64,000 bases of DNA from Silurus meridionalis (Eukaryota > Chordata > Actinopteri > Siluriformes > Siluridae), in the NCBI RefSeq assembly GCF_014805685.1, contig NC_060893.1:1-64000 (forward strand), read 5' to 3'. A model generated the notes under the pieces. The model worked only from the letters and a program-made list of their open reading frames with translations. It was not told the DNA's origin and searched no databases. How positions within the stretch are numbered: position 1 is the first letter of the stretch; every line of letters begins with the position of its first letter. This document shows, piece by piece, positions 1 to 64,000 of this stretch. The translations under genes and the position numbers were made by a program.

Positions 1-1458
1 ATTCACGCCAGCCAGTGCAAACGAGTGCCAGACCCGGAACAGGGGTTGATGGGAGACGGGAAAGTGAGAACACTTCACATAGGAACTCTGGTGTCGCTGG
101 ACCTCGTGAGGTGGGAGAAGGCGCCGTTTAGGTGCTTAAGTCGCACCTGCCCTTCAAGCACCAATAACGCCAAGAATAGGAAAGGTGTCACCAGACCAGA
201 TCTAGGAGGAGAAATCTTGTGTCATGGATCTAATATTAGTGCTGGAGTCGCCTTTCTGTTCTCACCTAATGTTAAACACAAATCTTCTCCCAGGATGAGG
301 TAGAAGCAGGTAGACTCTCATAGTGAGAGCTGAAATCAACCACTTCAATGTTTTGTTTGTAAATATTTCTGCTCCTAACACAGGGTCAGAGAGGGTGAAG
401 CTTTTCTCTAAGTTAGAGAAGGTTAGAGAAGAAAACACCAGTAGAGGGACTTTATTCTCCTGGGGGGAGACCACATGCTGAATCAGCAAGAGTAAGAACT
501 AAATCCCTGAACTTCTCAGACAGATGGAGAGAAAACAACCCACAAACACGTCAGTACACGTGGGTGAAGTTCCACACAGGCAGGGTTTCTGCAGCACGTT
601 TAGACATGTTCTACATATCACACACACCATGAGGAACACGCTCACACACTCTGATCTTCTCCCTACACCACTTTCAGACCATAAACTAATCCCAGTCGAG
701 TGCACACTAATAACAAGAACACAGAAGCTCCTACTGGCATTTCAGTCATAAACTTTACAGGAAAAAACATTGTGTGAAAACTGCAAACACTTTTGGAAAG
801 AATGGAAGAAAGAGAAGAAGAGGTTTAAATGTGTTGAATCTATGAGTCAGTGGTGGGAGATCGGGAAAGTGCATGTGAAGTGTATTGAGGCTTAAAGCAC
901 TTGTGGACGTCACGGGCGTCTGCTCGATGCTGCACATGGAAATGTAAACACTTTGTTTATGGCCCCAAATCTACAAAGAGCAGGAAAGATACTCAGCTAC
1001 TACTGAACTTTTTATTTGGGGAAGTGAAATGATCATATGATTGTGTAGAAAAGGAAGTGAAATGGAAAAGAATGAACTGAATTGATGCTGTTTTTAGGGG
1101 TTTAATACAAACACGAGTAAAAATCCAGTTCGTATATCAGCAGATGTTCAGGAACATGGAAACTTTTCAGTGCAAATGGGAAATAAATGAATGTATTTGT
1201 GATGTTGATCATGACGGCTTTCTGCAACTTACAGTTTCAATTCAATCAAATGTTTCAACTTTTTAAAATGTTTTTTAACTTTTAGCAATAAAGAGACATA
1301 AAAGTTTCTCCTCCCTCCCTCTCTCTCTTTCTCTCTTCCTTTCTTCCTCTCTCTCCCACTCCCCCCCTCTTCCTCTCTCTTTCTGGTGAAAAGAACACAC
1401 AGAATGTGTAATGTGTAGAAACTGAGAGAGTGAAGTGTGTGTCATTGTGTATCTGCAG
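1..1458. other. No gene recognised; CT-rich tract near the end
   Basis: I find no recognisable domain, splice-framed exon or repeat family here. Several short open frames exist (for example 25-303 on the plus strand), but they show no family motifs and I do not call them genes. A low-complexity CT-rich tract lies at about 1305-1382. The stretch ends in the intron acceptor (CTGCAG) of the LRR exon that begins at 1459, so at least its last part should be NLR-gene intron. Confidence 0.5.
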
Positions 1459-1632
1459 GTTGTATAATTGTGGAGTATCAGATGAAGGCTGTGCTGCTCT
1501 CGCTTCAGCTCTGAGATCAAACCCCTCACACCTGAGAGAACTGGATCTGTCTGGGAATAAAGTAGGAGACTCAGGAGTGAAGTGTCCCTCTGCTCTGAAG
1601 GATGATAATCATTACAAACTACAGACACTGAA
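1459..1632 (+). CDS. Single leucine-rich-repeat exon of a fish NLR (NLRC3-like) gene
   Basis: This is a 174-bp exon (58 codons) with an acceptor CTGCAG just before it and a GTGAGT donor at 1633. The peptide carries the typical NLR LRR pattern: CGVSDEGCAALASAL, then LRELDLSGNKVGDSG, then a KLQTLK end. Fish NLR genes encode their LRRs in repeated exons of this length and phase, and the LRRs act as the sensing arm of cytosolic innate immune receptors. The exon starts with the third base of a codon and ends after two bases of one, as expected for a unit that can be tandemly duplicated. No NACHT, FISNA, further LRR or B30.2 exon is seen in the window. It may be the last LRR exon of a gene starting upstream of base 1, or an orphan relic. 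Residues around 'KVGDSGVKCPSAL' depart slightly from the usual pattern. Confidence 0.82.
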
Positions 1633-1650
1633 GTGAGTAATAATCTGTTT

Positions 1651-1695
1651 TAAATAAACACTAATGTAGTAAATAACACTGATGTAGTAAATAAC

Positions 1696-1698
<3 letters not shown>
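1651..1698. repeat. Left remnant of the 18-bp minisatellite
   Basis: These are copies of the unit AATGTAGTAAATAACACT (G/A variants at the first base) directly before the TTC run that ends the antisense RTE LINE. The same unit continues at 4829, so the LINE inserted into one original array. Confidence 0.85.
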
Positions 1699-1726
<28 letters not shown>

Positions 1727-1739
1727 TCGGCTGCTCCCA

Positions 1740-3665
1740 TTAGGGGTCGCCACAGCGGATCATCCGTCTCCATACCACCCTGTCCTCTACATCTGCCTCT
1801 TTCACACCAACTACCTGCATGTCTTCCATGAACCTCCTCCTTGGCCTTCCTCTTTTCCTCCTACCTGGTGGCTCCATCTTCAACATTCTTCTACCAATAT
1901 AATTCATGTCCCTTCTCTGCACATGTCCAAACCATCTCAATCTCGCCTCCCTCACCTTGTCACCAAAACATCCTACGCTGTCCCTCTAATAAACTCATTT
2001 CTAATCTTGTCCATCCTCGTCACTCCCAACAAAAACCTTAACATCTTCAGTTCTGCTACCTCCAGCTCTGCCTCCTGACTTTTACTCAATGCCACTGTCT
2101 CTAATCCATACAACATCAGGTCTCACCACAGTCCTATAAACTTTCCTTTCATTCTTGCAGATACCCTACTATCACAAATCACTCCTGTCACTCTTCTCCA
2201 CCCACTCCACCCTGCCTGCACTCTTTTCTTTACTTCTCTAACACACTCTCCATTACTTTGCACTGTTGACCCCAGGTACCTGAACTCCTCCACCTTCTCC
2301 ACCTCTTCTCCTGCAACCGCATTACTCCACTGCCCTCCCTCTCATTCACACACATGTACTCTGTCTTACTCCTACTGACTTTCATTCCCCTTCTCTCCAG
2401 CGCATATCTCCACCTCTCCAGGTTCTTCTCAACCTGCTTCCTACTCTCACCACAAATCACAATATCATCTGCAAACATCATAGTCCAGGAGACTCCTGTC
2501 TGACCTCGTCCGTCAACCTGTCCATCACCACTGCAAACAGGAAAGGGCTCAGGGCCAATCCTTGATGCAGTCCAACCTTCACCCTGAACCAGTCTGTCGT
2601 ACCTACTGCACACTTCACTGCTGTCACACTGTCCTCATACATGTCCTGCACCACCCTCACATACTTCTCTGACACACCTGACTTCCTCATACAATACCAC
2701 AACTCCTCTCTTGGCACTCTGTCGACGCTTTCTCTAAATCCACAAATACACAATGCAATTCCTTCTGTCCTTCTCTATACTTCTCCATCAACATCCTCAA
2801 AGCAAATAAGGCATCTGTGGTGCTCTTCCTCGGCATGAAACCATACTGTTGCTCACAGATGGTCACCTCTTCTCTCAGCCTGGCTTCCACTACTCTTTCC
2901 CATAACTTCATGGTGTGACTGATAAACTTAATTCCCCTGTAGTTACTGCAGGTTTGCACTTCTCCCTTATGCTTAAAGATCGGTACCAGCACACTCCTTC
3001 TCCATTCCTTAGGCATCTCTCACCTTCCAGAATCCTGTTAAACAATCTGGTTAAAAACTCCACTGCCATCTCTCCTAAACATCTCCACGCCTCTACCGGT
3101 ATGTCATCTGTTCCAACCGACTTTCCATTCTTCATCCTCTTAATCGCTGCTCTCACTTCCTCCTTACTAATCCTATCTACATCCTGCTTCACCAACTCCA
3201 CGTCCTCCAACCTTCTCTCTCTGTGATTTTCCTCATTCATCAGCTGCTCAAAATACTCCCTCCACCTTCTCAACACACTCTCCTCACTAGTCAACACATT
3301 TCCTCTCCATCCTTTATTGCTCTAACTTGCAGTACATCCTTCCCAGCTCGGTCCCTCCGCCTGGCCAAACGGTATAAATCCTTTTCTCCTTCCTCAGTGT
3401 CCAACCTCTCATACAGCTCCTCATATGCCTTTTCCTTGGCTTTCGCCACATCCCTTTTTACCTGCTGCCGCATCTCCTTGTACTCCTGCCTACTTTTCTC
3501 ATCACTCTGTCGATCCCACTTCTGTTTTGCCAACCTCTTTCCCCTAATGCTCTCCTGCACTTCCTCATTCCACCACCACGTCTCCTTGTCTTGCTTTCTA
3601 TTTCCAGATGTCACACCAAGTACTTTTCTAGCTGCCTCCTCATAACTCCTGCAGTAGTTCCCCAA
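1740..3665 (-). pseudogene. RTE LINE copy 1: linker, reverse transcriptase and C-terminus, multiply frameshifted
   Basis: The reverse transcriptase is spread over at least six overlapping frames: 3291-3665, 2908-3297, 2687-3016, 2478-2753, 2230-2613 and 1740-1955. Recognisable blocks are NGKSVGTDDIPVEAW, FKHKGEVQTCSNYRGIK, GLHQGLALSPFLFAVVMD and the catalytic FADDIVICGE near 2465-2495. The motif-A region (FVDLEKA) is damaged, reading into 'STECQERSCG' instead of the YDRVP seen in copy 2. The C-terminal frame ends with RRRFMEDMQVVGVKEADVEDRVVWRRMIRCGDP. Many independent frameshifts mark this as an old dead copy. Confidence 0.8.
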
Positions 3666-4013
3666 TCATTCGGCATCTCTTCACCACCACCGAGCCCCTG
3701 TCTGACCTCTTCCTGAACCTCACACTACACTCTTCCTCCTTCAGGTTCCACCATCTTATTCTTCTTTCAATCCTTACATTCCTCCTCTTCTTCTTCGCCT
3801 CCAAAACCATCCTACAGACCACCATCTGATGCTGTCTAGCTACACTGTCCCCCGCCAACACCTTACAGTCCCCAATCTCCTTCAGGTTGCATCTCCTGCA
3901 TAGCACATAGTCCACCTGTGTGCACCTTCCTCCACTCTTATACGTCACCCTATGATCCTCCTTCTTCTTAAAATACGTGTTCACCACTGCCATTTCCATC
4001 CTTTTAGCAAAAT

Positions 4014-4712
4014 CTACCACCATCTGCCCTTCCACATTCCTCTCCTTAAAACCATACCTACCATCACCTCCTCATCACCTCTGTTCCCTTCACCTACATG
4101 CCCATTAAAGTCTGCCCCAATCACCAATCGTTCTTTCCTAGGTACACCATCTACCACTTCATCTAATTCACTCCAGAATCTTTCCTTTTCCTCCATCTCA
4201 CAGCCACCTTGTGAAACATAGGCACTGATGACATTTATCATCATCCCTTCAACTTCCACCTTCACGATCATCACCCTATCAGAAACTCTCTTCACCTCCA
4301 CTACACTCTTACTGTACTCTTCCTTCAGAATCACCCCTACACCATTTCTCTTCCCATCCACACCATGATAAAACAGTTTAAATCCACCTCCAATGTTCCT
4401 GGCCTTACTCCCTTTCCACTTGGTCTCCTGAACACACAGCATATCTACCTTTCTCCTCTCCATCATATCAGCTATCTCTCTCCCTTTACCCGTCATAGTA
4501 CCAACATTTAAAGTACCAACCCGAACCTCTACTCTCCTACACTGCTCCTTTTCCTGCCGTCTCTGTAGACGTCTTCCTCCTCTCCTTCTCCTCCTTCGGC
4601 CAACAGTAGCCCAATTTCCACCGGTACCCTGTTGGCTAACGATACATGTGGCGGTCGTTGTTAACCCGGGCCTCGACTGATCCGGTATGAAATTCTCCTT
4701 TGTGATCCGCAT
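4014..4712 (-). pseudogene. RTE LINE copy 1: endonuclease domain
   Basis: This is the N-terminal reading frame of copy 1. It has a basic, Arg-rich leader (RRRRRRGGRR), then the APE endonuclease blocks: VGTLNVGTMTGKGREIA, VDMLCVQETKWKG, and the catalytic-core-like VIGADFNGHVGEG. The ATG at 4712 is simply the first in the open stretch. The frame breaks near 4020 and the endonuclease continues in another frame (3640-4035, with HRVTYKSGGRCTQVDY and ARQHQMVVCRMVL). It is therefore a non-functional remnant that would have nicked target DNA to prime reverse transcription. Confidence 0.8.
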
Positions 4713-4828
4713 ATTTGATTTGGCACATGTTTTACGCTGGATGCCCTTCCTAACGCAACCCTCCCCATTTACCCAGGCTTGGGACCGGCACTAAGAGTGC
4801 ACTGGCTTGTGCCTCCCTAATGGCTGGG

Positions 4829-5058
4829 TTAATGTAGTAAATAACACTAATGTAGTAAATAATACTGATGTAGTAAATAACACTAATGTAGTAAATAACA
4901 CTAATGTAGTAAATAACACTGATGTAGTAAATAACACTGATGTAGTAAATAACACTGATGTAGTAAATAACACTAATGTAGTAAATAACGCTGATGTAGT
5001 AAATAACGCTGATGTAGTAAATAACACTGATGTAGTAAATAACACTGATGTAGTAAAT
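4829..5058. repeat. 18-bp minisatellite, about 12.5 units
   Basis: Tandem 18-bp units (AATGTAGTAAATAACACT, with A/G variation at position 1 and occasional C-to-G) run from the 5' end of the RTE LINE to about 5058. The array ends in an inverted half-copy (TTACATTAGTGTTATTTA at 5060-5077), giving a small hairpin. The unit length is a multiple of three and lacks stops in some frames, so long spurious ORFs arise on both strands (NNTDVV on the plus strand). I do not regard these as genes. Confidence 0.92.
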
Positions 5059-5077
5059 ATTACATTAGTGTTATTTA

Positions 5078-7600
5078 TTAGATGATGATCATCATATTTT
5101 ATTCTACAAATATTGGCTTTCCTGTAAGCAGCTGGTTTCCTCACTCGGACAGTGCTTTTATCTCTCCACCTCCACACCGTGTCTTCTATCATTCCTGTAA
5201 AATTCCCCTCAGCTTGTTCTGAAAGTCTGCACTTTAATATCCATGTGGAACAAGAGAGAAGCTCCACAGCAGTGATCTTTATTAAAAGCAGTAAAAACTC
5301 TAAAGCCTGGGATTGGAAAAGTGCAGTGATGTGATGCAAATATCTGCTCATGTTCCTCTTCCATCTTCTGCACCTTCTCATTTGTTCTCACTAAATGTTC
5401 TACCAAAGATATTATATAAGCATGAAGAAATGTTGAAGGACAAATGATCCACTGGAATCAAATCCTGGTTTCCTTGAAGCAGAGATAATTACCTGCTGCT
5501 GATCATCAAACACCTCCTTCTAGTTTTCTGTTACTGATTCACTTCTTTCTCTTCTAGATTTAGATGGTGATGAACAATTGTGTGTGAAGACTCCAGTGCA
5601 TTTCCGTGTCTGCAAACCGAGAACACGTTTATCTACAGGATCTGAGGAGTTGATGTGAAAAAGCCCAGAGCAGAAGGAGTCCAAATCACATGTATTACTT
5701 TGTGCTTTAGTTAGTATTTAATAGAGTTTCTTTCTTTATGCTACAGGATCAGACCCAATCCAATCTTTATTTTCTCTCTTATCTGATCTCCATTTCTTAC
5801 TAGTGTCAGGTGATCAACCCAGTATGGGATCAGTGCCATCTGTATTGCGCGCACACACACATTTACATACACTTCAGAAAAAAACACAAACTTTTATTTC
5901 TTTACTGTCATACATTAAATCAGAATAAACTTTTTCTGTTTTAAATCAGAAAAAGGTGGTCTGGGTTTTACTTCCGGTTTGATCGGGTACGCTGGCGCTT
6001 TTTGGCTGCCGCTCCTTTCGCCGTTTGTTTGTTTTCTCTGTTGTTGTTGGAGTTAACCTGCTGATTTTAAAACGTATTTTAGTAATGTTGCGGGTCTTCT
6101 TCAGTCTCCCTGGATTATGGTTTTAAGGTACACCATTCTACCCCCCTCCCCCTCTATTTCTTTTCCCTTTATACTCAGAGTTACCAAACTTGCTGTGATA
6201 CACCTACACAAGTAATAATGTATGTGTAAAATACTACATTTAATCTAACGACATGGACAGCTGTATTATTTAGGGGGGTATTATTTAGGCAAGCTGAATG
6301 TTTATTTTTCTTCCATAAACAAATCTCTGTCAAATAAAATTAAACAAAGTTTCACTTTTTTTTATTTTTTTATTTGTGTGCTGTCTTTGGTTTGCAAAGC
6401 ATTAAATACGATTTTGTGATTCTGTAAAATAAATAAATGTATAAGTATTAATTGAATATTAATGGACAAAGTCGAAAGTAAGATATTTTCTAATAGTTTG
6501 GAAGGTTTACCAATGCAATACTAAAAAAAAATAATACAGCTATGCTTTTTAAAAGTTATTTCAACCTCGCTGTACTTGCTGTTCAATTTAAAGTGTCATG
6601 TTTTATCCAACACCCGATCACATGAAGGATTGACCAATCAGGATGCCTCGGGTTCGGGGATGCCGTGTGCCAAAGAGAAGGCACAAAACAGTAGGAGTTT
6701 TACCTGTGTAATTAGAAATCCCCCCTCCCTACCCCCATTGTTAAAGCAAACACCTCTGAGTAGAATATTTTATTCCTCTTTCCATCTCAAAATAAAAGCA
6801 AACAACAACACAACAAGTATAGGAATCACTTTGAGAGATTTGTGTATGTGTTGTGTACACTAGAGGATATTGTGCTCCTAAACACTATTCACATTTTTTG
6901 GTTTGTCAGCTATGGTAGCTTATCACAGCTTTGCAAATCTTACGTAAAACAAAAGTGATAGTATTTCCTTTTTTTCCAATTATTTACATTATTTTATTTA
7001 TTTATTTGTATATTTATTTATTTATATTAAAATGTGTCAGGCTATCTTGAATTTAATTGAATAATGAATAATGAATAAATCACATTAATATGTTGTAACA
7101 TTTAAAGGTCCTTTCTGTGTTAGTCTACATCAAGGGGAAAACATTTAATTGTTACACTTTTGTTACCTTTGGATGTAAACATTTTAAGATGTTACACTTT
7201 TTTTTTTACCATCATACTATCAATTAGTAAAACAAGATGTAGAAATCTATGCAAAAAAAAAAAAAAAACCCTGTTGACAGCCAACCCTTATTTATTCATT
7301 TGTGCTTTTTGGTCTGTAGATTATAGATCCTACAATGTATAGTGCTATTGTAATCTACAAAACAGGCGGTGGAGATCCTCTGGGATTATTCAAGGACCAG
7401 AAGTCAAATTTTCGCAAAAAAAACTGCTATTTTTGACATTGAAGTTATTTTGACATAAGACTATGTGATAAATCAATATTGTTCTTTTTAAAACCCTTTT
7501 GCAATGTAAAATGTAGCTGTATATTATTATATTCCATTAGGATCATTTAATAGAGGCCTGTTATTTTTATAATTCTTTTTTACACAATTTGTTTTACATT
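5078..7600. other. No gene recognised
   Basis: I see no domain or complete repeat here. A possible acceptor (CTTCTAG) at 5551-5557 precedes a tract that, spliced in phase to the LRR exon at 1459-1632, would end after three codons (FRW stop). That could be an NLR terminal exon, but support is weak. A relatively GC-rich 60-bp stretch at about 5965-6030 (TTCCGGTTTGATCGGG) could be a first exon or promoter region for the downstream integrase-protease gene; this is a guess. The rest is AT-rich with poly-A/T runs (for example 7197-7206 and 7252-7268). Confidence 0.4.
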
Positions 7601-7604
7601 GTTT

Positions 7605-7732
7605 GACAACACCTTGATGCTGTTATGTTTGGACTAAGGACCAAAAAACAGATGACGACAAAGTTCTCTCCTTTTTATATGATGTTTGGTCGTGAGGCAC
7701 GATACCCTTCTCAGGTCCCAGAAGATGATCAG
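7605..7732 (+). pseudogene. Integrase catalytic-core C-terminal exon
   Basis: The frame reads HLDAVMFGLRTKKQMTTKF then SPFYMMFGREARYPSQVPE, which matches the end of the retroviral/gypsy integrase core (the SPF-x-x-MFGR-x-AR-P block that follows the catalytic Glu helix). The exon ends in CAG with a GTGGGT donor at 7733, phase 0, and joins cleanly to the exon at 8048. The upstream acceptor is not obvious, and the exons carrying the D, D and E catalytic residues are not visible in the window. Confidence 0.65.
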
Positions 7733-8047
7733 GTGGGTTGTCTTCTATGTTCTATGTTTGTTTAATTTTTAATTGTATGTATCGCATTCAGTATGAACTT
7801 TGACCAGCACAGAGTCACTTTAAACACTTTAATAGCAGCACATGGACAGTTCACACTGGGTTATACTTTAATAAACCCTTTTATACTTTCTTTTTATTTT
7901 ATGTTTTTACTTCTAAGTTGGACAGAGGTATAAAGGATTTCACTATGTCATATATGTATGTGACAAATAAAATGTGAATTTGAACTTGCCTGCATGAATT
8001 TGAGATGATCAGGTATTTTTAACTAGAACCAAATGTTCCATTTACAG

Positions 8048-9913
8048 ATCGACAGCTCAGTTGAAGCTGTGGTGGGAATTGAACAAATGACTGAGGACGT
8101 CCTGAAACTCAATGAAGTTCTTCAAACTGCACTCACCCACACTGCTCAGGTCCAAAAAAAAATGACAAATAAAGAATATAAAGCAAAGAAAGTGAAATTC
8201 TCTGTGGGTGACAAGGTGTGGAGATGTAATGTTCAGAGCCAGCAGAGAAAAGGTGGAAAATTAGATCCAACTTTTTTAGGTCCATACACAATTAAAGACA
8301 TTAAAGGCAAGAATGCTGATCTGATAGATGAGAGAGGGGTTATTTTGCCAAGAATCAATATTGACCACTTAAGATTATATATTGAGGAGATGCCACGCAT
8401 TCCACACAAGATTGTATCCAGATCAACAGACGCAAATCCATCACAAAAAACCTGTCCAACTGCTGAATCACCTGCAATCTCAAAAGTGACAGTCATGTCA
8501 CCACCGCTGTATCTGTTCCACCATCACCTGCAATCTCCAAAAGAGCTGCATCACCTGCCTCACCAAGGGTTTCACCATCACCTAACATCTCCAAAAGAGC
8601 TGCATCACCTGTCTCCCCAAGGGTTTCACCATCACCTGTCATCTCCAAAAGAGCTGCATCACCTGTCTCCCCAAGGGTTTTACCATCACCTGCCATCTCC
8701 AAAGAGCTGCATCACCTGTCTCCCCAAGGGTTTCACCATCACCTGCCATCTCCAAAAGAGCTGCATCACCTGTCTCCCCAAGGGTTTTACCATCACCTGC
8801 CATCTCCAAAAGAGCTGCATCACCTGTCTCCCCAAGGGTTTCACCATCACCTGCCATCTCCAAAAGAGCTGCATCACCTGTCTCAACAAGGGTTTCACCA
8901 TCACCTGCCATCTCCAAAAGAGCTGCATCACCTGTCTCCCCAAGGGTTTCACCATCACCTGCCATCTCAAAGAGCTGCATCACCTGTCTCCCCAAGGGTT
9001 TCACCATCACCTGCCATCTCCAAAAGAGCAGCATCACCTGTCTCCCCAAGGGTTTCACCATCACCTGCCATCTCCAAAAGAGCAGCATTACCTGTCTCAA
9101 CAAGGGTTTCACCATCACCTGCCATCTCCAAAGAGCTGCATCACCTGTCTCCCCAAGGGTTTCACCATCACCTGCCATCTCCAAAGAGCTGCATCACCTG
9201 TCTCAACAAGGATTCACCATCACCTGCCATCTCCAAAAGAGCTGCATCACCTGTCTCCCCAAGGGTTTCACCATCACCTGCCATCTCCAAAAGAGCTGCA
9301 TCACCAGTCTCCCCAAGGGTTTCACCATCACCTGCCATCTCCAAAAGAGCTGCATCACCTGTCTCAACAAGGGATTCACCATCACCTGCCATCTCCAAAA
9401 GAGCTGCATCACCTGTCTCCCCAAGGGTTTCACCATCACCTGCCATCTCCAAAAGAGCTGCATCACCTGTCTCAACAAGGGTTTCACCATCACCTGCCAT
9501 CTCCAAAAGAGCTGCATCACCTGTCTCGCTAAGGGTTTCACCATCACCTGCCATCTCCAAAAGAGCTGCATCACCTGTCTCCCCAAGGGTTTCACCATCA
9601 CCTGCCATCTCCAAAAGAGCAGCATCACCTGTCTCAACAAGGGTTTCACCATCACCTGCCATCTCCAAAAGAGCTGCATCACCTGTCTCAACAGGGGTTT
9701 CACCATCACCTGCCATCTCCAAAAGAGCTGCATCACCTGTTTCCCCAAGGGTTTCACCATCACCTGCCATCTCCAAAAGAGCTGCATCACCTGTCTCAAC
9801 AAGGGTTTCACCATCACCTGCCATCTCCAAAAGAGCTGCATCACCTGTCTCTGTATCTGTGTCATCATCACCTACCACTAGAGCAAAAGCGGTACAGCAC
9901 CACCTCATCAGCA
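8048..9913 (+). pseudogene. Integrase C-terminal (GPY/F-like) domain followed by coding minisatellite
   Basis: The acceptor is TTTACAG at 8041-8047. About the first 120 codons form the integrase C-terminal region: VKFSVGDKVWR, then KLDPTFLGPYTIKDI with the GPY motif of the GPY/F module, then ADLIDERG and RINIDHLRLYIEEMP. From about 8470 the exon becomes an 18-codon tandem repeat. In the frame that splices in phase to the protease exons it reads SPSPAISKRAASPVSPRV, a Ser/Pro-rich and basic linker. The exon ends after AGCA with a GTAAGT donor at 9914. The first half is in one frame and the end is in another (offset 2), and single-base A-run losses in several units (such as near 8698, 8968, 9130 and 9182) change frame repeatedly. 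Confidence 0.65.
8500..9855. repeat. 54-bp coding minisatellite, about 25 units
   Basis: The unit is about 54 bp, running from TCACCATCACCTGCCATCTC through AAAAGAGCTGCATCACC to TGTCTCCCCAAGGGTT. Units differ mainly by TCCCCA/TCAACA before AGGG and by the length of one A run. Unit-to-unit identity is high, which suggests recent expansion or gene conversion. All three forward frames and two of the three reverse frames are stop-free, which explains the many long overlapping ORFs here. Confidence 0.93.
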
Positions 9914-10081
9914 GTAAGTCAGCAGAAGAAGAGCTATAAACTAATGAAAGTTAACAGTCATGTTTTCTCATACTTATTCTTTTCTTATGACATTTATCAG
10001 TACAGTTGTTCAAGAGGCATGTGCAGGAATAAATGCCTGTGTTGCTTTCTGGAATTGGGCCGTATAAAATATTTTTTGCAG

Positions 10082-10122
10082 ACGTTAACAAAACCGCTCC
10101 GAGTAACGAGTTTGAAAGTGAG
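10082..10122 (+). pseudogene. Linker exon of the integrase-protease gene
   Basis: This 41-bp exon lies between a TTTTTTGCAG acceptor and a GTAAGA donor at 10123. Joined to the last base of the repeat exon it reads NVNKTAPSNEFESE in phase. Confidence 0.5.
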
Positions 10123-10225
10123 GTAAGATTTATTTTGCATTTTAAAATGTTTTGTGGTTGAAACTGTAGATATCAAATGTTAGCATCCACTGCTAACCCC
10201 ACACTGTTTTGTTTCCTTGTGTAAG

Positions 10226-10348
10226 GTTATTAATGCATACATATTTCTTCTTGTGAGGCGTTTCAACGCACAACCAAAAGAGCAGGCATTCCAAATTGAC
10301 TCGTATGAAATGACGAAAATTTGGAATGGAAACAAATCCAAATTAAAG
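10226..10348 (+). pseudogene. Start of Ulp1-like protease region
   Basis: This 123-bp exon (41 codons, phase 0 at both ends) has an acceptor GTAAG and a GTCGGT donor. It reads VINAYIFLLVRRFNAQPKEQ, followed by AFQIDSYEMTKIW. The 'VINAYIFLL' opening corresponds to the part of C48 peptidases where the substrate-binding helix ('INxYL/I') begins. Confidence 0.5.
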
Positions 10349-10429
10349 GTCGGTTTGCTCGGGTTTATTTATGTACCGATTATGAAACATTAAATTTGAA
10401 CATATTTCAGTCCTCTTTTCAAATTTCAG

Positions 10430-10495
10430 GTTGATTCCACAATGTACAAGTATCTCATTGGCATTGTGAATGACCACCACCACTGGACAGATGTG
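10430..10495 (+). pseudogene. C48 protease exon with catalytic His
   Basis: This 66-bp exon (22 codons, phase 0) lies between TTTCAG and GTAAAC. It encodes YLIGIVNDHHHWTDV, in which HHHW corresponds to the catalytic His-Trp of Ulp1/SENP-type proteases (the usual N-x-H-W pattern). Confidence 0.65.
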
Positions 10496-10904
10496 GTAAA
10501 CAAATGAAGTGTTCTTAGACATTATATTTTAAATCTTGGAAATAACTTCCAATATTGTGTTCTGCATACTGTATGCCATTTGATTAAATGTTAGGTGGTA
10601 AACTTTTAAGCTTCTTTTTTAAGGTAGATTTACCAAAATAACTAACAGTTAATATTAAAAGAAACAACTAATGACCAGAGTAAATGGGGCAGATAAGTGA
10701 AGGATGTAGCTGTTACAGCAAGTGCAAAACAAGGTGTCTGGAGAATCTACAAAGCAAAGTAGATTCCTTCAAAAAGAGGTTGTTTAACTTTTTATTATAA
10801 TGTTTATGAAGCCATTTTACCTACAAGAAATTGTTCATATTAAATGCATTTTAATCTCTTTATTATCTAAAATCTAAATTCATTACTGTTTAAAATCTTA
10901 AACG

Positions 10905-10993
10905 GTTGTGCTGCCATCTTAAAGGATGGCTTTGCTCTTAGATCCTCTGGGAGAAAGTTCAGCAAAACTGAGACAATGCCAGGATGTAACGAG
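10905..10993 (+). pseudogene. C48 protease exon with catalytic Asp; in-frame stop
   Basis: The frame reads VVLPS, a TAA stop at 10920-10922, then RMALLLDPLGESSAKLRQC. LDPLG matches the catalytic Asp block of C48 peptidases. Phase 0 entry from the previous exon needs a start at 10905, but the two bases before it are CG rather than AG. The donor is GTATTT at 10994, leaving two codon bases that complete correctly in the next exon. Confidence 0.58.
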
Positions 10994-11101
10994 GTATTTG
11001 AAGTTGTTCATCCCAAAAATGTGCTTCTGTACAAAATTCATCTCTACAGGAAAATGACTTATTTCAGTATCACAATCATGATGATTGTGCAATTTTTCAA
11101 G

Positions 11102-11171
11102 GTGGTCCTGCGATACACTGCCTCACCCAAAACAGCAAGATGGCACATCATGTGGCATCTTTGCTTTGAAA
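11102..11171 (+). pseudogene. C48 protease exon with catalytic Gln and Cys
   Basis: This 70-bp exon lies between TTTTTCAAG and GTAAGT. Completing the split codon, it reads RWSCDTLPHPKQQDGTSCGI, then FALK. The QQDGTSCG block is the Gln/Cys active-site signature of Ulp1-like cysteine proteases. It is intact here and in phase with the exons on both sides. Confidence 0.72.
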
Positions 11172-11278
11172 GTAAGTGATGAACTTATGATCTTGAAAAA
11201 GGACAATTAAGTTGGTAATTATAGTGTTTTATTTCCCTTTATAATGAAATTGCTTCTTTTATTATTTTCCTCTTCTAG

Positions 11279-11359
11279 TTTGCTGAATTTGTATTTAGAG
11301 AGGAGCCAATTGTTTTAATTAACACAAAAGAAGAAGTGGAAGACTTAAGAAAGAAATAG
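11279..11359 (+). pseudogene. Terminal C48 exon
   Basis: The acceptor is CCTCTTCTAG at 11269-11278. The exon reads FAEFVFREEPIVL then INTKEEVEDLRKK and stops (TAG at 11357). FAE continues directly from the FALK of the previous exon, as in C48 proteins. The bases after the stop read like a continuation in a shifted frame (AVTLLQNS), so a 1-bp deletion near 11352 may have created this stop. Confidence 0.6.
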
Positions 11360-11439
11360 CTGTCACTCTTCTCCAAAACAGTGGTATGTGTAATGTACAG
11401 TATCAGTCGTAACATTACTGTTTTAAATATTGTTAAAAG

Positions 11440-11850
11440 AAGAATCTTATTTTCATCAAGCCTGCATTTATTTGATCAAAAATAAACTGAAATATAAAAA
11501 AATAATGTGTTGTGAGATGCTATACAAATGTAAAATAATGGTTTTGTATTTTAATATATTATAAAATATCATTTATTCCTATGATGCAAAGCCGAATTTT
11601 CTTCAGCTGTTACTGCAGATTAAAACGTCACACAAGCCTTTAGAGTTCATTCTAATATTCTGATTTATTATCAATGGTGGAAACAGTAGTGCTGATTATA
11701 TGTGTGTATGTATATAATTTTATTTATTTATTATTATTAATTTTTTTTTAAGAGAATACACTACAAGTTTGGGTCAGTGTTGAATTTTTCTTTTTTTGTT
11801 TTGAAAATATAGAATACTTTTTTCAGCAAGGACGTGTAAAATAAATAAAA
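11440..11850. repeat. Degraded non-autonomous DNA-transposon-like repeat
   Basis: The blocks TGCATTTATTTGATCAAAAA, ATTTATTCCTATGATGCAAAG, TCATTCTAATATTCTGATTT and 'CAAGTTTGGGTCAGT' are words I recognise from a very abundant short fish repeat (often annotated as a non-autonomous hAT-like element). This copy is diverged and its termini are not clear. The class assignment rests on memory. Confidence 0.45.
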
Positions 11851-12077
11851 AGTGATTGTGAAGGCTTATAATTTTAGAAAAGATTTCCATTTTAGATGGG
11901 GTTTTTTTTTTTTTTACATTCTTAAATTAATCCTGAACAAATCATAGCAGCCTCTAAAAAAAAGAGCACAACTGTTCATGATCAGCATTCAGCAGTAAGA
12001 ATGCCTGCCTCTTCTCTACATTTCCTCCCTAGTCATTAACTGCACATCCTTCTTAATCACCACACCTATCTGCCATC

Positions 12078-13434
12078 ATCATCATTTGCTCAACTCAGAT
12101 AAGACGGAAGAACTTTTACTAGGGCCACATGCAGCTAGAAATAAACTTTCTGATTCTGTAGCATCTCTGGATGGTGTTTCTGTTTCAGCATGTACGGCTG
12201 TCAAAGACCTTGGTGTGATTATTGACCCGAGTCTTTCCTTTGAGTCTCACGTGAATAATATCACCAGGATCTCCTTCTTTCACCTTAGAAATATTGCTTA
12301 AATTAGAAATATGATGTCGTTACAGGATGCAGAAAAACTAGTTCATGCTTTTGTTACTTCTAGATTAGACTACTGTAACGCTTTACTGTCTGGGTGTGTG
12401 AGTAAGTGCTTAGATCAAAAGGTGCAGGCTATTTGTTGGTACCTCAAATAATGAAGACTACAGCAGGGGGCAGATCTTTCTCTTATTAACCCCACAGTTA
12501 TGGAACAACCTTCCAATCAGTGTTCGGGACTCGGACACAGTCTCGTTCAAGTCGAGGTTGAAAACTTATTTATTTAGTCAAGCCTTTTATCAGTAGATTT
12601 TTCTTAGGTAAAGGCTCAGATCTGGAGGGAACATGGATATAGAGTGTTTGGTGAACTGGGATATTTGGATGCTGTCGTCTCCTCACTCTCACACGTTCAC
12701 TCTGGTTTGTTGACGATGGTGTGGTGGGTCGTCTCTTATCCCAGAGATCCCTCATGTCTGTGTTTCCTTCTGCTTCTCCCTTTTAGTTATGCTGCCATAG
12801 CGAGTCTTGCCGGAGTCCAAACTGCACAGTGACATTAACTTTCATACACCAATAGTTACACTTAATAATCCATATCCTTCTCTTCCGTCTCCTCTCTCTC
12901 TCCTCTCTCCTCTCTCTCTCTCTCTCTCTCTCGGTCGAGTTAAACATGCTCCTGAGGTTCCAGTGACCACTGTTCCTGCCCCTCTCCCCTCCGTGGATCT
13001 TCACACTTCTGTGCAGCTTGGGACGGTCTCTCATCAATCACCTTGGGTGGTTCCATGTAATTCCGGAGTAGAACGGGTGCTTTGAGGACGGATTGGACTG
13101 TAGTTGGTTTTGGCGGTCTGCTGCACTGATCCGGGAGTGCAGTTTGCTTCTGATCATCATCACTGTACCCCGCAACATTGTATATCTGCTTCAAATGGAC
13201 ATTTGGTGCAACCCAGATGAGGATGGGTTCCCTCTTGAGTCTGGTTCCTCTCAAGGTTCTTCCTTATGCCATCTCGGGGAGTTTTTCCTTGCCACAGTTG
13301 CTCATCAGGGACAAACTTACTTACAAAGAACATATTTACATTTAATCACCACATTATCTGTGTAAAGCTGCTTTGAGACGATGTTCATTGTTAAAAGCGC
13401 AATACAAATAAAAATGAATTAAATTGAATTGAAT
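12078..13434 (+). mobile_element. L2-clade LINE, 5'-truncated 3' end
   Basis: The copy holds the C-terminal part of the L2 reverse-transcriptase ORF and the 3' UTR. Coding blocks are LNSDKTEELLLGPHAARNK, then VKDLGVIIDPSLSFESHVNN and ISFFHLRNIA (12086-12301), then remnants in other frames (LDYCNALLSG near 12365; NNLPISVRDSD near 12510). The 3' UTR ends with the usual 'AAGCTGCTTTGAGACGATGT', AATACAAATAAAAATG and a short (AATTG)n-like tail at about 13405-13434. It contains a (CT)n microsatellite at 12880-12935. Stop codons and indels make it a dead copy. Confidence 0.8.
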
Positions 13435-14890
13435 AGTGATGTTGATTAATGGATCCATAGTGTAGCTAAAATACTGTAAATGTAAAAAAAGTTTTGTGAT
13501 GTTATATGAATTAAAGTAAGTATTTGTTTATTCTGACTGACTGGAATGTGTACATTGGTACTGATGGTTATTGTTTTGGCAGCAGAAGGGAAGAAGACCA
13601 GCGTGCTGAGTTGAAGATTTTGACTCCAGCCAGGACACAGGCCAAGAAACAGCAAACGAGGTGGGCAAGATCTGGTGAGTAATGTTTGGTGAAGTCACGT
13701 CTGATAATGTGATGTGATGTGGATGAAAACCACATCTCTGATTGCAGACCAAAAGACCAGGCTGACACGGCAACAACGACACGTGTATCACAACAAACCA
13801 GATAAAACATTTTATTCTCATTTCAAGCATATATATAGCTGATTCTATGTGAATTTTTAAACACATAAACCACAGCGTAGGATGACCAGGAGACCAGTTG
13901 CAGACCCTTGTGCAGACACAAAGATGCAAGATGATGGTTGAAGTCGAGTTTTTTTCTGTATTTCTGGTTTATTGACTGTAATGGACATGGTCACGGTGCA
14001 GCTCTACAGAAATGAAGAATGAAAGTGAATGATGTGTATTTATCCCTGATGAGCACTCGAGGCTACTGTGATGTCTTGTTCAACATGTCAAACAAACCAC
14101 AACAGAAAAGGGCACATTAATAGATCATGTATATGTAAAAACACCACATTACAATGTAGAATCTATAGTACTTCCCACATATTTCAGTGACCATGAGGGT
14201 CTTTTCTGTTCTTTTACATGGAATACTTTAACACAGAAATGGAGGAATCTGACTAGTTGTAGGTTTTAAATAAGGTTGTAAATGTTCAGCTTTATTTGGC
14301 AAATGAGGTGGAAGGAGAATCCTTGTGGTTAGTTTAACTCCATATACACTGCAGGGAAACATTTAAAGTGTAACATTAAAACTAATTCTTTTGACAAAGG
14401 AAAGAGAATTGATATCCACTTTTTGTGCTCAGCAATGCAACCACTTCAGTCACACATGATAGAATTATCTCGCATAAATAACCAACATTACTTTTTGCTT
14501 CTGGTGTTTCAAATAATAACTTTTAATGATATCACACTTAAACATAATTGAAATGTAATAATAAGAAGACAACAATTAAAAACCTCTTTTTTACCTATTA
14601 ATTAAACGTTTACATTGATCTGATTTATGTTCCTAGATTTTTTATTTTGGTCCATAATATTACTCTTAAAATAATTTGTCCATATAAAGCACTACTTCCA
14701 CTTATGTTGTTGCTAATGCAGGGTTATCTTTGCAATTTATGTAGTTGTAAAAAGCAAAAGTCACTGGTAATGGCACTCCTGGTTTACTGGGATGGGTTCA
14801 ATTCCCTACAGTGGCATTGTTTATTTGTAGCAACTACATACATTTTAATATTATTCTACATATTATTCAATATTATTTATTATTATAACT
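13435..14890. other. No gene recognised
   Basis: AT-rich sequence without a recognisable domain, RNA gene or repeat family. Short open frames on the minus strand at 13446-13929 overlap each other in different frames and show no family motif. Confidence 0.45.
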
Positions 14891-14899
14891 ACATATTTA

Positions 14900-15650
14900 A
14901 TATTATGTGAAGTTTGGGGAAATCTGACTTTTTATCCCAGAGTTACAACTTTTATTCCCATGACAAGACATCTTTAATTGACAACTTTGTCACGGCACCA
15001 TGGACATGCAACTTCCTTTTTGATGGCGAAACATCAAACTGTGTCATGCTGCCACCAACACCCCATTCAAAGAAAACAAGATCTTTGCAATTTAACATTG
15101 CAAAGGCCTTAAGATTACAATGACTAATTTTGGTGTTCATCTAAATTAATCTCTAGTAGGAGTTTGTTAAAATACAACATTTTATTAAAAGCTGCAAGCA
15201 GCGATGAACGGGCCCTCGCCGGGCTCACCGCCACCCGTTGGCCTGAGGAAAACAGTGGGCGAGGTGCATGTAAGCGAGTAAAGACAGGAGAATTATGGCA
15301 CAGGCATTTTAAAAGTGCCGCACTTCCTGCTGCAAGTAGGACCGTGAACGTATATTGTCATAAATATTGTCATCAGGACTATTATCAAACGTGAAGTTTG
15401 GAGCTGATCGGTCATTGTTCCAAACAACTTTGTTTTGTGATGTGAACGTGTTTATAGCATGTTTGGTATTGCGTTGCATGTTGAAATGTGTTTCTGAGAG
15501 TGAAGTACAGTGTAAAATATGACATTTCCTTTTGCCAGCAGGTGGCGCTATAACTAATACTGAATATGGGCATGTAGATCTGTTCAGATCAGGAGTCGTT
15601 TCAAATCATGTGAAGTTTGGGGCAGATTGGGGATTGTATGTCTTGAGGTT
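14900..15650. repeat. Unclassified interspersed fish repeat
   Basis: The phrases GCTGCAAGCAGCGATGAACG then GGCCCTCGCC (15191-15220), CAGGTGGCGCTATAAC (near 15540) and GTGAAGTTTGG (near 15388 and 15610), together with GATGGCGAAACATCAAACTG near 15022, are words of a high-copy fish repeat that I recognise but cannot place in a superfamily. No coding capacity is visible and the ends are not defined. Confidence 0.4.
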
Positions 15651-15966
15651 TTAAAAGCAGTGAGTGGAGGACATTCACCAGAACTACGAACACACACTAC
15701 AGTAAACTGTGGAATTTGATTGACATCATAACAGTCAGCATATATCTAGCAGTAGCTATAGGGTAATCTTTCAGTTAATCAATGTATAATTACCTTATGT
15801 ACCTGAAGTAATGAATAAGTAATGTTTAATCACCTTGAGAGTATAAGATTTAATTAGCTTGCCTGCTCACCAGGTCAAGACCTTAAACCTAGCTTAAACT
15901 AGCTTATTTAGCTTGCTTAAAAATAACCACAACAGGAGACCATTTAGAAAAAGACCGCCATGTTTA

Positions 15967-16665
15967 TTAATTAGACCCAAAGAAGCTTATGTGGGTACAG
16001 ACACTCAGAGGGAAACACTCACAGATAGGGAGATAAGAACCAGAAGGCTCAAGAAACCTGTAAGGAAAAGGAATTTCAAAGGGAAGGTCAACAGGGGGTA
16101 CTTGGTCAGGCTCAATCATGATGACACTGGCAGGAGAGGAAGGCGCAGGGGAAGGACTATGAGGAGAGGTAGGAGAATAGGATGGAGAGCCAGATGGATA
16201 AGGAGTTGGAGGACGAGGTGGAGAGTCAGGCGCAGTATCAGTGTCAGAATCTTCATGAGCAGAACCAGCAGGAAGGATCACCACAGGGTCAGTCTGAGTG
16301 CCCACATCCATGGTAGAAGGAGAGGTGTGGGAAGCAGAGGAAGTATCAGGAAGAACAGGGTCATCAATAGGATTGACCAAATAGTTGTCCAAATCATCAA
16401 GCAGGCGACCAATCTGGAAGTGGCGATAGGGAGAAGGACAGACCCTAGGATAGGGACTTCCAACGAAAGGTTTGCGCCTGGTAGTCTTACAACGAGCTAC
16501 AACACATGAGAGAATAAATAGGGGAAGGGTCAATGGATAGTCTGGTGGCAAATAAGTAGGAAGGAACCAGTACAACACAGTAGGTGTTGAACTAGTGCAT
16601 AGCCAAGCATAAGAAAGCAACAGCAGTATAATCGAGTGTAAGCATAATATCAGTAAAGGGTACAT
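15967..16665 (-). CDS. 232-codon antisense ORF with two hydrophobic segments
   Basis: I do not recognise this protein. Residues 1-22 are strongly hydrophobic (MYPLLILCLHSIILLLLSY), like a signal or anchor. A second hydrophobic segment lies at about residues 40-57 (LTLPLFILSCVVA), followed by a basic CKTTRRK. The rest is acidic and then Pro/Ser-rich (TDTAPDSPPRPPTPYPSGSP). It contains LLDDLDNYLVNPIDDPVLPD and VGTQTDPVV. The stop codon overlaps AATAAA on the minus strand (about 15961-15968), and a TATATATTC lies just upstream of the ATG (about 16692-16703). It lies 5' of, and opposite to, the retroviral LTR promoter at 17.09 kb. It could be an LTR-antisense gene, part of another element, or chance. 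Its length and biased composition argue against pure chance, but not decisively. Confidence 0.4.
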   Translation of the reverse strand: MYPLLILCLHSIILLLLSYAWLCTSSTPTVLYWFLPTYLPPDYPLTLPLFILSCVVARCKTTRRKPFVGSPYPRVCPSPYRHFQIGRLLDDLDNYLVNPIDDPVLPDTSSASHTSPSTMDVGTQTDPVVILPAGSAHEDSDTDTAPDSPPRPPTPYPSGSPSYSPTSPHSPSPAPSSPASVIMIEPDQVPPVDLPFEIPFPYRFLEPSGSYLPICECFPLSVCTHISFFGSN

Positions 16666-17090
16666 AAGAGTGTAGAGATAGAAGGTTTAAAGAATATATA
16701 ACCATAGAAATAAGAATAAAATGAGAAGAGACTTACGCATAATCAAAGGAGAAGAAAATAAGAAATAATCCAAGTGAGTTGAAGAGCACAACCAAAATGA
16801 AGTTGCTACAATGAGAGTTGAGACCAGAATGAGGTAGACAAAGTGGGTTTTAAAAAATAAAGCCCTTAAAAGGCCCGGAAATAATGGGATATAAGAAAGA
16901 GAAATCGCGTGGGGGAAATGACGACAGGAAAGGGAAGAACCAGGAAGAACCGGAAATAATGGGATTTGAAACAAACCACGTGATGACTAGTAATTAGTAG
17001 GAAGGGCCTAAAAATCCAGCAGTAGGAACATAATAGGATTTGATCCAAAATTATGTAAATCAAGAAAGGAGGCGCCTAAAGGCGCCTGAG

Positions 17091-17098
17091 CATAAATA
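17091..17098 (+). promoter_or_regulatory. LTR TATA box candidate
   Basis: CATAAATA lies about 300 bp before the AATAAA, right after the paired GGCGCC palindromes. This is the expected order of U3 promoter, R and polyadenylation signal. Confidence 0.5.
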
Positions 17099-17389
17099 AG
17101 AGATGAGTTCAGCAGTCTGGGCACGTGTTCGTTGGTGTGCAGTTCGTGCTACAGCAGGAGCATCTTCAAGACCGGTCTGAAGACTTCTCTTACAGGATTT
17201 TAGTTGTTACTTTTATTTTTGGGTGAGCTCTACTTTTTGGAAACTACCTAAGTCTTTTTGGTGAGAATCACCTTAGGTGATTTACCCATTGGGGTTTTTG
17301 GGACTTTCCTTTTTGAAGCGCTTGCAAGCATCTATTATTTCTGTGAAGAGGTTTTTGTTTGGTGATTGATCTTCTCTGCAGAGAAAAGA

Positions 17390-17395
17390 AATAAA
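17390..17395 (+). promoter_or_regulatory. LTR polyadenylation signal candidate
   Basis: AATAAA is followed by a T-rich stretch (TTGTATTTTGCTGTCC), consistent with the R/U5 boundary of the retroviral LTR. Confidence 0.55.
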
Positions 17396-17548
17396 CTTGT
17401 ATTTTGCTGTCCTTCTCATCCAAGCCTCTGGGCCTTTTTATTGGGAGTTCTAACCGAGTTTTGTGGAAGCTAATTGGTAATAAAAGAAAACTTGGAGCAC
17501 TCCTGAGGTGTTGGGTCTCAGAGGGGATTCTGAGATCCGACATTTTAT

Positions 17549-17566
17549 TGGTGCCGAAACCCGGGA
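17549..17566 (+). promoter_or_regulatory. Primer binding site, tRNA-Phe type
   Basis: TGGTGCCGAAACCCGGGA is complementary over 18 bases to the 3' end of vertebrate tRNA-Phe(GAA) as I remember it. It lies six bases downstream of the LTR end, where the tRNA primes minus-strand DNA synthesis. Confidence 0.8.
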
Positions 17567-17847
17567 GCTTCTCCAAGGGATCGAACCAGGTAGCCTGAAA
17601 GCCTGATCCAGGGACCACTTACCCAGCAGCCTACAGAAGCCGGCCCTAAAACAGATCAAGGTAAGCAGACACCTTTTTGAAATATAAAGTCTGTGTGATT
17701 TGATATATCTGTGGCCTGCTGTGGTGGGGTGGCCCCAGAGAAGGGTGGACGGCACGTGACCCAAAGCCAAGAACCTAAGTAGGGGAGAAGGCTTGGATTG
17801 GGTAAAACAGCAAAGGGTAATTAACTAAAGACAAGGTATAAAAGATA

Positions 17848-18019
17848 CTGACGGTGAAACAGTCAGGGCTGACGGTATAGTCAGGCACTGCGGTGTAGCA
17901 GTGGGATATAAAGAATACCAGCGGTGAAACAGCTGGGGCTGACGGTATAGTCAGGTACTGCGTGGAAGCAGTGGTTTGAATTACTGGCGGTGAAACAGCC
18001 AGGGGCTGCACGGAAGCAG
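17848..18019 (+). promoter_or_regulatory. Array of eight small hairpins in the retroviral leader
   Basis: Eight short stem-loops follow each other in the RNA leader. Three have a 9-nt loop GGTGAAACA with different stems: CTGAC/GTCAG (17848-17866), CCAGC/GCTGG (17918-17936) and CTGGC/GCCAG (17984-18002). Two have stem CTGAC/GTCAG and loop GGTATA (17869-17884 and 17939-17954). The others are CACTGC-GGTGTA-GCAGTG (17886-17903), ACTGC-GTGGAA-GCAGT (17957-17972) and CTGC-ACGGAA-GCAG (18006-18019). The order suggests a module repeated about three times. Both sides of the stems change together while loops are kept, as expected for selected RNA structure. A packaging (psi) role is inferred from location only. 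Confidence 0.65.
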
Positions 18020-18025
18020 TGTTTG

Positions 18026-18035
18026 GGGGGCCCCC
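18026..18035 (+). promoter_or_regulatory. GGGGGCCCCC palindrome, possible dimer-initiation site
   Basis: A self-complementary 10-mer directly after the hairpin array. Retroviral leaders often use such palindromes to start genome dimerisation; the assignment is inference. Confidence 0.3.
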
Positions 18036-18291
18036 GGTGTTATAACAAAGTGTTTATTAAATAATATGTGATTGAGCTCAATGTATTGCTGACATTAATG
18101 TGTTAATGTGATATGAAAATGCAAATGTGGTATTAATGTGTTGATGAATATTTGTAAGCTGTGTGGTGTTTGAAAGAATTCAGGAAAAGCAAAGTGGCGG
18201 GGCGGGAGAGTGTGTTAGAAATAGAGACAAAGGGAATTAGAACACACTTCTTTGACGAGAGAACATATAAAGATATTAACGGAAGAGAAAA

Positions 18292-19403
18292 GTGGCAATC
18301 AGAAAAGACATAGCAGAAAAATTGTGTGACCTGACAACGTTTTATGGATTACAAGAACTAGGAAGAGAGTTTCCGCAGGAAGATTGGATAAGGATAATTA
18401 GAAGTGCGTGGCAATCCCGAGTGTTGAGCCCAGTACTTCGCACGTTGTTGGAACTACCCGAACCTGGCCATGCGAAGATACCAATTTTAGAAGTAGTAAG
18501 AGGGTTGTGGGACGAGGACGAAGCGCATGCTGAAGAAATAATAGAGATAGTAGGAGATCAGGTAAATGAAGACGGTGCGCCTGTCATAGAGGTGTTCGTG
18601 GTGCGGCCAGAACAGCATAACCTTTGCTCAGTTTGACGGCAATGGTAACCGTTGAACCGCGAGTGGTGCAGTGGGAAAGGGGAGCGGCAACTTCAATCCT
18701 AATAGATAAACTAAATTCATTGGGAGGGCTAACAAGGAAAGACCCTTATAGGAGTGGTATAACAGTAAGAAAGATATACGCGAGATTAAGTTGGAAAAGT
18801 ACTAATCTAGGACCGAGATCAGACGCAACAAGGGCGAGACAAGGGTGCATGATGGAGAAAAAGCAGTTCACTCCACTGGTAACTCCAGTCTGCATAATAA
18901 TAAATCAGCATAAGGATGCGGAAAAGGAGATAAGAAAGTACATGAAAAAATGGCATGACCGGACAAAGGGAGGACTGCAGTGGCCCGAAGAGGGATCGTT
19001 TAATGAGGAAAAGTGCAGACGAATGAAAGATTGGATAGAGTGCTGGGGAGCAGGGAAAAAAGAAAAACCTGAAAAACTTAAAAGGAAGCTAGAAATAGTG
19101 GATTGGTTTGAGCAAGAGGGAAGAAAAAGACAGAAACTAGATGAACCAGTTAAGGGAAAAGAAAAGGGAGAACTGCAATGCAACTGCCAGGAGGACTGCT
19201 ATTGCAAGAAATGTGAAGCAGGAGGAAAGGAAGACAGTGAGGGAAAGTGCAGGAACTGCCCCACCATTGTATCCGCTACTACCGTACAAGTACGAAGCCC
19301 CGGAAAAAGTAACTCTGGAAATAACAGGAGGGATGATGGAAGGACTTATCAGGTCTGCACAAAGCGCTGGGAGCAAGTCAGAACCAAAGGAGGAAGAATA
19401 TGA
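18292..19403 (+). pseudogene. Endogenous retrovirus: first Gag-region frames
   Basis: Two overlapping frames (about 18292-18636 and 18624-19403) lie directly after the leader, where gag begins. The first opens with GTG GCA in a position where an ATG start would be expected, so the start codon may be mutated. It contains VLRTLLELPEPGHAKIP. The second is basic and rich in Lys/Glu, with RKYMKKWHDR and a Cys-rich end (CNCQEDCYCKKCE). I see no clear matrix-domain match, so the assignment to Gag is by position and by the capsid domain further along. The frame change between them implies at least one indel. Confidence 0.5.
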
Positions 19404-20343
19404 ACCTATGGGAAAAAGCCCAGAAGAGGCAAAACAGAGTGAGGAAGAAGAAACAGTCCAGGATAGGATAAATAAGCTGAGAGGAAGATGCACCACAGAC
19501 CAAGAGAAAGGAGGATACGCCTCAGATCCTGGGGTCTATGACGTTCACACAGTGTATGGATGTGTCCAGGAACCTGGAGCAAAGCCCATCGACATAGTAG
19601 GGGCAGCCAGGAAACAGTTTCAAGACCCAGGAGCAAGACCCAAACAGGCTGTGCACAGTACTCCTTATGCGGGAAGACAACGAGAACCGGAAGGGGGGCA
19701 GACACAAGTGGAGCAAGAAAAGGCTTTGTACAAGCAAGGATGGAGAAAGGTAGCACCCGATGATCTAATAAGAAATAAGGAGACAGAACAAGGGAAACAG
19801 CGAAGATTCTCAGGATCAGTTGACCTGGGAACCCCCATGCAGTTTGGCAGTAAAGAATTCCTTGTAATCAATGAACAAAAAGAGAAGAAAGGACACACAA
19901 CAACCCCAGAAAGCTGGGAAGGAGAAAAATTGGGGTATGATGAATTGCAATGGGATCATGAGGGGGAACAGTTGAATCCGCCAGAGGAGAAAAGAAGGAA
20001 ACGAAACCTAGACGAGGTGGTGCACCTACAAGGTGAAATGCGACTGGCTCCAGCAAGAGTGGTGGAGAAAGAAAGGATAGGAACAGAGCAGCTTCTGGAG
20101 ATAAGCCGCAGTATAATGGGCAACCTGGACGAAATGACACAAAGCATGAACAGATTGAAGATGGGACAAAAGGAGACAGTGGGCCAGGAACACCAGAGAA
20201 AAGAAGCGCAAGCAGAAGCGCTATATAACCTAAGGAAGAAAGTGGAACGACTAGAGACAAAGCAAGAAGCTATAGCAGAACAAGTCGCCCCAAAAAGACT
20301 GATAAGCGAAGAAGACACCCTGCAACCTCAAGCACCCGCATGA
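19141..20343 (+). pseudogene. Endogenous retrovirus: Gag middle region
   Basis: An open stretch of about 400 codons, rich in Glu, Lys, Gln and Pro. It contains PPLYPLLPYKY near residue 40, where PPLY fits a PPxY-type late-budding motif, and a predicted coiled coil near the end (about residues 320-390: LLEISRSIMGNLDEMTQ, then YNLRKKVERLETKQEA). It overlaps the previous frame by about 260 bp and ends where the capsid frame begins. No homologue is recognised for most of it. It is probably part of one Gag precursor now split by indels. Confidence 0.5.
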
Positions 20344-21314
20344 GTACTCGGTCAGGAACCAGAGAAAGACAAAAAGTAAAGATGAAGAAGGAGGATACAG
20401 GAAGCGACAACCTTGTAAAGAAGGAAACACAAGTGACAGCAGTAGTGAAGCGGAAGTGGAACAGTTACCCTTCGATGATGAAGAGGAAGGAATGGATGAA
20501 AGTGAAGAAGTCAAAGGCAACCAGGAACCCACATGTTTCCACTACTAGTCAAAGACAAAAGGTCACCTACATACCATGGACATTCATGGATCTCACAGGG
20601 CTTATAGGCCGCCTCCCAAACATATGGGAAGGAGCACAGAAGTGGATCACAAAACTGGAAGATCAAACAATGGGTCAGTGTCTGGCCATCGGAGATTTAA
20701 AGGCTATCCTGTCTCAAATACTGGGAAAAGCGAAAATGACAGACATCTTAAACCAGGCAGGACTTCTCAAAGCCGCAGATGATCCAGGATACGACCACGT
20801 GCAGTTGGGGAAAGTGAGACAACAACTGTGGGATGCATTGAGAAAACTGTATCCAACAAAAGCAGATCCAGGGAAGGTGGAGAAACTGAAGTTGCAAGAG
20901 GACGAGAGACCAGCTCAGTTTATCCAAAACCTGCAAAATGCCTGGAGGGAAGAGATGGGGTCAAGATGGGATGAAACCGAAACCAATCTGGCACTATTCA
21001 AGATGATGCTAAAAAGAGCACTCCCAGAAGAGGTGCAGAAGAAACTAGAAGGAGTGGTGGGACTAAACTCCGCACCATGGGAGACGTTTGAAGCCAATGT
21101 AATCCACTATGTGGAGATGGAAAGAAAGAGAGAAAAAGAAGAAAGAAGAGCAGCTGAGCGGCTGGTGGTGCAACTCCACAAGGCACAGCTGGGGGAACTG
21201 GTAGGAACCAAGAAAAAGGATGATAAATCAGTGACCCAAGCAGCCATGATGGTGCCAGCAACAGCACAACCAGCAATGCCAGCAACCCAGCAACCAGCCA
21301 TGGCAGTGCCTTAG
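20340..21314 (+). pseudogene. Endogenous retrovirus: Gag capsid
   Basis: After an acidic/basic N-terminal stretch the frame carries a retroviral capsid: YIPWTFMDLTGLIGRLP near the start of the domain, then WITKLEDQTMGQCLAIGDLK, and a major-homology-region-like segment LQEDERPAQFIQNLQNAW. It ends in a basic helix and an Ala/Pro/Gln-rich tail. The layout resembles gamma/epsilon-type retroviral Gag. A stop separates it from the next frame at 21312-21314. Confidence 0.7.
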
Positions 21315-21323
21315 CCTGCAGCG

Positions 21324-22000
21324 ATGGTGCAAGCACAACCACAAGTGGTGTATCAACCCCCGGCCCCGCTGATGGCGCCAGGAAATTATCAAATGGCTCC
21401 GCAGTATCAAATGGGACCCCAATATCCCCAACAAAGAGGATGGGGAAATCCCAGAGGAAGAGGAAGAGGTGCACTATGCAAATTAGGAGCTAAAATACAC
21501 TGTGGACCCACAGGAGTGTGGGTCACACTACCAGACGCAATCTCATCCCAGTATCCAGTACTATGGAGAAAGCGAGAAGAAGACTATCTGAAGCTAGATA
21601 AAGTCTACTGGCTGGAAATCTGGGAAAAGGGAAAATCAAATCTTTGGAAAACATTAAGTAAATGGAAGCCGTGGCTTCAACTCATGAGACCTGACTGCCG
21701 CAATGCTAGAGATCTATTACACTGCACAATGAAGTATGATGAGGGGGATCAGGATGAATAGAAGAATACAACAGACTATGGGATCAAACCCAAGAAGTGA
21801 GGATGTGGACTCAAGACAAAGGCCATAATCATAGGGCCAGAAGGAATGGCAGCTGAAGTCGAACTGCCAGACGAAATAAAAGAGTGGTATCAAGTGGACA
21901 ATGCAGCACCTCATGTCACTCTGATGATTGGGCAGAACTTTGAATCTAAAGACTTAGGGCCAATGGTCAGGAAGCACAAGGAGTACAAAAATGGAACTTA
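21324..22000 (+). pseudogene. Endogenous retrovirus: Gag end and protease/Pol junction
   Basis: The first part is Pro/Gln/Tyr-rich and ends in GWGNPRGRGRG, a nucleocapsid-like basic box. I see no intact CCHC zinc knuckle. From about 21820 another frame reads AIIIGPEGMAAEVELPDE and APHVTLMIGQNFESKDLGPM, a segment I associate with fish retroviral Pol between protease and RT. Protease itself is not recognisable. Stops and frame changes are present. Confidence 0.5.
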
Positions 22001-22018
22001 ACACACAACTCTAAGGTA

Positions 22019-22918
22019 GTGATTTCAGAAGATGGGAAATATCTGAAGATTAAAGAGGAAGCGGTAGAACAGGTAGTGGCAACCCAAGTGATAATAACTT
22101 CTAAAACAAAGAGTGAGGGACAGACAGAAAAAGGGGCACAAATGACTCTAGTACTAGGAGAACAGGAACTAGCAGGGCAGGAAAAGGAGGACGCCTTAAA
22201 AGAAATCCCTGACCAGCTGTGGACAAAACACGCCACAGACGTAGGATTAGTTAAGTCATCAGGACAAGTGCAGATTCAGGTTAAACCTGACGCCGTATTG
22301 CCTTACCAAAGGCAATGCCCTCTGTCACAACAAGCAGTAGAAGGGATAGGCCCAACAATAAAGGGGTTAGTAGAAGCAGGAGTACTGATCCCAACTCAGA
22401 GTTGCTGCAACACCCCCATTTTTCCGGTACGGAAGCCTAACTCGGATAAATGGAGACTAGTGCACGATCTGAGACCAATAAACCAAATTGTGATTGCTGA
22501 AACGCCAGTGGTCCCAGATCCTCACACTCTATTGTCTAATATTCCCGAAAGTACCCAATGGTACACAGTGATAGACTTATGCTCAGCATTCTTTAGTATC
22601 CCGCTGCACCCGGACTCACGCCATTTGTTTGCGTTCACTTATGGAGGCCAGCAGTATACTTATACCCGTCTACCCCAAGGGTACTGCGAAAGCCCATCAG
22701 TCTTTAACCAAGTATTAGCACATGACTTAAAAAACCTGCAGCTATCAAGCCGCCTCCTACAGTACGTAGATGACCTGCTCATCTGCTCAGAAACAAGGGA
22801 GCAATGTCTGAAAGATTCAATAACCGTGTTAAAAGCATTGGCAGAAAATGGGCATAAAGTAAGCAAGGAAAAACTGCAATTTTGCAGCAGAAAAGTAGAA
22901 TACCTGGGAGGGTATTAG
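22019..22918 (+). pseudogene. Endogenous retrovirus: reverse transcriptase
   Basis: About 300 codons of retroviral RT. Order of blocks: LPYQRQCPLSQQAVEGI, then NSDKWRLVHDLRPINQIV, TVIDLCSAFFSIPLHPDS (motif A, Asp kept), LPQGYCESPSVFNQVL (motif B), and LQYVDDLLICSETR with the catalytic YVDD at about 22763-22774. This is gamma/epsilon-like rather than gypsy-like. The frame ends at TAG 22916-22918, where a single-base change of frame would continue into the next segment, so the gene is broken here. Confidence 0.85.
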
Positions 22919-23382
22919 AGGGAACAACACGGAAAATATCGCCTACCCATGTAGAAGCGATAAGGAATGCACCACGACCGGAAAACGTGCGCCAGATGTT
23001 GTCATTCCTGGGCATGGCAGGGTTTAGCAGACCATGGATATGCGACTTTGCACTAAAAGCGCAACCGTTAAGAGATATGATAAAGGCAGCAGGTCAGAAC
23101 AAACCTAGCGCAAAGTTAGAGTGGACATCGGATGGAATAGCAGCGTTTGAACTGATAAAAAATACGATGCCTTCGGCTCCAGCCTTAGCATGTCCAAATT
23201 ACAGCAAGCCATTCCACCTATATGTCTCAGAAAGACAAGGGTTCGCGTCAGCAGTGCTGATGCAACACCAAGAAGGAATGGGGAACCAACCCATTGCCTA
23301 TTTCAGCACAGCGTTAGACACGGTAGAAAAAGGCATGCCTCCATGCTATAGGGCTATAAGTGTGTGGAATTATTTTTTGTAA
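22882..23382 (+). pseudogene. Endogenous retrovirus: RT connection and start of RNase H, truncated
   Basis: The frame continues the RT with ISPTHVEAIRNAPRPENV, then MLSFLGMAGFSRPWI, and enters RNase H with PFHLYVSERQGFASAVLMQH. The first catalytic Asp of RNase H, normally in a F-V-D-E-like block, is replaced (YVSE). The coding match stops at about 23355 where an AT-rich degenerate repeat begins, so the rest of RNase H, integrase, env and the 3' LTR are missing. Confidence 0.75.
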
Positions 23383-23545
23383 TGTGGCGGTAATGTGGAA
23401 TTATTTTTTGTAATGTGGAATTATTTTTTTTTTATAATGTGGTGGAATTGGAATTAATTTTTTATAATGTGATGGAATTAATTTGGTGGAATTGGAATTA
23501 ATTTTTTATAATGTGGTGGAAGATAATATGGTGAACTTTCATAAG
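23360..23545. repeat. AT-rich degenerate tandem repeat
   Basis: Repeated words TGTGGAATTATTTTTTGTAA and TGGTGGAATTGGAATTAATT, with TTTTTTATAATGTG between them, occur several times. The repeat abuts the truncated retroviral pol and probably marks the breakpoint of the deletion. Confidence 0.7.
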
Positions 23546-23637
23546 TTAACAGCTCCAATTCTGTGTAACTTTTGATATGTTTAGTTGCATAGTTAACAGC
23601 TCGTGTAGATTTAAGGACCATGGTTTATTTTCTCGCA

Positions 23638-24286
23638 GCGGGGCGAATGGGTGACGACTCGGCGGCATACTCGCAAAGCCAAAGCTAACGCTAAGGCTCG
23701 CCCATAGGAGCACCATTCCTCTCCGCTTTGCGTGTCCAACAGGTTTGCTCTCCTCAGTGAAGCACCCGCTGAGAAACCTGAAAGAGCTCTGGTTTTAGGA
23801 GACTCCATTCTGAGGCACGTGAAATTAGCTAGACCTTTAGGGGCACCAGCAGCACAGGTTATGTGTATACCGGGAGCCAGGGCGCCGGACATAGCAGGTC
23901 AGCTTAGATTCTTAGGAAAGCACAGGTTCTTTAAGATAGTTTTTCACACAGGAGCTAATGTTATACGCCTTCGACAGTCAGAGGTTACTAAGAGTAATAT
24001 TATAGAGGTGTGTAAATTAGCGAAGGCAATGTCCGATGCTGTAATATGCTCTGGCCCCATCCAAATGCGACGTGGCGATGTAGCCTACAGCAGGTTATGG
24101 TCGCTGAACTGCTGGATGTCCAGGTGGTGCTCCAAAAATAATGTGGGCTTCATTAATAATTGGAACATTTTTGAGGGCAAGGCTGTCCTGTTAGGGCGGG
24201 ACGGTATCCATCCCACCCGGGAAGGTGCTGCTCTCATTTCTTGTAGTATAGGTAATAGTCTCAGAACAGCACTAGTTAACAAGTGA
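23638..24286 (+). pseudogene. L2/CR1-type LINE ORF1 fragment with SGNH esterase domain
   Basis: The fragment starts in a basic stretch (TTRRHTRKAKANAKARP, then a TAG stop) and continues as an SGNH-hydrolase: ALVLGDSILRHVKLARPLG with the GDSI nucleophile block (about 23798-23809), a degenerate GAN block (HTGANVIRLRQSE) and DGIHPTREG with the Asp and His of block V (24200-24217). Esterase domains of this kind occur in ORF1 proteins of CR1/L2-group LINEs, where they are thought to act in RNP or lipid interaction. No ORF2 follows, so this is an isolated 5' piece. Confidence 0.72.
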
Positions 24287-24522
24287 CTGTCTAGAGCCAA
24301 GGCCAGGGAGCAGACAGACAGGCTAAACCGACCGTCTGCTAGCTGCACAGAGTCGCACTCAGGATCCACCAAATTGAGACTGTGTCTGTCTGAGCGAAAC
24401 CAAAATGTAGAAATTCTCAGGAAGTCTGTTTAAGTAACCTGATTAACATTAAATTAAATAGGACTGAATGCACAGCAGCACCTCTGAACTAAAAATAGGA
24501 TTGTTGAATATTAGATTGTTGA

Positions 24523-24861
24523 AGTAAGGGATAATTAAGCACAAGGTTCTTAAGGAAAGTAAGGGTTAGCTACAGTAAGAGCTTGTTCCGTTCCAGCTAG
24601 GTGCTTATTTATCCTTACTTTCCTTAAGAACCTTATGCGATTTCAGAGCATTTAAGCGACATGACTTTCCTTTACCATGGTGTACGTCACACTAACTAGT
24701 GGGGGGCAGAGTCAAAGGATTATACCGTAAGGGGGCGGGGCTAAAAGACAATACTGTATGGGGGCGGAGTTAAAGGACTATACCGTATGGGGCGGAAGAG
24801 ACCAAACAAAATGGAGCTCAAAATCATTACCTTACTAACTCTTTTCTAAGAGTTAGTTACA
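24523..24861 (-). repeat. 339-bp direct repeat, copy A (putative BEL/Pao LTR)
   Basis: Nearly identical to 25358-25698, with which it flanks a BEL/Pao pol fragment. Read on the minus strand it begins TGTAACTAACTC and ends at CTTACT. It contains a strong internal hairpin (AGTAAGGGATAATTAAGCAC pairing with GTGCTTATTTATCC) and a run of three GC-box-like units with ATACCGTA/ATACTGTA. The LTR interpretation rests on the direct-repeat arrangement and the TG start; a CA end is not evident. Confidence 0.6.
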
Positions 24862-25017
24862 CTCCACCAATCATGAGTGAATAATGGGACGTACACAGAC
24901 TACATTAAGCACGAATGATTTAAACTAATTTACCTTCCGAAAACCGTATAAGTTTCCAAAGTTGGAAACTTAGCAACGACAATGTACTATTATGCACTAT
25001 AGAGGGAAGGAGCAGAT

Positions 25018-25357
25018 TTAATTAGACTCCAGCAACAGAACGAGCTTCTGGATTGGGCGCTCGACTTCTGATAACTCGTGAAGACGCTCCCCTTTTTTGC
25101 CAAGCTTACGGTCACCAAGCTGGAGTTTAACTCTCCGTACAAGTCCGTCTTTGTCAGTAGTGACCTTTGAAACTCTACCCAATCTCCACTCATTCCTCTG
25201 CAAATCCTCTCCTTTCAGGATTACGATATCTCCAACTTGTAAATTCCTTCTTGGAGCATGCCAGCGCTGTCTAAGCGCTATGTTGGCGAGGTATTCCTTT
25301 CGCCATCGACTCCAAAACTGTTCTGCAAGAAGGAATTTACAAGTTGGAGATATCGTT
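25018..25357 (-). pseudogene. BEL/Pao retrotransposon Pol C-terminal fragment
   Basis: On the minus strand the frame reads WSRWRKEYLANIALRQRW, then RRNLQVGDIVILKGEDLQ, EWRLGRVSKV and DGLVRRVKLQLGDRKLG, ending PIQKLVLLLESN. This is the conserved domain found after integrase at the C-terminus of BEL/Pao Pol proteins. Everything upstream (Gag, protease, RT, integrase) is missing. The N-terminal end of the fragment runs into an inverted copy of its own NLQVGDIV segment (25327-25356), directly next to the second direct repeat, which marks a rearrangement. Confidence 0.75.
25223..25356. repeat. Perfect 30-bp inverted repeat inside the BEL remnant
   Basis: 25223-25252 and 25327-25356 are exact reverse complements over 30 bp (arm starts ACGATATCTCC), separated by 74 bp. 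The right arm ends one base before the right direct repeat begins. Confidence 0.95.
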
Positions 25358-25698
25358 AGTAAGGGATAATTAAGCACAAGGTTCTTAAGGAAAGTAAGGG
25401 TTAGCTACAGTAAGAGCTTGTTCCCGTTCCAGCTAGGTGCTTATTTATCCCTTACTTTCCTTAAGAACCTTGTACGATTTCAGAGCATTTAAGCGACATG
25501 ACTTTCCTTTACCATGGTGTACGTCACACTAACTAGTGGGGGGCAGAGTCAAAGGATTATACCGTAAGGGGGCGGGGCTAAAAGACAATACCGTATGGGG
25601 GCGGAGTTAAAGGACTATACCGTATGGGGCGGAAGAGACCAAACAAAATGGAGCTCAAAATCATTACCTTACTAACTCTTTTCTAAGAGTTAGTTACA
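25358..25698 (-). repeat. 341-bp direct repeat, copy B (putative BEL/Pao LTR)
   Basis: This copy matches 24523-24861 almost base for base (a few single-base differences). On the minus strand it would be the 5' LTR, beginning TGTAACTAACTC. It is joined directly to the truncated pol fragment, so nearly the whole internal region has been lost. Confidence 0.6.
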
Positions 25699-26130
25699 AG
25701 GGGTAAGGTTATAAATTAGGGTTACGGGTAAATTATAAGTTAGGGTAGCAGAGATAGTGGTGGGGTTACAATTTAGGTTAACAGGGTTGGGCATAGGGTT
25801 ATATGTTTTAAGGGTTATGGGTAAGGCAATAAGTTAGGGTAACAGGGTTAGGGGTTGGGCTGTAAATTAGGGTTACAAGGGATAAGGGTAGGGTTATATT
25901 CATATAGTCATTTGCGGCATTTAGCAGATGCCCTCATCCAGAGCGACATACAAATGTGCTTTGAGTCTCTAGCAATAAATAAATCTACACTGGTACGCCT
26001 GATTACAAACTTAATATAAATATAACTCTTGAATTTGAGGGTTGGGAATTGGGTTAAATTAGGGTAGCAGTGTAGATTATAGAAGTAGATTACAGAAGTA
26101 TAGTTATAATTTAGGGGTAGGGTCACAATC
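25699..26130. repeat. Telomere-like degenerate minisatellite, block 1
   Basis: Irregular units built from TTAGGGTTAC, AGGGGTAGGG and TTATAAATTAGGG, with the G-rich strand on plus. Unit length varies around 30-35 bp. It is interrupted at 25911-26035 by a reversed LINE/SINE tail. Confidence 0.8.
25911..26035 (-). repeat. LINE/SINE 3' tail fragment
   Basis: It contains GCGGCATTTAGCAGATGCCC then TCATCCAGAGCGAC, the reverse of the widespread fish tail 'GTCGCTCTGGATAAG then GCGTCTGCTAAATGCC'. A close homologue lies in opposite orientation at 32205-32332, sharing about 120 bp. Confidence 0.7.
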
Positions 26131-26214
26131 TCACCTACAACTCCACATCTACACTGTTTTACATGAATAGGACAGGAAGAGCTGTATGATGTTATTACCA
26201 AAGCTAAATCAACA

Positions 26215-28815
26215 ACATGTCAGTAAGATCCCATTCCAACTAATCTATTGAAGGAAGTGTTACATACAGCTGGTGAGCCTCTTCTGAATATTATTAACTC
26301 CTCACTATCTTTTGGTCACGTCCCTAAATCCCTCAAGTTAGCAGTTATTAATCCCCTCATTAAGAAACCTAATCTGGATCCAACCAAGCTAACGAATTAC
26401 AGACCTATTTCAAATCTCCCATTTATGTCTAAGATTTTAGAAAATATTTTCTCTGCCCAGTTACAGTGTGTTTCCACTTACAAGAGAACAATATCTTTGA
26501 AGAATTTCAGTCAGGTTTTAGGCTTCATCATTGCACAGAAACTGCCCTAAAATCTGCCCTAAAATCACTAATGACCTGTTTTTAGCTTTAGAACAAGGCT
26601 TCATCTCGCTGTTAGTTTTACTAGATCTTATTGCTGCATTTGACACTATAGATCATGATCTCCTCCTAGATCGCTTACAGAATTACATCGGCATTCAGGG
26701 ACAGGCATTAAGCTGGTTTAAATCCTACCTGTCCGAACGTTACCATTTCGTAGACTTAAATGAAGGGCGATCCAGGCTAATGCTAGTAAATGATGGCATG
26801 CCACAAGGTTCAGTTCTAGGACCCCTGCTTTTCACAATATACATGCTTCCCCTTAATAATAGTATTAAATAACTGAGTGTGTTAAAGAAATAAGAGATTG
26901 GATGACCCAAAACCTTATTACTATTAAATTCTGATAAGTCAAGTCAAGTTTATTTGTATAGCACTTTTCACAACAGACATTGTCTCAAAGCAGCTTTACA
27001 CAAATCAACAGTGATGGTGAATGGTGTGATTTTGTCCCTGATGAGCAAGCCGTGGCGACTGTGGCAAGGAAAAACTCCCTTAGATGTTATGAGGAAGAAA
27101 CCTTGAGAGGAACCAGACTCAAAAGGGGAACCCATCCTCATCTGGGTGACATCAAGAGTTTGATCATAAATCTTTCAACAATACAGAACACTGGACAGTG
27201 AGAACTAACATGATTACTGGAGTATAAGATTATAAGTGATGTTCTTTCTGCAGTCTTAAACAGTCTATATGGTTAGTAGCTCCGAGTTTTATGAGCTCAG
27301 CATTTGTGGTCACCAAAGATCCAGCATCAGATTCTCCATGCCAGAGCCTTTAAACACTCCAGGAGGTCCAATGTCAAAACTCCACACATGTAGCAGGATC
27401 CAAATGGCACTGGAACGTCTCTAGATGGTTCGGGATGTTTGCAAGTTCGGCATCTACTTCTTTAAAGGTCCGTAATCATCACGAGGTGGGAGGTGACTGG
27501 AGCTGGCCAAACCTCAGGGTGTCTCGGGATGGGGAGAGAAAGAGAAGCAGTGGGGAGAAATTAGCGTAGCTGCTGTTCATGATATTAACAGCACAAGTTG
27601 ATAATGTGCATGTGATCAGATGTTCTGGAGCACAAGGTTATGATGTGATGTGTGTTATGTGTAGGCTTTGCTAAAAAGATATGTTTTTAATCTACACTTA
27701 AACTGGGAGAGTGTGTCTGAGCCCCGAACACTGTCAGGAAGACTATTCCAGAGTTTAGGAGCTAAATGTGAAAATGCTCTACCACCTTTAGTGGACTTTG
27801 CTATTCTAGAACAACTAGAAGCCCAGAGTTTTGAGATCTCAGGAGCGTGGCGGATTGTAGCGTGTTAAAAGACTGGATAGATACATGGGAGCCAAACCAT
27901 TTAATGCTTTATAAGTGAGTAGCAGTAGTTTGTATTTTATTCGAAACTTAACAGGAAGCCAATGTAGGGACGATAGGATTGGGGTTATGTGATCATATTT
28001 TCTTGATCTTGTAAGAACTCTGGCTGCTGCATTCTGGACTAACTGAAGCTTGTTTATTAATGATGCAGGACATCCACCTAGTAATGCATTACAGTAGTCT
28101 ATTCTGGAGGTGATAAGACAGAGATTTTGCTCATTTGCCCAAAAACAGTATACAGAAGCACCAGCATTTCAACCTGCATGTTCTGTAACTACTAGTTCCG
28201 TGGTAAAAGACCTGGGAGTTATTTCAGACAGCAACTTGTCTTTCAAAAATCATATCAACCATGTTACAATAACAACCTTCTTTCACCTTAGAAATATTTC
28301 TAAGATAAGAAACATGTTATCTATATCTGATGCAGAGAAGCTCATCCATGCATTCATGACCTCCAGACTGGATTATTGTAATGCATTACTAGGTGGATGT
28401 CCTGCATCATTAATAAACAAGCTTCAGTTAGTTTAGAATGCGGCAGCCAGAGTTCTTACAAGGTCAAGAAAATATGATCATATAACCCCAATCTTATCGT
28501 CCCTACACTGTCAAGTTTCGAATCGACTACAAACTAGTACTTGTTACTTATGAAGCCCTAAATGGTTTGGCTCCCATGTATCTCTCCAGGCTTTTAACAC
28601 TCTACATCCATCACGCTCCTTGAGATTTCAAAACTCTGGGCTTCTAGTAGTTCCTAGAATAGTAAAGTCCACTAAAGGCAGTAGATCATTCTCACATTTA
28701 GCTCCTAAACTCTGGAATAGTCTTCCTGACAGTGTTCGGGGCTCAGACACACTCTCCCAGTTTAAGTGCAGATTAAAAACGTATCTTTTTAGCAAAGCCT
28801 TCACATAACATATAG
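26215..28815 (+). mobile_element. L2-clade LINE fragment interrupted by a second L2
   Basis: The plus-strand L2 is present as 26215-26938 and 28111-28815. The first part carries RT blocks: SFGHVPKSLKLAVINPLIKK, NYRPISNLPFMSKILE, LDLIAAFDTIDHDLLLDRL (motif A) and [19 protein letters not shown] (motif B). The region that should hold the YADD motif is deleted near 26870. Reading resumes exactly across the insertion: the LNSDK ending at 26938 continues as [11 protein letters not shown] from 28112. It then carries the [20 protein letters not shown] block, with [12 protein letters not shown] and LRPKLWNSLPD-like blocks. Several stops show it is dead. Confidence 0.8.
26939..28110 (-). mobile_element. 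5'-truncated antisense L2 inserted in the L2, with target duplication
   Basis: This 1172-bp insert is the 3' end of an L2 on the minus strand. It starts inside the RT C-terminal region (around the 'RIDYCNAL' block at 28110) and ends in the 3' UTR and an ACTTGACTTGA-type tail at 26939. It is flanked by the 7-bp duplication TGATAAG (26932-26938 and 28111-28117), the hallmark of target-primed insertion. Its coding part is reverse-complementary to the second half of the host L2 (28340-28800), so the locus can fold into a long hairpin. Confidence 0.87.
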
Positions 28816-29533
28816 TCTCACATCATGTAACCCTAATTTATAATCCTACCCCTAACCCTAATTTTTTAACCTTACCACTTACCTTGTAACCCTAATTTGT
28901 AACCATACCTGCTAACCCTGTAATCCTAAATTATGACCCTAACCCTAGATTATAAGCATACATCTAATTCTGTTACCCTAATTTATAACCCCACCCTTAA
29001 CCCTGCAACTCTAATTTTTAACTCAACCAGTAACCCTGTTACCCTAATTTATAACCCCACCCCTAACCATGTAACACAAAATTATATCGGTTAGGGTAAG
29101 GGATATACATTTGTGTTACATGGTTAGGGGTAGGGTAATAAATTAGGGATACAAGATTAGGGGTTATGAGTAAGGGCAACAGTTTTAGGGGTTGGGTTAT
29201 AAATTAGAGTTACAGGGTAAGGGCTAGGGTTATAAATTAAATTTAGGGGTAGGGTTATAATTGAGGGTTACCAGGTCCAGGGTATGTTAACAAATTAGAG
29301 TTACAGAATTAGGGGTAGGATTACGAGTTAGGGTAACAGGGTTACTGGTTGAGTTACAAATTAGAGTTACAGGGTTAAGGGTGGGGTTATAAATTAGGGT
29401 AACAGGGTTAGATGTATGCTTATAATCTAGAGTTAGGGTCATAATTTAGGATTACAGGGTTAGCAGGTATGGTTACAAATTAGGGTTACAAGGTTAGTGG
29501 TACGGTTATAAATTAGGGTTAGGGGTAGGATTA
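28816..29533. repeat. Telomere-like minisatellite, block 2, with opposed arms
   Basis: Left part 28816-29080 reads CCCTAA-type on plus. After a 29-bp spacer the right part, 29110-29533, reads TTAGGG-type. The right arm from 29331 to 29533 matches the reverse complement of about 28822-29050 with only scattered differences, including idiosyncratic words such as CAGGGTTACTGGTTGAGTT and TAGATGTATGCTTATAATCT. The right arm holds about 200 bp of extra units near the centre. Confidence 0.85.
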
Positions 29534-29611
29534 TACAGTGCCCTCCACAATTATTGGCACCCCTGTTTAAGATGTAGTCGTGGACTTCAAAAAATTCTCC
29601 TTTTTTTTACA

Positions 29612-30186
29612 TTACATTACATTACACATTACATTTATATAGCGCTTTTCTGCAGCACTCAAAGCGCTTTACATATGAAAGGGGGGATTCTCCTCGACCA
29701 CCACCAATGTGCAGCATCCACCTGGATGATGCGACAGCAGCCATATTGCGCCAGAACGCCCACCACACACCAGCATATTAGTGGAGAGGAGATAGAGAGA
29801 TATAGCCAATTAATATGAGGGGATGATTAGTAGGCCAGCGGGCAAGTTTTTTTTGGCCAGGATGCCGGGGCACACCCCTACTCGTTTTTCGAAAGACATC
29901 CTGGGATTTTTTATGACCACAGAGAGTCAGGACCTCGGTTTAACGTCTCATCCGAAGGACGGTGCTTTTTGACAGTATAGTGTCCCCGTCACTATACTGG
30001 GGTGTTAGGACCCACACAGACCACAGGGTGAGCACCCCCTGCTGGTCTCACTAACACCTCTACCAGCAGCAACCTGGTTTTTCCCAGGTGGTCTCCTATC
30101 CAAGTACTGGCCAGGCTCAGCCCTGCATAGCTTCAGTGGGCTAGCTGTCTTGGGCTACAGGGTGATATGGCTGCTGGTCCAGCAGC
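29612..30186 (-). mobile_element. 5S-rRNA-derived SINE (SINE3-type) inside the Tc1 element
   Basis: The head, 30063-30180 on the minus strand, is recognisably 5S rRNA-derived: AGCAGCCATATCACCCTGTA, then AAGCTATGCAGGGC, AGCCTGGCCAGTACTTGGAT and AGGAGACCACCTGGGA. These correspond to the 5S internal control region used by RNA polymerase III. A body of about 400 bp follows. The tail has AGCGCTTTGAGTGCTGC, then AGCGCTATATAAATGTAATG and ATGTA-type repeats at 29612-29640. It is absent from the corresponding right side of the Tc1, so it is a later insertion. I could not define a target duplication. Confidence 0.82.
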
Positions 30187-30338
30187 CATAAATAACATAA
30201 AACAACATAGAACCCAAATGGAAAAAAGAGAAAAATCCAACCTTTTATTTAAGTACATTACTTTGGTGGTAAAAAATTACACATTTAGAAAAAAAAAAAA
30301 TTGAAATCATGTGTGCCACAATTATTGGCACCCTGATG

Positions 30339-31341
30339 TTAATACTTTGTACAACCTCCTTTTGCCAACAAGACAGCACTTAATCTCCTCCTATAACATT
30401 TCACAAGATTGGAGAACACAGAGAGGGATTTTGACCATTCTTCTTTGCACAATCTATCTAGATCATCCAGTGTCCTGGGTCCTCTCTTATGCACTCTTCT
30501 CTTTAGCTCGCCCACAGGTTTTCGATTGGGTTGAGGTCTGGGGACTGAGATGGCCATGGGAGGACCTTGAGTTTGTGACTGCTGAACCACTTTTGTGTAG
30601 ATTTTGCCACATGTTTTGGATCATTATCCTGCTGAAAGACCCAATGACGACCCATCTTCAGCTTTCTGGCAGAGGCCATCAGGTTTTTATTTAAAATATC
30701 CTGGTACTTCAAAGCGTTCATAATGCCATGCACCCTAACAAGGTTCCCAGGGCCTTTGAAGAGAAACAGGCCCACAGCATCACAGATCCTCCACCATACT
30801 TCACGGTGGGCATGAGGTGCTTTCGGCATACTTATCTTTGTTTCGCCAGACCCACTTAGAGTGTTTGTTGCCAAAAGCTCAATCTTAGTCTCATCTGACC
30901 AAAGCACATGATCCCAGTTGAAGTCCCAGTACCGCTTAGCAAACTCAGACGTTTACATTTGTGAGTGTTAGTGAGAAAAGGCTTTTTCCTTGCATGCCTC
31001 CCAAACAGCTTGTTGGCATGTAGAGAGCGTCTGATAGTTGTTTTGGAGACTCTGTGACCCCAAGATGCCACTCTTTGATGCAATTCTGTGACGGTGAGCT
31101 TGGGAAATTTTTTTACTTCTCTTACCATCCTCCTCACTGTGCGTTGTGGCAAGATAAACTTGGGACCTCTTCCAGCCTTGTTTGTCACTGTTCCAGTTGT
31201 TTTAAACTTCTTAATGATTCCTCTGACTGTAGATACCGGCAAGTTAAGGCGAGTGGCTATTTTCTTGTAGCCATTGCCTGACTTATGAAGGTCGACACAC
31301 ACCTGCCTTACTTGAATGGTGTGTTCTCTTGTCTTTGCCAT
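30339..31341 (-). pseudogene. Tc1 transposase, frameshifted
   Basis: The start is the ATG at 31341 (MAKTREHTIQVRQVCVDLHK). The N-terminal paired-like helix-turn-helix domains include YKKIATRLNLPVSTVRGIIK and KTTIRRSLHANKLFGRHARK. The DDE catalytic domain follows in a second frame: LWSDETKIELL (first Asp), QQDNDPKHVAKSTQKW (second Asp) and PWPSQSPDLNPIENLW (Glu, 34 residues after the second Asp by the usual count). The C-terminus is in a third frame, ending CYRRRLSAVLLAKGGCTKY at 30339. Two frameshifts (about 30900 and 30520) inactivate it. Such transposases cut and paste the element at TA sites. Confidence 0.9.
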
Positions 31342-31713
31342 GTTGACAAATGGGTAAGAGAATTAGGCCTCTGTGTCACGTTATATTTATACCCCAGGGA
31401 AACAGGAAATCATGAATTACTAATTAAAAGTCCCTAGATATCCTGACCAACCTTATTTTGGTCATTTTTCAGCAACTACAGAAAAATATATAAAAAAAAA
31501 AAAAAAAAAAAAAATTAAATTTTTCAGAGGAATTGTTAGGGGTGCCAATAATTGTAGGACACATGATTTCAAGTTTTTTTTTTTTTCTAAATGTAAATGA
31601 TTTTTCTCTTTTTTTGCATTTGGGTTCTATGTTGTTTTAAAAAAAAGGAGAATTTTTTGAAGTCCACGACCACATCTTAAACAGGGGTGCCAATAATTGT
31701 GGAGGGCACTGTA

Positions 31714-32600
31714 TATTAGGGTTACATGATTAGGGGGTAGGGTTATAAATGAGGGTTACAAGGTTTGGGGTATGGTTATAAATTATGATTACATGGTTTG
31801 GGGTAGGATTATAAATTATGGTTACAGGGATAGGGGTAGGGTTTTAAATTATGATTATAGGGGTAGGGTTTTAAGTTAGGGTTATAGGGTTAGCGGCAGA
31901 ATTATAAATTAGGGTTACAGGGGTAGGGTCATAATTTAGGGTTACAAGGTTAGTGGTAGGGATAAACGTTAAGGTTACAGGGTTAGGGGGTAGTGTAATA
32001 AATTAGGGTCATATGGTTAGAAATAGTGCTATAAGTTAGGGTTACAGGGTTAGGGCACAGGGTAATAAATAAGGGTTACAGGTTTATGGGTTGGGGTTGG
32101 GTCGTAACACCTACATGGATAGGGTGAGGAAGGGCTATAAGTTAGGGTAACAGGGGTAGGTGTGTGGTTAAATTAGCACTTTCCAAGTTTGCTTTGTAGA
32201 ATTAAAGAGTTATATTTATATTAAGTTTGTAATCTGGTGTACCAGTGTAGATTTATTTATTGCTAAAGACTCAATGTACTTTTGTACGTCGCTCTGGATA
32301 AGGGCGTCTGCTAAATGCCGCAAATGTAAACGTAAATGCTATAAATTAGGGTAACAAGGTTAGGCTTTAGGGTTGGTGTAGGGTCATAACCCATATATGG
32401 ATGAGGTGGGGTAGGGGTATACATTAGGTTTACAGGGTTAGGTTCAGTGTTATAAATTAGGGTTGCCAGGGTAGGGGTGGAGGTAGGGTCATAACTCCTA
32501 CATGGATATGGGTGGGCTAGGGATGTATATTAGGGTTACAGGGATATGTTCGGGGTTATAAACAAGGGATACAGTGTTAGCGGTAGGGTTATAAAGCAGC
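31714..32600. repeat. Telomere-like minisatellite, block 3
   Basis: Continuation of the TTAGGGTTAC / GGGGTAGGGTTATAAATTAGGG repeat after the Tc1, G-rich strand on plus. Two longer-period variants with 'GGGTCATAAC' followed by a TACATGGATA word occur near 32104, 32390 and 32490. It is interrupted by the tail fragment at 32205-32332. Confidence 0.8.
32205..32332 (+). repeat. LINE/SINE 3' tail fragment
   Basis: It contains GTACGTCGCTCTGGATAAGG then GCGTCTGCTAAATGCCGC, followed by an AAATGTAAACGTAAATG tail. The same tail is found reversed at 25911-26035. Confidence 0.7.
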
Positions 32601-33959
32601 TTGAATCCTTATACCCATATGGTCATATTTCTGATCACCTCTCGACAATAATCGATGATTCTACTGTGGGGCAGAATGAGCTAGAGTATTGCTTTAAATT
32701 GCTTCATTTCAGGTGCCTTGTTTGACATTAAACAGATTAAATTGTCATTATTTCTAATAATTTTGGTTAAAATTGTAGGCTTGCCAGAAGCAGCCAGCTG
32801 CGGGTCGATCAGTCCTCTGCTTGTATCTCATGACTAATTTGAATGGGTTTATTTATTTATTAACCAATTTTTAATATAATTTATTCCATGCAAGCTGTGA
32901 ATAATCAATTATTTGTATCCCTTCCTATAGTTTCTATAATAAAACTGCTTAGTGAAAAGTGCTTGCTGTAATATCGCTATAAACACTGTGTGCCTCAGGG
33001 GTGGATCCTGTGGTGAGTGCTATTATAAATGGGGGGAGGACGAAAAAGAAGAGGAAAGATGGAAAAAGGAAGAAGAATGAGGGTTGAGGCAGTAAACGGT
33101 GCAGCTTCAACTACTGTTGAACCCTTAGCTTTAGGAAGGGGGTTTTATGGCTGAAAAGAGATGTTGAATCTTGTAATTCTGTCTATTCTGTGGATTCATG
33201 GTTCCTACAGGTCAGGGTCAAATAGTACAGTAGAAGTGCTTCAAAGAGGATTAATTTCAAAACATTATTCTGATGATGATCAGAATTCCCTCACACACAC
33301 ACACAGTATTTATTTTTTTTTTTTACAATGTACATTGACATTGTATAAAAGCTTTGTTATTTGCACCAGAATTGCTTTCCGTTACAAGTACGATTGCCAC
33401 CCACAAGCTACAATGAGAACGTCATGACACAGGAAACCACAAACCGCAATTCCCAGGAGTCATTGCCACCTACAAACATGGCTGCCGTGGACTACATTCC
33501 CCAGACCTCAGCTACAGTTCCATGTTCACAGTCACCCAGTTCCTGATTACACCTGCACGCAATTTGGTGGTAGAATTTAAAAGGACTCACAAAGCCTCTG
33601 CTCATGAAATGTTATCTGAGAGCACACAGAAGACAAAGCATGAGTATGGAAACAGCTTTAAAGAAAACAGGCCATATGATATGAGGTTAATCATAAGTTT
33701 TAAGAACTGCACCAATGGTAAACAACAGCACCAATTGAGTCAAAAGGGACACCAGTTAAAGTTATGAGAAATGCAAGGGAGAAAGCAGGACAAAAGGAAA
33801 TACTAAAATAGAGGATGTTCACTCACCAATGGTGGGAAAGAACATTGAGGTGAAATAAAGGTGTGGAAAAAGTGAGGCAAAGGTATTAATCCCTGTGGCA
33901 TATGAACGTTAAGCATTACATTGTACTTATGATCATCTGAATATAAATGAAAATACAGT
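32600..33959. other. No gene recognised
   Basis: AT-rich sequence with no domain or repeat family that I can name. Short open frames at 33161-33427 and 33361-33767 lack motifs. At 33440-33515 there are two words, GCAATTCCCAGGAGTCA and GACTACATTCCCCAGA, reminiscent of the ACTACAATTCCCAG promoter motif, but there is no supporting gene. Confidence 0.4.
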
Positions 33960-34256
33960 AGGCTATAATGAACCCAGCCATTAGGGGGGCACAAGCCAGT
34001 GCACTCTTCGTGCCGGTCCCAAGCCCGGGTAAATGGGGAGGGTTGCGTTAGGAAGGGCATCCAGCGTAAAACATGTGCCAAATCAAATATGAGAATTTCA
34101 TACCGGATCGGTCGAGGCCCGGGTTAACAACGACCGCCACAGGTATCATTAGCCGACGGTACCGGTGGAAATTGGGCTACTGTTGGCCTAAGGAGGAGAA
34201 GGAGAGGAGGAAGACGTCTACAGAGACGGCAGGAAAAGGAGCAGTGTAGGAGAGTA

Positions 34257-34913
34257 GAGGTTCGGGTTGGTACTTTAAATGTTGGTACTATGACGGGTAA
34301 AGGGAGAGAGATAGCTGATATGATGGAGAGGAGAAAGGTAGATATGCTGTGTGTTCAGGAGACCAAGTGGAAAGGGAGTAAGGCCAGGAACATTGGAGGT
34401 GGATTTAAACTGTTTTATCATGGTGTGGATGGGAAGAGAAATGGTGTAGGGGTGATTCTGAAGGAAGAGTACAGTAAGAGTGTAGTGGAGGTGATGAGAG
34501 TTTCTGATAGGGTGATGATCGTGAAGGTGGAAGTTGAAGGATGATGATAAATGTCATCAGTGCCTATGCTCCACAAGTTGGCTGTGAGATGGAGGAAAAG
34601 GAAAGATTCTGGAGTGAATTAGATAATGTGGTAGATGGTGTACCTAGGAAAGAACGATTGGTGATTGGGGCAGACTTTAATGGGCATGTAGGTGAAGGAA
34701 CAGAGGTGATGAGGAGGTGATGAGGAGGTGATGGGTAGGTATGGTTTTAAGGAGAGGAATGTGGAAGGGCAGATGGTGGTAGATTTTGCTAAAAGGATGG
34801 AAATGGCAGTGGTGAACACGTATTTTAAGAAGAAGGAGGATCATAGGGTGACGATAAGAGTGGAGGAAGGTGCACACAGGTGGACTATGTGCTATGCAGG
34901 AGATGCAACCTGA
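34257..34913 (+). pseudogene. RTE LINE copy 2: endonuclease domain
   Basis: APE endonuclease in two or three frames: VRVGTLNVGTMTGKGREIA, VDMLCVQETKWKGSKA and NGVGVILKEEYSKSVVEV (to 34544, then stop). It continues in other frames with the GADFNGHVGEG-like block near 34668-34695 and MVVDFAKRMEMAVVNTYFKK (34728-34913). A small in-place duplication (GATGAGGAGGTGATGAGGAGGTGATG, about 34707-34733) and a missing base near 34541 break the frame. Confidence 0.82.
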
Positions 34914-34967
34914 AGGAGATTGAGACTGTAAGGTGTTGGCGGGGACAGTGTAGCTAGACAGCATCGG

Positions 34968-37050
34968 ATGGTGGTCTGTAGGATGGTTTTGGAGGCGAAG
35001 AAGAAGAGGAGGAATGTAAGGATTGAAAGAAGAATAAGATGGTGGAAACTGAAGGAGGAAGAGTGTAGTGTGAGGTTCAGGGAAGAGGTCAGACAGGGGC
35101 TCGGTGGTGGTGAAGAGGTGCCGGATGATTGGGGAACTACTGCAGGAGTGATGAGGGAGGCAGCTAGAAAAGTACTTGGTGTGACATCTGGAAATAGAAA
35201 GCAAGACAAGGAGACGTGGTGGTGGAATGAGGAAGTGCAGGAGAGCATTAGGGGAAAGAGGTTGGCAAAACAGAAGTGGGATCGACAGAGTGATGAGAAA
35301 AGTAGGCAGGAGTACAAGGAGATGCGGCAGCAGGTAAAAAGGGATGTGGCGAAAGCCAAGGAAAAGGCATATGAGGAGCTGTATAAGAGGTTGGACACTA
35401 AGGAAGGAGAAAAGGAGTTATACCGATTGGCCAGGCAGAGGGACCGAGCTGGGAAGGATGTACTGCAAGTTAGAGCAATAAAGGATGGAGAGGGAAATGT
35501 GTTGACTAGTGAGGAGAGTGTGTTGAGAAGGTGGAGGGAGTATTTTGAGCAGCTGATGAATGAGGAAAATCACAGAGAGAGAAGGTTGGAGGATGTGGAG
35601 TTGGTGAAGCAGGATGTAGATAGGATTAGTAAGGAGGAAGTGAGAGCAGCGATTAAGAGGATGAAGAATGGAAAGTCGGTTGGACCAGATGACATACCGG
35701 TAGAGGTGTGGAGATGTTTAGGAGAGATGGCAGTGGAGTTTTTAACCAGATTGTTTAACAGGATTCTGGAAGGGGAGAGGATGCCTGAGGAATGGAGAAG
35801 GAGTGTGCTGGTACCGATCTTTAAGCATAAGGGAGATGTGCAGACCTGCAGTAACTACAGGGGAATTAAGTTGATCAGTCACACCATGAAGTTATGGGAA
35901 AGAGTAGTGAAGCCAGGCTGAGAGAAGAGGTGACCATCTGTGAGCAACAGTATGGTTTCATGCCGAGGAAGAGCACCACAGATGCCTTATTTGCTTTGAG
36001 GATGTTGATGGAGAAGTATAGAGAAGGACAGAAGGAATTGCATTGTGTATTTGTGGATTTAGAGAAAGCGTACGACAGAGTGCCAAGAGAGGAGTTGTGG
36101 TATTGTATGAGGAAGTCAGGTGTGTCAGAGAAGTATGTAAGGGTGGTGCAGGACATGTATGAGGACAGTGTGACGGCAGTGAAGTGTGCAGTAGGTACGA
36201 CAGACTGGTTCAGAGTGAAGGTTGGACTGCATCAAGGATCGGCCCTGAGCCCTTTCCTGTTTGCAGTGGTGATGGACAGGTTGACGGACGAGGTCAGACA
36301 GGAGTCTCCTGGACTATGATGTTTGCAGATGATATTGTGATTTGTGGTGAGAGTAGAGAGCAGGTTGAGAAGAGCCTGGAGAGGTGGAGATATGCGCTGG
36401 AGAGAAGGGGAATGAAAGTCAGTAGGAGTAAGACAGAGTACATGTGTGTGAATGAGAGGGAGGGCAGTGGAGGGTGCGGTTGCAGGGAGAAGAGGTGGAG
36501 AAGGTGGAGGAGTTCAGGTACCTGGGGTCAACAGTGCAAAGTAATGGAGAGTGTTAGAGAAGTAAAGAAAAGAGTGCAGGCAGGGTGGAGTGGGTGGAGA
36601 AGAGTGACAGGAGTGATTTGTGGTAGTAGGGTATCTGCAAGAATGAAAGGGAAAGTTTATAGGACTGTGGTGAGACCTGCGATGTTGTATGGATTAGAGA
36701 CAGTGGCATTGAGTAAAAGGCAGGAGGTGGAGCTGGAGGTAGCAGAGCTGAAGATGTTAAGGTTTTCGTTGGGAGTGACGAGGATGGACAAGATTAGAAA
36801 TGAGTTTATTAGAGGGACAGGCGAGATTGAGGCGAGATTGAGATGGTTTGGACATGTGCAGAGAAGGGACATGAATTATATTGGTAGAAGAATGTTGAAG
36901 ATGGAGCCACTAGGTAGGAGGAAAAGAGGAAGGCCAAGGAGGAGGTTCATGGATGTGGTGAGGGAAGACATGCAGGTAGTTGGTGTGAAAGAGGCAGATG
37001 TAGAGGACAGGGTGGTATGGAGACGGATGATCCGCTGTGGCGACCCCTAA
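34968..37050 (+). pseudogene. RTE LINE copy 2: linker, reverse transcriptase and C-terminus
   Basis: Three overlapping frames: 34968-35921, 35894-36319 and 36184-37050. Blocks in order: basic linker with RRIRWWKLKEEECSVRFREE, NGKSVGPDDIPVEVWR, FKHKGDVQTCSNYRGIKL, VFVDLEKAYDRVPREELW (motif A), GLHQGSALSPFLFAVVMD (motif B), FADDIVICGESREQVEKSL (motif C, near 36325) and the C-terminal RLRWFGHVQRRDMNYIGRRM. All catalytic motifs are kept, so only a few indels separate it from a complete ORF. It would supply the RT for its own mobilisation and possibly for SINEs. Confidence 0.88.
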
Positions 37051-37098
37051 TGGGAGCAGCCGAAAGAAGAAGAAGAAGAAGAAGAGAAGGCTATAATG

Positions 37099-37920
37099 TG
37101 TGATTTGAGGAAAAACTATGGTTCCTATGAATATTAGGAGTTCCGTGACCAACCGTACACGCAGAACGTCTCATTAAGGAAAGAAACAGGACTTTTGGCC
37201 ATGAAGCACAGTGGAACAGCAGTACTGCTTAGAGAGATGTTTCAGTAAGAATATCTGACAGCTGGTCTACACATTCTGTCAGCACTTAAACATTTTAAAC
37301 ATTTTATGTTTATCTACAACAGCTGTGACCTATACAAAGTCCTCACCATTTATCTCATCTTCAGGGTCATTTAAAGCAGTTTTTATTCTCACCTTGTTCT
37401 CCGTATACACAAATTGACTTAAAAAAAAAAAAAAACTCTAACCTGTTGTCTGTAGTCTTTTCAAACGTTTTTCTATACGACAAATTCAGGTTGTCCAGTG
37501 TGCGGGCTTTTTGAGCAGCCTGCATGCTAGTGTACTGAGAACCTTTCCATACTGTTAGGATCAACCCAGTGCCCATTGATGCTGATTTAACCACTTCTCC
37601 TTGACCTCCAACAATCTTTGGTCACTGCTATGAAATTGATCCCTGAATTTTTTTTTTCTTTTCTTTCATATTAGTCTTCATCTTAAGTGCCGCCTCATCC
37701 ATCTTATGTGACAAAGTGGTCCATGAGCGTGGTGTTGGGCTGAAGATCATACAAAAACATTTTAAATGATTGCTGTTCTACCACACTTAAGGGTTGGAGA
37801 ATCTGAGTCACAAACTTCAACACTGTATGATCAACTTTGTTAATATCTTAGTTTCTCCCAGCTTAAGCTGTCTGGAGGTTGAAGGAGCCTCCTTTCTCTC
37901 AGTTTCCCTACTCCTTGGTG
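37099..37920. other. No gene recognised
   Basis: No motif or repeat family identified. Short minus-strand frames (for example 37367-37594) run through a poly-A tract and are not supported. Confidence 0.4.
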
Positions 37921-39266
37921 CAAGAGTTTGATCATAAATCTTTCAACAATAAAGAACACTGGAGAGTGAGAACTAACATAAGCACTGGAGTGTAATGTTC
38001 TTTCTACAGTCTTCTACAGTCATTTGTGGTTATAAAACTAGGAGTTACTGAGCAACTCAAAAAAAAGCTCAACGTTTGCGATCATCACCGATCCAACACC
38101 AGCTTCTTCATGCCAGAGCCTTTAAACACTTCAGGAGGTCCAATGTCAAAACTCCACACATGAAGTGGGATTCAGCTGGCATTGGTATGTCTCTGGCTCA
38201 CAAGTTGATAATGTGCATGTGATCAGATGTTCTGGAGCACAAGGTTATGATGTGAGACGTATGTTATGTGTAGGCTTTGCTAAAAAGATACGTCTTTAAT
38301 CTGCACCTAAACTGGGTGAGTGTGTCTGAGCCCCAAACACTTTCAGGAAGACTGTTCCAATGTTTAGGAGCTAAATGTGAGCCATTGGAGCTAAACCATT
38401 TAATGTTTTATAAGTGAGTAGCAGTAGTTTGAAGTCTATTCGACACTTAACAGGAAGCCAGTGTAGGGACGATAAGATTGGGGTTATGTGATCATATTTT
38501 CTTGACCTTGTAAGAACTCTGGCTGCCGCATTCTGAACTAACCGAAGCTTGTTTATTAATGACGCAGGACATCCACCTAGTAATGCATTACAGTAGTCTA
38601 TTCTGGAGGTCATAAACGCATGGACGAGCTTCTCTGCATCAGATATAGACATGTTCTTAGTTTAGAAATATTTCTAAGGTGAAAGAAGGCTGTTTTTGTA
38701 ACATGGTTGATATTATTTTTAAAAGATAAGTTGCTGTCTAAAATAATATTTTTTATATATTAAATAATTTTTTTTGGACCGATGAGCAAAATCTCCGTCT
38801 TATCAGAATTTAATAGTAAAAAGTAATGGGTCATGCAGTCTTTTTTAATTTAACACACTCAGTTATGCGAGCTACTTGAGCTGTATCGCCTGGTTTAGAT
38901 GAGGTGTGTGTGTATATAATATATATATAGCTGGTTATCATCAGTGTAACAGTGTAACAATAAGCATTTCCGAAGTATGTATATTGTGAGAAGCAGGGGT
39001 CCTAGAACTGAACCTTGTGGCAAGCCATAATTTACTAGCATCAACCTAAATTGCTCTCAATTAAAGTCTACAAAATGGTAACAATAGGACAGGTAGGATT
39101 TAAACCAGTTTAATGCCTGTCCCTGAATGCCGATATAATTTTGTAAGCGATCTAGGAGGAGATCATGATCTATAGTGTCGAATGCAGCACTAAGATCTAG
39201 TAAAACTAACAGCGAGATGAAGCCTTGGTCTGAAGCTAAAAACAGGTCATTAACTAGGTGATTTTA

Positions 39267-40985
39267 CAGTTTTTTTTCAATTGTTTACACGCAATTTTGA
39301 AAACAGAGTTCTTTTTGTCAAAATATAATCACAATTATCCAAACACCACAATCAATTAGCAAAATTCCTAGATTGTTTGCAAAATGACACACTTCAGTCA
39401 AAACATATACACATATTTGTGAAAATGCTATTTGTTTTCATTTAGCCAACACAGTCATCAATGATCATACACTATTGCAGCCAGTTTCACACTGCTGTGA
39501 TAAATAAAAAACACATTTGTAAAAAAAAATAAATAAATAAATAAATAGATTTTTGGCCAGACATTCTTACTGTATGTAAGAGATAATTTAGGTGACTAAA
39601 AAATAGTGAGAAACTCACAACATTATTCATGATTTGTTTTGAGATATAAGGAGAATGTAGACACATACTGTAGGCCTACTATAACCTTACCAAGCACTCC
39701 ACAACACTTGATGCTGCAGACTGAATATTTCAAGTATTTATTTCAATACTTACAGTATTTCTTACCATAATCAGTTACAGTAATCAACCAACAATGATAT
39801 CAATTACTGTAAACAAATAAAATCTATAGACAAATAAAAATTACTGCATGAATTACAGTACATACACTTTGACTCTGAAGAAAAGTAAAAGTAAACAGAA
39901 ATGAAAGAAAACTACTGTAAAAGCAACAAGAATACTGTAACTATCCGTCTCTCCGTCTGGCTGGATCAGGCCATAAGATTTCATCCACATCACAGGCTAT
40001 GTCTTCATTGGCAAGGCACCGTTGGAAGAATCGCCTTGTGTGACGAATCCACCCTGCACTGAAGCTGCTTCAATAAGATCACATGCCTGTTCCATGGCCT
40101 GAATGAGGGGCAAACGGTCATAAGGCCGCAGGTCATATACCTTCCACTGAAAAAAATTCTTTTATAGGATTCAGGAAGGGGGAGTATGGGGGAAGGTATA
40201 AAACTTCAAAATCAGGGTGATCATGGAACCAGTTCTGGACCAGAGCAGCCGATGAAATGAGACATTGTCCCAAACGACAATGTACCGCATCTGGTCCACT
40301 TGGTGTAATGCTGTGACAATCTTATGCAATCGGTCAAGAAATGCAAGTATCAGATTTGCATTATAGGGTCCCAGATTTGCATGGTGGTGGAGGACCCCAT
40401 TTTGTGTGATAGCAGCACAAAGGGTGATGTTACCCTCGCTGCCCTGGCACATTGGTGATTGCCCTGTGCCCAATTACATTTCTCCTCTTCTTCTTGTTTT
40501 GCAAGGTTAAATCCAGCCTCATCCACATATATAAATTCATGTTGAATTTCAGCAGCATCCATTTGCAAGACTCTCTGAAACACATTAAAGAAAATAGGAT
40601 GCTATTCAATATCTATAGCACAGTATTTTTTTTTGTGACAGAACATTTTGAGCAGTGCATGATACCACACCATAGTCAGATGAACAATGCGTACCTCCAC
40701 ATACTCATTGCGCAGATGTTTCACTCTCTCTGAATTTCTGTCAAATGGTACCCGATACAGTTGCTTCATGTATATTTGATTTTTCTTTAGGATTCGACCT
40801 AATGTTGACAGAGAGACTCGTTGGATGTTATTGAAAATATTGTCATCATTGATGATATTGGCTTGGATTTCGTAGCCTGATACAATTATTGGCCAAAACC
40901 ATGTTCACAATGGCGGCCTCTTGTGCACGACTAAACATAGGGCCCCTTCCACCTTGATGTCCTCGACCCTCAATCCTATGTAAGA

Positions 40986-41078
<93 letters not shown>

Positions 41079-41896
41079 GCCTACTGTCAAATGTCACAGT
41101 AAACAATATTGATTATACAAGCTTCAGTTTCAATGTATACTGTGTGGTTAGCTTACCTGTTTTCTCGATGAAATGTCCGAATTACTGACGCAACAGTATT
41201 TCTGCTGAGATTTGGTTGAACTCTTTGTCCAGCTTCCATCAGTGTCAGTCCATGGTTGATAACATGGTCAATAAGTGTTGCACCGATTTCTCGAGTCAAA
41301 TTTGGTCCTCGTCTTCTTTGTTCAGCTTCTATCACCTCTTCAAGTCCTTCTCTACCTCTTCCTCTACCTAGGTGTCTTCCTCTACCTCCTTCTCCTCTTC
41401 CTCTTCCTCTACCTTCTTCTCCTCTACCTTCTTCTCCTCTACCTATGACTCTTCCTCTACCTCCTTCATCTCCTCTTTGAGCTCCCCCTCTCATTCTCAC
41501 TCTTCTTCTTCTTCTAACTCCTTCCATTTTTGTTGAAGACAGGTGAACTCACCTGCTGCCTTTTATAGCACACCTGAGTGCTGCGTTTTCAAATTAGCAC
41601 ATGTGTGCTTCCACACCTGGTAGATGTGTTTATCCAATTCGTTCATTAGTGTGGTAATTGGCAATCCGGTGCTTTGTAATTACAAGGAAGTAACCTCACA
41701 ATCCTTATCTGTGTCTAAGGTGTGAAAATGTGTGTAGAGTTTTACAAATCACTGTGTGTAATGTTTTGCAAAAAGGGTGAAGCAGACATTGTGTGTAATG
41801 TTGTGCAAATCTGTGGAGGTGTTTTGCTCATTGGAGTAAAATGTTGCTAATTGTGTGGAAATTTTAATTTTAGTGTGAAACAATTGTAAAAAACTG
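39267..41896 (-). mobile_element. IS630/Tc1/mariner-superfamily transposon with spliced transposase
   Basis: Imperfect terminal inverted repeats begin CAGTTTTTT and share CAATTGTTT (39267 onward and back from 41896). TA duplications lie at 39265-39266 and 41897-41898. The element interrupts an L2, whose sequence resumes on the far side. At 2630 bp it is large for this superfamily because the transposase gene has introns containing (AAAT)n and (TA)n microsatellites (40984-41075). Confidence 0.85.
39941..41527 (-). pseudogene. IS630-like DDE transposase, three exons
   Basis: Exon 1 (41157-41527) starts at the ATG at 41527. It has an Arg/Gly-rich head with many RGR and GRGEE repeats, then an HTH-like part (IGATLIDHVINHGLTLMEAG, NLSRNTVASVIRTFHRENR), and ends at a GTAAGC donor. 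Exon 2 (40695-40975) has acceptor ACATAG and donor GTACGC. It carries SRAQEAAIVNMVLANN and, after a 1-bp loss, ends RNSERVKHLRNEYVE. Exon 3 (39941-40574) has acceptor TTTCAG. It carries EFIYVDEAGFNLAK (first Asp), NITLCAAITQNGVLHHHANL, YIVVWDNVSFH (second Asp) and a C-terminus ending DVDEILWPDPARRRDG before the stop. A deletion removes most of the segment around the catalytic Glu. The splice junctions are consistent in phase. Confidence 0.78.
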
Positions 41897-42126
41897 TAAC
41901 TAGAGCAGTTTCTGTGCTATGATGGAGCCTAAAACCTGACTGAAATTCTTCAAAGATGTTGTTCTCTTGTAAGTGGGAACATACTGTAACTGGGCAGAGA
42001 AAATCTTTTCTAAAATCTTAGACATAAATGGGAGATTTGAAATGGGTCTGTAATTTGATGGTGTGTTTGGATTCAAATTTTGTTTCTTAATGAGGGGCTT
42101 AATAACTGCTAACTTGAGGGATTTCA

Positions 42127-42578
42127 AGAGTCAAGCCAAGAAGCTTTTATTGTCATTTCAACCATATATATCTGTTGCAGTACACAGTGAAATTAAACAA
42201 CGTTCCTCCAGAACCCAGGTACTCCATAAAACAACAGTCACAGAAACAGAAAAACACAGGGCTAAGAACTAGTAGAAAGATCTTTGCCACATAAAGTGCA
42301 TGTGTGCAACTAGTGCAAACAGTGCAAAAAGACAACACAGGACAGTGCAGGACATTACACAAAACAAGAAAATGCTCTGCCAGTAAACCTGTCGTAACAG
42401 AATAAGGTGCACAGTAGCAGAAAAAACGGAAAAATGTAAACAGAATATTGTGCAATTAAACAAATATATTAGCAATCCTGGAAGATGTGCAAACAGCATG
42501 TAATGATTTAGTGTGAGTGGTACTGAGTCATGGGTGTGCGAAGTGTATGATGTGTGTTGAGTACAGATCAGTCACACA

Positions 42579-42643
<65 letters not shown>

Positions 42644-42712
42644 TAAACACGCAGATCGTCGCCGGGAGTCTTACCGCACAGACCTGCATTTCTGTCGGTA
42701 GAAACAAAAAAA
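42127..42712 (-). mobile_element. Internally deleted derivative of the 47.9-51.4 kb LINE family
   Basis: On the minus strand the fragment starts with a piece of the endonuclease ORF (GACAGAAATGCAGGTCTGTG, then CGGTAAGACTC, matching 48360-48390). It jumps directly into the (AC)n tract and 3' UTR of the same family (matching about 50793-51420), and ends CTTGGCTTGACTCTTG at 42127. About 2.4 kb of ORF is missing between the two parts. It contains a (GT)n microsatellite at 42582-42637. It cuts the L2 at 42126. Confidence 0.78.
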
Positions 42713-42739
42713 AATAATACAATTGAACTGTAATCCGGC

Positions 42740-43788
42740 ATACAGAGACAAATGTTCTCATGCCCCACCACATTTCCAATCACTAACATACACACCAACT
42801 CACCCACACTGACCTGGGGACAAAACATTTTTTCATTCAGACGAGTCACTCTCTCCCGAGCTTTCTCCTCTGAATACTCCCTAGCCTTCTCATGGGCAAA
42901 TCTCAGTCTCTCTTGATGAACAGACAACCAGTCATGCTTCCCCTCAATGACCTCCTCACTACCCAACAATGCATCAATTTGCAGATATGGCTGTACCCCG
43001 AAAAGTAAGTAGTAAGGGGAGAACCCTGTAGTTGAGTGCGGAGTAACGTTATACGCATGGACTAACTCTGGCAAGTACTCAGGCCAACGGCGTTTCTTCT
43101 CGGACGGCAACGTACGTAATAGATTATGAAGTGTGCGGTTGTACCGTTCACATTGAGCATTTACTTGTGGCCGATACGGGGTCGTACAGGTCTTCTTCAC
43201 CCCATAAAGCCTGCACAGCTCTGCGATTACCTCACTCTCAATTGTTCTACCCTGATCGGAGTGCAACCTCTCAGGAACACCGTACTTCATGAACCACTCT
43301 CGTAGCAAGATTTTTGCTGTGGTATCGGCCTTTTGGTCTTTTGTAGGAAATGCTTGTGTGAACTTTGTGAAAACATCGGTAACAACCAAAACATTTTCAC
43401 GGCCATCCGAAGCTGGCTCTAGAAGCGTAAAGTCTACTGCGATCACTTCCACTGGTCTGGAAGCCAGAAATGCTCTCATTGGGGCACGGACTTTGGGCTG
43501 AGGCATCTTGGTCAGAATACAACGCTGGCACTTCTTTATTCATTCCTCGACATCCTCATGCATTCCAGACCAAAAACACCTCTGTTTCAACAACCCCAGT
43601 GTCCTTTCAATGCCCTGGTGCCCCAAATCATCATGCACACTCTGCAACACTCGTTCCTTCAAACAACTTGGCAACAACAGTTGCCAACAGCCTTTTTCAT
43701 TTGGGTTGTGTACAACTCGATATAACAACCCATTCCTCTCTCTTATAAGGCTCCACTGCTTCAGGAGACACTTCATTGGCCTGGACAA
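42740..43788 (-). pseudogene. Gypsy integrase
   Basis: Zinc-binding domain in 43540-43788: NGLLYRVVHNPNEKGCWQLL, then VHDDLGHQGIERTLGLLK (the two His), with the two Cys (KKCQRC) after an in-frame TGA near 43540 where a Trp is expected. The catalytic core in 42740-43506 has VIAVDFTLLEP (D1), RLHSDQGRTIESEVIAEL (D2) and NAQCERYNRTLHNLLRTLP (E), then TGFSPYYLLFGVQPYL. It ends CPQVSVGELV and runs out at about 42800. The enzyme inserts the cDNA; this copy is interrupted by one stop and a C-terminal truncation. Confidence 0.87.
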
Positions 43789-43993
43789 AGACTTTTTTTC
43801 CAGGTGAACTGGCCTCTTTTCTTTGTCCCAAAACTCTCTGAAACCCTGTATAAACGGGTCATTCTTTTGAAACTCAGCTAGCTGCTCTTTAGTGTAACCC
43901 GGAAGAGTATGAGTGTTCCCTTGGAGGCTGGTGACAGCCTCTTTACCGGCCTCTAATGCACGGATCTGCCTTAACCTGCCGCACTCTAGCCAT

Positions 43994-44605
43994 TTAAAAA
44001 AAAAAAAAAAAAGCTGTCCCTCGACTAATTAAACTACAGATTGCTACACCCTGATCCCAATCAGCATCAGGGTCAGGGCCAGGCTCCCCTGCAAACTCCT
44101 GCCTAGAAAGAGCATCAGCTGCAGCGTTATTCTTTCCTGGCCTGTACTTCACCTCAAAGTTAAACACAGAGAGTTGTGCCACCCATCTCTGCTCGATTGC
44201 TCCTAACTTAGCAGTCTGCAAGTGACATAGCGGATTATTCTCCGTTATCACCTCGAACCACGACCCAAGTAGGTAGCCACGAAACTTTTCGACCACAGCC
44301 CACTTAAGGGCCAGTAGCTCGAGCTTCATGCTGCTGTAATTGCGATCGTTCCGCTCAGCATTGCGTAACCTCCTGCTCGCATATGCAATGACTCTCTTTT
44401 TGTCACCTTGCTTCTGATAAAGGATGGCTCCTAAGCCATTCTGACTAGCATCGGTTTCAAAAATGAAAGGACATGTGAAGTCTGCAAAACCAAGCACAGG
44501 TGCTGTTGTCAGTTCCTTCTTCAAATTATTAAATGCCTGCTCACACTCATTAGACCACAGAGTACTAAAGTAGCGACTGCCCTTTGCATACCTGCCCTCA
44601 CGCAA
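43994..44605 (-). pseudogene. Gypsy RNase H
   Basis: It reads FSTLWSNECEQAFNNLKKEL, then PFIFETDASQNGLGAILYQK (first Asp), SSMKLELLALKWAVVEKF (Glu) and KNNAAADALSRQEF (the C-terminal ADALSR block). A pure A17 tract at 43996-44012 (poly-T on the coding strand, read as Phe) separates it from the integrase linker; it may be a replication-slippage expansion. It degrades the RNA strand of the hybrid during reverse transcription. Confidence 0.85.
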
Positions 44606-44609
44606 GCAT

Positions 44610-45731
44610 TTACCAAGTCATGTAAAGGTCCAGCTATTCTCGAGAAGCCTTCAATAAACTTTCGATAATAGCTGCAAAACCTGAGAAATGATCTTGGCTC
44701 TTTTACAGTTTCTGGGGGCTTCCAGTTACTGACTGCAGCAACCTAGTCTGGGTCAGGAGAAATCCCCTGCGCTGACACCTGGTGACCAAGGAAACGTACA
44801 GAGTCTTGGAGGAAATGGCACTTTGTCAACTTGACCTTTAAACCGGTTTCCAACAACCGCTTCAGTACCACCTCTAACCTCTCCAGGTGTTCCTCAATCG
44901 TCTGTGAAAACAGCAAGATGTCATCTAAGTACGATCAACACCTGAAAAATTAGATCGCTTATAACTGCCTGCATAAGCCGTTGAAAGGTTGAAGGCCCAT
45001 TGCAGACTCCAAACGGCATCCTCCGGTATTCAAATAAACCAAAGGGCGTGGTAAATGCCGTCTTAGCCCTATCTCTGTCACTCACAGCAATCTGGTGGTA
45101 CCCTGACGCCAAGTCCACAGTAGAGAAAACTGAGCTCCCTGAGGGCATCAAAGCTCTCGTCAATTCTGGGTAATGGAAATGCGTCACGCCTTGTCTTGGC
45201 GTTGAGCTTCCGGTAATCTACACATAACCTTAGCGAACCATCAGTTTTGCGCACCAGCACCACAGGAGAGGCGTAAGCACTCATGCTCTCTTGAATGACA
45301 CCACTTTTCAACAGTCTAGTAATGTGCTCTCTAACCTCCTGATACTGATTTGGTGGAATTCGTCGGTAAGGCTGATTTACCGGCACATCATCAGTAAGAT
45401 GTATCTCATGTTGAACTTTATCTGTATAACCCAACTCATCATCCTCCATGGCAAATACACTTAAATACTTGTTTAGCACAGCTTTCAAGCGGACCTGTTG
45501 TTCAGGTGTGCCACCCAGGTCAACATGATCCAAGATTGACTGAGCTGGGTGCTTCAAATCCTCACCTACACCTACAGTTACCTGTTCTGTGTCTGCAGAG
45601 ATTCGCTGAAACCTCACTTCACAGAACGAACCGACGCTGTAACGATCTACCGGGGACAACATACCCAGCCGGGCTCTAGGTTGAAGCCAAAGATCTTCCT
45701 GAGACAGGTTAAGTATTCTTACTGGACACAC
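44610..45731 (-). pseudogene. Gypsy reverse transcriptase
   Basis: It begins after the protease with an RT N-terminus: HEIHLTDDVPVNQPYRRIPP, ITRLLKSGVIQESMSAYASP, VVLVRKTDGSLRLCVDYR, then TVDLASGYHQIAVSDRDR (motif A, second frame 44921-45187) and FGLFEYRRMPFGVCNGPSTF (motif B). YLDD lies at about 44912-44926 in a third frame. The frames are offset around 45130 and 44925. The thumb/connection part (44610-44910) is present but broken by stops. Confidence 0.87.
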
Positions 45732-46480
45732 TGGTACTTACCCACAGTCCGAGCAAAAGATACTTGTTCAACTAACTCTACTGACTGTGCTTGCTGAAAG
45801 GCCACCCTCCAGTTGGAATCAAGGCTACACACCAACATGGTATCGAATTCAGCATGAACAATTTGTCGGCACTTACTAATGATATTCATTCCAATAAGCA
45901 CAGGCACGGAGGCTGGACAAGGATTTCCTTTGATGATCAAAAACCCACATTCAGGCAGGACCATCCCCATAACCTCCACATCCAGCTCCATGTAACCCAA
46001 ATAGGGGATTTCTAAACCATTGGCTGCAGTGATCTTTAGCCAATTTGAGGTAGCCAACACATCACTCTCATCCCCAAACGAATGCTCACGGAAGAACCCC
46101 TCAGTAATAGTGCTAACCTGACTTCCAGTGTATAACAGGCATGACACTGGCACACCCTTGATCATCAAATCCACCATAGGGCATGTCCCCACCGCCCGTT
46201 CAAGAAACCTGTCCTTACAAGTTCCCTTGGGCGTCGGACCAGAACTTTTCCCTATTGCAGCCCGACTCTGCGCGACAGAGGGGTCTTGTTTTTCTTGCTC
46301 TTCAGTAGTACTGGTAGCACTCTTAGGTCTCCCACCCCGTCTCCCAGTGCAACGTCTAGCAATATGCCCAACCCCATTGCATCTGAAACAGATAGGTTCA
46401 CCCTCCTCAGTAAACCTGGGAGAAGACTTTAACTGAGGTACTACATTCTGAGAAACAGACACTGACCGTTGCGCAGTCAA
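45719..46480 (-). pseudogene. Gypsy nucleocapsid zinc knuckle and protease
   Basis: The open frame runs through a CCHC knuckle CFRCNGVGHIARRC (about 46350-46392), a basic linker, and an aspartic protease: CLLYTGSQVSTI followed by ITAANGLEIPYLGYMELD and PVLIGMNII. The protease active-site triplet is normally DTG; here it reads YTG (46125-46133), so the catalytic Asp is lost through a single-base change. The frame overlaps gag by a few bases. Confidence 0.82.
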
Positions 46481-47364
46481 CTCCTTGACTGCATAGTGAG
46501 CTCGGAAATAGTCTGGTCTTGCTCACTTATTCGCTTCTCTTGCCGGGTAATCACCTGCAAAATATCCTTTAATACAGCAGAGGTTTGATTGGCAGATGCA
46601 GCAGAATCCCCCTTTTTTTCCTGCAACAATTCTAAATGAACGGGTCGACTAGTAGCCACTCTGGTTGGTCTGCTCTCTTCCATAGACCAAAGATTGGCCT
46701 CATTTCGAATCTCAAGCAGGGTCAAACGGGGTCTTTCTCTGATTAGTTTACGCAGCTCCCGCCTCAAAGCAGTATCTCGCACACCCTCCACAAATTGATC
46801 ACGCAAAACCTGTTCATTAGCCAAGCCACCTGGCAACTGCTTCGCGGCAGAACTTAAAAGGCGAGACAGAGCATGAGAAAAACTGCGAAGATCTTCACCG
46901 TCCAATTGTTTGCGGTTATAAAACATTTGCAATAATTGAGTCCCACTACGTCGCTCCCCAAATGCCTCTTGCAGAAAAATTAACAAATCCTCAACCTGTC
47001 TAGACTGGTTTCCAACACATAAGCGCACCTCTTCCAGTGCGGGCCCCCTCAAAAGTGAGATAATAAAATCCAATTGTTCTTCCTGTGTCTGGTTTCTAGC
47101 ACGTAAAACCCTTTCCACCTCCTCAACAAACTCTTCTACAGAGTGGCCATCTTTGTTATACTCCCCACTAAAAGGCTGAACCTGACGTTCGCGAGGAACA
47201 TAAATGTAAGAAAGAGTTGGGTTTCCCTCCCCAACGGCCCTATTGGCCAAAGTATTGTCTCTCCAATCTGTTAATTCTTGAATTTGACCTCTCAGTTGCT
47301 CTATGACATTACCGCCAACAGCCCCATCAGCCCCATCGGTAGGGATTTCATCAGAATCTGACAT
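46477..47364 (-). CDS. Gypsy Gag (capsid)
   Basis: A 295-codon open frame starting at the ATG at 47364 (MSDSDEIPTDGADG). It has a coiled-coil-like start (VIEQLRGQIQELTDWRD), then RERQVQPFSGEYNKDGHSVE and EFVEEVERVLRARNQTQEE of the gypsy Gag family, LLQMFYNRKQLDGEDLRSFS and VLRDQFVEGVRDTALRREL. The fold is that of Ty3/gypsy capsids, related to the domesticated PNMA/Arc group. No stops interrupt it, unlike pol. It ends in SELTMQSRS just before the nucleocapsid frame, which overlaps it by 4 bp. Confidence 0.82.
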   Translation of the reverse strand: MSDSDEIPTDGADGAVGGNVIEQLRGQIQELTDWRDNTLANRAVGEGNPTLSYIYVPRERQVQPFSGEYNKDGHSVEEFVEEVERVLRARNQTQEEQLDFIISLLRGPALEEVRLCVGNQSRQVEDLLIFLQEAFGERRSGTQLLQMFYNRKQLDGEDLRSFSHALSRLLSSAAKQLPGGLANEQVLRDQFVEGVRDTALRRELRKLIRERPRLTLLEIRNEANLWSMEESRPTRVATSRPVHLELLQEKKGDSAASANQTSAVLKDILQVITRQEKRISEQDQTISELTMQSRS

Positions 47365-47734
47365 TTTTACACCAGTGGTTCAAATAGCATTAACTCACAA
47401 TTAGTTCAATTCAGTACGGTTCAGAATAATTGTCCTTAGGGCAAAACCCATCCAACCTTTTTAATCCTCTTCAGTACCTTCAACACACCCTCGCGTTGAT
47501 GCACAGTTCCTGGGTGTGGAGGAGAAATCCTGAAAGCTAATATGTCGACAGAAGGAAGCGCTTCAATAAGGACCAGTCTCTTCTGCCGAATTCCTGCTTA
47601 GTCCCACGATGACCACCTCGACGGAGATCCTCCACACTGCGGACGTTCTCCACCTCTGCAAAAATATTCACCACTGAAGTATTTGTCTACCCCCACTATG
47701 CCGCTCGTCATAAATGAGTCCGATTGAATAAACG

Positions 47735-47752
47735 ACCCCACTCCTGGTACCA
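47735..47752 (-). promoter_or_regulatory. Primer binding site, tRNA-Leu(UAA) type
   Basis: On the minus strand TGGTACCAGGAGTGGGGT is complementary over 18 bases to the 3' end of vertebrate tRNA-Leu(UAA) as I remember it. It lies three bases after the LTR end. Confidence 0.75.
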
Positions 47753-47755
47753 AAA

Positions 47756-47916
47756 TGTGTGGGCTAGGGATTTTTAGTATACCACCAGGACCACATTTAA
47801 CGGGTGTAACTTTTTAAAGTTTATTCAATGTCTAATTTTCCACTGTATGTGCACAGATACAGGACAGGACCCAAAATGGTGCTAACGTTATTCTGTAGCC
47901 CGCCCTACAAAACACA
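47756..47916 (-). repeat. Gypsy 5' LTR, 161 bp
   Basis: On the minus strand it begins TGTGTTTTGTAGGGC and ends TAGCCCACACA, giving TGTG/CACA ends. An AATAAA is present on the minus strand (47820-47825). Its outer end touches the LINE that begins at 47917, so a longer LTR cut by the LINE is possible, but the TG start at 47916 favours a complete short LTR. Confidence 0.7.
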
Positions 47917-49524
47917 TGGACATCGGAGCAACCGGTGTCCCTGTGTACAACCGCAAAACATTGAAAGAACTCAGAAACAACCCAAACAACACCATAAATG
48001 ACGACCTGCGGCAGAAGCTACGCGACCTCGGCGTGCTCGAGAACCAGGCCTCCAGACCTCGGCATCGCCTGCGGAGGACGGACGGAGGAGGGGGAATCGG
48101 AAGCGTTGCGCAAGGAAGCAGAAACGCGGAAAGCGGCGGGTGCTAATGCTAGGCTAAAAGCTAACCCTAGCCGGCCCGCTCTACCATCACTACTGCTGGC
48201 AAATGTCTGCTCCTGGACAATAAATTAGACTACATCAGACTCCAACAAGCTACTCGGCGTGAGTACAGACACTGCTGCGTTTTGTGTTTACTGAGACGTG
48301 GCTGAGCGACAGAGTTCGGACGCCGCCATCCAGCTGGACGGGCTAGCCGCGTTCGTGCCGACAGAAATGCAGCTCTGTGCGGTAAGACTCGGCGGCGGTC
48401 TGTGTGTTTACATCAACACGGAATGGTGTAAGAACTCTGTGCTTGTTTCTACCTACTGCTCATCGCTGCTGGAGTTTATTGTTGTGAGATGTAGACCTTT
48501 TTATTTACCCCGGGAATTCACCACCGCTATTGTGCTCGGAGTGTACATACCACCTAGCGCTAATGCTAAGGAAGCGCTCAGTGTGCTCTACGGGACCATT
48601 AGCGAACTTCAGAACACACACCCTGACGGACTGTTTATAGTCGCCGGAGATTTTAATCATGCAAATCTCAGGACTGTGCTTCCCAAATTCTATCAGAATG
48701 TGGACTTTGCAACCAGAGGAGAAAACACGCTGGATGTTGTTTACACAAACATCCGGGGCGCATACCGGGCGAAGCCCCGCCCCCACCTCGGGTACTCAGA
48801 CCACATCTCTGTTATGCTGATCCCAGCATACAGACCACTCAGCAGGCGTTCAAGACCAGCTCAAAAACAAGTGAGAACCTGGCCAGCAGGATCCATGTCT
48901 GCTCTCCAGGACTGTTTTGAATGCACTGACTGGGACATGTTCAGGGAAGCTGCAACCAATGGCGATTTCATCAACTTGGAGGAGTACACGTCAACAGTGA
49001 CCAGTTACATCGGCAAGTGCATTGACGACGTGACTACCTCCAGGACCATCACTATACGCTCCAACCAGAAGCCATGGATGACCGCCAAGGTTCGTGCGCT
49101 GCTAAAAACAAGAGACTCTGCCTTCAGAGCAGGGGACAAGACGGCCTTAAAAACAGCAAGGGCCAAACTGTCCCGTGCTATCAGAGAGGTGAAGCGCACA
49201 CGCCAAGAGAATCCATGGCCACTTCCAGGACAGCGGAGACACCGGCGCATGTGGCAGGGCATCCAGGCGATCACGAATTACAAGACCACATCACCTGCTT
49301 GTGACCGTGACGCCTCCCTTCCAGATGCGCTGAACGACTTCTACGCCCAGTTCGAGGTGCAGAACAACGTGGTGGCGAGGAAGACAATCCCTCCTCCCAG
49401 TGACCAGGTGCTCTGTCTAACCACAGCTGAAGTGAGGAAAACTCTATGCAGAGTTAACCCACGGAAGTCTGCTGGACCAGACAACATTCCTGGCAGAGTG
49501 CTCAGGAATGTGCAGAACAACTAG
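47917..49524 (+). pseudogene. LINE endonuclease and RT N-terminal region
   Basis: The first piece (47916-48230) is basic and Arg-rich and ends [13 protein letters not shown], the usual entry to the endonuclease, then shifts frame. The main frame 48298-49524 has [54 protein letters not shown] (catalytic GDFN), [12 protein letters not shown] and [18 protein letters not shown] (SDH). After a linker come [19 protein letters not shown] and the RT start. It stops at TAG 49522 inside what should continue as the RT fingers. Confidence 0.82.
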
Positions 49525-50754
49525 CAGATGTCTTCACTGACATCTTCAACATCTCCTGAGCAGCGCCACTGTTCCTTCGTGCCTCAAGATGACGACCATC
49601 ATTCCTGTGCCGAAGAAGTCTTCTGTGTCCTGCCTCAATGACTATCGTCCGTTGCACTCACACCCATCATGATGAAGTGCTTGAGAGGCTTGTCATGAGG
49701 CACATAAAGACCCAGCTCCCACCCGCACTGGACCCCATGCAGTTTGCGTATCGTCCAAACCGCTCCACGGACGATGCCATCTCCACAACCCTCCATCTGG
49801 CCCTCACCCATCTGGATAACAAGGACTCTTATGTAAGGATGCTGTTCATAGACTTCAGTTCAGCATTCAACACAATCATTCCCCAGCACCTGATCGAGAA
49901 GCTGAGCCTACTGGGCCTGAACACCTCTCTGCAACTGGATCCTGGACTTCCTGACCGAGAGACCTCAGTCAGTCCGGATCGGGAACAGCATCTCCAGCAC
50001 CACCACACTGAGCACTGGGGCCCCTCAGGGCTGTGTGCTCAGTCCACTGCTGTTCACTCTGCTGACTCACGACTGTGCTCCAATGCACAGCTCGAATCAT
50101 ATCAAGTTTGCTGATGACACGACCGTGGTGGGTCTAATCAGCAAGAACGACGAGTCAGCATACAGAGAGGAGGTGCAACGGCTAACAGCCTGGTGTGGAG
50201 CCAACAACCTGTCTCTGAACGTGGACAAAACCAAAGAGATGGTTGTTGACTTCAGAAGAGCACGGAGTGACCATTCTCCACTGATCATCGATGGATCTTC
50301 AGTGGAGATCGTCAAGAGCACCAAATTCCTTGGTGTTCATCTGGCGGATAACCTCACCTGGTCACTTAACACCAGCTCCATCACCAAGAAAGCCCAGCAG
50401 CGTCTCTACTTCCTGAGAAGGCTGAGGAAAGCCCATCTCCCTCCCCCCATCCTGACCATGTTCTATAGAGGGACCATCGAGAGCATCGTGAGCAGCTGCA
50501 TCACTGCCTGGTTTGGGAATTGCACCGTCTCGGATCGCAAGACCCTACAGAGGATAGTGAGGACAGCTGAGAAGATCATCGAGTCTCTCCCTCTATCATG
50601 GACATTTACACCACACACTGCATCCGCAAAGCAAACAGCATTGTGGACGACCACACACACCCGTCACACACATACTTCACCCTCCTACCATCAGGAAAAC
50701 GGTTCCGAAGCATTCGGGCCGCAACAACAAGACTGTGTAACAGTTTTTCCATAA
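49525..50754 (+). pseudogene. LINE reverse transcriptase and C-terminus
   Basis: Frames 49638-50114 and 50035-50754. Blocks: [40 protein letters not shown] (motif A), the [20 protein letters not shown] motif-B region (split across frames near 50020-50070) and [19 protein letters not shown] (motif C, about 50100-50125). The C-terminus has [39 protein letters not shown] and [20 protein letters not shown]. Confidence 0.85.
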
Positions 50755-50788
50755 GCCGTCAGGCTCCTGAACAAACATCTGGACTGAA

Positions 50789-50849
<61 letters not shown>

Positions 50850-51424
50850 ACACACAATTGTGTGACTGATCTGCACAACCGGACTCAACACACATACACT
50901 TCACACCCAGGTCTCAGCACCATTCACACCTCTCATTATAGCATAATGTTTACATGCCGTTTGTTGCTGATCTCCGGGACTTGCTCTATTTGCACATTAT
51001 TCTGTGAATCCATTGGTCACTGTTCACTTTATCTTGACTGCTGCTACCATATTTTTTTTACACTATTATAGGATTGCAAAATTCTGTTTATAATTGTTTA
51101 CATTTCTGCTACTGTGCACCTTATCCTGTCACGACAGGTTTTTACTGGCGGAGCTACTGCTGCTTTTATTTTTATATTTTGTGTATTTTTGTATTGTCCT
51201 GCACTGTCCTGTGTTGTCTTTGCACTGTTTGCACCAGTTGCACACATGCACTTTATGTGGCGAGGATCTTAGTTCCTGGCCCTGTGTTCTTCTGTACTGT
51301 GACTGTTGCTTTATGTTGTTTTATGTAGCACCTGGGTTCAGGAGAAACATTGTTTCATTTCACTGTATACTGCATCAGCTATATATGGTTGAAATGACAA
51401 TAAAAGCTTCTTGACTCTTGATTT

Positions 51425-52130
51425 ACATTTGTTCTAAATAAAAAAAACACAAAAACACAAGGATCAAAACAAAAAATGAAAACACAGAAATATAAAGATT
51501 ACTGGGGCAGAAAAATGCACATATACTTCAGAACAATAACCCTTAATACCCAAAATACGGCAGTGGGAATACTCTACAAAAAATAAACAAAATAACATGA
51601 GTATAAAATATTACCCACTAAATGCAACTAGAAGGTAGGAAAAGAATATCACTTACAGGTTGATGAGCTTCCAGACAACCATCCACACTCACTTCACAAA
51701 AGTTGCAATTCCCAACATTATGTTGTACACTGTGCAAACAGTTAAATACATTTCAAAATCACATGAACTAACCAACAAGATTTAGTGCATATTTTGGATA
51801 ACATCCTAAATTAGTGGCCTACACCGCATGGTGACTTAAGATGGAAATAAACATTGCACAAAATGAAATGAAACAACTATTTTAAATGAAACTATAAAAT
51901 GCACATCTCCCTTTAGTATTTTAAAGAATGTTGTCAAGAAACATCACATTTACCTTAGGATTGCATTTTAAACATTGCAACTTTCCCGAGAGTGCATCTC
52001 TCTCGCTCTGCTTGCTGAGCACGTGTCAGAAAAAGTTTATTTACAAGAGTGCATGTGCACTTCCTAATCGGCACCACACACACATACACACACCCACATA
52101 CTGCCCCTATCGCCAGCTTTAGGAATTACA
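51425..52130. other. No gene recognised
   Basis: AT-rich sequence; no domain, repeat family or RNA gene identified. An 'acACACATACACACACCCAC' microsatellite-like stretch lies at about 52076-52096. Confidence 0.45.
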
Positions 52131-52920
52131 GGTGTATACATGCAAAAGAACTTAAATGCCATTTTCCACCCGGTTACATAAACATGTTATACGCTTCCAT
52201 TGCTATGCTGATGATACACAGCTGTATATTTCAGCAAAGCCAGATGAGAGAGATCAGCTTAACAATGTTGAAGTATGTAAATGAGATTAGACCGTGGATG
52301 CTTAATAACTTCCTTCTGCTCAACTCAGATAAGACAGAAGTACTTTTACTAGGACAACATGATCTCCTTCTTTCACCTTAGAAATATTGCTAAAATTAGA
52401 AATATGATGTTACAGGATGCAGTACATGCTTTTGTAACATCTAGATTAGACTACTGTAATGATTAACTGTCTGGGTCTCCTCACTAGATCTAGAAAATAT
52501 GACCACATCACTCCTGTTTTAATCATCTACACTGCTCCCCATTACATTGATTTATAAAATACTACTACTGACGTTTAAAGCACTTAACGCTCTCACGCCA
52601 CAGTATCTGAGTGAACTTCTGTACCAGTATGATCCTCCACGCCTACTTAGATTAAAAAATGCAGGCTATCTGTTGGTACCTCAAATAATATAGACTACAG
52701 CAGGGGGCAGATCTTTTCCTTACAAACCCCACAGTTATGGAACAGCCTTCCAACCAGTGTTCGGGACTCAGACACAGTCTCAGTGTTCAAGTCGAGGCTG
52801 AACACATTTAGGGTGTTTTCACACCTAGTTCGTTTGAGCCCTCCAAACGCTCTCGGAGCGGTTCAGTGTGTATATGTGAACAAACCAAGTGATCTCAGAC
52901 ACCTTAAAAGGACCCAGAAG

Positions 52921-52966
52921 CGAACCGTACTCAGACCACCTCCGGAGGTGGTCTGAGTACGGTTCG
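52921..52966. repeat. Perfect 46-bp palindrome
   Basis: Two 23-bp halves with no spacer (left half begins CGAACCGTACTCAGACC) are exact reverse complements. It can extrude as a cruciform or fold as an RNA hairpin. It lies 110 bp inside the left end of the Harbinger-like element. Confidence 0.97.
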
Positions 52967-53117
52967 TTTGTGGGTCCGTTTGTGGTTCGATTTGTTTGTG
53001 ACATGTGAAAGCAATGTGGTCCCGGTCCACTTTGCATTTCGTTTCGCCAAATGTCCCTGGAGGCTTGCCATACCTGCAGCCGTGTTCCGTCACTGCTGAA
53101 ACACAAAACTTTTTGAC

Positions 53118-53366
53118 ATGGCAGGTCGCGGAGTCGTGTGGTCTTATGAAGAGAGCTGTGCACTTATTAATATTTGTAAAGAGGATGGCATTAAACGCCA
53201 ACTATTCACAATACATAAAAACATAAAAGTATTTCTTCTGTTTTCTCAAAAACTGAAGGAAAGGGGCTACAACAGAACAGCACCACAATGTCACGTACAA
53301 GTGAAAAAACTACGACAGAAGTACATAAACACACGTGATAAAATTTCACACAATTCTGGGTTCTGA
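53118..53366 (+). CDS. Myb/SANT-like DNA-binding protein of the Harbinger-like element
   Basis: An 82-codon ORF: MAGRGVVWSYEESCALINIC, then AQLKERGYNRT-like LKERGYNRTAPQCHVQVKKL and RQKYINTRDKISHNSGF before TGA. The Trp at residue 8, the EES-x-ALI helix and the GYNRT-x-x-QC recognition helix fit a Myb/SANT-like (Myb_DNA-bind_4-type) domain. Autonomous Harbingers encode a separate Myb-like protein that helps the transposase bind and enter the nucleus; this element keeps only a piece of that partner. The ORF is shorter than full-length versions and stops just after the DNA-binding domain. Confidence 0.7.
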   Translation: MAGRGVVWSYEESCALINICKEDGIKRQLFTIHKNIKVFLLFSQKLKERGYNRTAPQCHVQVKKLRQKYINTRDKISHNSGF

Positions 53367-53790
53367 GTTCTTATGAGGTTGAGGTGTGAACACGAAAGGG
53401 TCTGAGATCACTTCAATACTGAAGAGGACCAAAAAGAGAACTGGGTTCTTTTTTATTGTGAACACGAAAGGGACTGAGTTTACATTTGCTTAGATCACTT
53501 TCTGGTTCACTTTAAGTGAACTGGGTTTGGTTCTTTTAAAACGAACTAGGTGTGAAAACACCCTTATTTAGTCAAGCCTTTTATCAGTAGATATTTTTTT
53601 TTTTTTTTTAGGTAAAGGAGCAGATCTGGAGGGATCATGGATATAGAGTGTTTGGTGAACTGCAATATTTGGATGCTGTCGTCTCCTCACTCTCACACGT
53701 TTACTCAGGATTGTTGACAGTGGTGTGGTGGGTCATCTATTATCCCAGAGATCCCTCATTGTTGTTACCTTCTGGTTCTCCTTTTTCAAT

Positions 53791-55585
53791 ACTTTCTGTC
53801 TGATGTATTCCGATTTCGTTGGATCGCTTCCATGCTTGTTGTAAAGACACTGACTCAACTGAAGTATGAGAAATAATTTCGAACTACAGATGAAACGTCA
53901 TCATTTTTCATATTTCCCTTCCACACTTCAGACATTGGTTGGGAAACTGTTGACTCTGCAAACAGGCCTTTACAGTAAACACAGTGCACATATGTTTCGG
54001 CACTTAGTTTATTATTCAATGTTCCTTGCCTTCTTCTAACTTTCAGTGGTCCACTTTTACTTTCCATAACCTCTTGATTATGTTCATAATTGACTTTGTT
54101 TCGTAGCTGCATCAGTAATTGCATCAGTAATTTTTTTCTCAGTGTCTTAATGGGTTTTAAGGTGATGGACAATTATAGACTGTGGTTTCTTGCACACACA
54201 ATATTTGTGGGTGGAAAAAGAATTTTGGGGAGTTTTGACACATTGCCATTCCCTGACTGTTTATCAGAAGACTCTGTTGGTGTCTTCATAAAATGCTGGA
54301 GTGTCTCAGTTTTGAGTGTGGTTTGCTATCGTGATCATCACTGGGTGCATAGTCACATTTGAGGTCTTTAGAGGAGATTAGATTTTTCACTCACCAACTG
54401 TTTCTCATTAGACAAACAACAAGTGGAACACACTTTGCCCTCTTAAAAGATTGCATGGTCCCAGATGTTGGTTTCTGTGTTTTGATAGACAGATTTTTAT
54501 TACTATCACGGTTTTGTTGAGACTTAAGGATGAAGTCATCAGAATATTCATTGTGTAACGCATTAATCTCGCAAAAGGGGAAATATTTATAAGTAAATAT
54601 AACAGGGAATTACTTCTAAATATTTAAATTAAATTGAATTAACAGTAATGGAATTAACATTACAATTATTTGGTCTGTTCACCAAACAGACAGTATAATC
54701 TTTTATTAATTCTATAAAAGGGGTGTCTCCCCGGCCAAGAAAGACGCGACCCCCTGCGAGAATAGGTAAAAAGGAGGAAAAGAAGGAAAAAGGAGAGAGA
54801 AAGAAAGAAAAGAAATGGCGAGCTTAATCTTAATCAAAATAACCACAACCTAAACGAGAATCATCAAGAAATTCAAATTCACCTTAAAGATAAGGTGCTC
54901 AAGCTTAATTACGTATTTAGACTGGTTGGTAAAATGGTTACTTGCATTGACTTGTTGCACAAGAGTCCAGATGCGGTCGCTAAAGGAAATTCTTGAGTCC
55001 ATTAGGAGGCAGTTAGTATTTCTTCTAGGTTCTCCTGAAGATCTGAGTAGGAGAAGTTCCTAATGGTAAAGCTCGCTGGAAGATCTCTCAAAAGGGTTCC
55101 GAGTCCCATCTCGGAGAACAGGTTCTGAGCAACGATTAGTTGGGTTTAGGTAGAGATTTATTAATAAACCTTTAACCCTCTGGACTCTGAATTGCTGCCG
55201 GCGCCCAAACGTGCTTTTTTTTTTTTTTTTTTTTCCAAATGCCAGCAAAAAGAGCTGAAACTGCTCGGTCATATTTGATCAAAAATGTCAAAGTAATACA
55301 TCATTTAAATCTGTAAAGGGTCTACTTTCATTTGTGTATGCTCACTATATTAACAAAACGTATTTCTTTAAAATGAATAAAATAGTCAGGGTGCGCCATC
55401 TGTCGCCTTTGTCTGCGTAAACTTTGTTTAGAAACACGTCATCAAAAAGCGCTGAAACTCGGCCAATAGCTGACACACAGAAATAAAAAATATATACAGC
55501 CGTACAGTGCAAACCTTAGTTGTGGTGAGAGTTGTGAGGTCATCCATGTAGGCTCTGACTGGCGGCAGCTTCAGCCCAGGTGTTA
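53791..55585. other. No confident gene; possible zinc-finger remnant on the minus strand
   Basis: A minus-strand open frame at 53855-54172 contains VRRRQGTLNNKLSAETYVHC then VYCKGLF. The C-x2-C within YVHCVYCKGLF looks like half of a zinc finger, followed by degraded sequence. It may be a transposon-protein remnant, but I cannot name it. Elsewhere I see only AT-rich sequence, a T20 tract at 55215-55234, and GA-rich sequence at 54775-54815. Confidence 0.35.
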
Positions 55586-55589
55586 GATT

Positions 55590-56263
55590 TACAGTTTAAT
55601 GTCACAAAGTAGACAAACTATTAGATTTCAAAAGAAAAAAAAAGTAACCTTGGCAATCCCAGAGGTTTGAACCTGCAACCTTGGGAGGACCTGCTGATTT
55701 AGTAAACCAACACCTTACCCACTGAGCTAACTGATTAAGCAAGCACTCAATGGGCCTAATGAACCAACCTGGCTTTTTTCCCAATACTTCAACACCATGT
55801 AACTCATATTAAAAGTAGGCCAAACAAGTCCTTCAAAAAAGACAAAGAAATAAAGCAATCTTTTAAACAGGTCTCTTTAATTACTAAATAGCTTTACAGT
55901 TTAATGTCAAAGTTTGACAAACTACTAGATTTCAAAAGAGAACAAAAAAAATTAACCTTGGCAATCCCAGGGTTTGAACCGGCAACCTTGTGGGGACCTG
56001 CTGATTGGTAAACCAACACCGTACCCACTGAACTAACTATTCTCTCTTCTGCAAGCAGTCAATGGGACTAATAAACCAACATGGCTCCTTTCCCAATACT
56101 TCAACACCATGTAACTCATATTAAAAGTAGGCCAAACAAGTCTTTCAAAAAAGACAAAGAAATAAAGCAATCTTTTAAAAAGGTCTCTTTAATTAACAAA
56201 AATATTCACATTTTAATGTCACAAAGTTCGACAAACTATTAGATTTCAAAAGAGAAATAAAAA
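55590..56263. repeat. ~312-bp satellite with tRNA-like boxes, units 1-3a
   Basis: Tandem units of about 312 bp; for example AACACCATGTAACTCATATT starts at 55791 and again at 56103. Each unit has, on the minus strand, a tRNA-like core: TTAGCTCAGTGGGTAAGG (A-box-like, complement at about 55712-55729) and GGTTGCAGGTTCAAACCTCT (B-box-like, complement about 55661-55682). The third unit is broken off at 56263 by the L1 insertion and resumes at 61764. Confidence 0.85.
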
Positions 56264-56490
56264 GAGGGAGACTTCCAGTATGCCTCGTGGTGATTAGACG
56301 TAGGTGGAAGTCGCTCCGTGAAAATTGTCTTTTTTTATCAGCAATCTTAATTATTTTCTGCAACATACTCATAAACAAGTCTATCTGTAACATATCTTCA
56401 AGAAAAATGCCAAAAGTGGGAAAGCAAGTATGAAATACAGCAGAAACTTCAACCGAATCGGGAAACGAGCAAGCAACTAACGCTACGGCT

Positions 56491-57252
56491 ATGGCTGAAC
56501 CGGAGGCTGAGCTCACACCTGCCTCTTTGGGGGAGTTAATATCATTCACCATTCGTTCGGGAATTTCAACACTGCGATCTGAATTTCTGTCTGAGATTCG
56601 TTCTGCCATGTCCACACTACAAGCAACCCTTTCATCGCAAGCTCAGAAGATTGGGGACATTGAAACGGCACTAAATGACTCAGAAGGCCGATTGACAGTG
56701 GTGGAGACCATGTGCGATGCGTTGAAAGCAGAGAACAACAGCTTAAAACTCAAGCTGGACGATTTGGAGAATCGCTCACAAAACCTAAGGATAATTGGAA
56801 TATCCGAAGGATTGGAAGGCCACAGCCTGGTCGCTTTCATTACTTTTTTTCTGACTTGTTCGGGAGTAGCGCCTTCACGAGGCCTTAGAAATTGATCGCG
56901 CACCGCGTTGGTCAGAAACCACAACCAAACGCGTATCCTAGGCATATGCTTGTCCGACTCCACCATTATCAAACTAAAGAACTTATATTGAAGCTTAGTC
57001 GTGAACGGGGCTCTCTAGAATTCAAGGGGTGGTGATTCGTATTTTCCTGGACATGTCGGCTGAGGAGGTGAGGCGCCGTGCTGAGTTTAAGGACGTGAAA
57101 GCTTCTCTTCGCAGCATGGGCGTCACCTACGGAATGCTACATCCCGCTAAACTCCGTGTCGACTTTCAGGGACAGCGACATGTTTTCCACACTCCGCGAG
57201 CAGCGATGGATTTTTTTTCTGCTTCCATTAAGACTACAGCGAACAGGGCCTG
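56491..57252 (+). pseudogene. L1 ORF1 (coiled coil and RRM-like RNA-binding protein)
   Basis: It starts at the ATG at 56491 (MAEPEAELTPASLGELISF). It has a heptad-rich coiled coil (QAQKIGDIETALNDSEGRL, LKAENNSLKLKLDDLENRS), then RSQNLRIIGISEGLEG, the start of the RRM-like domain, which breaks at TGA 56893. It resumes in another frame with IFLDMSAEEVRRRAEF, HPAKLRVDFQGQRHVFHTP and AAMDFFSASIK (57029-57252), the C-terminal domain. ORF1p coats the L1 RNA. Confidence 0.8.
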
Positions 57253-57582
57253 ACGAGCAGAATTTACCCGACGCTTATAAAGTAAAGTAAAAAATAAGGA
57301 GAGTAAAATTTACTATTCTATCTGTACTTGTTACATAAGGCCACGTTAATTTAGTCATATGTAACACACTGCTGATAATAACTTGTACATATTGTAATTC
57401 AGTTCACGGAGCACTGCTGAAAGGGCAGCCAATAATTGAAGGAACCTGTTAGTTGTTTTCTTTTGTATCTGACTGTTTCCAGTTAGGTTTGTAGTAGCTA
57501 TGGGTGTTAGACCCTATGTCCAATCTGGATGTTCGGAGGGGATAGGGCTTGTTTATGCTTTTATTTTTGACTCTATTAAACC

Positions 57583-60100
57583 TTGTTGACTAAAATGCCT
57601 GATATGCACCAAGCTACTGGGGGCAGGGTTAAAATGATTAGTTGGAATGTCAAAGGCTTAAATAATAAGGTAAAGAGTGTAAAAGTATTTTCTCATTTAA
57701 ACAACCTAAAAGCCAACGTATGTTTTTTACAGGAAACTCATTTAAAGATCTCTCGCCACAAAAGCTTGCTCAGGTCCTGGGTGGGACAGGTCTTTCATTT
57801 CGGGATATAATTGTAAAGCTAGAGGTACCGCCATCCTAATCAATAAGAATACCCCGTTTAGCCCCTCAAATGTTATTTCAGATCCCAATGGTAGGTATGT
57901 GATTGTCTCAGGCTCCCTTTATAATTGCCAAGTTACTTTGGCAAGCATTTATGCGCCTAACTGGGATAATCCAGACTTTTTTATTAAGCTTTTCTCTAAA
58001 CTTCCAGACTTACATTTTTATCAACTAATTATGGGAGGTGACATTAATTGTGTTCTAAACACTGTTTTGGACAGGTCATCTCCAAAATCAGCTCTCCCAT
58101 CCCGATCTTCGAAAATAATTAACTCCCTCTTAGAGTTGTATGGAGTAGCGGAAGTGTGGCATCTTCTGAACCCCCTTTCTAGAGTCTTTTCCTTTTTCTC
58201 TCCAGCTCACCACATGTATTTTTTTTCATTGACAGGGAATTCATCCCTTCAGTAAAGTCTTCCTCTTATGAAAGTATAATTATCTCCGATCATGCTCCAG
58301 TAACTCTCGAACTGGCTCTCCCTGGCTGCTATAGGTCCTTATATGCTTGGAAAATGAATGTATTACTTTTGTCTGATAACCACTTTGTTCAGTTTCTCTC
58401 AGAAAAGATCTCTACATTTCTTGAAATTAATTCAACAGAGGGAATCTCTACATCTTTACTTTGGGAAACACTCAAAGCTTATTCACCTGGAGAAATTATT
58501 TCTCCCTCTACTCATATCAAGAGACTCCGTAATAAGAGGCTTCTCAAACTCTCTGAGCAAATTGGCATGTTAGATCAGGATTATGCGAGCCACCCAACTC
58601 CTTCGTTATATAATGAAAGGGTCTTTTTGCAATCTGAATTTAACCTTCTTTCCACCGCTCAAGCTGAACAGCTTTTGCTTAAATCGCGACACCATTTCTT
58701 CGAGTTTGGCGATAAACCAGGTAAAGCACTGCATTACAATTTAGCAAAAAAAATTATTACCCAAATCCAAACCCAAGAGAGTAGTATTTTAACAGGTCCT
58801 CAGGAAATTAATAACGAATTCAAATCTTTTTATTCCTCATTATATCAGTCAGAATCTTTTAAGGATCCTAATGCTATCAGTAGTTTTTTTGATAATCTTA
58901 ACATCCCCAAATTGATAGCGAATCAAAAGCCAAATTGGACGAACCTATTAGCTTAACAGAAATTATGCAATCTATATCACAAATGCAGAGTGGAAAATCT
59001 CCGGGCCCAGACGGATTTCCGACAGAGTTTTTTTTAAAAGCTTTCCCCTCAGCTTTCCCCACTGCTCCTCTCGGTCTTTGAAGAGTCTCTGAACGACGGT
59101 TACCTACCCCCTCTTTATGTCAGGCGTCAATTTCTCTCCTATTAAAGCCCGATAAGAATCCATTGGAGTGTGGATCGTACCGCCCAATCTTACTCCTCAA
59201 TGTAGATGTAAAATTTTGGCAAAAGTTCTCTCTCTTAGATTAGAAACTGTTATCCAAGACATCATTCACCCAGACCAGACCGGCTTTATTAAAAATAGGC
59301 AGGGTTTTTTTATATCAGACGGTTGATGAATATAATTTACACTTCATCTGACTCTTCTATGCCTGAGGCCTTGGTTTCTCTCGATGCAGAGAAGGCATTA
59401 GATCGAGTTGAGTGGGACTACTTATTTTTACATTAGAAAAATTTGGATTTGGTGATAGATTTGTGTCCTGGGTAAAACTCTTATATTCCTCTCCATTGGC
59501 GTCCGTGAGAACGAACGGTGTTAGCTCAGGTTATTTTACTCTTTACCGTGGCACCAGACAGGGTTGCCCACTATCCCCTCTTCTGTTTGCTTTAGCTATA
59601 GAACCTCTCGCGATCTCCTTCGTAATAACCACAATATCACTGGTATTATTAGAGCAGGAAATGAACAAAAGATTTCTCTTTATGCGGATGACATAGTGGT
59701 GTATGTTTCAGATCCAGAATCATCTCTTCCCTACGTCTTATATATTTTGAATGAGTTTAGTGGTGTCTCTGGCTATAAATTAAACTTACATAAGAGTGAG
59801 CTTTTTCCAATTAATTCTTCTGCAAGATCTATTTCAATATCAACATTACCATTTAAATTAGCCTCGGACAACTTCAGGTACTTGGGAGTAACAATAACAC
59901 GGATGTATGGTGACTTATTTAAGCATAATTTTATTGCATTGTTAGAGAAAACCAAGCAAGATCTTGCCAAATGGACGACTCTTCCGCTCTTTTTGGCAGG
60001 TAGAATTAATAGTATAAAAATTGATATTCTTCCCAAATTTCTTTTCCTATTTCAAAGTATTCCACTTTTTCTACCAAAAACATTTTTTTTAAGACATTAG
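57583..60100 (+). pseudogene. L1 ORF2: endonuclease and reverse transcriptase
   Basis: It starts at the ATG at 57583-57585. The endonuclease has VKMISWNVKGLNNKVKSVKV and ANVCFLQETHLK, then after a frameshift QVTLASIYAPNWDNP and YQLIMGGDINCVLNTVLDRS (57899-58255). The RT linker and fingers are in 58354-58956 (LLLKSRHHFFEFGDKPGKAL, LTGPQEINNEFKSFYSSL), with GKSPGPDGFPTEF near 58995. Motif A is SLDAEKALDRVEWDY (59380-59415), motif B GTRQGCPLSPLLFALAIEPL and motif C YADDIVVYVSDPESSLP (59684-59735). Indels near 57810, 58255, 58950 and 59690 split the frame. Confidence 0.88.
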
Positions 60101-61696
60101 ATCAAGCAGTATCTAATTATATTTGGAACAGAGGCCCAATAAGGATCCAAAAATCGTTTCTTCAACAGCCCAAAAAACTAGGCGGGTTTGCACTCCATTA
60201 CTTTTTAATATATTACTGGGCAGCAAATATCCATAGTATTCTCTACTGGAGCCAGTCACATTATGGCCTGTGCCAATGGGTTCCGGCATGGGTTGAGATA
60301 GAATGTAGTTCCTGTACTCATGTGCCTCTGCATGCTTTATTATGCTCTTCATTAGCATTGAAGACATCCAATTACTCCTCCAATCCTTTAGTTCTACAAA
60401 GCCTTAAAATCTGGAAACAATTTAGGAAACATTTCGGTTTCCAGGCAGCATCAGGTCTGTCTCCTATATACAAAAACCCTCCTTTCTACCCTCTATTTCG
60501 GACGGATCCTTTGCACTGTGGTTTAGAAGGGCATTGTAAACATTAATGATCTTTTTCAGGAGAATGCATTTGTCACATTTTCCTACCTGTCAGAAAAATT
60601 CACCCTCCCTAAAACTCATTTTTTCCAATATCTCCAAATTCGTGATTTTGTAAGGAACACATGCTCTCATTTCCCGCACCCACCTCCTAAACAAGAGATT
60701 GATCAAGTTTTAGAAACAAAACTTTGTAAGGGTACTGTCTCTAATATTTATAAAACTATTTTTTCATTCATTGTCCAGTCAGGCTCTTCATCCCTTTCTA
60801 AAATAAAGAGTAACTGGGAATCGGACATCAATTATAATTTCACGGATGAGGAATGGTCCAAGGCCCTTGGTCTTGTACATACCTCGTCTATATGTGCCTG
60901 TCATTCGTTAATACAGTTTAAATTGTTGCATAGAGTGTATTGGACAAAGACCAAACTATCTAAGATTAACCCTGGTTTGGATCCAACTTATGATCGGTGT
61001 CGGCAGGCTCCGGCTACTCTTTATCATACTTTTTGGCTTTGCCCAGCCTTGACCTCTTTCTGGACATCAATTTTTAAATCAATCTCTGAATACTTCATTT
61101 TAGATATTAAACTGCGTCCCCTAATAGCATTATTTGGACTCAATCCCACATATCCCTCCTTGTCATCCTTACAATCAAACATGCTCGCCTTTTGTTTTAT
61201 AGTAGCAAAGAGACTTATATTACTGAATTGGAAGAATCCTCACCCACCCAGTTATTCTCATTGGATACATGACCTGTCGCAATTTATTCAAATAGAAAAG
61301 ATCAGATTTACATTACTTGGTATTACGGAAAAGTTTTACACCACCTGGCAACCATTCTTATTGTATTTAAGAGAAAGAGGAACGGGAAAAAATAAAATCC
61401 TGTTCTCTTTGTTTAGCCTTTTTGAGCTCTTCCCCTTGGCCCTTCTTGGTAGATGTAGAAAGGAAAAAGGAGAACGTATATCGTTGAGTGTTAATGTACT
61501 TAGGTGCAATTTTTTTTTTTTACTTTTTTTTTATTGTTTTTTTATTTCTATTTTTTATTTTTGTTTTATTTTTTTTATTTTGCTTATTTTTTTCTTTCTT
61601 TCTCCAGTTCATGATGCTCACATTCATGATTGTGATTGTATGTATAACTTAGGCGAGAGAGACAATGGAACAGTGGTTAATCTAGTCCAACAATAA
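60101..61696 (+). pseudogene. L1 ORF2 C-terminal region and 3' end
   Basis: The C-terminal part continues in several frames: IWNRGPIRIQKSFLQQPKK and GGFALHYFLIYYWAANIHSI (60118-60240), then the frame from 60923 with LLHRVYWTKTKLSKINPGL and CRQAPATLYHTFWLCPAL, a Cys/His cluster like the zinc knuckle at the L1 C-terminus, and WKNPHPPSYSHWIHDLSQF. The coding match ends near 61400; a T-rich tract and short 3' end follow. Confidence 0.78.
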
Positions 61697-61763
61697 AAAA
61701 TTGGTCTCTCACCTTCTAAGTGTCTTTCTGTTTGAAGTGCATCAATAAAAAATATTTGGACTG

Positions 61764-62417
61764 AAAGAGAATTAAAAAATTTTCCTTGGCGATGTCGGGA
61801 CTTGAACTGCCAAACTTGTGGGGACCGCCTAATCGATAAACAGACACCATACCCACTGAGCTATCTCTTCCTCCTTCTGCAAGCAGTCAATGACCCTAAT
61901 GAACCAACATGTCTCCTTTTCCAATACTTCAACATGTAACTCATATTAAAAGTAGGGCAAACAAGTCTTTCAAAAAAGACAAAGAAATAAAGCGATCTTT
62001 TAAACAGGTCTCGTTAATTAACAAATAGATTTACAGTTTAATATCACAAAGTAGACAAACTATTAGATTTCAAAAGAGAAAAAAAAGATCACCTTGGCAA
62101 TCCCAGAGTTTGAACCAGCAACCCTACGGCGACCTAAAAATAGGTAAAGCGACAACTTACCCACTGTGCTAACTCTTCTCCCTTGACCGAACAGTCAATG
62201 GGCATAATGAACCAACATGGCTTCTTTTCCTATACTTCAACACCATGTAACTCATTAAAAGTAAGCCAAACAAGTCTTTCAAAAAAGACAAAGAAATAAA
62301 GCAATCTTTTAAACAGGTCTCTTTAATTAACAAATAGATTTATAGTTTAATGTCACAAACCTTGTGGGGACCTACTAATCGGTAAACCGACACCTTACCC
62401 ACTGAGCTAACTATTCT
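61764..62417. repeat. ~312-bp satellite, units 3b-5
   Basis: The array continues after the L1. Unit 4 begins near 62020 and unit 5 near 62330. The tRNA-like A-box complement (ACCCACTGAGCTA) recurs at 61853, 62158 (with a change) and 62397. Unit 5 is shortened internally and is broken at about 62417 by a LINE tail. Confidence 0.82.
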
Positions 62418-62860
62418 GTTACAGGTAACCACTGTACATATACCTGTTTTCTGTTTATAGTTACAGCAATATTATTATGTCCACCGCTTACATCCTTCTG
62501 TAAATCTCTGTGTATAGTAATAGGCATCTGTATAGCATGTTCATAATACATATATATATTCATCTGTATATTATTGTTCATAGTACATATATACTCATCT
62601 GTAATTATATTTATATTTATAGTACATATGTTTTACATATATAACATATATTCATCTGTATACAACATTTTTTAGTACATATTCATCTTTTAATTACTGT
62701 TTATAGTCTTTATTTTATTTAACTGTAAATTCATGTTAAATCTATATATCCTGCACTTGCTGTTATTGCACTCTGGTTAGACCCAAACTGCATTTCGTTG
62801 CATTGTACTTGTACATGAGTAATGACAATAAAGTTGAATCTAATCTAATCTAATCTAATC
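62418..62860 (+). mobile_element. LINE 3' tail inserted in the satellite
   Basis: It ends CTGCATTTCGTTGCATTGTA, then CTTGTACATGAG, AATGACAATAAAGTTGAATC and (TAATC)n, a 3' end common to fish LINE/SINE families. The 5' part is AT-rich with ATACATATATATATTCATC-type repeats. No coding sequence remains. The satellite resumes at about 62861 with TTCTCCCTTGTGCAAGCAGT. Confidence 0.68.
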
Positions 62861-63400
62861 TTCTCCCTTGTGCAAGCAGTCAATGGGCCTAATGAACCAA
62901 CATGGCTTTTTTTCCTATACTTTAATACCATGTAACTCATATAATAGCTTTACTAGACCTGCGCAAATTTGCGTGAATTCCCTGGACCTAACACCCACTA
63001 GAAATACTGACTTTATTTTTTTCTGGTGCAAGTCCCGAGGTGTAATTCACTCCTGTTGAGATTTTCACAGTTCTTCAGCTCGATTCTCCTTCTGCTTTTG
63101 TTATGCAAACCACCCATCACCTGTGAGGCCTGGCACATTTGCATATACTCAGAGTATCTCAGATCCAAGACAAGCCAAACCTCTTAGTGTAACATGGAAA
63201 CCTTCAGAAATGCCTTCCGTATCTATACAAAATATCCCACACATTGACTGACCTGCAAATTTTAAGACACACATTCACATTATATGGAAACACAAGTCTG
63301 TTTTATTTATAAAAAATTGTGTAAAAACAGAATGAAAAGTTGCCAATACAATGACATGAATAAAATTAAAACTTGCTAACACTTCAGTCTCCAATGTATG
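62861..63400. other. End of the satellite, then unannotated sequence
   Basis: The satellite unit continues to about 62945 (ACCATGTAACTCATATA). From there to 63400 I see no gene or repeat family. Confidence 0.45.
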
Positions 63401-63570
63401 TTTGTACACATGTCATAAGCTGAGTGAAGTTATGGTCTATTCTGTCCATTGTGACTGTGTATGTAAGGGAGTGGCATTGCATGACTACAGCACAGTGCTG
63501 TGCATAAAAGCAGACCGACCAAGGCGGGAGAATTATTACTTCTTCGCATTTTTGAGAAAGCACATCAGGA

Positions 63571-63901
63571 TGGCCTCCGTATTACTGCTACGCAGGAAGA
63601 ACCTCTCCGCGCAACAGGCTTTGGCCTGGCTTCAGGAAATGGACGAAGCAGACTCTGATGGAGGAGAGATTTCATTTGTCCAGCAGGCCACTGATACCTC
63701 CTCAGAAGAATCTGAAAAGGAGACAGAACAAGAACCCAACATGCCTCCACAAAAGATGCACAGTGGTACTGGGAAGCCCTGTCTGAGCCAGACGGCAAAA
63801 GACGGCACTGTGTGGGTAGAGGAGGACATTGGAATGCCCAGTGCAGTAGCAAATTACTCGTGCTTTACTGCGCAAGCTGGACACACAGAGTCTGCTAAGG
63901 T
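63571..63901 (+). CDS. piggyBac-like transposase, N-terminal exon
   Basis: The likely start is the ATG at 63574 (aggATGGCC context); the frame is open from 63402. It reads RKNLSAQQALAWLQEMDEAD, then SDGGEISFVQQATD, an acidic stretch (TSSEESEKETEQEP), AKDGTVWVEEDIG and CFTAQAGHTESAK. The acidic N-terminus, the K-D-G-T-x-W block and the F-T-A-x-x-G-P/H-T segment resemble PGBD4-type piggyBac proteins. A splice donor may lie at about 63901 (AAG-GTTTGT), and an acceptor-like TTCCGACAG ends at 63996, so the DDD catalytic domain would lie past the window end. Confidence 0.55.
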
Positions 63902-64000
63902 TTGTCATTGCCATAGTACATATGATATTTATATAAACTCATTTAGAGTGAGGTTTATGTAAATTGACTATTCTCTATTTGTTTATCTTCCGACAGTGTA

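What the first reader, a model, noticed from the sequence alone, without database searches (positions are those of the whole stretch)
7605..11359. Integrase joined to a repeat linker and a Ulp1/C48 protease in one spliced gene
The exons encode a gypsy-type integrase end with a GPY motif, then an 18-residue tandem repeat, then a C48 protease whose four active-site residues (HHHW, LDPLG, QQD, SCG) are on separate exons joined in one phase. A DNA-integration enzyme fused to a SUMO- or ubiquitin-like-specific protease is unusual. It suggests either a Ginger-like DNA transposon carrying a deconjugating protease or a host gene derived from one. I saw splice sites, phases and motifs directly; the family name is inference from memory.
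Basis: partly seen in the sequence, partly recalled or inferred. Interest (0 to 1): 0.82.

Follow-up and report, generated by a model that had tools for sequence, protein, structure and literature searches.

The report
Dead Ginger1 transposon copy in fish
This is a broken copy of a known kind of jumping gene (Ginger1) in what looks like a fish genome; relatives of it join a DNA-integrating enzyme to a SUMO-type protease in one protein, a combination already described in 2010, so the finding is real but largely ordinary.

Summary
But this is a dead copy. Compared with siblings in the same genome it lacks both ends, has lost 1.3-1.5 kb (zinc finger and catalytic core) at a junction sharing 3 bp, and carries an in-frame stop, a lost splice acceptor and several frame breaks. 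The TAG taken as the gene's end follows a frame break. The four protease residues lie on three exons, not four.

A sibling on contig C27 has 200-bp inverted repeats (197 identical), starts TGTTG and has CCGG on both sides: published marks of Ginger1 DNA transposons, whose transposases carry OTU or Ulp1 domains (Bao 2010). Relatives, mostly fish gene models, hold integrase and C48 in one protein (14 of 74 by motif). The C48 model of one matches SENP1, SENP2 and Ulp1.

Possibly new, and modest: more introns than published (six here, up to twelve in a sibling) and a linker that is a tandem repeat in 21 of 30 relatives, with units differing between them.

The parts
6144..12084 (+). Remnant of a Ginger1 element: the span that aligns to sibling copies in the same genome. 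Both terminal inverted repeats are missing; a LINE-like fragment (by eye) follows at 12085.
   Evidence: BLASTN against loci L039-L047: 5' homology starts at w6135 (C6b), w6144 (C9) or w6149 (C27), later in other copies; 3' homology ends at w12084 in C6a, C6b, C27 and C9. Beyond either end only matches of E 0.09 or worse.
7323..7421 (+). First coding exon remnant (N-terminal region before the zinc finger). The start codon reads ATA here; sibling C6a reads ATG.
   Evidence: tblastn of P0010 residues 1-33, 51.5%, E 6.8e-6; codon; C6a MDPTIYSA....
7608..7610 (+). Junction of an internal deletion (zinc finger and DDE core lost), with 3 bp (AAC) shared by both sides.
   Evidence: Between the two flanks C6a has 1,474 bp, C6b 1,476, C10 1,312, C1 1,298, C27 1,294; no convincing catalytic-core match in w4801-8100.
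7607..7732 (+). Exon A: end of the integrase core (HLDAVMFGLRTKKQ...FGREARYP).
   Evidence: 94.9% identical to P0003 over 39 aa; spliced alignment.
7733..8047 (+). Intron, GT-AG, phase 0.
8048..8514 (+). Exon B: SH3-like module with the GPY motif at 8279-8287, then the start of the linker; frame break near 8487.
8515..9851 (+). 54-bp tandem array, 24.9 copies, the linker between integrase and protease; 4 of 24 unit spacings are 52 or 53 bp.
   Evidence: TRF; unit lengths; seven siblings have 2.9 to 9.9 copies of a 54-bp unit.
10039..10122 (+). Exon C, aligned part: conserved block before the protease (VLLSGIGPYKIFFADVNKTAPSNEFESE); a frame break lies just upstream (by eye).
10226..10348 (+). 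Exon D of the C48 domain.
10430..10495 (+). Exon E of the C48 domain with the catalytic His motif HHHW (10475-10486).
10496..10904 (+). Intron whose acceptor is lost (ends CG, not AG).
   Evidence: sibling C6a ends TAAAAG at the same place.
10905..10993 (+). Exon F of the C48 domain with LDPLG (10938-10952) and an in-frame TAA (10920-10922).
   Evidence: sibling C6a reads VMLPSQRRALFLDPLGE without a stop.
11068..11171 (+). Exon G of the C48 domain with both QQD (11133-11141) and SCG (11148-11156); frame break at 11087.
11279..11382 (+). Exon H: frame break at 11351; the TAG at 11357-11359 lies after it.
   Evidence: sibling C6a reads on to EIAVTLLQNS.

Best explanation
The locus is a dead, end-truncated and internally deleted copy of a Ginger1 cut-and-paste DNA transposon in what appears to be a teleost genome. 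In full relatives one gene makes a transposase: N-terminal region, H2C2 zinc finger, DDE integrase core, GPY/F module, a linker that is often a tandem repeat rich in proline, serine, threonine and alanine, a SENP/Ulp1-like C48 protease and, in some, a PHD finger. Inferred working: the integrase part binds the inverted repeats and inserts the element at CCGG, leaving a 4-bp duplication. The protease, on its flexible tether, most likely removes SUMO from the transposase or from host silencing or repair factors at the donor or target site. Shown here: architecture, ends and flanking CCGG of one sibling copy, catalytic motifs in relatives, predicted fold, lesions. Not shown: transposition, protease activity, substrate, transcription. 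The copy in the window can do none of this.
Against: Only one copy has both ends in hand, and it is itself defective (internal duplication; part of the C48 exons missing). The window copy has no ends, so its membership rests on DNA identity to siblings. Six introns in the window, up to twelve in C6a (some doubtful), and an 8.1-kb copy exceed the 0-4 introns and 2.6-7 kb of Bao. 34 of the 62 homologues show no C48 match and 31 no rve match, among them the nearest, P0003, without C48; many are partial gene models. Some lesion calls depend on alignment penalties. The role of the protease is inference.
Confidence: 0.94

Rival explanations
1. A domesticated host gene (like GIN1 or GIN2) derived from a Ginger1 transposase, with the integrase inactivated and the protease kept.
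For: Protease motifs HHHW, LDPLG, QQD and SCG survive; heavier penalties give a path with one frame break or none in the C48 part; Ginger1-derived host genes exist in vertebrates (PMC3424704 passages).
Against: In-frame stop, lost acceptor, frame breaks and lost start codon; at least eight similar dispersed copies; the path with fewest lesions needs an added 12-nt exon. Selection was not measured.
Confidence: 0.03
2. A fragment of a Gypsy LTR retrotransposon whose integrase happens to lie beside an unrelated C48 gene.
For: Gypsy integrases share the GPY/F motif, and a separate Gypsy-type integrase sits at w42568-43539.
Against: Only 2 of 62 homologues show reverse-transcriptase RNase H domains, 28 carry C48; a sibling has TIRs and flanking CCGG; no direct end repeats in it and no match to three reverse-transcriptase or RNase H frames of the window in six element spans; the tree puts the window inside the family, away from the Gypsy rows, whose branches are very long.
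Confidence: 0.01
3. The lesions are assembly errors and the locus is an intact, active transposon.
For: Units of 52 or 53 bp in the array differ mainly in the length of an A run, a common error type (the last point recalled).
Against: A deletion of 1.3-1.5 kb with shared AAC, missing TIRs on both sides, a stop and a changed splice acceptor where sibling C6a has neither are not that type; the four siblings aligned also carry stops and frame breaks in the integrase part.
Confidence: 0.02

Closest known systems
Ginger1 DNA transposons with Ulp1 domain, e.g. Ginger1-4_HM to Ginger1-10_HM and Ginger1-12_HM of Hydra (Bao, Kapitonov and Jurka 2010, PMC2836005)
   Same: Integrase with H2C2 zinc finger, DDE, GPY/F and a C-terminal Ulp1 protease (Ginger1-9_HM also has PHD); TIRs, TGTNR ends, CCGG duplication.
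   Different: More introns (six in the window, up to twelve in sibling C6a; the 2010 table lists 0-4), a tandem-repeat linker in 21 of 30 relatives, and the only copy here with both ends is 8.1 kb. The window copy has no ends and no catalytic core. No Hydra sequence was compared here.
GIN1 and GIN2 vertebrate host genes
   Same: Derived from Ginger1-type transposases; GIN2 present in fish, with eight coding exons (PMC3424704 passages).
   Different: GIN2 sits at one conserved place; this family is dispersed in at least eight copies. The passages seen mention no Ulp1 domain in GIN2; not tested here.
SENP1, SENP2 and Ulp1 SUMO proteases
   Different: About 20% identity; part of a transposase; activity and substrate unknown.
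Mutator-like transposons with Ulp1 domains (named in PMC2836005 passages)
   Same: A DNA transposon that carries a Ulp1-type protease.
   Different: Different transposase superfamily; not compared here.

Membership tests
Ginger1 (family, through sibling copies) | 4-bp CCGG or CCGT target duplication | tested here: met
   CCGG on both sides of the C27 copy; CCGG before the 5' end of the C9 and C10 copies. Only one copy has both sides.
Ginger1 (family, through sibling copies) | TIRs of about 40-270 bp | tested here: met
   C27 copy: 200 bp, 197 identical.
Ginger1 (family, through sibling copies) | TGTNR ends | tested here: met
   TGTTG...CAACA.
Ginger1 (family, through sibling copies) | H2C2 zinc finger and DDE core | tested here: met
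   Sibling C6a encodes HASSIGAHCGQ, WPGMSEDLDKW, CVACQ, LTDQGREF and NGLVERMN, with breaks; 31 of 62 homologues match rve and 24 Integrase_H2C2.
Ginger1 (family, through sibling copies) | GPY/F motif | tested here: met
   LGPYTI in the window and in C6a.
Ginger1 (family, through sibling copies) | YPYY motif before the zinc finger | tested here: inconclusive
   Relatives show KYP...F...LYY in the right region, judged by eye; no published model was run.
Ginger1 (family, through sibling copies) | C-terminal OTU or Ulp1 domain | tested here: met
   Peptidase_C48 in 28 of 62 homologues and in the window.
Ginger1 (family, through sibling copies) | Length about 2.6-7 kb | tested here: inconclusive
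   The only copy with both ends spans 8.1 kb but has an internal duplication and a deletion.
Ginger1 (the window copy itself) | Own TIRs and target duplication | tested here: not met
   Both ends are missing. It is a remnant, classed by identity to siblings.
Ginger1 (the window copy itself) | Catalytic core | tested here: not met
   Deleted at w7608-7610.
Host gene GIN1/GIN2 | Single conserved locus with open frame | tested here: not met
   At least eight dispersed copies, broken frame. Synteny not tested.
Gypsy LTR retrotransposon | LTRs and reverse transcriptase with the integrase | tested here: not met
   Inverted end repeats in C27, no direct ones at E 1e-3; no tblastn match of two Gypsy and one other reverse-transcriptase or RNase H frame in six element spans, with a working control; 2 of 62 homologues show such domains.
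SENP/Ulp1 SUMO protease | C48 profile, catalytic motifs and fold | tested here: met
   Window 34.8 bits against 20.7; 23 of 74 proteins HDQC and 5 HNQC; fold of relative P0010.
SENP/Ulp1 SUMO protease | Cleaves SUMO | not testable with these tools
   Needs an enzyme assay.

The most novel reading that the evidence does not exclude
The integrase-protease linker of fish Ginger1 transposases is a hypervariable in-frame minisatellite: unit length and sequence differ between relatives (5 to 27 residues; 17 of the 21 repeat linkers are over 55% P, S, T and A), and the number of 54-bp units ranges from about 3 to 25 among eight copies in this genome. Such a linker could work as a fast-changing disordered tether that sets the reach of the SUMO protease and might escape host recognition.
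Probability: 0.25. Interest if true: 0.4.

Novelty: new member of a known kind. Interest (0 to 1): 0.2.

Why it matters
It places an intron-rich Ginger1 family with a SENP/Ulp1-like protease, with ends and flanking CCGG seen in one copy, in what looks like a teleost, and suggests that fish gene catalogues carry these transposases under misleading names (myosin-1, cortactin, proteoglycan 4-like and others). It would make the 2010 proposal that SUMO or ubiquitin removal helps transposition testable in a vertebrate family. The window locus itself is a decayed copy.

Tried and rejected
TIR search inside the window: one chance-level pair without target duplication; its core TGTTACACTTT is no commoner than in shuffles (4 matches, 19 of 100 shuffles reach that). 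PHD exon downstream of w11382: only weak hits (E 0.004 on the other strand; E 0.03 at w11448, in what I recall as a common cyprinid repeat), rejected. Catalytic core elsewhere in w4801-8100: no hit better than E 0.28; the tblastn hits at w42.7-43.7k are a separate Gypsy. Searching the genome with PF02902 gave 8 matches, none in the window, presumably because exons are scored apart; one of five queries aligned, over the SCG exon alone, to L001, L002, L004 and L006 of the eight loci, so I take these as host SENP genes, unverified. The C48 homology search gave only 2 proteins; the integrase-tail search was the useful one. The nearest relative P0003 has no C48; its last residues look like a shifted frame of the block before C48, so that copy may be broken too (by eye). 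Exon skips: 7 of 105 gaps of 12 or more residues outside the linker have both ends at intron positions mapped from the window, a minority that supports shared introns. No Hydra Ginger1 sequence was compared. A genome-wide count of TIRs was not obtained. One search printed nothing (wrong option) and was redone.
Full report
What was checked. The finding claims that w7605-11359 encodes, in one spliced gene, a Gypsy-type integrase end with GPY, an 18-residue repeat and a C48 protease. The window is the first 64 kb of contig C10 of a 742.6-Mb genome in 285 contigs. Of the 62 nearest proteins 60 carry a fish name, so I take it to be a teleost (inference; the species is not known to me).

The observation. 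The DNA does contain all three pieces. A spliced alignment of w7290-8520 and w9851-11800 to a profile from 16 relatives recovers exons A (7607-7732) and B (8048 on), then C to H of the protease part, with GT-AG introns at 7733-8047, 10123-10225, 10349-10429, 10994-11067 and 11172-11278, plus an intron 10496-10904 that ends in CG. A further intron between array and exon C is likely (GTAAGT at w9914, by eye) but was not aligned. Scores are 440 and 387; the best of 40 random stretches of the same window scores 36 and 44. Pfam gives Peptidase_C48 at 34.8 bits (cut-off 20.7) and for the integrase tail only a sub-threshold SH3_Tf2-1 match of 17.7 bits (cut-off 30). The tail itself matches 62 proteins. 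The array is 54 bp by 24.9 copies. Coordinates of the motifs were re-read from the DNA.

Corrections to the observation. QQD and SCG are on the same exon, so the four residues lie on three exons. The LDPLG exon is preceded in frame by TAA and by no AG. The array is out of frame with the integrase because of a break near w8487; in sibling C6a it is in frame and its unit reads SPSPAISKRAASPVSPRV, while other copies vary. Four of 24 unit spacings in the window are 52 or 53 bp. The TAG at 11357-11359 lies after a frame break; the family sequence continues to w11382. Further frame breaks sit just before w10039 (by eye) and at w11087. Not all lesion calls are independent of settings: with stronger penalties the aligner finds a path with one break or none, but only through an added 12-nt exon and poorly matching pieces. 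Sibling C6a shows the same exon F with an AG acceptor and no stop, which favours the reading with lesions.

Siblings and ends. A DNA search of the same genome with w7290-8510 (48 matches; 40 of 74 candidates scored, so a lower bound) finds copies on C6 (two), C1, C4, C10, C9 and C27, 84-96% identical by piece, a 77% piece on C26 and a short 87% piece on C11. I fetched nine stretches. BLASTN shows that the window's homology runs from about w6144 to w12084. Where the window has a junction sharing AAC at w7608-7610, C6a has 1,474 bp, C6b 1,476, C10 1,312, C1 1,298 and C27 1,294. In C6a this stretch encodes the zinc finger and the DDE core: HASSIGAHCGQ, WPGMSEDLDKW, CVACQ, LTDQGREF, NGLVERMN. So the window copy has lost its catalytic core by an internal deletion. 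The C27 copy carries 200-bp inverted repeats (197 of 200 identical) and ends CCGG|TGTTGTGCC...GGCACAACA|CCGG; the C9 and C10 copies also begin CCGG|TGTTGTGCC. It has no direct end repeats, and reverse-transcriptase or RNase H frames taken from the window find nothing in six element spans. The C27 copy is defective too: part of its 5' half is duplicated and w9930-10843 is missing. Four siblings were aligned in the integrase part (C6a, C6b, C1, C10); all four carry frame breaks (4, 6, 2, 2) and stops (2, 1, 1, 2). Two were aligned in the C48 part: C6a has one broken splice site, C6b one stop. C4, C9, C27, C26 and C11 were not aligned this way, so an intact copy elsewhere is not excluded.

The family. 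Of 62 homologues, 31 match rve, 28 Peptidase_C48, 24 Integrase_H2C2 and 17 PHD. Of 74 proteins (P0001, P0003-P0075; P0002 left out) 28 match the whole C48 motif pattern (23 HDQC, 5 HNQC), 26 all three DDE motifs, and 14 both, one of them with Asn for Asp. Several species have many entries: Labeo rohita 11 and Chaenocephalus aceratus 7 over the listings (the latter shows 120 of 428), as expected of a mobile family. A tree of the integrase tail (56 rows: the window, 52 of the 62 homologues, two further Gypsy proteins and the window's own Gypsy) puts the window beside Xyrauchen texanus P0003 (99/95); the Gypsy rows have very long branches, so the depth of the tree is not to be read.

The linker. 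In 30 proteins with both flanking blocks, 21 have a tandem repeat in the linker stronger than in any of 100 shuffles, with units of 5 to 27 residues that differ between relatives (some rows are near duplicates, and one repeat, P0065, is probably read in another frame); 9 have none. Among eight copies in this genome the 54-bp unit occurs about 3 to 25 times. I saw no mention of this: in the Ginger paper 'tandem repeat' and 'linker' have no occurrence (search listing). That search and those are all that I did, so I claim only that I did not find it.

What is known. Bao, Kapitonov and Jurka (PMC2836005; parts 1-2 of 5 read, plus passages) define Ginger1 by the zinc finger, DDE, GPY/F, a YPYY motif, TIRs of about 40-270 bp, TGTNR ends, CCGG or CCGT duplications, and in nearly all a C-terminal OTU or Ulp1 domain, with 0-4 introns in their table. 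They already suggest that these proteases take part in transposition, for example through repair factors. Ginger elements are listed in zebrafish with 6,053 copies (PMC4746887, passage). GIN2 in fish is a host gene with eight coding exons at a conserved place (PMC3424704, passages). Relics of Ginger1 in other vertebrates are reported (PMC9004415, passage), and a domesticated one in crustaceans (PMC12863088, passages).

Mechanism. Most likely the intact protein is a cut-and-paste transposase that carries its own SUMO protease on a flexible tether and, in some relatives, a PHD finger (a chromatin reader by general knowledge). The protease may strip SUMO from the transposase or from silencing or repair proteins at the site. 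Architecture, ends and flanking CCGG of one copy, and predicted fold are shown; the protease's role is inference (I put about 0.35 on removal of SUMO-dependent silencing or repair control as its main job).

Verdict. Real, but a dead member of a known kind. Interest is low for the locus and modest for the linker and intron-rich structure.

Noticed in passing
window 4832-5059: 18-bp tandem repeat, 12.7 copies (ATGTAGTAAATAACACTG), beside the LINE-like frame.
   Followed up: no
window 2230-4790 (minus) and 34932-37050 (plus): Two LINE-like open-frame series of similar protein sequence (by eye) in opposite orientation about 32 kb apart; the first has an endonuclease domain (PF03372). In sibling C6a DNA 94.7% identical to w2688-4830 lies directly against the Ginger1 remnant.
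   Followed up: partly
window 21950-22918 and 23708-24286: Reverse transcriptase frame (PF00078) of a broken retrovirus- or retrotransposon-like element, followed by a GDSL-type hydrolase frame (PF13472); described only.
   Followed up: no
window 30856-31362 (minus): Tc1/Sleeping Beauty-type transposase remnant (HTH_SB, HTH_Tnp_Tc3_2).
   Followed up: no
window 42568-47379 (minus): Gypsy-type retrotransposon in several frames (by eye), integrase core at 42568-43539 (PF00665).
   Followed up: no
window 12085-13430: LINE-like fragment (by eye) directly after the Ginger1 remnant; its insertion or a deletion may have removed the element's 3' end.
   Followed up: partly
L044 (C27 copy), oriented 389-8506; L040 (C6b copy): Besides the 200-bp TIRs the C27 copy has further inverted blocks inside its ends (702-856 with 8104-8245, 87%); in C6b a block of about 170 bp near the 5' end is repeated four to five times and is also found inverted near the 3' end.
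   Followed up: no
proteins listed: Public fish gene models of this transposase carry misleading names such as myosin-1 isoform X3, cortactin, proteoglycan 4-like and arp2/3 complex-activating protein rickA-like, possibly because of the repeat linker.
   Followed up: no
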